Below, piece by piece: positions 1 to 26,117 of a DNA stretch of 26,117 bases (the first letter of the stretch is position 1; every line of letters begins with the position of its first letter). Source of the DNA: a virus; the IMG/VR virus record IMGVR_UViG_3300025698_000046, positions 1 to 26,117 of that record. One strand, 5' to 3'. The notes beneath the pieces were generated by a model. That model did not search any database. It saw only the letters and a list, made by a program, of their open reading frames with translations, and was not told the origin of the DNA. The translations under genes and the position numbers were made by a program.

Positions 1-1411
1 CAATCACAACTTGATTGTTGGTTGTTGGTTGGCCTTGTGTTCCGAATATAGCCGCACCTGTGAAGGTAGTATTGATACCTGCTTGGTAGCCGAGGCCAAT
101 TGCGTTTGTTAGATTAATTTTGCTATTCTTAAATACCTGGCCACCTACTGCGATTGTGTTGGTAACGGTTGTTGCGCTGTCGGCGTTTCGGTCACCGATT
201 AATAAAGAGTTGTAAATATCCCCAGTTGCTGAATATGCGTTTTGTCGCCCAAATATTCCGTTATATGATACAATTCCAGTAGCTGAATAGGCGTTTCGAT
301 CACCGAATATTCCGTTGTAATATACACTCCCAGTAGCTGAATAGGCGTTTAGATAGCCAAATATTCCATTGTAATACACACCCCCAGTTGCTGAATATGC
401 GTTTTTGTAACCAAATATTCCGTTGTACTGAACACTACCAGTAGCTGAATAGACGTTTTGTCGCCCAAATATTCCATTGTAATACACACCCCCAGTTGCT
501 GAATAGGCGTTTCGATCACCAAATATTCCATTGTAATATACACTCCCAGTTGCTGAATATGCGTTTTGTCGCCCAAATATTCCGTTATATGATACAATTC
601 CAGTAGCTGAATAGGCGTTTCGATCACCAAATATTCCATTGTAATATACACTCCCAGTTGCTGAATATGCGTTTTGTCGCCCAAATATTCCGTTATATGA
701 TACAATTCCAGTAGCTGAATAGGCGTTTCGATCACCACTTGCAAAATTATAAGTAGGCGCACCATCAGCCGCAAAATTACCACTCCCAAAAAAAGTATTA
801 TAACTCCCCAAAGTAGTCCCGATATTCGTAGTATTAAATATCAATGAAGTCCCGTCATATTCAGCATGGCCGCTTGATGTCTCATATAACTCAGTAGTTC
901 CATTTATACTCAGGGTGTCGGATAGTTGGATTGAGCCAACCACGTCCAGCATCTCAGTAGGCGAACCCGTCCCAATACCCACGCTGTCGGTTACATATAA
1001 ACTCCCACCAACTCTAACAGAGTCAACTATATTAGCCCATTCGGTTACGTCTAAATTACCTCCTATATCCACATCTCCATCGAGTAAACTATTTCCAGAT
1101 ACATCCAGTAGCTCAGTGGGCGACCCCGTCCCAATCCCCACGCTATCAGTAACCGTACTCGGCCAGATATGACCCTGTGTACGGCTCCAGAACGATGTAT
1201 CCGAAGCCGTGCCGATGCTGTCCTGTATCTGCCAAAGTGGTACGGCATCCCAAGCATCAACAGCCGTATCTACTTTGATAATCCGGTTTGAGTCCATTGA
1301 TACAATACCTTCAAAACTGCCACCGCCATAAATTATAAGGCTGTCACCAAGTACTTCCTGCGCCATCGCGGCCAATGGCAACATAAATATTATTAAAATT
1401 AGTTTTTTCAT
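1..1411 (-). CDS. Tail fibre/spike-like protein with signal peptide and 18-residue repeats (partial, runs off left edge)
   Basis: The frame is open from the ATG at 1411 to the window edge (470 codons visible, no stop), so the C-terminus is missing. Residues 1-18 form a signal peptide (MKKLILIIFMLPLAAMAQ; basic start, hydrophobic core, AMA-Q cleavage site). Two copies of a VGIGTGSPTE(L/M)LDV motif follow; this motif is typical of fibre proteins that end in an S74-type self-cleaving chaperone, which would lie beyond the edge. Next come ten 18-residue repeats (NAYSATGxVxYNGIFG plus two variable residues), then a segment with NAIGLGYQAG that resembles YadA-head or beta-roll coils. The likely role is host binding at the tail tip. 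The start overlaps the upstream stop as TAATG. The signal peptide is odd for a virion protein. The fibre call is inferred from motifs and from its place at the end of the tail cluster. Confidence 0.82.
   Translation of the reverse strand, partial: MKKLILIIFMLPLAAMAQEVLGDSLIIYGGGSFEGIVSMDSNRIIKVDTAVDAWDAVPLWQIQDSIGTASDTSFWSRTQGHIWPSTVTDSVGIGTGSPTELLDVSGNSLLDGDVDIGGNLDVTEWANIVDSVRVGGSLYVTDSVGIGTGSPTEMLDVVGSIQLSDTLSINGTTELYETSSGHAEYDGTSLIFNTTNIGTTLGSYNTFFGSGNFAADGAPTYNFASGDRNAYSATGIVSYNGIFGRQNAYSATGSVYYNGIFGDRNAYSATGIVSYNGIFGRQNAYSATGSVYYNGIFGDRNAYSATGGVYYNGIFGRQNVYSATGSVQYNGIFGYKNAYSATGGVYYNGIFGYLNAYSATGSVYYNGIFGDRNAYSATGIVSYNGIFGRQNAYSATGDIYNSLLIGDRNADSATTVTNTIAVGGQVFKNSKINLTNAIGLGYQAGINTTFTGAAIFGTQGQPTTNNQVVI
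194..733 (-). repeat. Ten tandem 54-bp coding repeats in the fibre gene
   Basis: The string gctgaata recurs at 228, 282, 336, 390, 444, 498, 552, 606, 660 and 714, exactly 54 bp apart, so each unit codes for 18 residues in frame. The core NAYSATG...YNGIFG is almost fixed (one NV variant). The two residues before N vary: DR, RQ, YK or YL. The two DR/RQ pairs nearest the start of the array are nearly identical, which points to recent duplication of a 108-bp double unit. The unit nearest the left edge has decayed in its second half, and a further degenerate copy (DRNADSATT) lies beyond it. The array is likely to expand and contract by recombination. Confidence 0.95.
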
Positions 1412-2556
1412 TATGGGATTACTTTAATTGTTTGAACCCTTGCCGTTATCATTGCGCCAGTCACAGTGAAGTAAATTGTCCATGCGGCAGTTATGCCCGC
1501 CTCTGGCATAAAGTTCCTTGTGAATGTTCGGTTTGGTGCAGCCGTTGTTAATGTGTACAGCTTCATAATATCTTCTCCACCGATTGAAGTTCCTATCTTA
1601 ATATTTCCACTCGTACCAGCTGCTAGGCTGATCCTTAGCTGATTGATTGAATAGCCCAAATTAACCTCCGCGCTATCGAGTCCCGGAATAGCTATTTTAG
1701 CTATATTTATTATTTTGCTCATGGCTACTGTATCACAATTAAACCCTAAATCGTGGGCGTTCATACCAAGATTTAAATTCTGTACCATCGGGGCTGATAC
1801 AATTGACCATGCCCCCGCTGTTGAAATTTCCGGTATCTTTTCAACTACATAAGCCACCTCATTAACCAAAAATGAATCGTGGGCCATTGCAATAGAAATC
1901 ACCTGGGCTATTTGTCGAGGTATTAAACCGGATTTAAATAGTATCTGTGCAAATTGATTTGATTTTAAAATAGATTTCTCGTTCTGATTATCGTAAACAT
2001 CTGTTTCACCAACAGATTGATACTCTAAATCTTCAATTAAGATCCGCATGTAGTTAACGTTCGCAAGGGCATAGGTAGTATTATAATCAAACTCAAACGG
2101 GTCCGTATCTTCATCCAAATTGGTCCACTGCAATAGCCTGTAATCTGTATCCGATGCAATGATATTTACATACTCACTTTGCCAAGTACTTTCTTCCGTT
2201 GTTAATTTGAAATATGACCGGCCAAGTGCTGCAAATGTTATCAGATAATCGTAAACAATCCATGTATCTGCACCGGGTGCCGCCACGGTAGGCCGCGCTG
2301 TCGTATCATCGACCGTATGTATTGTCGTTGATCCATCATCGAAATATTGTGTTAATACAACCGTTGCAGTTGATCCGGCTTTTACCTGGATTAATACAGG
2401 ATCGTTCAGAAAAAAGATCTGATCAAAGTAAATGGAAGGCTTATTACTCCAAGTTTCCTCACAGGATAGTTGGTTATCCATTGACCGCATCAGGTCGTCC
2501 CGGTGTGCCCATCGGATTGAGTTGGCTTTACTTATGACTGCTTTTAGTGTATCCAT
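1411..2556 (-). CDS. Putative tail structural protein upstream of fibre
   Basis: A 381-residue protein of unrecognised family. It is rich in Thr, Asp and aromatic residues and in predicted beta strands, with no membrane segment or signal peptide, as expected for a virion component. It lies between the 695-residue tail protein and the fibre, and its TAA overlaps the fibre ATG by one base, so the two are probably translated together. By position it is a distal-tail, baseplate or fibre-attachment protein. That role is inferred from gene order alone; the sequence shows no diagnostic motif. Confidence 0.75.
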   Translation of the reverse strand: MDTLKAVISKANSIRWAHRDDLMRSMDNQLSCEETWSNKPSIYFDQIFFLNDPVLIQVKAGSTATVVLTQYFDDGSTTIHTVDDTTARPTVAAPGADTWIVYDYLITFAALGRSYFKLTTEESTWQSEYVNIIASDTDYRLLQWTNLDEDTDPFEFDYNTTYALANVNYMRILIEDLEYQSVGETDVYDNQNEKSILKSNQFAQILFKSGLIPRQIAQVISIAMAHDSFLVNEVAYVVEKIPEISTAGAWSIVSAPMVQNLNLGMNAHDLGFNCDTVAMSKIINIAKIAIPGLDSAEVNLGYSINQLRISLAAGTSGNIKIGTSIGGEDIMKLYTLTTAAPNRTFTRNFMPEAGITAAWTIYFTVTGAMITARVQTIKVIP

Positions 2557-2557
2557 T

Positions 2558-4645
2558 TTAAACAGGTATTACTTGATCTGCATTGTATTTCAACAATAAC
2601 AATTCTGTCATTCCGTCCTTAATTGTTGTCTTACATTCCAATATCCAACCAAATTTTGTATCGGCTAATTTAATCAAATAATTCGGATTATCGTCTATTG
2701 CGTTTAATTCTGTCGTTGTCAGCGGTACATTTACCCGGTACATCTCCGGTGTCCATCGGCAATCGTTTAAGTCAGTCACCTGTATATCCGCATTTTCTTC
2801 AACTGTATCTGCCTCAGTACTTAATCGGCTTTGTAAGGTTGTATTCTTATCAGTTGTTTGCCATCTAAGATAACTTGATAGCTTCTTTGTTAACCCGGCT
2901 TTAATTACTTGCCCCCACCTGAGTAAGTTCCGGGCTGGACTCCAATTGATATTAAACGAACTTGCAGCGTAAATTGAACCGCCGATAAAATCAAACCCTT
3001 CATCGGTACGGCCTTTAAATATCGCGCCATCCCTTACAAGGTCTACCATGAATATATCACCATCACCTTTTACATCTTCTGTTTTATCATAATCCACCTC
3101 CAATACAGCGTTCATAATCAACCGCATTCCCTGACCATCAGCCCTATATTTACCAAGTTGCTTTAATGAAGTGAACACGGCTTTTATTACAGTAGTCCAA
3201 CTTGATTTAGTGTTGAACTCCAACAGTCCATCAGATTTTTCATAAGCATATTTACCGTAGCCAGTTGTTACATCTTTGAATACCTGATCATTTGCAAACT
3301 CTTTACCTATTGCTTCATCTCTTAATTTGCTTGATAAATCAACACTTACATTTTCATCAAAGAAATAATCCATCTCCTCAATCCTGATTTTGTTTACACC
3401 ACCGATTACCTCAACACCAAGCCCTAATCTAAAAATTGAACTCTTGGCGGCAAAGAAATTCTTTAATGTTAACGGGATTGTTAACGCATCGTTATTACGG
3501 AAGAACTCACCCCTTGTAACCGCGCCCAATTCGCCATCTGATCCGTACGTGGTTAATGGTGTATCAGTCCTACCAAAGTAATCAGAATAAAATGGGTTAT
3601 CTTCATTGGTTAATATTTGCCCAAGTCTTAAAAATGCCTCATAGTCTAAACGTGCCTTTAACGTTTTTTCAGGATTGCCCAAATAGGTTTCGTTTATTGT
3701 CATATCAGCAGTCAGGTAAGCGAACTTTAACGCGTCACTTGATATTGTAGTTTCAAGTAGCATACTTTCGCCCTGCTGTAAAGCATACTCAATATCTTGG
3801 CTGAATGTTATATTCCCGTGATTAGTTCCGGTGCCTACCAATTGCCGCTTTACCTCCACTTCATCGGAGTCAATGATAACTAAATATGTAGTTGCTGTAC
3901 CTGACCCATCAATAAAGAAACATTCAATATCAATACTTAATGCCATTAACCTTGTTTGCAAACTTGAATTAAAGAATGATCCAATCTTTAATCCAACACC
4001 AGCGGCTCCTGATGTCGGTGTTTGTGTTTCTGTAAAATCTGAACTATCTTCTTGGATCGGGATGATATGGATAAGGTCTAAAATGAATGCACTACTGGCC
4101 CGTGAAAAAACAGACTCATCAGCTATGGACGTATCAGGCATGGTGATTGTCGTAATTGGGAATGCTGTAATACCATCCGTTTGTCCGTCAATAGAAGTCA
4201 GTTTTAAAATATCAACTTCCGTATCCTCCCGATTAAATACCTTTTCCTTGAAATCATCATCAACCAGCTTAACAGTTACCCCGGTCTCATCAATTTTGTA
4301 TTGAGCAAGTGATACCTTACTTGGAGATGGAAAATCTTGGTAGGTATTAGTGGAAACCTCCAATTTTGATATGGTGATTGTAATATCCGCATCAATTCCG
4401 GTATTCTCATAAACTGCCTGGAGGAAGTCCCGACCCTCCTTAACGAATGTCAAATCTAATGAGCTGCCTTTTCTTAATACTGAGTTATATAATTTATGCC
4501 TGTTGTATTCAATTTCGTAATCATTCCACCCATCCGGGGCATGATATAGTTGTAGCTCACCCTGGCTGGCCTCACTCAGAACAAACCTGTACAGCTTATT
4601 CCCCGCGTCCCTTGATAATTGCGCTATCTCTAGTTTGCTGGCCAT
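2558..4645 (-). CDS. Putative tail hub/baseplate structural protein
   Basis: A 695-residue protein directly after the tape measure, where siphophages usually encode distal-tail and hub proteins. It contains many acidic and beta-rich segments and no transmembrane helix. No catalytic motif or classical hub domain can be recognised by eye. The ATG at 4645 overlaps the tape-measure TAA by one base (TAATG), and a one-base gap separates it from the next gene. I infer a large tail-tip or baseplate component; a fused endopeptidase or hub domain cannot be excluded without a profile search. Confidence 0.75.
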   Translation of the reverse strand: MASKLEIAQLSRDAGNKLYRFVLSEASQGELQLYHAPDGWNDYEIEYNRHKLYNSVLRKGSSLDLTFVKEGRDFLQAVYENTGIDADITITISKLEVSTNTYQDFPSPSKVSLAQYKIDETGVTVKLVDDDFKEKVFNREDTEVDILKLTSIDGQTDGITAFPITTITMPDTSIADESVFSRASSAFILDLIHIIPIQEDSSDFTETQTPTSGAAGVGLKIGSFFNSSLQTRLMALSIDIECFFIDGSGTATTYLVIIDSDEVEVKRQLVGTGTNHGNITFSQDIEYALQQGESMLLETTISSDALKFAYLTADMTINETYLGNPEKTLKARLDYEAFLRLGQILTNEDNPFYSDYFGRTDTPLTTYGSDGELGAVTRGEFFRNNDALTIPLTLKNFFAAKSSIFRLGLGVEVIGGVNKIRIEEMDYFFDENVSVDLSSKLRDEAIGKEFANDQVFKDVTTGYGKYAYEKSDGLLEFNTKSSWTTVIKAVFTSLKQLGKYRADGQGMRLIMNAVLEVDYDKTEDVKGDGDIFMVDLVRDGAIFKGRTDEGFDFIGGSIYAASSFNINWSPARNLLRWGQVIKAGLTKKLSSYLRWQTTDKNTTLQSRLSTEADTVEENADIQVTDLNDCRWTPEMYRVNVPLTTTELNAIDDNPNYLIKLADTKFGWILECKTTIKDGMTELLLLKYNADQVIPV

Positions 4646-7488
4646 TAGTTTAGACCTTTCAATTTCTTATTCCGATAGTTCTCAGTATAGTTTCCTGACC
4701 TTTTAACGTAATGTGTAGGATAAAAATGGTTGTGAGTTTGCTTGCTCAATGCACTTGCTACCATTTTATTTGTCTGAATCAATTCACTAATCATGGCCGG
4801 GTCTGATCCGCCTTGGGGACTTGTCCGATCGCTTAGTATCCGTTCTGTTTCCTTATTGGTATAAATCTTTGCACCTTCCAACCCGCTAACTAATGCGGGA
4901 TCGTTAGCAAGTAAAGTTTGACCTGATTTTGTTCTAATCAATTCCTTTCCTTTTTCACCTACTGAGATGACGCCAGCCGGTGCTGACTCAGTTCCTTTGA
5001 AGAACTTTGGAATTGGCTTAGATGCAATGGCAGCTATTTGCAGTGCACCAAATGCAGCGTTGAGTAATAGGAATGGTAGACCAACGGGTAACGGATTCCT
5101 AACAAGTGATGCAATAAGTGATAACGCTACATTCATACCGGCTGTAATAAGTGCCGCTTTCTTTTCAGCTTTGGCCTGTTTGGTTTTTATTTCCGCGTCT
5201 TTCTTATCGTATTTTTCATTAATTTTTGCCTGTGCAATTTTATCACCTTCCGCGTCAAGTAATTCCTTTTCCCTTTGTTCATCTAACCTTATTGACTTGG
5301 CCTCTAATGTATTATTGTATATTTCAACCCCATAATATAGGGCATCATTAATTATAGATACTGCTGTTTCCGCAATAGATTGTATTTTTTCCCATGTATC
5401 TTTTGCATTGGCTACCTTTAAAGCATTATACTCTTCATCAGTCAACTGGCCAGCGGCATAAAGTGCTTCAATCTCTTCGTTTTTAATGCTCTCAATCTGG
5501 ACTTGTTGCGCTGCTAAGTTTCTGGCCTGCTCAATAATTGCAGCGTTTCGAGTACCTAATTTTTTAAGGAAGTCATCATCTTCCGCATCGGCTTCCTCCG
5601 GCGCATCGAAATCTTGCCGGGCTGCTTTGGCTGCGTCTTTTGCTGCTTTGGCTGCTGCTTTTGCTGCTTTTGCTGCGTCTTTTGCTGCTTTTGCTGCTGC
5701 TTTTGTTCGTCTGTCAAACTCTTCTATTAAATTTTCTGTTATTGCATCTTCAAGTTCTATTTGTTCTTTTGATGACTTCTCGGCAAGTGCAATCCTTTCT
5801 TCCTCCGCTTTTTTTATTGCCGCTGCTTTTTTTTGTGCCAATAATTGACCATCAGTAATATATTCTTCATTAGCCTTACTTAAACCAAATAAAGCGTTAA
5901 CCGATTCGACTATAGCATCTCTTTCAAGTTCTCGCTCCTCACGTGTCTTTTTAATCCTTTCAATATTCGCCCGGTGCGTTTTTGTATTTTGATCTCTGTA
6001 AACTTTGTTTTTCTTTAATTCGGCTTTAGCTAATAACTCTAATTGGTGCAATTCATCTCTATACGTTTGTGCAATTTTCTCGTTAACCTTTTGAAGTTTC
6101 TCATCCATTATAACCGCTGCAATCTTCAACTTGTATTGCTCATTTACATCCACTAACCTTGCTGCAAGTTCTTTATTCGTTACACTTTCAGTATTAAGAT
6201 TTTTAAGAAAATTAGGATACATTTCTTGCAAATCAGTAATCAAATCTCTTCTAATTTTTTGACTGGTATTTGCGTTGGTTATCATTGAAACTAAATGATT
6301 CAACTCTTCCTGCTCAGTAATTAGTGCTTCACTTTCTTTGTCTCTAATCGTTATCAGTGAGTTTAATCCACGTATCATTGGATTGATACCATCTGTAATA
6401 TACTTACCAACCCGCTCCAATACATCACCAATGGTATTACCCAACTGAACTAATGCACCCTTACCAACTAATGCGGCCGCTGCCTGACCTTCAAACTTTG
6501 AATTTAAAGCATCTAACGCGCTGGCCATTCTTTCACTACTTCCGGCTGCACCTTCAATCTGAATGCCATACCTTGATAGCGCGTTTGTTTCTGATCCTAC
6601 CGACTTGGCCACTAAATCTGAAGCGGTTTTTAAATCTATTCCTTTGGCCTGTGCAAAATCTAAAATAGCGGGTGTAATTTTTAAAATCTGCTCTTCAGTC
6701 AATCCCATTTGAGCAAGGAATGACTGACCTCTGATTATTTCTTCATCACCAAACCTTGTTAGCGTTTGAAGTGCTGACGCTTGGTTTAATAATTCTTTTG
6801 ATACATACCCTAATGCTGTGGCAAGTGATACCTCGGCCAATTGCTGTATGTCTGTTTTATCAATTGCTGACTGGATAAACTTGTTAAATTTACTGAACAC
6901 ACCTATAACCGCTGCAACCCCGACAGCTAAGACGGCAAAGGAACCCTTTAAACCTTCTAACGCGCTTTTATAATTACCTACATTTCTTTGGTTCCGGCTT
7001 ATCTGTTTGTCTTGATTCTTTAATGAAAGTGTATTCTTTTTAATTTCAGCCGTTAGCCTTGCATGTTCAGCGCGTCCCTTTTCTGTCGTTGTATCTAATC
7101 TTTTCCGAACCGCTACAAGTGCATTTGTTTTAGCAATCAAATCCTGTTCCGACTTGACTTCCTTTTGTATTGCAGCCTGTAAGGCCATTTCTTTGGCCTC
7201 CATCTTAGCCATTTGGGCAAGTCCGCGCTGCCTCTGCTTTTCAAGTGCTTTCTCAGCTGCCGTTAGTTCTTTATCTTGTTTCTTTGATCTCTCCTTTTCT
7301 TCATTCGCTCTCTTTTGCGCTGCATTTAATTCCTTTAAAGTAATACCCTCTTTCCTCAACGTTTCAGCCAACTTTTCAATGGTGATAATATAAGCCATTG
7401 TGGATTTATCCAACCTAGTTATTGATTCATCAGTGGTAATAATACCCTGTATTGCCTTTTTGCTTACAATTTCGTTAATATCTGACAT
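4645..7488 (-). CDS. Tail tape measure protein
   Basis: A 947-residue protein that sets tail length and is ejected during DNA delivery in siphophages. Residues about 35-175 are charged, Lys/Glu/Ala-rich helix with coiled-coil character. A hydrophobic helix lies near 184-199 (VLAVGVAAVIGVF) and a large hydrophobic stretch near 790-840. An Ala/Lys-rich segment of KAAKDAAK type lies near 600-650, and a second coiled coil precedes the C-terminal hydrophobic part. The tail end carries FFKGTESAPAGVISVGEKGK, the Gly-rich GEKGKELI motif common near tape-measure C-termini. It is the longest gene in the window, as expected. It overlaps both neighbours by one base (TAATG). Confidence 0.93.
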   Translation of the reverse strand: MSDINEIVSKKAIQGIITTDESITRLDKSTMAYIITIEKLAETLRKEGITLKELNAAQKRANEEKERSKKQDKELTAAEKALEKQRQRGLAQMAKMEAKEMALQAAIQKEVKSEQDLIAKTNALVAVRKRLDTTTEKGRAEHARLTAEIKKNTLSLKNQDKQISRNQRNVGNYKSALEGLKGSFAVLAVGVAAVIGVFSKFNKFIQSAIDKTDIQQLAEVSLATALGYVSKELLNQASALQTLTRFGDEEIIRGQSFLAQMGLTEEQILKITPAILDFAQAKGIDLKTASDLVAKSVGSETNALSRYGIQIEGAAGSSERMASALDALNSKFEGQAAAALVGKGALVQLGNTIGDVLERVGKYITDGINPMIRGLNSLITIRDKESEALITEQEELNHLVSMITNANTSQKIRRDLITDLQEMYPNFLKNLNTESVTNKELAARLVDVNEQYKLKIAAVIMDEKLQKVNEKIAQTYRDELHQLELLAKAELKKNKVYRDQNTKTHRANIERIKKTREERELERDAIVESVNALFGLSKANEEYITDGQLLAQKKAAAIKKAEEERIALAEKSSKEQIELEDAITENLIEEFDRRTKAAAKAAKDAAKAAKAAAKAAKDAAKAARQDFDAPEEADAEDDDFLKKLGTRNAAIIEQARNLAAQQVQIESIKNEEIEALYAAGQLTDEEYNALKVANAKDTWEKIQSIAETAVSIINDALYYGVEIYNNTLEAKSIRLDEQREKELLDAEGDKIAQAKINEKYDKKDAEIKTKQAKAEKKAALITAGMNVALSLIASLVRNPLPVGLPFLLLNAAFGALQIAAIASKPIPKFFKGTESAPAGVISVGEKGKELIRTKSGQTLLANDPALVSGLEGAKIYTNKETERILSDRTSPQGGSDPAMISELIQTNKMVASALSKQTHNHFYPTHYVKRSGNYTENYRNKKLKGLN

Positions 7489-8084
7489 TATTTAGCTGGT
7501 TGTTTTTTCTTATCAGCACGTATTTTTAAGCGTCCGAACTCAAATAGTTTCATACCTGGATCATATATCATATTCATAGTTGAGAATGTATCGAACACAG
7601 CATCAAAGAAATCTGTTCTCGGAATTGATTTAATATCAATTGCCGGATAACGCTCAATGAATTTATCAGTTAACCGCTCAATCTCTTTTTGCAATGCTTT
7701 TAATCCTTCGCCATCTATTACATTAATCCCGGTTAATTTTTTAACCCTCTCAGCATAAAATTTTAGATTCCCTTCATATTCTTTTGACTCGACTTTAAAA
7801 ACCATTGCGAACAATGACCGTTCATTTTGGTTTCGCATCAGGATTGACATTACCCTTAACATTCTGTCAAGCATCATAAGTTTATTATGTGCTAGTAGCC
7901 TATGTGCGTCCTTACCTAAATTTGATTCAATTGAAAATATTGTTTTGTACTCATCAAAAAATACTTCAACATCAAACCACTTAATAGGGAATGGATTGTA
8001 CCAACGTTTTAAAATAGAAAGGTCATTTGTCAAGTCCATTTCACCGTATTGCCTGATTGACATCGTATTTACTGTATGAATCAT
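7488..8084 (-). CDS. Protein encoded just upstream of the tape measure (tail assembly candidate)
   Basis: A 198-residue, largely helical, charged protein with a Lys-rich C-terminus (RADKKKQPAK). It occupies the slot between the tail structural genes and the tape measure, where tail assembly chaperones normally lie. I see no sequence signature of a known chaperone family and no classical -1 slippery site at its end. The start overlaps the previous gene as ATGA and the stop overlaps the tape-measure ATG as TAATG. The chaperone role is positional inference. Confidence 0.7.
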   Translation of the reverse strand: MIHTVNTMSIRQYGEMDLTNDLSILKRWYNPFPIKWFDVEVFFDEYKTIFSIESNLGKDAHRLLAHNKLMMLDRMLRVMSILMRNQNERSLFAMVFKVESKEYEGNLKFYAERVKKLTGINVIDGEGLKALQKEIERLTDKFIERYPAIDIKSIPRTDFFDAVFDTFSTMNMIYDPGMKLFEFGRLKIRADKKKQPAK

Positions 8085-8509
8085 GATAGTACTTTCGATT
8101 TATAAAGTATGGTTAACTCATTAGTGGTGATTGCCATTGCCTTGTTTTTATTCCTTATCCCAAAAAGTTGCTCCCCATACATAACAACCAAATGTTTCAT
8201 GTAAGGTACATATGAGGTCATTAGATATTTATTCGGCTCATTGAAAAGAATATCCATTTCCTTGTAAAATGCACCTGTTAAGAATAAGTCAGGCTTACGA
8301 TAACCTTTAAATTTAGCATAAGCCGGGCTGTATGTCGCCGATCCAGTTAATGAGTTAACTAATGCAGTTCCTTTCGATGTTTGTGAACTCTTTAATTGAG
8401 CTTTATTTAATTGCAATAGCTTCTCATTGTGATCGACAACATTACCTATGTGCAGGTCAAGATTTACCCTGAACTGATTGCTTCTTTTTCTTAGCTGGCT
8501 TATCTTCAT
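8081..8509 (-). CDS. Putative minor tail/tail-completion protein
   Basis: A 142-residue protein containing SPAYAKFKGYRKPDLFLTGA (about residues 60-79). This resembles the 'SPxYAxxK...LTGxL' core of Mu-gpG-like and HK97-gp10-like virion morphogenesis proteins. The likely role is joining or terminating the tail. The ATG at 8509 lies inside the previous gene and gives an unusual 53-bp out-of-frame overlap; the first 20 residues (rich in Arg, Lys and Gln) may be a by-product if translation starts later, but no nearby in-frame ATG exists. It ends with an ATGA overlap onto the next gene. Confidence 0.65.
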   Translation of the reverse strand: MKISQLRKRSNQFRVNLDLHIGNVVDHNEKLLQLNKAQLKSSQTSKGTALVNSLTGSATYSPAYAKFKGYRKPDLFLTGAFYKEMDILFNEPNKYLMTSYVPYMKHLVVMYGEQLFGIRNKNKAMAITTNELTILYKSKVLS

Positions 8510-8648
8510 TTGGAATTGTATTCCCTTCTTTTACCCAACGTTCAGCTGCAGTCAAAGGATCAAGCCTGCAAGTCAGCTTATGCCAACTCGCAAACCCTTT
8601 CCAGTCTTTTGGCGCAACGCGCATATTTACACTGAAATCACCTTTCAT
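8457..8648 (-). CDS. Small hypothetical tail-cluster protein
   Basis: A 63-residue basic protein, not recognised, with a Lys-rich C-terminal tail (PAKKKKQSVQGKS). It follows the major-tail candidate by 3 bp and overlaps the next gene by 53 bp in a different frame. The reading-frame change between the two would need a +1 or -2 shift, so a programmed fusion is conceivable, though no strong slippery heptamer is present. Continuity with the operon and good coding character support it as real. Confidence 0.6.
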   Translation of the reverse strand: MKGDFSVNMRVAPKDWKGFASWHKLTCRLDPLTAAERWVKEGNTIPNEDKPAKKKKQSVQGKS

Positions 8649-8651
8649 AAT

Positions 8652-9554
8652 TTAGGCTACTAAAATTTTCAGTGAGTTTGAAATATAGGTCAAGTAAATA
8701 GGCACTGAGTCCTCATCATGCGCTTGAATAATTACCCATTCGCCCGCTGCCAATGTTGTTGCTGTTTCTCCAACCATCTTGGTAATTGTGAGCGTATAAC
8801 TCCCATTTCCATTTGGAACAACCGAGTCCACCGTTACCACCAATCCGGTATTGTCTTTTAGTACTGAGAAATCAGTATACAACAACGTTGCCGGATCATC
8901 ACCTGAACCACGCTTTTGAATCTTAACAATAACCTCTTTAGCTGCATATGCAGTTGTAATATGCATACTCAGTGCAGCCGGTACATAATCAAAAAGGTCA
9001 CTGTAAGGCATATCTTCAAGGTCTACCTGCACAACATCCTCAAATTCACTGTACGAATCAAAGAATATGTACATAGGGAACGATTGATTTTTGTCTTCCG
9101 GTGGCAATCCTGCTTTGAATCCTAACTTACACCTGAAACCTTTTAGCGTTCCGCCAGTGATCCTTGTAGCCCACATTGAATTTCCCTGAAACGTTGGGAA
9201 GAACTCAAACCAGGTATCGGTTAATGAATGCAGGTATTTGTAATCACAGATCGAAGCATCCAGATAGATAACTCCTCTCGGGATCGGCGTTGATCCGATC
9301 GAACTTTTACCAAGTGGAGATGTGATAATCTCAACATCGTCACTAGTATTTTCGAAGTAAAGCACGGGCAAGGCTATTGCGTTCCGTGTCGCGTCTGATA
9401 CCGCAGCCAAAACAGCATGCCACGCTGTCGCGCTTCCGATGGTTACATCCGTCCACGCTGTCGCGCCTTTCTTTTGAAGGATGCCGCCATTCATTTTTTC
9501 TAACAGTGAGGCGCAATCGCCCCAACCGTTAAGATATGCATTTGTACAACTCAT
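8652..9554 (-). CDS. Candidate major tail (tube) protein
   Basis: A 300-residue protein with alternating hydrophobic beta strands and no signal peptide or membrane helix. It starts MSCTNAYLNG, an opening I associate with tail proteins of Bacteroidetes phages. The last third (about residues 200-300) reads like an added beta-sandwich or Ig-like domain (GLVVTVDSVVPNGNGSYTLT). It lies between neck genes and the tape-measure block, where siphophages place the tail-tube gene. The function is inferred from order and size. Confidence 0.6.
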   Translation of the reverse strand: MSCTNAYLNGWGDCASLLEKMNGGILQKKGATAWTDVTIGSATAWHAVLAAVSDATRNAIALPVLYFENTSDDVEIITSPLGKSSIGSTPIPRGVIYLDASICDYKYLHSLTDTWFEFFPTFQGNSMWATRITGGTLKGFRCKLGFKAGLPPEDKNQSFPMYIFFDSYSEFEDVVQVDLEDMPYSDLFDYVPAALSMHITTAYAAKEVIVKIQKRGSGDDPATLLYTDFSVLKDNTGLVVTVDSVVPNGNGSYTLTITKMVGETATTLAAGEWVIIQAHDEDSVPIYLTYISNSLKILVA

Positions 9555-9578
9555 TATTTATTTGTTTTTGTTTTGTTT

Positions 9579-10058
9579 TTAATCGTAAACTCTTATTTCA
9601 ATTGGTGTATTGGATAATACACTATCAGTTAGCGTTATCCCGTTCTCGCTAGGTGTAATAAATTGTATTTCACCGGCCAGCATAGATTCCTGATCAGAAA
9701 TTAAAAATGCTGCGTTTGCCGCCTGAATACTATACGTATTCCCGAAAAATACAAGTGTTTTATTAAGCTTAAATAGGTCAGATGCAGAAAAAATAGAAAA
9801 TGCACCCGCTGACCTCCTTGTAAGAGTTAACGCCTCACCTATGCCATTTTCGAACACGGTAGCAACTGGAGCGTCTGTACCGCTTTGGGTCAACATTGCA
9901 ACATAAACCTTATACGGCTTCAACCCTCTCAAAGCGAACTTCTTATTCTTATCAGCAGCAGCCGACTCGCTAACGTCAACAATCTCTATCATATCACCGG
10001 CGGCCAAGTCAGCAGCAGCCAACTCATCATATCCGGTTATTTTAGCTTTTCCGCTCAT
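9579..10058 (-). CDS. Phage structural protein, neck/tail region
   Basis: A 159-residue protein whose N-terminus (residues about 6-46: KITGYDELAAADLAAGDMIE onward) resembles a short domain often seen at the start of fibre or appendage proteins, in which a virion-anchor region ends with a run like KFALRGL. The rest is beta-rich and not recognised. It sits between the tail-completion candidate and the major-tail candidate, 3 bp after the former. It could be a minor virion decoration or a fibre-like appendage at the neck. Confidence 0.6.
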   Translation of the reverse strand: MSGKAKITGYDELAAADLAAGDMIEIVDVSESAAADKNKKFALRGLKPYKVYVAMLTQSGTDAPVATVFENGIGEALTLTRRSAGAFSIFSASDLFKLNKTLVFFGNTYSIQAANAAFLISDQESMLAGEIQFITPSENGITLTDSVLSNTPIEIRVYD

Positions 10059-10061
10059 AGT

Positions 10062-10622
10062 TTACCCTTCTGTTATTCTAATCCTGTCATCTTCTGTTAT
10101 TCTAACAGTCGCCGCCTCGTTACAATCCAGCACCCGCAAATTCAATCCACTAACCACAATCGCATCAAGTGCATCGTTCCCGATTCTTAACGAATTACCG
10201 AACTCGTCACCCGTTCCCCAGTATAACCGATCAATTTTTGTATGCTCGTAATCATCATCTGATACAACTAAATTGCTTTGTTTGAGATATTTGATTAACA
10301 GATCATAAATCGGTATCAATGTAGGTGTGAAGGTGTTTGTGTATCGGTTTTCCGCTTTGTATGTAGGACTCGTTTGGGTCATTATAACAAGTGTAACGTC
10401 CTCAACTGTTGTACCGTTCAGATTAACTTTTTCTTGAAAGTCCTGAAACAATGCTATCAATGGATATTTACTATACTTGAATGTCTCTGACGCTGATTTT
10501 TTAGATAGAATATTGAATATCTCAAGCGGGTGGCCATACAGATAATATGGTTCCTCGGCCTCACTATCGTAAGCAAGCCTTACCTGTTCAACAACATCAC
10601 CTATTCTATCGACGAAATTCAT
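10062..10622 (-). CDS. Putative neck/tail-terminator protein
   Basis: I place the start at the ATG at 10622, which overlaps the upstream TGA as ATGA, rather than at a TTG nine bases earlier; this gives 186 residues. The pattern of an N-terminal helix (FVDRIGDVVEQVRLAYD), a YLYGHPLEIFNIL segment, then YPLIALFQDFQE and a helix IPIYDLLIKYLKQS resembles tail-completion and terminator proteins of this phage type. It follows the head-tail connector directly. The C-terminus contains an eight-residue tandem repeat (VRITEDDR, IRITEG). Function inferred. Confidence 0.6.
   Translation of the reverse strand: MNFVDRIGDVVEQVRLAYDSEAEEPYYLYGHPLEIFNILSKKSASETFKYSKYPLIALFQDFQEKVNLNGTTVEDVTLVIMTQTSPTYKAENRYTNTFTPTLIPIYDLLIKYLKQSNLVVSDDDYEHTKIDRLYWGTGDEFGNSLRIGNDALDAIVVSGLNLRVLDCNEAATVRITEDDRIRITEG
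10067..10105 (-). repeat. Short tandem duplication at a gene 3' end
   Basis: The 15-bp string cttctgttattctaa occurs at 10067-10081 and again at 10091-10105, a period of 24 bp. It encodes the doubled RITE motif at the very C-terminus of the neck/tail-terminator candidate, so the duplication is in frame. Confidence 0.85.
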
Positions 10623-11146
10623 ATGCCCCAAACATTAATATTATCAAGTTCAGTAAATACCCATTCAGGATAATCGCTTTCATTCTCAGATAAAAATGAA
10701 TACAGAGAATCATAAGGATAGCCCACGCCCTGAGCAAGTTGTTCCAACTTAGTCCAAGCAAACACCAACTTTTGAACGATTGAAGCGTTCTCTGAGTTTT
10801 CAGATTGTAGCTTTAATTCGCCAACATTTCCAGTCACCGTTGATCGGCTTTGTAACCAATAGAAAAAAACATAATACGCTATCAAGGATATTAAGTCATC
10901 GTTTGCTAGGCCATTCCATTTGCACGTGTATTCACCAACGGTGTATTCCTTGCCCTCAACAATGTCCTTAATCCGTTGCGGTGAGGTGGTAACATCGTAA
11001 GCTTCTACCAGTACCCATAATTCATAACCTAACAACTTTTGCAAAATCTCCTTTTCATATCGGGTGATGTATGCGGTCAAATCGTTATAGTCTGAATCTG
11101 GAATGTTAATATCCTTAACAAAATATGTTTTATCTATCAATGACAT
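10619..11146 (-). CDS. Head-tail connector-like protein
   Basis: A 175-residue, mostly helical protein with a helix ending in EKEILQKLLGYEL near residues 30-43, then a KEYTVGEYTCKWNGL segment and a helix LISLIAYYVFFYWLQSR. This pattern matches my recollection of the gp6-like head-tail connector family common in Bacteroidetes phages (DUF6712 type). Its position after the capsid genes and before the neck/tail genes fits a ring protein under the portal. It overlaps the 55-residue upstream gene by 17 bp. Confidence 0.72.
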   Translation of the reverse strand: MSLIDKTYFVKDINIPDSDYNDLTAYITRYEKEILQKLLGYELWVLVEAYDVTTSPQRIKDIVEGKEYTVGEYTCKWNGLANDDLISLIAYYVFFYWLQSRSTVTGNVGELKLQSENSENASIVQKLVFAWTKLEQLAQGVGYPYDSLYSFLSENESDYPEWVFTELDNINVWGI

Positions 11147-11297
11147 CTTTTATCTTTTTTTTCTTAGTTACAATAGTAAGAATGCCTTTTGACTCCAACA
11201 GTTTGGCGCGTTGCTTTTCCATTTGCAGGATGGAACCGGGCATCTTTAACCCGGTTTCACCTGCTAATTTTATAATCTCAACTTTTACTTTGGCCAT
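11130..11297 (-). CDS. Small basic protein between capsid and connector genes
   Basis: A 55-residue ORF read directly from the gap: ATG at 11297, TAA at 11130-11132. It starts MAKVKVEIIKLAGETGLKMP and ends in a Lys-rich tail (VTKKKKIKDVIDR). It begins 2 bp after the upstream gene's stop and overlaps the connector start by 17 bp, so it fills an otherwise empty 150-bp gap in a compact operon. The family is not recognised; it is probably a minor head-completion or DNA-contacting protein. Confidence 0.7.
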   Translation of the reverse strand: MAKVKVEIIKLAGETGLKMPGSILQMEKQRAKLLESKGILTIVTKKKKIKDVIDR

Positions 11298-11299
11298 TT

Positions 11300-11749
11300 T
11301 TAATCTGGATAAAATAGTTTGAAGTCGAGTTTGTTGACCTTACTCACACCTGTACCCGTTCCGGTCAGCACAATTTTAAATTGCGTCCATCTGGTTTCAG
11401 TTGTACTTGTGGAAGTAATATCAATCTTTGAATCAACGCCCTGATCTACATTTGCACTTGACGCGAGAGACACCCAAGCAGCGTCATCAAAGTTTCGACC
11501 GAATAAAGTCATTACCATTGCTGTATGGTTTCCGCTTACTGAGTCGCAATCAATTAATATGTGCTGTGTAGTTGGCCATTTGGTATTTGATTTAATCCAT
11601 AACTCAACCGCCACCTCATCTGTGATAGTCACATCCTTAGTAGATGTATAATAAGTCTGTTCACCTCTGTTATAAAGGGTGTATGATTGAGCGTCAATAG
11701 TACAGACGAACCCAATCAAAATGCCTAAAATAATTACTAGCTTTCTCAT
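11300..11749 (-). CDS. Signal-peptide protein next to the capsid gene
   Basis: A 149-residue protein. Residues 1-21 (MRKLVIILGILIGFVCTIDA then Q) form a clear signal peptide with an A-Q cleavage site. The mature part is Thr/Ser-rich, beta-strand-like (LYNRGEQTYYTSTKDVTITD) and lacks Cys pairs or membrane helices. It lies 14 bp after the capsid gene, where a decoration or head-fibre protein would be expected, yet it carries an export signal. It could be a capsid decoration protein with a retained leader or a secreted protein that alters the host surface. Function unknown. Confidence 0.75.
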   Translation of the reverse strand: MRKLVIILGILIGFVCTIDAQSYTLYNRGEQTYYTSTKDVTITDEVAVELWIKSNTKWPTTQHILIDCDSVSGNHTAMVMTLFGRNFDDAAWVSLASSANVDQGVDSKIDITSTSTTETRWTQFKIVLTGTGTGVSKVNKLDFKLFYPD

Positions 11750-11763
11750 TGTTTCCTCCTTAT

Positions 11764-13083
11764 TTATGCAGTTGTTATTGTTGCTAAATCAGTTGCTAAT
11801 ACACCTTTCATAAGTGAGTTTGCATTGTAAACAGGAAGCATTACCTTGCCTTCTATTTTTACAGTGATGACGTCAGAAATAAACTGGCTTGCGTGTGAAT
11901 CTGTTGCCATTATTTCAATCGGGCCATTAAATAAAAGTTGCATGTTGGATGGTGCAATTGCTCCAACTATGTACTCACCCACTACCATATCAGCGGTTTC
12001 AACTTGTCTCATTCCAAATGCACCGTTATAACCCTGGTTGTTAGGCTGCAAGAATGTTGCAGGACTTACGAAGTCAGCAATCGTATTCTTTGAACTTGTC
12101 AAAATAGTTCCTGAATAAGGATTGATTAAGTAAGTATTTGCAACGTAATTGTACAGGCCATTCATTTCGCCTTTAGCACAATTAAGCACATCAAAATAAT
12201 TCGCGTTTGGAATTTTAGTAGCAAAATTGGTTCCTGCAAACGAATTTGCGAAGGCGTCAAGTCCTTTCAAGTCGTTAGCTGCAACCATACCCGCGCCACT
12301 ACCAGCCCCGGCAATTGATTGAGTATTCAGTTCTTTGATAAACATCTGCATCAAGCGATTACGAACATATTGGTTCAACCATGAAGCATTTTGCAATGCT
12401 GAACGGCTGATCTCGATAAATGCCGTGATTCTTGTCGCGTATGCTGTACCCATTTGGAAGTCCATTGTTGACTCCGGGGATGGTCCGTTTTCAGCTGCTG
12501 CCGCTGTGGCATCTGTTAACCCGGCTGCACGTTCGGTAGGATATTCCAATGAAGAGCTGTTAATACTTCCAGTTGGAAGCAACAACCTTACATCAAAGTT
12601 CTCCATCTGCGGTCCTTGTGGAATTTGGAAAGGCATTACTGGCTGCATCGCTCCGGCTCCAACTCCATAAGTTGCAGTTGTGAAGTCAATGTCCTTAGTT
12701 TCAAAACTAAATGTTGCCTTTGATGTTTTACCATCTGCAAAATCTTTGAACTCTTTTGTACTCAACCCATCATCCAGTACTGATCCAAATGTTTTGTGCT
12801 GTTCAGTTGGCTTAAATGTCTGCATCAATTTGGCCATTGTTTCGCCTTGAATCTTTGACGCTTTGTGCAGCTTTTCCAACTCTTCTTTCATTTTAACTTC
12901 GGCCTCAGTGCTTACCAGTATCTTACCAAGTAAATCCTTTTGGTCCATCACCATCCGCGCCCATTCGTCTTTGGAAACGGCTTTTTGCATTAATACGTTG
13001 TACTCTGCAAACTTCGCATTTATTGCGGCTGCGAGTAGCTCCGGGGTCTGCAAATTATCCCCTGTTAATCTGTCTTCTGCCAT
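11764..13083 (-). CDS. Major capsid protein, HK97 fold
   Basis: A 439-residue protein. Residues about 1-100 are helical and charged, like the HK97 delta (scaffolding) domain that the adjacent protease removes. The remainder has the usual HK97-type features: a region with LLPTGSINSSSLEYPTE, a helix containing SRSALQNASWLNQYVRNRLM followed by NTQSIAGAGSG, and a C-terminal part ending in a beta-rich P-domain (ISDVITVKIEGKVMLPVYN). Order portal-protease-capsid confirms the call. It forms the icosahedral shell. Confidence 0.92.
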   Translation of the reverse strand: MAEDRLTGDNLQTPELLAAAINAKFAEYNVLMQKAVSKDEWARMVMDQKDLLGKILVSTEAEVKMKEELEKLHKASKIQGETMAKLMQTFKPTEQHKTFGSVLDDGLSTKEFKDFADGKTSKATFSFETKDIDFTTATYGVGAGAMQPVMPFQIPQGPQMENFDVRLLLPTGSINSSSLEYPTERAAGLTDATAAAAENGPSPESTMDFQMGTAYATRITAFIEISRSALQNASWLNQYVRNRLMQMFIKELNTQSIAGAGSGAGMVAANDLKGLDAFANSFAGTNFATKIPNANYFDVLNCAKGEMNGLYNYVANTYLINPYSGTILTSSKNTIADFVSPATFLQPNNQGYNGAFGMRQVETADMVVGEYIVGAIAPSNMQLLFNGPIEIMATDSHASQFISDVITVKIEGKVMLPVYNANSLMKGVLATDLATITTA

Positions 13084-13097
13084 TATTACTAATTTTT

Positions 13098-13703
13098 TTA
13101 AAAGTTTATTAACTGATAAAGTGAGTGTAAATCGGCTTTTTCCTGTCGAGTGTAGAAAGACGGCTCTAGTAAAAGTGATTCAAATGTATTTAAAGTGTCT
13201 TTTACGACGGCTTCTTTTTGTTCTTTTACATCTATTGTGGGCGTGTTTTCGTTTGCAGCCCACGTTGTTATTGTTGATACCTCATAGAGTTTTATCTCTA
13301 AAATATCAATCCCTGTATCATTTTTTCTTGATTTGGTTGGTATGAATCCCATTGAATGATGGTTTATAATTCCATCTTCATACATGGTGTAAACATCATT
13401 TGCCGTTGCAGTTCTCGCCATTTTAGACCATACCCACGGGCCAGTTTCATCCTCACCCATTTCTTTAATTAATCCAACTGGTAAAGCGGCTGGATTGCTT
13501 TTGAACTCATGGTTAATATAGTGGCGTATCATCGCTTTGCCTTCTGGCCCTTGCTCTTTTGTGGTTTTTGTCGTTGCGCCTTTATGGAGTACATCACCAT
13601 CATTGTCAACGTTATCAAAAGCCCCGTAGTAAAATTTAACCATACGTTGCTTTCCGTCAATATCTGCTACTTTTAATTGTAGTGTTTTGCTTTGTTTATC
13701 CAT
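13098..13703 (-). CDS. Prohead protease, HK97/S78 family
   Basis: A 201-residue serine protease that trims the capsid scaffolding domain during head maturation. The expected triad can be read: His65 in HYINHEF, Ser117 in INHHSMGF and Glu141 in EIKLYEVST, with spacing like that of HK97 gp4. The conserved YGAFDNVDNDGDVLHKGA segment is at the N-terminus and PVGLIKEMGED lies between His and Ser. Its start overlaps the portal gene by 8 bp, and the capsid gene follows 14 bp later. Confidence 0.93.
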   Translation of the reverse strand: MDKQSKTLQLKVADIDGKQRMVKFYYGAFDNVDNDGDVLHKGATTKTTKEQGPEGKAMIRHYINHEFKSNPAALPVGLIKEMGEDETGPWVWSKMARTATANDVYTMYEDGIINHHSMGFIPTKSRKNDTGIDILEIKLYEVSTITTWAANENTPTIDVKEQKEAVVKDTLNTFESLLLEPSFYTRQEKADLHSLYQLINF

Positions 13704-15006
13704 TATCTTCTGTATTTAATTCAGCAACCAGCCCGGGATCAACAATCTCTTCAACCTGATCCGGTTCGTTCACTTTTTTAATTCCTTTTGAAAAATACTC
13801 ATCCGGTGGCGGGTTATCGCTATCATAATTACCTTCACCGTATAAAATCTCATTAGCTTTCAATGGTGTTATGATAGCTGACTCGATTTGTTTGGTCAAC
13901 ATATCGGTATAAACCTTTTTATCTGACTCCAATTCCTGTACCTTATCCCAATCCGCAACTATTTTATCACCTCCGTAACCTTCACTTATCCAACCGTTAA
14001 TACTTTCATAAAGCGTATCAACATCTCCCTTGATGACGTTCTTGTAAAGGTCTTTTATGGCCTCGGCTTTATTGGCAAACGTGCTGCCATCGGTTGAGAA
14101 TATCACCGGGTCAAACTCTGACATCTGGCATAAGCGATCAAAGGAATATTTTGCATTTTCGATAAGTTGCAATTCCTGAATGTTCAAACTCATCTGCTGC
14201 CAGGTTAACTTCTGAGTTGTAACGATTATCTTTTTCTGATTGCCAGATAGTCCATATTCTGCCAATTTATTCTGGACCTGCCTTGACTGTTCTGCATCAG
14301 GGATGTCTGACTCATTGGATAGGATACCCATTGCGCCGCGCTTCTCAATGATACTGGCCTTTGCATCATAAATGGCTTTTAGTTCGCGGTTGATCTTGTC
14401 ACCCGGTACATATTTAGAAATACCATATGCCCAGTTCCCTGAGTCGTATCGAAGGGTAAAGAATTTATTATGCAATACTTCGTCAGCACTCATGTTGTAT
14501 TTTGCACCGTTCAGGTCCATTTGATAACCTATAATTTCATTTTGCCATGCAGGTAGGTCTTTATTATTTCCTAACTTAATAGACATCCGATCAGCCGGCA
14601 AATTGAATACACTTGTTATCATACCATCAAACCCGATTGCCTTAATACCATACATATAAGAATTACCCAATACGTTGTAAAATCCGTAATCGGTCTTGAT
14701 AAACTCTTTCCATGTCTGGTAGTAATTGGGTTTTTCTATCAGTTGCCACAATTCAGAATTGGGCGCATCTCTACCGGATGGCCTTACCACTTTAACGGGT
14801 ATCTTGGAAATACGTTTGGCTAGGAAATTGGTAATTATGAATAAATCCGGGATTGTATCGAAGTTCTCAATAAGCTCTTTATCGCTGACTTCATTTGTCC
14901 CGTACGTGCTTGAATAGTTCCCAGATAGGAATGAAGTGAACACCCTCTGATCAGATTTTATTCTGATAAAGTCGTGTTTTAATAGATACTGTTTTATTAT
15001 ATTCAC
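13696..15006 (-). CDS. Portal protein, HK97 family
   Basis: A 436-residue portal, the dodecameric DNA gate at the capsid vertex. Recognisable features are IPDLFIITNFLAKRISKIPV at the N-terminal wing, LWQLIEKPNYYQTWKEF, a GNSYMYGIK strand, VLHNKFFTLRYDSGNWAYGI and the helix-rich C-terminal region. It starts at GTG (15006); there is no upstream in-frame ATG and the next ATG is too far in. A short inverted repeat (ACGCC/GGCGT, 15005-15009 and 15026-15030) covers the start codon and may fold over it. Confidence 0.9.
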   Translation of the reverse strand: MNIIKQYLLKHDFIRIKSDQRVFTSFLSGNYSSTYGTNEVSDKELIENFDTIPDLFIITNFLAKRISKIPVKVVRPSGRDAPNSELWQLIEKPNYYQTWKEFIKTDYGFYNVLGNSYMYGIKAIGFDGMITSVFNLPADRMSIKLGNNKDLPAWQNEIIGYQMDLNGAKYNMSADEVLHNKFFTLRYDSGNWAYGISKYVPGDKINRELKAIYDAKASIIEKRGAMGILSNESDIPDAEQSRQVQNKLAEYGLSGNQKKIIVTTQKLTWQQMSLNIQELQLIENAKYSFDRLCQMSEFDPVIFSTDGSTFANKAEAIKDLYKNVIKGDVDTLYESINGWISEGYGGDKIVADWDKVQELESDKKVYTDMLTKQIESAIITPLKANEILYGEGNYDSDNPPPDEYFSKGIKKVNEPDQVEEIVDPGLVAELNTEDNG

Positions 15007-15082
15007 GCCTTTTGTTTAAGAAATTGGCGTAAAGATACAACAAAACTGAATAGTGAGGGGTGTTTATTTTTTAATGGGGTGC

Positions 15083-15283
15083 CTATTCAGGTGATTTAAA
15101 TAAGTATTGTTTGCCTCCAATTTTACAAAATCCAACAACTTCGGCAAAAAAAGTACCGTCAGGATTATGAATGTCTTTACCGTTCGCGGTGAATCCTTGC
15201 AATGATTCAGCAGATACATTTTTCAGTGTACCATCTTTTGATTTTACTACATATCCATCAATGTCAATGATTCCATTTTCCAT
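15083..15283 (-). CDS. Small hypothetical protein between terminase and portal
   Basis: A 66-residue beta-rich protein (IDIDGYVVKSKDGTLKNVSA at its N-terminus, FAEVVGFCKIGGKQYLFKSPE at its end). It is not recognised. It follows the terminase by 11 bp and lies 76 bp ahead of the portal, so it belongs to the packaging/head transcript. Good coding character and conserved spacing support it. Confidence 0.7.
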   Translation of the reverse strand: MENGIIDIDGYVVKSKDGTLKNVSAESLQGFTANGKDIHNPDGTFFAEVVGFCKIGGKQYLFKSPE

Positions 15284-15294
15284 ATGTATTTATT

Positions 15295-16503
15295 TTAGAT
15301 TGTAAAACTCGTAATACTCACAATGTAAGCGAAATAGCCGCCTGCATCTGTAATATGATCGAACCCGCTTTGTTTATCAGGTTCATTCTTATTGTATGCG
15401 ATCTTTTCCAGTGCCTCAGTGTATTCCGGGCAATTATTGGAATTAACTAAATATGTCTTATCTCTAAACATTTTGTTTAACGAATTGACACGATCACGAA
15501 CAAAAGGATTTTTATTTGGTGCTCGGACTGTGTAACCCGCCTCCATTAGCAATCTAATATCAGATTTGCCGGAAGTTGACCTATTCCGCCCGCTGGCATC
15601 GGGATAAACTATGATAGCATGATCCGGGTATTTGTCGTTAATTATCCTGATCATCTGCATGGTATCATAAGCGTTCGTTATCTCATCTACTGCAATCTTG
15701 ATATTGCCATCAATCACATTTATGACCGCGTTCATGTTTGTAATATTGAAGTCCATTCCAATATGGAGCTTATCATGTTTCTGAATCGTCCGGTTTGAAT
15801 GGAGCTGCTTACGGTCGTAATCTGAGTAAACGGAACCGCTGGTAAGGTTAACAAATTCGCCGTTAAGGTAGGCTTGGAGTTGAGCAGGTGTATAGCTTTC
15901 GGTTAACGTTGCTATGTATCCGGCAGGCAGGAAAGGGTTTTCGCTGGTCTTGGCTTTGAATAGTTCACGGTTTGCGCTCTTATTCTTGACAAAGAAATTA
16001 TACAACCATCCGAACGATTCAGGAGTTGAAACAACACTTACCTTGTTTGTGCTTCCATCATGTAATACTGATCTGTTACGTGCTATGATCTTTGAAAACG
16101 CTTCCGTCATCTTTGTTTGCGGTAAAACATCAGCTTCATCAATACATGAATAAGCAACTTCATAACCAATGATAGTTTCCGGGTTATCCATTGTACGTAG
16201 GATTATCTTATTGGCACCGGGTATCAGTATCTCTTTATCGGATTTGTTTAACGTGTGCTTAACTCCGAGCTTATCCAGTATCTCTGTAAACTTTGGGAAT
16301 GCAATATCTCTAACTAAATTATAACTTGGTAGGTAGTACGCTACTGCGTACTCACTATATTTTAATTTCATTGCAATAGTTTTCAGAACACCTACATAAG
16401 ATTTTCCACTACCGAAACCACCGCAATAAGCTGCATGTGTGGCATCACTTGAAAAGAAATCCCTCTGTGTTGGTAAAAGTCCTATTTGTTCAGTTCTACC
16501 CAT
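15295..16503 (-). CDS. terL: Terminase large subunit (ATPase and nuclease)
   Basis: The motor that cuts concatemeric DNA and pumps it into the prohead. I choose the ATG at 16503 (402 residues), which overlaps the HNH stop as ATGGGTAG; a longer GTG start at 16557 would sit deep inside the HNH gene. Walker A is GGFGSGKS (residues 28-35) and Walker B is AYSCIDE (117-123). The C-terminal nuclease half contains HIGMDFN, a VYPDASG strand and FDHITDAGGYFAY near the end, with Asp residues placed as in phage_term_2-type terminases. Confidence 0.94.
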   Translation of the reverse strand: MGRTEQIGLLPTQRDFFSSDATHAAYCGGFGSGKSYVGVLKTIAMKLKYSEYAVAYYLPSYNLVRDIAFPKFTEILDKLGVKHTLNKSDKEILIPGANKIILRTMDNPETIIGYEVAYSCIDEADVLPQTKMTEAFSKIIARNRSVLHDGSTNKVSVVSTPESFGWLYNFFVKNKSANRELFKAKTSENPFLPAGYIATLTESYTPAQLQAYLNGEFVNLTSGSVYSDYDRKQLHSNRTIQKHDKLHIGMDFNITNMNAVINVIDGNIKIAVDEITNAYDTMQMIRIINDKYPDHAIIVYPDASGRNRSTSGKSDIRLLMEAGYTVRAPNKNPFVRDRVNSLNKMFRDKTYLVNSNNCPEYTEALEKIAYNKNEPDKQSGFDHITDAGGYFAYIVSITSFTI

Positions 16504-17035
16504 TAGCAAATTTCCAAATAAATCCATTAGCTTGTTTTTGTTTACCCAAACAAACACAACTAATTTTTTGTTGATGTACTCCTGTTTCCCTTTCAGCCTC
16601 TTTCATTGCATTAAATGTATTTAAATACTTGCCATCAATCGTAAATTGATCAACTTTTTTACTATTATGGTGCAATTTACCAAACCTACCTTTACAGTTT
16701 GGGTGTGCTACCCTTAGACCTATCCTGTAAGCATGTAAATCATTTTCTGAACGTGTGGCCCATTCAAGGTTTTTCACTCTGTTATCATTCTTAATACCAT
16801 TTAAATGATTAACAGTTTCTTTGTTTTCTGGATTATAAATAAAAGCACATGCAACCAGTCTATGGACTGAAATTATCCTACCTACATCATTTTTAAATAA
16901 TTCAACTCTTTGATACCCACGATAATCAACCAGTGATAATATGTGCGGCTTTCTACGTTTAAAAGAACGTACATTTCCTAAATTACTTACCATGTAATCT
17001 GGATACTCTTCTACTGTTTTGAATGTTTCTATCAT
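16496..17035 (-). CDS. HNH homing endonuclease (NUMOD4-HNH-NUMOD1)
   Basis: A 179-residue freestanding homing endonuclease. NUMOD4 spans about residues 9-50 (EEYPDYMVSNLGNVRSFKR). An HNH_3 core spans about 57-95 with HRLVACAF, VNHLNGIKNDN and LEWAT, so the catalytic His and Asn are present. A NUMOD1 DNA-binding helix-turn-helix spans about 127-160, ending GFIWKF. It lies between the candidate small and large terminase genes, a common homing site, and overlaps the terminase start by 8 bp. Its own leader has a promoter, a hairpin and three 9-bp repeats. It probably invades terminase loci lacking it. Confidence 0.92.
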   Translation of the reverse strand: MIETFKTVEEYPDYMVSNLGNVRSFKRRKPHILSLVDYRGYQRVELFKNDVGRIISVHRLVACAFIYNPENKETVNHLNGIKNDNRVKNLEWATRSENDLHAYRIGLRVAHPNCKGRFGKLHHNSKKVDQFTIDGKYLNTFNAMKEAERETGVHQQKISCVCLGKQKQANGFIWKFANG

Positions 17036-17038
17036 AAT

Positions 17039-17123
17039 GTAACGTGTTTAAATGAAAACGAGGGTACACGTTACTGAAACCCCCGATTTCTATTAGCTAA
17101 TGAAATATTTTATTGTAACGTGT
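17039..17123. repeat. Three copies of GTAACGTGT in the HNH leader
   Basis: GTAACGTGT occurs on the plus strand at 17039-17047 and 17115-17123, and in inverted form (ACACGTTAC) at 17066-17074. In the minus-strand transcript the first copy lies at the predicted 5' end, the inverted copy is in the loop of the hairpin at 17059-17085, and the last copy is directly upstream of the HNH ATG (17035). The loop can therefore pair with either flanking copy. It could instead be a protein-binding operator. Confidence 0.85.
17059..17085 (-). terminator. Terminator-like hairpin in the HNH leader
   Basis: On the minus strand a 7-bp stem CGGGGGT/ACCCTCG (one G-U pair) encloses a 13-nt loop and is followed by TTTTCATTT. 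The last nine bases of the loop (GTAACGTGT) abut the 3' stem and are the exact complement of the predicted transcript 5' end at 17123-17115. The stem and U-rich run fit an intrinsic terminator or attenuator placed between promoter and gene. Confidence 0.55.
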
Positions 17124-17127
17124 GACA

Positions 17128-17160
17128 CAAAGATACAAAATTATTTTAACTTAATATCAA
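17128..17160 (-). promoter_or_regulatory. Bacteroidetes-type promoter upstream of HNH/terminase
   Basis: The minus strand reads TATCTTTG at 17135-17128, an exact match to the TAnnTTTG -7 box, with TTG at 17160-17158 after a 22-bp spacer. Transcription would start near 17124-17120 and lead into the HNH gene and the terminase/head operon. The -33 element lies within the last codons of the preceding gene. Confidence 0.65.
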
Positions 17161-17419
17161 CTATTTCAATCCTTGTCAATGGATTACTTTCTTCATTAAC
17201 AACGTGTTGTTGTTTTGCGAATGCATATGCCATCAACCCGATAATAACCGACCACCGATCCTTTTCATTCATCTTTTCAAGATCAATAGGTAGGTTGGTT
17301 TTTATCTGCTCTGCTGACATTTCAACAATGGCATTTTTAACGGCAAGCCTCGCCTTATCCGGCCCGCGCTTGGATTTCTTACCCGCTTCACTTGCTGTTA
17401 TTGATGTGTATTTAGCCAT
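17141..17419 (-). CDS. Candidate terminase small subunit
   Basis: A 92-residue protein opening with TASEAGKKSKRGPDKAR, an N-terminal pattern typical of small terminase-like proteins of Bacteroidetes phages (basic, KRG-containing linker followed by helices NAIVEMSAEQIK and DRWSVIIGLMAYAFAKQQ). It would recognise the packaging site on phage DNA. Its place just upstream of terL, separated only by the homing endonuclease, supports this. No full helix-turn-helix can be assigned by eye, so the call stays tentative. Confidence 0.6.
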   Translation of the reverse strand: MAKYTSITASEAGKKSKRGPDKARLAVKNAIVEMSAEQIKTNLPIDLEKMNEKDRWSVIIGLMAYAFAKQQHVVNEESNPLTRIEIVDIKLK

Positions 17420-17442
17420 CGTTTGATTTCGTTATGTAACTA

Positions 17443-17450
17443 CAAAGTTA
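17443..17450 (-). promoter_or_regulatory. Possible -7 promoter box upstream of the small terminase candidate
   Basis: The minus strand reads TAACTTTG (TAnnTTTG match) 24 bp before the ATG at 17419. No TTG or TTTG element is found 17-23 bp upstream, so this is weaker than the boxes at 17128, 22950 and 24822. Confidence 0.35.
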
Positions 17451-17460
17451 CTAATTTTAT

Positions 17461-17595
17461 TTAAACCTCACTAGGAAACAGCCACAGCCCGCATTTTTTG
17501 CATTGGGTTTGTTTGCGACAACTAATGGTAATCTTTGGCGATGTGTACTCGTTATACCCCCTCAACTGATATGGGTTGACGTTGATGTGTGTGTG
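17461..17595 (-). pseudogene. Out-of-frame C-terminal part of the adjacent small gene
   Basis: In the frame offset by +1 from the 77-residue ORF upstream, the stretch from the CA repeat to the TAA at 17461 reads HINVNPYQLRGYNEYTSPKI and then a CxxC-containing end (TQCKKCGLWLFPSEV). This looks like genuine protein, whereas the beginning of the open frame (His-rich, before the CA repeat) looks like an out-of-frame reading. Adding one CA unit to the repeat at 17586-17595 would join the two parts into a single protein of about 108 residues with a probable zinc-binding tail. Confidence 0.5.
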
Positions 17596-17785
17596 GTGGT
17601 GGAGGTGGTAGTGTATTACATTTTTTAGGTGGCCTATCAACCGCTTCATCACAGTCATACTTTCTCTTTTGCTCCTTTAGTGCGAATTTAATTATTTCGA
17701 TGACCTCTTCATCGCTCCAAGCCAATGGAATCAAGCCACACCAATTATGCTTTTTGTACTTTTTAAGTAATTTATTCGCTTTCAT
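17552..17785 (-). CDS. Small hypothetical protein, probably truncated at a CA repeat
   Basis: A 77-residue ORF with sensible coding sequence up to a Pro run: MKANKLLKKYKKHNWCGLIP, then a helix DEEVIEIIKFALKEQKRKY and CDEAVDRPPKKCNTLPPPPP. The last 13 or so residues (HTHQRQPISVEGV) look like a frameshifted tail. The change of frame coincides with five CA dinucleotides. The start lies 4 bp after the GT2 stop, so it is coupled to the glycosyltransferase gene. The product could be short here and full-length in relatives. Confidence 0.55.
   Translation of the reverse strand: MKANKLLKKYKKHNWCGLIPLAWSDEEVIEIIKFALKEQKRKYDCDEAVDRPPKKCNTLPPPPPHTHQRQPISVEGV
17586..17595. repeat. (TG)5/(CA)5 microsatellite at a reading-frame break
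   Basis: Five TG dinucleotides on the plus strand (CA on the coding strand) lie where the coding signal jumps from one frame to another. Gain of one unit restores a continuous frame. Confidence 0.9.
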
Positions 17786-17789
17786 ATTT

Positions 17790-18572
17790 TTAATGTTTTA
17801 GTTTAATATCCATTCTCACAAGCCTTGCAAGGTAATAAAATAAAATCATAATAGTACTAAGTTTGCAGCCATATTTCAGGATGTAGTACCATTTAATCCG
17901 GTAGTTTCCGTAAATGATCACAGCCCGCTTTTTCCTTGATCGGGTTTGTGTTGCGCTTTCTTCACTCTTAACAAATACAGCTGAATGAAAGTCTAAGCAA
18001 TGGAAACGAGTATGCCGGATAAGTTCTAAAACAATTGGATAATCCCATACTCGAAATCCAAGCCTTACAAACTTCCTGAAATCAACGTACTTTTCAAATG
18101 TTGATCTTCTGATAAAATAGCCCTGAGCATGTATGTGCGCGTTACCCCTTAACAGCGAATCGAATGAGATATTATTATTAATGAATTGGGCCGATTGCTT
18201 CATGGTAGTTAGGTTATTATCAACTTCGGTCATAACCTTAGTAAAACAAAATCCGCAATCTGGGTTTGCTTCCATGTATTCGATTTGTATTTGCAACTTC
18301 TGATTTGTGTTCCAGTAGTCATCTCCATCACAGAACGCAATATATTTGCCTTTTGCCGCATTAAATCCCATTTGATAGGCTCGCATCATTCCGATGTGGC
18401 CGGTGTTGATTATCTGGATACGGTAATCAAAATTAATGAACGGCATCATATTATCATTAATAACAATTACCTCAAACTTATGATCTGTTATCTGATCCAA
18501 TACACTATCAACGGCTCTATTTAAATCGCTGAACGAATGCTGATAGGTCGTTATGATTACTGATACTTTCAT
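17790..18572 (-). CDS. Family 2 (GT-A) glycosyltransferase
   Basis: A 260-residue GT2 enzyme that would transfer a sugar from a nucleotide-sugar donor. The N-terminus MKVSVIITTYQHSFSDLNRA matches the family start. The metal-binding DxD region is FCDGDDYW (DGDD at 82-85), preceded by GFNAAKGKYIAF. A hydrophobic segment near residues 230-255 (YYILKYGCKLSTIMILFYYL) may attach it to the inner membrane. It forms a block with a two-helix membrane protein and a GT-B fragment, ATGA-coupled to the 60-residue gene upstream. Probable target: host surface glycan or a virion protein. Target inferred only. Confidence 0.88.
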   Translation of the reverse strand: MKVSVIITTYQHSFSDLNRAVDSVLDQITDHKFEVIVINDNMMPFINFDYRIQIINTGHIGMMRAYQMGFNAAKGKYIAFCDGDDYWNTNQKLQIQIEYMEANPDCGFCFTKVMTEVDNNLTTMKQSAQFINNNISFDSLLRGNAHIHAQGYFIRRSTFEKYVDFRKFVRLGFRVWDYPIVLELIRHTRFHCLDFHSAVFVKSEESATQTRSRKKRAVIIYGNYRIKWYYILKYGCKLSTIMILFYYLARLVRMDIKLKH

Positions 18573-18751
18573 TTGTACAGTTCTTTTTTAAATTCGTTGT
18601 TGTAAGGAACGAATGTAGAATCTATTAAATATTTGTTATCAAAATCCCAGTTTTGATAAATCCAACCGCCTGGCACCCTAATCACTACGCACCCGGCTTT
18701 TATCAGATATAATTCCTCATGTAGTCTTAAATTGTAAATAGTATGTTCCAT
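18569..18751 (-). CDS. Small conserved-looking protein in glycosyltransferase block
   Basis: A 60-residue protein with a central CVVIRVPGGWIYQNWDFD motif that I associate with small uncharacterised Bacteroidetes phage proteins. It has no signal peptide or membrane helix. It overlaps the GT2 start by 4 bp (ATGA). Function unknown. Confidence 0.7.
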   Translation of the reverse strand: MEHTIYNLRLHEELYLIKAGCVVIRVPGGWIYQNWDFDNKYLIDSTFVPYNNEFKKELYK

Positions 18752-18755
18752 ATCG

Positions 18756-19049
18756 TTAATTGTTTAGTTTCTGTTTAATCTCTTCAATATCATTTGTTAA
18801 CTTCTCCATATATGGATTTCGTTTAAATATCTCAGTTTGCTCCCTTTCGAATAGTTTCAATTTGTCATCAACGTAGCCAATTATGTAGATTATCAGTATG
18901 GCCATAAAAGCAAACATCACTTTAATGTACATTGGCATTTCGCCTGTGAAGATCGTAACGAGTAATGCAGTTATGACAGAGTTTAGTATCGAATACCACA
19001 TCCGGCCCCGGTCAAATCTGATTTTATGCTTTCTGTAATGAAATTTCAT
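18756..19049 (-). CDS. Two-helix membrane protein with coiled-coil tail (holin not excluded)
   Basis: A 97-residue protein with a basic N-terminus, two membrane segments (about residues 20-35, SILNSVITALLVTIF, and 43-62, YIKVMFAFMAILIIYIIGYV) joined by a short turn, and a charged helical C-terminus (LTNDIEEIKQKLNN). The topology suits a class II holin, but its position among glycosyltransferase genes and the lack of an adjacent lysin make a membrane partner for sugar transfer just as likely. It overlaps the upstream gene by 26 bp. Confidence 0.65.
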   Translation of the reverse strand: MKFHYRKHKIRFDRGRMWYSILNSVITALLVTIFTGEMPMYIKVMFAFMAILIIYIIGYVDDKLKLFEREQTEIFKRNPYMEKLTNDIEEIKQKLNN

Positions 19050-19518
19050 GTTGTATCATTCTAATTATTTCGCTTGGATTAGGATCTGATTTACTCCAAT
19101 AGTACGGAATATTATTTATTTTGCATTCCATAACCATGCGAGGGTTTCCGTCATGCCTGTTTGGTCTTACCATGAAGTCAACGAAAGGATAAATTTTACT
19201 CATATCATTAATGCCATTGACCTCTATTAAATGAATATAATCATCTTCAAAAATTTCCATTACCAGCATCATAACATCATGTCCATAAACCCAATCCTGA
19301 AACGTTTGATTTGATCCAAGCCCGCGATAGTACAGTATATTAAATACTTTATGAGGTATCTTTTTAACCGGCTTGGTGTAAATCGGTGGATTGGCCTGGA
19401 CCTTGATGGGCTTTTTGAATTTAAGCGGTTCCAGTTCAGCCCTGAGATGTTCACTAACTACATAATGCCCTTCGATAAAATAATCAGCAATCCGGGCAAA
19501 TATTCGAAGGCAAAACAT
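19024..19518 (-). CDS. GT-B-type glycosyltransferase, 5'-truncated by an in-frame TGA
   Basis: A 164-residue ORF from an internal ATG. The C-terminal half carries the GT4/GT-B donor-site pattern: NILYYRGLG, then MSKIYPFVDFMVRPNRHDGN and PRMVMECKINNIPYYWS with the conserved Glu. Coding sequence clearly continues upstream in the same frame (DVLFCTRYPKHSKKSKYIY) to an ATG at 19599 that overlaps the previous gene's stop as ATGA, but codon 5 of that longer frame is TGA. A single TGA to TGG change would give 191 residues with a WTGSDV start, like the GSD motif of GT-B enzymes. The function may thus be reduced. Confidence 0.7.
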   Translation of the reverse strand: MFCLRIFARIADYFIEGHYVVSEHLRAELEPLKFKKPIKVQANPPIYTKPVKKIPHKVFNILYYRGLGSNQTFQDWVYGHDVMMLVMEIFEDDYIHLIEVNGINDMSKIYPFVDFMVRPNRHDGNPRMVMECKINNIPYYWSKSDPNPSEIIRMIQHEISLQKA

Positions 19519-19599
19519 GTAAATGTACTTCGATTTCTTTGAGTGCTTTGGGTAACGGGTGCAAAATAGTACGTCTGATCCTGTTCACATTAGTTTCAT
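19519..19599 (-). pseudogene. 5' end of the GT-B gene, interrupted by TGA at 19585-19587
   Basis: From the ATG at 19599 the frame reads MKLM, stop, TGSDVLFCTRYPKHSKKSKYIY and runs without another stop into the 164-residue ORF. The ATG sits in a 4-bp overlap with the upstream stop, the usual start placement in this operon. This makes the ATG at 19518 a fallback rather than the original start. Confidence 0.6.
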
Positions 19600-19838
19600 A
19601 ATGATTTGTTTTTAGTTTCTCTATACACTACTTCTTTGCTGACCAATCTAGCCCCGTCAATGGATTCGATCTGGTTAATTGCAGACGCTAAAGTATCATT
19701 CTCTTTTTTGTAATTAGTCCACATGCCAAATAAAACATCAATTAATCTAGTGGCTGATTGGACTTCATACTGAGTCGTTCCGTCACGGTTTGTCTTCCTT
19801 ACTACTCTGTAATACTTTTCTTTGTGAAAGTTTTTCAT
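19596..19838 (-). CDS. Small hypothetical protein
   Basis: An 80-residue charged protein (MKNFHKEKYYRVVRKTNRDG at the start) with a likely beta-hairpin (YYRVVRKTNRDGTTQYEVQS) followed by helix. Not recognised. It lies 18 bp after the DUF7352-like gene and couples to the GT-B start by ATGA. Function unknown. Confidence 0.68.
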   Translation of the reverse strand: MKNFHKEKYYRVVRKTNRDGTTQYEVQSATRLIDVLFGMWTNYKKENDTLASAINQIESIDGARLVSKEVVYRETKNKSL

Positions 19839-19856
19839 TGTATTCTATTTTTAATA

Positions 19857-20132
19857 TTAATACTCGTATCCATCGTCAAAAACATGGAATATTAAATTTC
19901 CACCGCTCAGTTGGTATGAGCCAATATACGTTCCAGTAGCTTGTGGATGTATCGGGTTGCCGGTTCCGATTACTATAATCTTCCTGAATGCCTTTTGCTT
20001 GTCAGTGTCTACAATGGCCCACATTTTAGGCTCTTCAAACTGTGTATTTACTGCCAATATTTGTGCGCCAAAAGGCATTTCAACTCTATTAACATCCGTT
20101 GTTTTTAGGTCAAATTTCCAAATTTTTTTCAT
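19857..20132 (-). CDS. DUF7352-like small phage protein
   Basis: A 91-residue protein with the pattern MKKIWKFDL...VEMPFGAQILAV, then MWAIVDTD, IIVIGTGNPI and YIGSYQLSGGNLIFHVFDDG. This matches, from memory, a widespread small phage protein family (DUF7352) of unknown function. It overlaps the 61-residue gene as ATGA. Confidence 0.72.
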   Translation of the reverse strand: MKKIWKFDLKTTDVNRVEMPFGAQILAVNTQFEEPKMWAIVDTDKQKAFRKIIVIGTGNPIHPQATGTYIGSYQLSGGNLIFHVFDDGYEY

Positions 20133-20314
20133 AATATCCGATATGTTAAGTCAATATTTAATTCTTTCCAGTTGTATTTTTTACGATATGTTTTCAATAA
20201 TTCAGCTTTTCTTTTATCCAATAGTTTTTTATTTTCAATCATCTCACTCACCTTAATTGCCTCTTTCGCTCCTCCGTTGCCGTTGCATACGCGGATTACC
20301 TGTATTTCTATCAT
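20129..20314 (-). CDS. Small hypothetical protein
   Basis: A 61-residue basic helical protein (MIEIQVIRVCNGNGGAKEAI at the start, then KVSEMIENKKLLDKRKAELL). Not recognised. Four-base ATGA overlaps on both sides place it in a tightly coupled run of genes, which is the main support for it. Confidence 0.62.
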   Translation of the reverse strand: MIEIQVIRVCNGNGGAKEAIKVSEMIENKKLLDKRKAELLKTYRKKYNWKELNIDLTYRIL

Positions 20315-20538
20315 CTTATCAACTGAATATGTTTATCAAATGTCTCATTGAAGTTTACATCGAGTTTCTTAATCATTGACTTAACTTGAATGATCTCGCA
20401 TACTATTGAGTTTTGCTGATCCTTTTCCCATTCCGGGCATTGGTGTTTGATAGCCTCAATATGATTTAGGTATCTGTTTAGGGCCGTTCGCATTATGATA
20501 CGGCGTTCCTGGGTATCTTTTAGTCCGGTTAGTGCCAT
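20311..20538 (-). CDS. Small hypothetical helical protein
   Basis: A 75-residue protein, almost entirely predicted helix, with two helices separated by a CPEWEKDQQ turn. Not recognised. Its ATG at 20538 overlaps the stop of the methyltransferase stub as TAATG, and its stop overlaps the next ATG as ATGA. Function unknown. Confidence 0.65.
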   Translation of the reverse strand: MALTGLKDTQERRIIMRTALNRYLNHIEAIKHQCPEWEKDQQNSIVCEIIQVKSMIKKLDVNFNETFDKHIQLIR

Positions 20539-20654
20539 TAAATCGGTCCTTCATTAAGTGATTGCCAATTCACACCATCCGATGTAATCTCATGGTCATT
20601 GCCCCATAACTTACGATTCCCGCCGATTCCTGCATACAGGTTTAGTATTTTCAT
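20538..20654 (-). CDS. DNA methyltransferase stub (SAM-binding motif I only)
   Basis: A 38-residue ORF read from the gap, ATG at 20654. It begins MKILNLYAGIGGNRKLWGND, the exact style of motif I (FxGxG, AdoMet-binding) at the N-terminus of phage DNA methyltransferases, which are normally 150-250 residues. After residue 24 it turns into SDGVNWQSLNEGPI and stops. Start and stop are still coupled to neighbours (1-bp gap after the SSB-like gene, TAATG into the next). This suggests an internal deletion that left a short in-frame remnant; catalytic motifs such as DPPY or PPC are absent. Confidence 0.65.
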   Translation of the reverse strand: MKILNLYAGIGGNRKLWGNDHEITSDGVNWQSLNEGPI

Positions 20655-20655
20655 A

Positions 20656-20922
20656 TCAAAAAGGTAAATCATCTGCCTCATCAATCGTGCCCGATTCTTT
20701 CTTCTGTGGTTCACTCGCTTTCAAATTACCCAGGATAGCACCTTTAACGCCTTCTTTCCGTTCCTCTGCTGTGGTTGATTGTACAACCATGTGAGATTGA
20801 CCATACTCGTTTGATTTCGATTCAAGCGCGAAGGCATCAAGGTAGATTGCCCCGGTCTTATCCGATTTGAATAATTTTGCTTTGTCGATCTTTGTTAAGT
20901 CTAATTTGATTTCGTAATTCAT
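20656..20922 (-). CDS. SSB-like protein with acidic C-terminal tail
   Basis: An 88-residue protein with N-terminal beta strands (MNYEIKLDLTKIDKAKLFKS, AIYLDAFAL, HMVVQST) and a disordered linker ending in IDEADDLPF. The acidic tail with terminal Asp-Asp-Leu-Pro-Phe is the classic partner-binding end of single-stranded DNA-binding proteins. The core is shorter than bacterial SSB but fits a compact OB-fold or phage SSB family. It lies within the replication genes, near the nuclease and helicase. Confidence 0.72.
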   Translation of the reverse strand: MNYEIKLDLTKIDKAKLFKSDKTGAIYLDAFALESKSNEYGQSHMVVQSTTAEERKEGVKGAILGNLKASEPQKKESGTIDEADDLPF

Positions 20923-20933
20923 TTTATTTAATT

Positions 20934-21167
20934 TTATTGTTTATTTAATTTAATCAATTTTCCATCTTTTGTTTTTATAAACTCTTCGCCATGTTCACAA
21001 ACCATTGCATTACCTAAATTAACGCCGGGTGTTTTTACTTTCTTTTTATCTCTAGTATCAGCATATTCAATCATAGCACTGACCATCACTTCCTTTATTT
21101 CATCAACCTTCAACCCGATCATGTACCTTTCTGCTATGACTTTGGCGGCTGTTATTACATCTTTCAT
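20934..21167 (-). CDS. Small hypothetical protein
   Basis: A 77-residue protein with an N-terminal helical part (DVITAAKVIAERYMIGLKVD) and a C-terminal part NLGNAMVCEHGEEFIKTKDG. No recognised family. It is located between the nuclease and the SSB-like gene. Function unknown. Confidence 0.65.
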   Translation of the reverse strand: MKDVITAAKVIAERYMIGLKVDEIKEVMVSAMIEYADTRDKKKVKTPGVNLGNAMVCEHGEEFIKTKDGKLIKLNKQ

Positions 21168-21230
21168 AATTATTTAATTTAATATTCGTTTATCTCAGTA
21201 AAAATAGTTATTATAATAATACTTTGCTTG

Positions 21231-21746
21231 TTAAACATTGTTAAACTCTCTCATCATCTTAACCCGGTCTGAATCCATGATCTTATAATACAGCTCTAGG
21301 AATTGATCAAGCGTTCGAACGATGAAGTATTGACCACCTCCGCGCTTGACATCTTCCTCAAATGCCTTTTGATTATCCTTTTGCTTGTCCGATTTGCTGA
21401 ACTTAACTTCAAATTGAAAATCTAATCCGTGGATCGTTGCCCGAATATCCGCGGCCCCTTTCGTTGATGTTCCAGGTGTCCATGTTCCAGTTCCAATTAC
21501 CCGAGTCCGGCCAACAACATCCTTGAATGATTTCTTATCATCTCTATAAACTCCTGTGGTGGTTATCTTCTGGGCGTGGAATCCAGATAGTTTAATAAAT
21601 TCAATCAGTAGTGCTTCCATCTGAGCTGCAGACTTAGGTAGTTTGACTTCAATTACTGCATCGAAATAGCCTGTTTTCATCGCGGCCGGATAACGTTTCG
21701 ATTTATCGGTTAACCTGAGTTGCTTTAATTCGGTGGCGAAGTTCAT
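21231..21746 (-). CDS. PD-(D/E)XK-type nuclease (VRR-NUC/resolvase-like)
   Basis: A 171-residue protein. The sequence KGAADIRATIHGLDFQFEVK contains Asp100 and the E113-x-K115 pair of the PD-(D/E)XK fold, with an upstream Glu (E49 in QMEALLIEFIKLSGF) as the helical acidic residue and a downstream helix (DNQKAFEEDVKRGGGQYFIV) as in VRR-NUC and Holliday-junction-type nucleases. It is probably used in replication or recombination. Neighbours are the SSB-like and helicase genes. The exact subfamily is uncertain. Confidence 0.72.
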   Translation of the reverse strand: MNFATELKQLRLTDKSKRYPAAMKTGYFDAVIEVKLPKSAAQMEALLIEFIKLSGFHAQKITTTGVYRDDKKSFKDVVGRTRVIGTGTWTPGTSTKGAADIRATIHGLDFQFEVKFSKSDKQKDNQKAFEEDVKRGGGQYFIVRTLDQFLELYYKIMDSDRVKMMREFNNV

Positions 21747-21758
21747 TGGATTAGTTGT

Positions 21759-21974
21759 TTATCTGCGGTGCCTAAGATCAAAAGTAATTTCTTTCAATCT
21801 ATCATTGACTTTTTCTTGAAATTTAGTAAGGTACTTAAACCTCTTGGTTGATTGCACCGTTTTAGTTCTATCTTCGTAAATATATCGTGCAATATCTACA
21901 AGTTCTCGAACCGTGAAACTGAATCCGCTATCGGATAAAACAGGTGTTGCTACTTTCTTTTTAAATCCACACAT
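21759..21974 (-). CDS. Small hypothetical protein
   Basis: A 71-residue basic protein (MCGFKKKVATPVLSDSGFSF at its start) followed by helices VRELVDIARYIYEDR and LTKFQEKVNDRLKEI. Not recognised. It is 12 bp upstream of the nuclease gene and in the same operon. Confidence 0.65.
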   Translation of the reverse strand: MCGFKKKVATPVLSDSGFSFTVRELVDIARYIYEDRTKTVQSTKRFKYLTKFQEKVNDRLKEITFDLRHRR

Positions 21975-21985
21975 ATCTATATTTT

Positions 21986-22117
21986 TTAGCGTTGTTTAAA
22001 CCTTTTAACTGCGTTATCTCTTTTAATCTCTTGAATCCAATTTAAAACCTGAACTATTTCTATTTGCTCATATCCTTTTCCACGTATCTTTATTAACCTT
22101 CTTTCTAATTCTTTCAT
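21986..22117 (-). CDS. Very small helical protein
   Basis: A 43-residue ORF read from the gap: ATG at 22117, TAA at 21986-21988, sequence beginning MKELERRLIKIRGKGYEQIE. Highly charged and helical. Its start overlaps the preceding small ORF by 4 bp (ATGA) and it ends 11 bp before the next gene, which supports translation. Function unknown. Confidence 0.6.
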   Translation of the reverse strand: MKELERRLIKIRGKGYEQIEIVQVLNWIQEIKRDNAVKRFKQR

Positions 22118-22278
22118 ACCATTATCTGTTTTAACTGTGTTGAATTATACTTTGTTTCCTGAATTACTCCATTCACTTTTATAGTGTGCTGTACCTGATC
22201 TATGCCTTTACCGGTTGATTTAGTGGCAATAATTTCTATTTTGTTGCCTTTGGTGGTTGTGAAAGTTTGTTTTAGCAT
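22114..22278 (-). CDS. Very small hypothetical protein
   Basis: A 54-residue ORF read from the gap: ATG at 22278, TGA at 22114-22116, beginning MLKQTFTTTKGNKIEIIATK. The strand-turn-strand pattern suggests a small beta fold. It begins 2 bp after the GIY-YIG stop and couples to the next ORF by ATGA. Together with the 43-residue ORF it fills a 300-bp gap that would otherwise be empty. Confidence 0.62.
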   Translation of the reverse strand: MLKQTFTTTKGNKIEIIATKSTGKGIDQVQHTIKVNGVIQETKYNSTQLKQIMV

Positions 22279-22280
22279 AA

Positions 22281-22922
22281 TTAAATGTTTCTAAATATTT
22301 TTAATGGCCTTCCGTATGTCGCCGCCCCAGGTATGTCCATTGGGGTGTATCTAATCATCTTGGATATTTCATATGTGTAGCAGTTCTTTAAAATATTACG
22401 AATTATGATAGTTGTTATTTTATTGTTCTTTAAGAAAAAGTGTTTTTTAATGTCAGTTGGCGTTACCATAACATAATCTGAATTTGTTTGTAATAAATAC
22501 AAATCAATAACACCCATAATTTCATCCTTAAACGGATAGTTCTTAGTTCCCTTTTTTACATCATTAATCTTGCTGTTCGCTCTATTTACATAGCTTATTA
22601 AATAATCTTTTTGTACATTTGATAACGCTGTAAATTTATTTATAAACCTTAAATCTTTATCGCGTTTGTTGATTTCAGAATTTATTTCCAATTCTCCAAT
22701 ATTAAAAAACTCACCATTCATTCGTACTGTTGTATATTTTTTATGCAATTCATTTTCTAACATTGCTGGGCTATCAGTTTCTATTACTCCACAAACTTTC
22801 GCGCCTGTCGGTGAGTATGTTTTGAATGAATTAAATCTATCATCAACAGATTCACTGTTATTAGTCATCCCAATCTTAATTCCATCAATTCCATTGTGCT
22901 TAAAAAAATATACAAATCCCAT
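22281..22922 (-). CDS. GIY-YIG (T5orf172-like) nuclease with helicase-derived C-terminal domain
   Basis: A 213-residue protein. The N-terminal 90 or so residues carry a GIY-YIG/T5orf172-type core: FVYFFKHN...IKIGMTN, Arg29 region, SPTGAKVCG, then AMLENELHKKY and GEFFNI with the conserved Glu and Asn. Residues about 153-210 (VTPTDIKKHFF, IRNILK, IRYTPMD, YGRPLKI) align with residues 335-391 of the adjacent helicase, so the two proteins share a C-terminal domain. It has its own promoter and sits inside the replication block, as a homing endonuclease would. Confidence 0.82.
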   Translation of the reverse strand: MGFVYFFKHNGIDGIKIGMTNNSESVDDRFNSFKTYSPTGAKVCGVIETDSPAMLENELHKKYTTVRMNGEFFNIGELEINSEINKRDKDLRFINKFTALSNVQKDYLISYVNRANSKINDVKKGTKNYPFKDEIMGVIDLYLLQTNSDYVMVTPTDIKKHFFLKNNKITTIIIRNILKNCYTYEISKMIRYTPMDIPGAATYGRPLKIFRNI

Positions 22923-22949
22923 AATTTCAATGTGTTAGTGAATATCCAA

Positions 22950-22981
22950 CAAAGATAAGTAAATTTATATTAATTAACAAA
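22950..22981 (-). promoter_or_regulatory. Strong Bacteroidetes-type promoter upstream of the GIY-YIG gene
   Basis: The minus strand reads TATCTTTG (22957-22950) with TTTG at 22981-22978 and a 20-bp AT-only or nearly AT-only spacer, a full match to the TTTG/TAnnTTTG consensus. Predicted start of transcription is about 20-25 bp before the ATG at 22922. Confidence 0.75.
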
Positions 22982-23154
22982 TTTTTATTAAGTTAGTTAT
23001 TGTAAAGTTTTGTTCCAATTTTGTTACCTGCTAACTACTTAACTATTACTATATTATATATAATATTATAATAAAGTAACAAAGTAACAGTGCTTTTCGT
23101 ATTCTTACGGGATCTGCCGCAATGTTTACAATCACCCATTTTGTTACCTTTTTG
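22982..23154. other. AT-rich intergenic region with palindrome and TTTGTTAC repeats
   Basis: This non-coding stretch between the helicase and the GIY-YIG gene holds ATTTTGTTACCT twice as a direct repeat (23018-23029 and 23138-23149), the related GTAACAAAGTAAC in inverted sense (23075-23087) and a perfect 16-bp palindrome ATATTATATATAATAT (23051-23066). No ORF of convincing character is present. It could be a replication origin next to the helicase, or an operator region for the downstream promoter. Confidence 0.5.
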
Positions 23155-24390
23155 TTAAAACGGTATTTCATTAGCTTTTTGGATTAAATTTTCACTGTTA
23201 AAAAAGTCATTGCTTTCAAATTTAAACGGCCTACCTCGTTGGAAATCAACCCCATTGAATGGGCTATAATACAAAACCTTCTCTGATGGTTCCCGCTCAA
23301 ACTCCAACTTTATTACCCTTCGTATGTAGTTACGATCAATATTATTATTGTTACAAAAAAACTTATCCTTGATGTCTCCGGGTGTACAAAGGCACTCTTT
23401 TTGCTCAGAATTAAGAAAATAATGCGTAAACAATTCGATCAATTCTTTGTACAATCCCGATCTACTTTCCTTCTTTGCCGCCTCAAGATACTCGTTTTTT
23501 ATCTGATCCGGCGTCAGCACCATACGTGATAGCGAAAAATCAGGATCGTTCATTGTTTTGAGATAGTCAACGAATGCTGGGATCTCTGAAATCATATCAT
23601 TAAGTATGTTATGGTTTACTACCTTGGGTGTCCCTAATCGCCTGATCCAAAATCTGATTTCCTTATCATCAATCTTCATAAATTTATCTTCGTTGTTCGA
23701 TGCCATGATGATTTTGCCGAAAAATGGAAGTTTGAACTGTGCCACTTGTTTGATGTTAACTGATATGAATTTCTTTGTTGCCAGTGATTTGATTTTTTCA
23801 ACTGCTATCTGCTTATCAAGTATTGTTTCATCGATAGCAATTATGTTTGAAGTGGCAAATTCACCGTTAAAAGTACTACCGATAACATCCGGTTCAATCA
23901 TAACCATGTTTGCACCGAAGATCATATTCAACCAATCAAGAAACGTACTCTTACCTGTCGCGCGTTCAGATGACACCAACACAAGTATAGGTAGGGCTTT
24001 CTTTGGATAGGAATACATTACCTTTAAATAGGTCATACCTGATTTAAACTGTGATCCAAATACCTGCTTTAATAGTACCAACGTCCACGGCCATTTTCCC
24101 GCACTTGGAGTATGTGGAAAATCATTGTACATATTGTAATTGTTTGCAATTACCCGGCTGTTACCGTTGTTGTTTGGATCAATTACGAAATCATCAAACT
24201 GCTGAATCGTGTACATGTATTTTTTATCATGATCGAAAAGCAACGTTTCTTTATTCCATTTTTTTAACTCCGTTCTGACTATCCCAAACCTATCCGGCTT
24301 ATTAATAATCTTGAAATACTCGGTCCCAACACGAATATAATCTTGTGAATATTTACCTCTAGATTTACCCTTAATTTCTTGAATATCCAT
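23155..24390 (-). CDS. SF3-type replicative helicase (D5/primase-helicase C-terminal type)
   Basis: A 411-residue ATPase. Walker A is SSERATGKST (140-149), Walker B IIAIDE (183-188), motif C KIIMASNN (226-233) and an arginine-finger region RFWIRRL (246-252), the order of superfamily 3 helicases. The N-terminal 100 residues show no primase active site, so it may be a stand-alone helicase. A winged-helix-like C-terminal part (about 333-391, CTPGDIKDKFF...YYSPFNG...GRPFKF) is shared with the neighbouring GIY-YIG nuclease. It would unwind phage DNA during replication. The start overlaps the previous gene by 20 bp. Confidence 0.88.
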   Translation of the reverse strand: MDIQEIKGKSRGKYSQDYIRVGTEYFKIINKPDRFGIVRTELKKWNKETLLFDHDKKYMYTIQQFDDFVIDPNNNGNSRVIANNYNMYNDFPHTPSAGKWPWTLVLLKQVFGSQFKSGMTYLKVMYSYPKKALPILVLVSSERATGKSTFLDWLNMIFGANMVMIEPDVIGSTFNGEFATSNIIAIDETILDKQIAVEKIKSLATKKFISVNIKQVAQFKLPFFGKIIMASNNEDKFMKIDDKEIRFWIRRLGTPKVVNHNILNDMISEIPAFVDYLKTMNDPDFSLSRMVLTPDQIKNEYLEAAKKESRSGLYKELIELFTHYFLNSEQKECLCTPGDIKDKFFCNNNNIDRNYIRRVIKLEFEREPSEKVLYYSPFNGVDFQRGRPFKFESNDFFNSENLIQKANEIPF

Positions 24391-24712
24391 TTTTAAAAGT
24401 TTTTTCGGCTGATGCTAATATTACTTTTGTTTGTTGATTAATTTCATAGAATAATGTCAGGTCTGGACCCATAAAGTTTTTCATTGTAGATGAGTCTTCT
24501 TTGAGCTGCTCAATGATAGTCATCAACTCAATATTATCTAATTCCATTTGGCAAATGTATTTTTCAATGAAGTTATAGAATGCAATTATCCGTTTTATTT
24601 CCGGCTCGTTGTTCTTATCTTGGTATAATAGATTTGAAAGTGAACGTTTCAATTCTTTGGTATGACTTTCAAAGGAAAGTACTAATTCATTTAGATAGTT
24701 GTATTTATCCAT
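24371..24712 (-). CDS. Hypothetical coiled-coil protein upstream of helicase
   Basis: A 113-residue, almost fully helical acidic/basic protein (MDKYNYLNELVLSFESHTKE, QMELDNIELMTIIEQLKEDS) with heptad-like spacing. Not recognised; it may be an accessory or loader protein for the helicase, as it overlaps that gene by 20 bp. It is the first larger gene after the structured leader at 24739-24829. Confidence 0.68.
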   Translation of the reverse strand: MDKYNYLNELVLSFESHTKELKRSLSNLLYQDKNNEPEIKRIIAFYNFIEKYICQMELDNIELMTIIEQLKEDSSTMKNFMGPDLTLFYEINQQTKVILASAEKTFKNGYSRN

Positions 24713-24804
24713 AGTTGTAGGATTAACCCCAATAAAAAAGCACCAACCGTCAGTCGCCAGACCCGGGAGGTGCTATTAAATTGGATGTAATTTTTTTTAT
24801 TCAT
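24691..24804 (-). CDS. Possible 37-residue membrane peptide in the leader
   Basis: An ORF starting ATG at 24804 (MNKKNYIQFNSTSRVWRLTV...) with a hydrophobic stretch VGAFLLGLILQLWI near the C-terminus, stop at 24691-24693. The start lies about 10 nt after the predicted transcript 5' end, so the message would be nearly leaderless. The ORF runs through a terminator-like hairpin, so either it is a leader peptide whose translation affects the hairpin, or the frame is open by chance. Confidence 0.35.
   Translation of the reverse strand: MNKKNYIQFNSTSRVWRLTVGAFLLGLILQLWINTTI
24739..24774 (-). terminator. Terminator/attenuator-like hairpin with 5'-end-complementary loop
   Basis: On the minus strand AGCACC (24774-24769) pairs with GGTGCT (24744-24739), and after a 2x2 mismatch CCG pairs with CGG; T at 24738-24734 follows. 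The 14-nt loop ends in TGGCGACTGA (24759-24750), the exact complement of TCAGTCGCCA at 24813-24804 near the predicted 5' end of the transcript. This is the same layout as the hairpin at 17059-17085. Confidence 0.6.
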
Positions 24805-24813
24805 GGCGACTGA
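24750..24813 (-). repeat. 10-bp perfect inverted repeat linking transcript 5' end and hairpin loop
   Basis: TCAGTCGCCA (minus strand, 24813-24804) and TGGCGACTGA (24759-24750) are perfect complements separated by 44 bases. The first arm covers the A of the ATG of the 37-residue ORF. Confidence 0.9.
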
Positions 24814-24821
24814 TTGAATTA

Positions 24822-24829
24822 CAAAGATA
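24822..24829 (-). promoter_or_regulatory. Bacteroidetes-type promoter upstream of replication genes
   Basis: The minus strand reads TATCTTTG at 24829-24822, an exact -7 box. The -33 position carries only GTG/TGTG around 24853-24848, so the upstream element is partial. It lies just after the stop of the Cys-rich protein gene and ahead of the structured leader. Confidence 0.55.
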
Positions 24830-24834
24830 ACAAT

Positions 24835-25059
24835 TTATTTGGTTATTTCACATACTTCTTTAAGTAATTTAAACATCATGCAAGTACCGTCATCCTTAAC
24901 TAATGTATCAAGTATTTGTGTGGCCACCTCGTTATTTGCTGCATCATAATTGTACAAGTTTTGCACTAACGCGATTGGGCACGGCTCATCGAATAACTTA
25001 CATTTACTGCATTGGTCATCAAAGGCCGCGCTATCTCCACTGTTGCTAAAATATGCCAT
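24835..25059 (-). CDS. Small Cys-rich protein (possible zinc-binding)
   Basis: A 74-residue protein with CSKCKLFDEPCPIALVQNLY (three Cys in 9 residues) and later DDGTCMMFK and VCEITK, so five cysteines in total. The pattern fits a small structural metal site or redox motif. I associate the CPIALVQ...YNYD...DDGTCMMF pattern with small Bacteroidetes and phage proteins of unknown role. It lies between the ParB-like gene and the leader promoter. Confidence 0.72.
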   Translation of the reverse strand: MAYFSNSGDSAAFDDQCSKCKLFDEPCPIALVQNLYNYDAANNEVATQILDTLVKDDGTCMMFKLLKEVCEITK

Positions 25060-25087
25060 AGTTTTATTTATTTGGTTATTGCAAAGA

Positions 25088-25981
25088 TTAAATTAATTTG
25101 CATGGCTTTGTTTCTTTCTTTGATATGAACAGTTTTCTCAAAGGTACTTTGCGCCTATAATAACTCCACGCTTTGAAGATCAATGCAGGGTAGTGCCATA
25201 ACGGAACTTTCTCATCTGAACTATTTTTTATTGACATCAGTTTTTCCCGGAGTGCATAAATAGGATCATCGGAATTGAGATTTTCACCGGTTGAAAGTTT
25301 ACTGTAAAAGTGTTCGGCTTGATCTAAATTTATTTTCCGCAAATGCCAAAAAGCAAATGCCATAACGCTCAATCCTAGTATCTTTTTTGATTTTGTTCTG
25401 TACTTTAAACAGAAAGAAACAGTCTCATCTATTTCAGTTTTGTTTTCCTGATAGTACTCAACAATCATAGCATTGTTAACGGTTCGTCTACTTGTAGCTG
25501 ATTTATAAACGTCTTGAGTTACTTGACCAGTACAGCGACTCCACGAAGTCATATTCGCACCTAATGTAGTTTTAATAATCTTAACAATAAGTGTGCTAGT
25601 TAAACTAGCTGTATCATGAGTTAAGCCCTCAATAGTTAGTACGTCTATCCCCTTACGGCCTTTCCCGGTATCAATTGATTTAAATACATCATTATTTATT
25701 CCTGTAATTACAAGTAAGTCCTGTGAAATGTTGGCTATGATTATAGCATTTAATCTGGTCTGACCGTCTAATAGTGTGCCATCATCTGCAAAAATAATAG
25801 GTACACCGTTAAACTGCCAGTAACCTTCAATCATATCAAATGCGTAAGCACTCGCATATGCTTTCGGTAATGCCCTGTTATGATCGTTCTTTTCGAGCAT
25901 TTTTCCGGCCTGTTCAGGTGTGATGTTTACAATTCCGGCTTTTATGCCATGTCCTAAATCTTTTAATAATTCGTGTTTCAT
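25088..25981 (-). CDS. ParB/sulfiredoxin-fold phage protein (DGQTRL family)
   Basis: A 297-residue protein. Residues about 18-80 read ITPEQAGKMLEKNDHNRALP, an Ala/Tyr helix, EGYWQFNGVPIIFADDGTLL and DGQTRL (72-77), the hallmark of the ParB-like nuclease or DGQHR-type domain common in phages. The rest is helical and resembles the C-terminal region of this phage family. Possible roles are nucleotide-dependent DNA binding, modification or regulation; true plasmid-type partitioning is not indicated since no ParA is nearby. It is the first complete gene at the right end and follows a hairpin. Confidence 0.8.
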   Translation of the reverse strand: MKHELLKDLGHGIKAGIVNITPEQAGKMLEKNDHNRALPKAYASAYAFDMIEGYWQFNGVPIIFADDGTLLDGQTRLNAIIIANISQDLLVITGINNDVFKSIDTGKGRKGIDVLTIEGLTHDTASLTSTLIVKIIKTTLGANMTSWSRCTGQVTQDVYKSATSRRTVNNAMIVEYYQENKTEIDETVSFCLKYRTKSKKILGLSVMAFAFWHLRKINLDQAEHFYSKLSTGENLNSDDPIYALREKLMSIKNSSDEKVPLWHYPALIFKAWSYYRRKVPLRKLFISKKETKPCKLI

Positions 25982-26023
25982 GTTTAATTGTATTATGTGA
26001 ATAAATGATTATTTTGATTTAAA

Positions 26024-26061
26024 ACCAATCCCAGACCACAACCACGAGGCCCGGAATTGGT
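26024..26061 (-). terminator. Strong terminator-like hairpin at the right end
   Basis: On the minus strand ACCAATTCCGGGCC (26061-26048) pairs with GGTCTGGGATTGGT (26037-26024), 14 consecutive pairs including three G-U, around the 10-nt loop TCGTGGTTGT, followed by TTTAAATC. It lies between a partial upstream ORF and the ParB-like gene and probably separates two transcripts. Confidence 0.65.
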
Positions 26062-26071
26062 GGATTACATG

Positions 26072-26117
26072 TTAAAACATTTCTTTTTGATTATTTTCAA
26101 ACCTATTCTTAACGCCG
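26072..26117 (-). CDS. C-terminal end of an upstream gene (partial)
   Basis: From the window edge the frame reads GVKNRFENNQKEMF and stops at TAA (26072-26074). The hydrophilic, charged end resembles a real phage protein terminus and it is followed by a terminator-like hairpin. Another frame is open for a similar length, so the choice is uncertain. Confidence 0.35.
   Translation of the reverse strand, partial: GVKNRFENNQKEMF

Follow-up and report, generated by a model that had tools for sequence, protein, structure and literature searches.

Loop-loop contacts of about 7 nt are used by pT181-type leader attenuators of plasmids and by the ColE1 RNAI/RNAII pair, and their loops diversify while the pairing is kept. 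In pT181, an early terminator lies ahead of the gene. These contacts join a sense and an antisense RNA, whereas in the phage leaders described here both loops lie in one RNA. Riboswitches of the guanidine-IV type and others combine a 5' leader, a tertiary loop contact and an intrinsic terminator before the ORF. They have conserved ligand-binding letters, however, and the letters vary in the phage leaders. Viewed broadly, the leaders resemble transcription attenuators, since an intrinsic terminator sits between the promoter and the gene.

In position and size, the leaders come closest to the put RNA of phage HK022. This RNA is ~70 nt long with two stem-loops, and putL lies directly after the early promoter (PMC9378689). 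Most of the phage leaders likewise place two hairpins just past an early promoter. They differ in that the put copies are similar in sequence, whereas 81 distinct arms occur in our 154 elements, and in that put includes no intrinsic terminator, whereas here the terminator is one of the hairpins. The put RNA lets RNA polymerase pass distant terminators; our comparison with it is by general features, not by detailed fold.

Results

The window analyzed here is an IMG/VR virus record of 26,117 bases, which was used complete and is possibly a virus fragment. Its genes lie mainly on the minus strand, and a terminase, a portal and a primase-like gene are recognizable. An earlier note on this DNA had described a promoter, an arm, a terminator hairpin and a perfect arm-loop complementarity at two sites, and all of these are present at both (Table 1). 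Site A has a 74-aa ORF on one side and, on the other, the 113-aa ORF preceding the primase-like gene. Site B is flanked by a 92-aa ORF and by the NUMOD4/HNH endonuclease gene upstream of the terminase.

Table 1. Features of the two leader elements and of the genes that follow them. Positions are those of the window.
Feature	Position	Strand	Basis
Site A Bacteroidetes-type -7 promoter box TATCTTTG	24829-24822	-	sequence
Site A 5' hairpin P1, stem ATTCA/TGAAT, 11-nt loop A+TCAGTCGCCA	24799..24819	-	sequence, MFE fold
Site A arm TCAGTCGCCA, loop of P1	24813-24804	-	sequence
Site A terminator hairpin AGCACC-TC-CCG / CGG-TT-GGTGCT	24774-24739	-	sequence, MFE fold
Site A apical-loop complement TGGCGACTGA	24759-24750	-	sequence
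Site A terminator T run	24734..24739	-	sequence
113-aa ORF, first gene past site A	24371..24712	-	
DUF5906 primase-like gene, next after the 113-aa ORF	23155-24390		
Site B overlapping -7 boxes TAATTTTG (17143-17136) and TATCTTTG (17135-17128)	17128..17143	-	sequence
Site B arm ACACGTTAC, near predicted 5' end	17123-17115	-	sequence
Site B terminator hairpin CGGGGGT / ACCCTCG	17085-17059	-	sequence, MFE fold
Site B apical-loop complement GTAACGTGT	17074-17066	-	sequence
Site B direct arm copy, immediately 5' of the HNH ATG	17047-17039	-	sequence
NUMOD4/HNH homing-type endonuclease, gene past site B	16496..17035	-	
Terminase large subunit, next after the NUMOD4/HNH gene	15295-16557		

A 5-bp hairpin presents the site A arm as its loop, which makes the pairing at this site one between two loops. 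This P1 layout recurs in 142 of the 154 relatives. After a spacer of 44 nt comes the perfect complement of the arm, TGGCGACTGA, and the terminator that holds it is composed of P2, a 2x2 internal loop and P3. As had been claimed, the complement takes up the last 10 of the 14 loop nucleotides at site A, and the last 9 of 13 at site B, and abuts the 3' stem.

Within the window, site A alone has a 37-aa ORF that starts at the arm and extends through the hairpin, and one relative (L354) has a 41-aa ORF. These could point to leader-peptide attenuation, with a ribosome on a short ORF through the hairpin controlling termination. Such ORFs are depleted among the leaders, with 19 in 154 compared to 41 expected from shuffled leaders, and we regard this explanation as very improbable.

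Site B has a second -7-like box, TAATTTTG, overlapping TATCTTTG. A spacer of 40 nt separates its arm from the complement GTAACGTGT, and its hairpin is followed by TTTT. No usable P1 could be formed at this site without borrowing promoter bases. Site A has the usual kissing-loop form; in the site B variant, the arm occupies the free 5' end instead. The direct copy of the arm before the HNH gene is the third occurrence of ACACGTTAC there, counting the complement; an arm copy before the start codon was found in one other element (L354 at 1437). Mono-shuffling of the leader gave P of ~2-3e-4 for site B, the site A stem being below the detector threshold.

The relatives' loci hold only identical copies of sites A and B, which are therefore uninformative on covariation. 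The nearest diverged relative (L043, with a 68% identical primase) has no element upstream of its primase operon, and the positional orthologue of site A in L044 (at 8952) has a looser form.

Further members were sought in 48 phage loci collected from relatives of the window's terminase, primase and HNH proteins. A simple scan revealed the same layout, in other letters, in three of them. These elements precede a GIY-YIG endonuclease gene (L029), a short gene with a primase-type operon (L032) and a BT4734/VirE-type primase (L034). Several elements lie directly 3' of an SSB-like gene (DUF3127), and the set was widened through this gene, a helicase and the primase, using the viral collection and cultured phages, among them the isolates mumin9-1, FL-1 and phi18:3. 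Of these isolates, Flavobacterium phage mumin9-1 has elements at 11666 and 12701 (L133), FL-1 at 13921 (L135) and Cellulophaga phage phi18:3 at 10114 (L115). The earlier reading called for further instances in related phages and came through this check strongly: the search of ~2.6 Mb of related phage DNA provided 154 curated instances in 124 loci, in a sample biased to flavobacterial phages and one metagenome (3300020045) and with the promoter motif built into most searches. They reduce to 83 non-redundant instances. No convincing element was found in the one Bacteroides phage inspected, B124-14. A permissive terminator scan that left out the promoter was dropped after AT-rich hairpins swamped the signal.

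The arm lies inside the loop of P1, placed after the promoter, in 142 of the 154 instances, and the complement lies inside the apical (P3) loop of the terminator in 133. The usual form is therefore a kissing-loop RNA; the earlier description of a pseudoknot-like pairing was right, and for most members kissing loop is the more exact term. In some members (L034, L058 and site B), only a free 5' arm is present. Textbook cases are L066, where CAATTC-GGTCAG-GAATTG faces CCTTTA-CTGACC-TAAAGG, and L120, where TGGTA-CTGGAAC-TACCA faces ATACGA-GTTCCAG-TCGTAT. Stems flanked the matched segments more often than in shuffled flanks (first set, n=67), with 62 vs 42 for P1 and 58 vs 33 for P3. The paired part of the loop is mostly 6-8 nt (mode 7) and leaves 0-2 unpaired nucleotides on the 5' side, mainly A in P3; on the 3' side, it abuts the stem in 115 of the 133 P3 loops. 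We take this to be the geometry of kissing loops. Between P2 and P3, the internal loops take a few recurring forms (TGAA/GGAT, TGAT/TGAT, GGA/AAA and GAGTA/GAAA), which look like sheared G-A or loop-E modules.

To compare the matching to chance, a first set was assembled of places where a terminator follows TAnnTTTG; only stem and T run counted in picking the terminator. The first 30 nt were matched to the terminator loop, and loops swapped between places served as the control. At k of at least 8, 41 of 213 own pairs matched, compared to 0.9% of swapped pairs, and this excess was repeated in two locus sets collected later. After redundancy was removed in a way blind to the arm-loop match, 63 of 183 places matched at k of at least 7, where 7.3 were expected and the maximum in 20,000 permutations was 20. 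Among places with a promoter and a terminator, swapping arms and loops yields a perfect complement of 9 nt or longer in about 0.3-0.5%. Two such sites in one 26-kb window are far beyond chance, and the wider family leaves chance untenable as an explanation. Flavobacterial chromosomes (0.9 Mb around DUF3127 genes) had no arm-loop excess, with 1 of 144 own pairs vs 1.1% of swapped pairs at k of at least 8.

An alignment was possible for ten members that precede early genes, in most cases one and the same helicase. The alignment was built without structure, and columns were afterwards picked to fit the structure; on this footing the 8-bp kissing helix is 98.8% paired, with double compensatory changes at 6 of 8 kissing pairs. 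All pairs are of Watson-Crick types, G-U being absent. When the partners are shifted by 1-3 columns, the pairing of the whole structure falls from 97% to 34-43%. The earlier proposal of a shared architecture with unrelated sequences and a covariation-like complementarity is borne out by the swap controls and by these compensatory changes.

These data also bear on whether the arms are DNA-level operators, that is, inverted-repeat binding sites for a repressor near the promoter. The arms do adjoin promoters, and site B has its three copies of ACACGTTAC. The arms differ even inside one contig, however, and 81 of them are distinct in the 154 elements; the complement lies in a terminator hairpin loop, and both halves are enclosed by stems (P1 and P3) at a higher rate than in shuffles. 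An operator would require none of these features. The RNA-type covariation in the ten aligned members largely refutes such operators, which we consider barely credible.

A covariance model (R1) was made from the ten sequences. Searching with such a model, as the earlier note had suggested, performed weakly here: site B was matched only at an E value of 0.49, site A was missed, and R1 gave 15 matches in 99 phage loci, with few members outside its own subclass. In 50 host genomes, there were 2 matches, both to non-phage terminators. A single covariance model fails because the sequence of the family is too variable. With only complementarity conserved, the family is easily missed by sequence-profile searches. 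At gathering score, Rfam 15 had no family in the window, nor in eight loci that carry members, and a permissive Rfam search of five loci returned one tRNA, two matches below gathering and no recurring family. A literature search of partial coverage yielded no description of such an element.

The promoter is of the Bacteroidetes type, TAnnTTTG, and the terminator hairpin ends roughly 80-95 nt downstream (predicted start sites). A structure-only scan, which omitted the promoter and T-run criteria, gave 136 matches in phage DNA. TAnnTTTG was present within 28 nt upstream in 74 of these, compared to 2.9% of random positions, and in 1 of 32 matches from bacterial chromosomes. The 74 promoter-bearing matches have 8-10 T-rich positions registered on the hairpin and then A-rich sequence. 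From its letters, this pattern is the mark of an intrinsic terminator and not of a translation start. The matches without a promoter, about half, are probably due to chance. Antisense control of the pT181 type was set aside, as antisense promoters downstream were not enriched (16 vs 13 in the upstream control).

An ORF starts no more than 130 nt past the hairpin in 145 of the 154 elements. Replication genes, recombination genes and homing endonucleases make up most of what lies downstream; the non-redundant set contains helicases, primases, ERF and about a dozen endonucleases of the HNH or GIY-YIG kind. The earlier assignment to early and packaging transcripts was only half right. The gene directly after site B codes for an HNH endonuclease and is itself upstream of the terminase.

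By analogy to put, the leader might bind a phage-modified or host RNA polymerase, which would then resist this terminator and later ones. Such processive antitermination would suit a structured RNA of ~70-100 nt, mostly of two hairpins, lying directly after early promoters and ahead of replication genes. It fits poorly with a terminator that belongs to the element and with loop sequences that vary freely, where the two put copies share theirs. In addition, a simple scan of positions 13000-26117 of the window found no excess of ordinary terminators that would need to be bypassed. We judge this explanation improbable.

The leader could also be a 5'-end or stability element or a phage small RNA. 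The kissing fold would protect the 5' end, an abundant short RNA would accumulate and the gene would be expressed through leaky read-through. In its favor, the arm lies close to where the RNA is predicted to begin, some members have no more than a free 5' arm, and a T tract behind a compact fold would make for a stable short RNA. The ORF, however, is a median of 16 nt past the hairpin in nearly all members. Between different leaders of one contig, none of 52 arm-loop cross pairs matched at k of at least 7; with 1.7 expected, this is suggestive only, yet pairing private to each leader fits action in cis better than a shared trans target. A stability or small-RNA role therefore seems unlikely, though less so than put-like antitermination.

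Discussion

The arm-loop observation is confirmed and is not confined to this window. Complementarity, swap controls and compensatory changes together show, at the level of sequence, that the P3 loop can pair with the P1 loop. The letters vary between phages while the match persists, which points to an undescribed RNA switch. The elements are probably a phage-specific family of cis-acting leader RNAs, best read as attenuators. Since the terminator sits between promoter and gene, the RNA is most likely an attenuator, and the attenuation put forward in the earlier note is compatible with this arrangement.

In the attenuator that we propose, the TAnnTTTG promoter would start the RNA, at inferred start sites. 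Most members would fold into the 5' hairpin P1, an A-rich linker and the intrinsic-terminator hairpin P2, which would carry a non-canonical internal loop and the short inner hairpin P3. The partner of some 6-10 nt of the P3 loop would be the P1 loop or, in members lacking P1, the free 5' end. This contact would form during transcription and set the ratio of termination to read-through, and read-through would reach the replication, recombination or homing-endonuclease genes. As for its sign, we prefer that P1 captures the nascent P3 loop before the 3' half of P2 exits the polymerase; such capture might, speculatively, hinder or delay the terminator. Equally speculative is a phage or host factor that would recognize the fold, not the variable letters, and tune the contact. 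Each leader most likely acts on itself, because the pairs differ within one phage.

Against this reading, the geometry also permits the kissing contact and the full terminator together. Nor did longer linkers go with longer stems (rho -0.25).

More tentatively, the leaders may be a protein-independent class of phage riboregulators, in which termination is set by a loop-loop contact and not by conserved sequence or a ligand; we hold this to be possible but doubtful. If true, each leader would be its own orthogonal lock and key, and a phage could therefore carry several independent leaders with no cross-talk between coinfecting phages. For synthetic biology, the family offers kissing-loop pairs that are naturally orthogonal, together with candidate switches of read-through.

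To our knowledge, gene timing in Bacteroidetes phages has been little studied. A structured RNA fronting replication, recombination and homing-endonuclease genes makes this timing testable, and the carriers include cultured Flavobacterium and Cellulophaga phages.

Second arm copy at the start codon

In most of these phage leader elements, the 5' arm that pairs with the terminator loop is held in the loop of a 5' hairpin (P1). Two P1-less elements, one in the window and one in the related phage locus L354, repeat the arm directly, right before the start codon, against 0.18 expected from swapping. This second copy could give the terminator loop of both elements a choice of two pairing partners, the arm in the leader and the site where translation begins.

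Features in the window and in L354
Locus	Position (strand)	Feature	Sequence
Window	17047-17039 (-)	Arm repeat	TTTAAACACGTTACATTATG
L354	1437 (+)	Arm repeat	TTTAAACACACTACAATATG
Window	24804-24691 (-)	37-aa ORF	MNKKNYIQFNSTSRVWRLTVGAFLLGLILQLWINTTI
Window	26105-26025 (-)	Promoter-like box; long hairpin; TTTT	TAGGTTTG; ACCAATTCCGGGCC/GGTCTGGGATTGGT
Window	25088-25981	ORF	
Window	2-1411 (-)	ORF with many repeats	Unit like NAYSATGSVYYNGIFGDR

Other features of the window

The 37-aa ORF begins on the final base of the arm in site A, another leader element of the window, spans the hairpin and T run and reaches into the next gene; the latter half of the 37 aa is hydrophobic. The additional promoter-like box and hairpin precede the ORF at 25088-25981 and lack a kissing arm. 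The repeats near the window's start are possibly those of a tail fibre or receptor-binding protein.

Genes behind the elements

In seven loci (L032, L052, L053, L071, L079, L118 and L129), the genes behind the elements encode one protein family of ~75 aa (MAKFELKF...LDKSTAIKFAKTLRTEIN), and AATAGTTTATnGGnnACTTAAAACCTTTATG is common to all between the T run of the terminator and the ATG. Homing-type endonuclease genes often have their own element directly in front, both GIY-YIG (L091, L029, L057, L099) and HNH (window, L049, L052, L133), as if promoter, leader and endonuclease moved as a single cassette.
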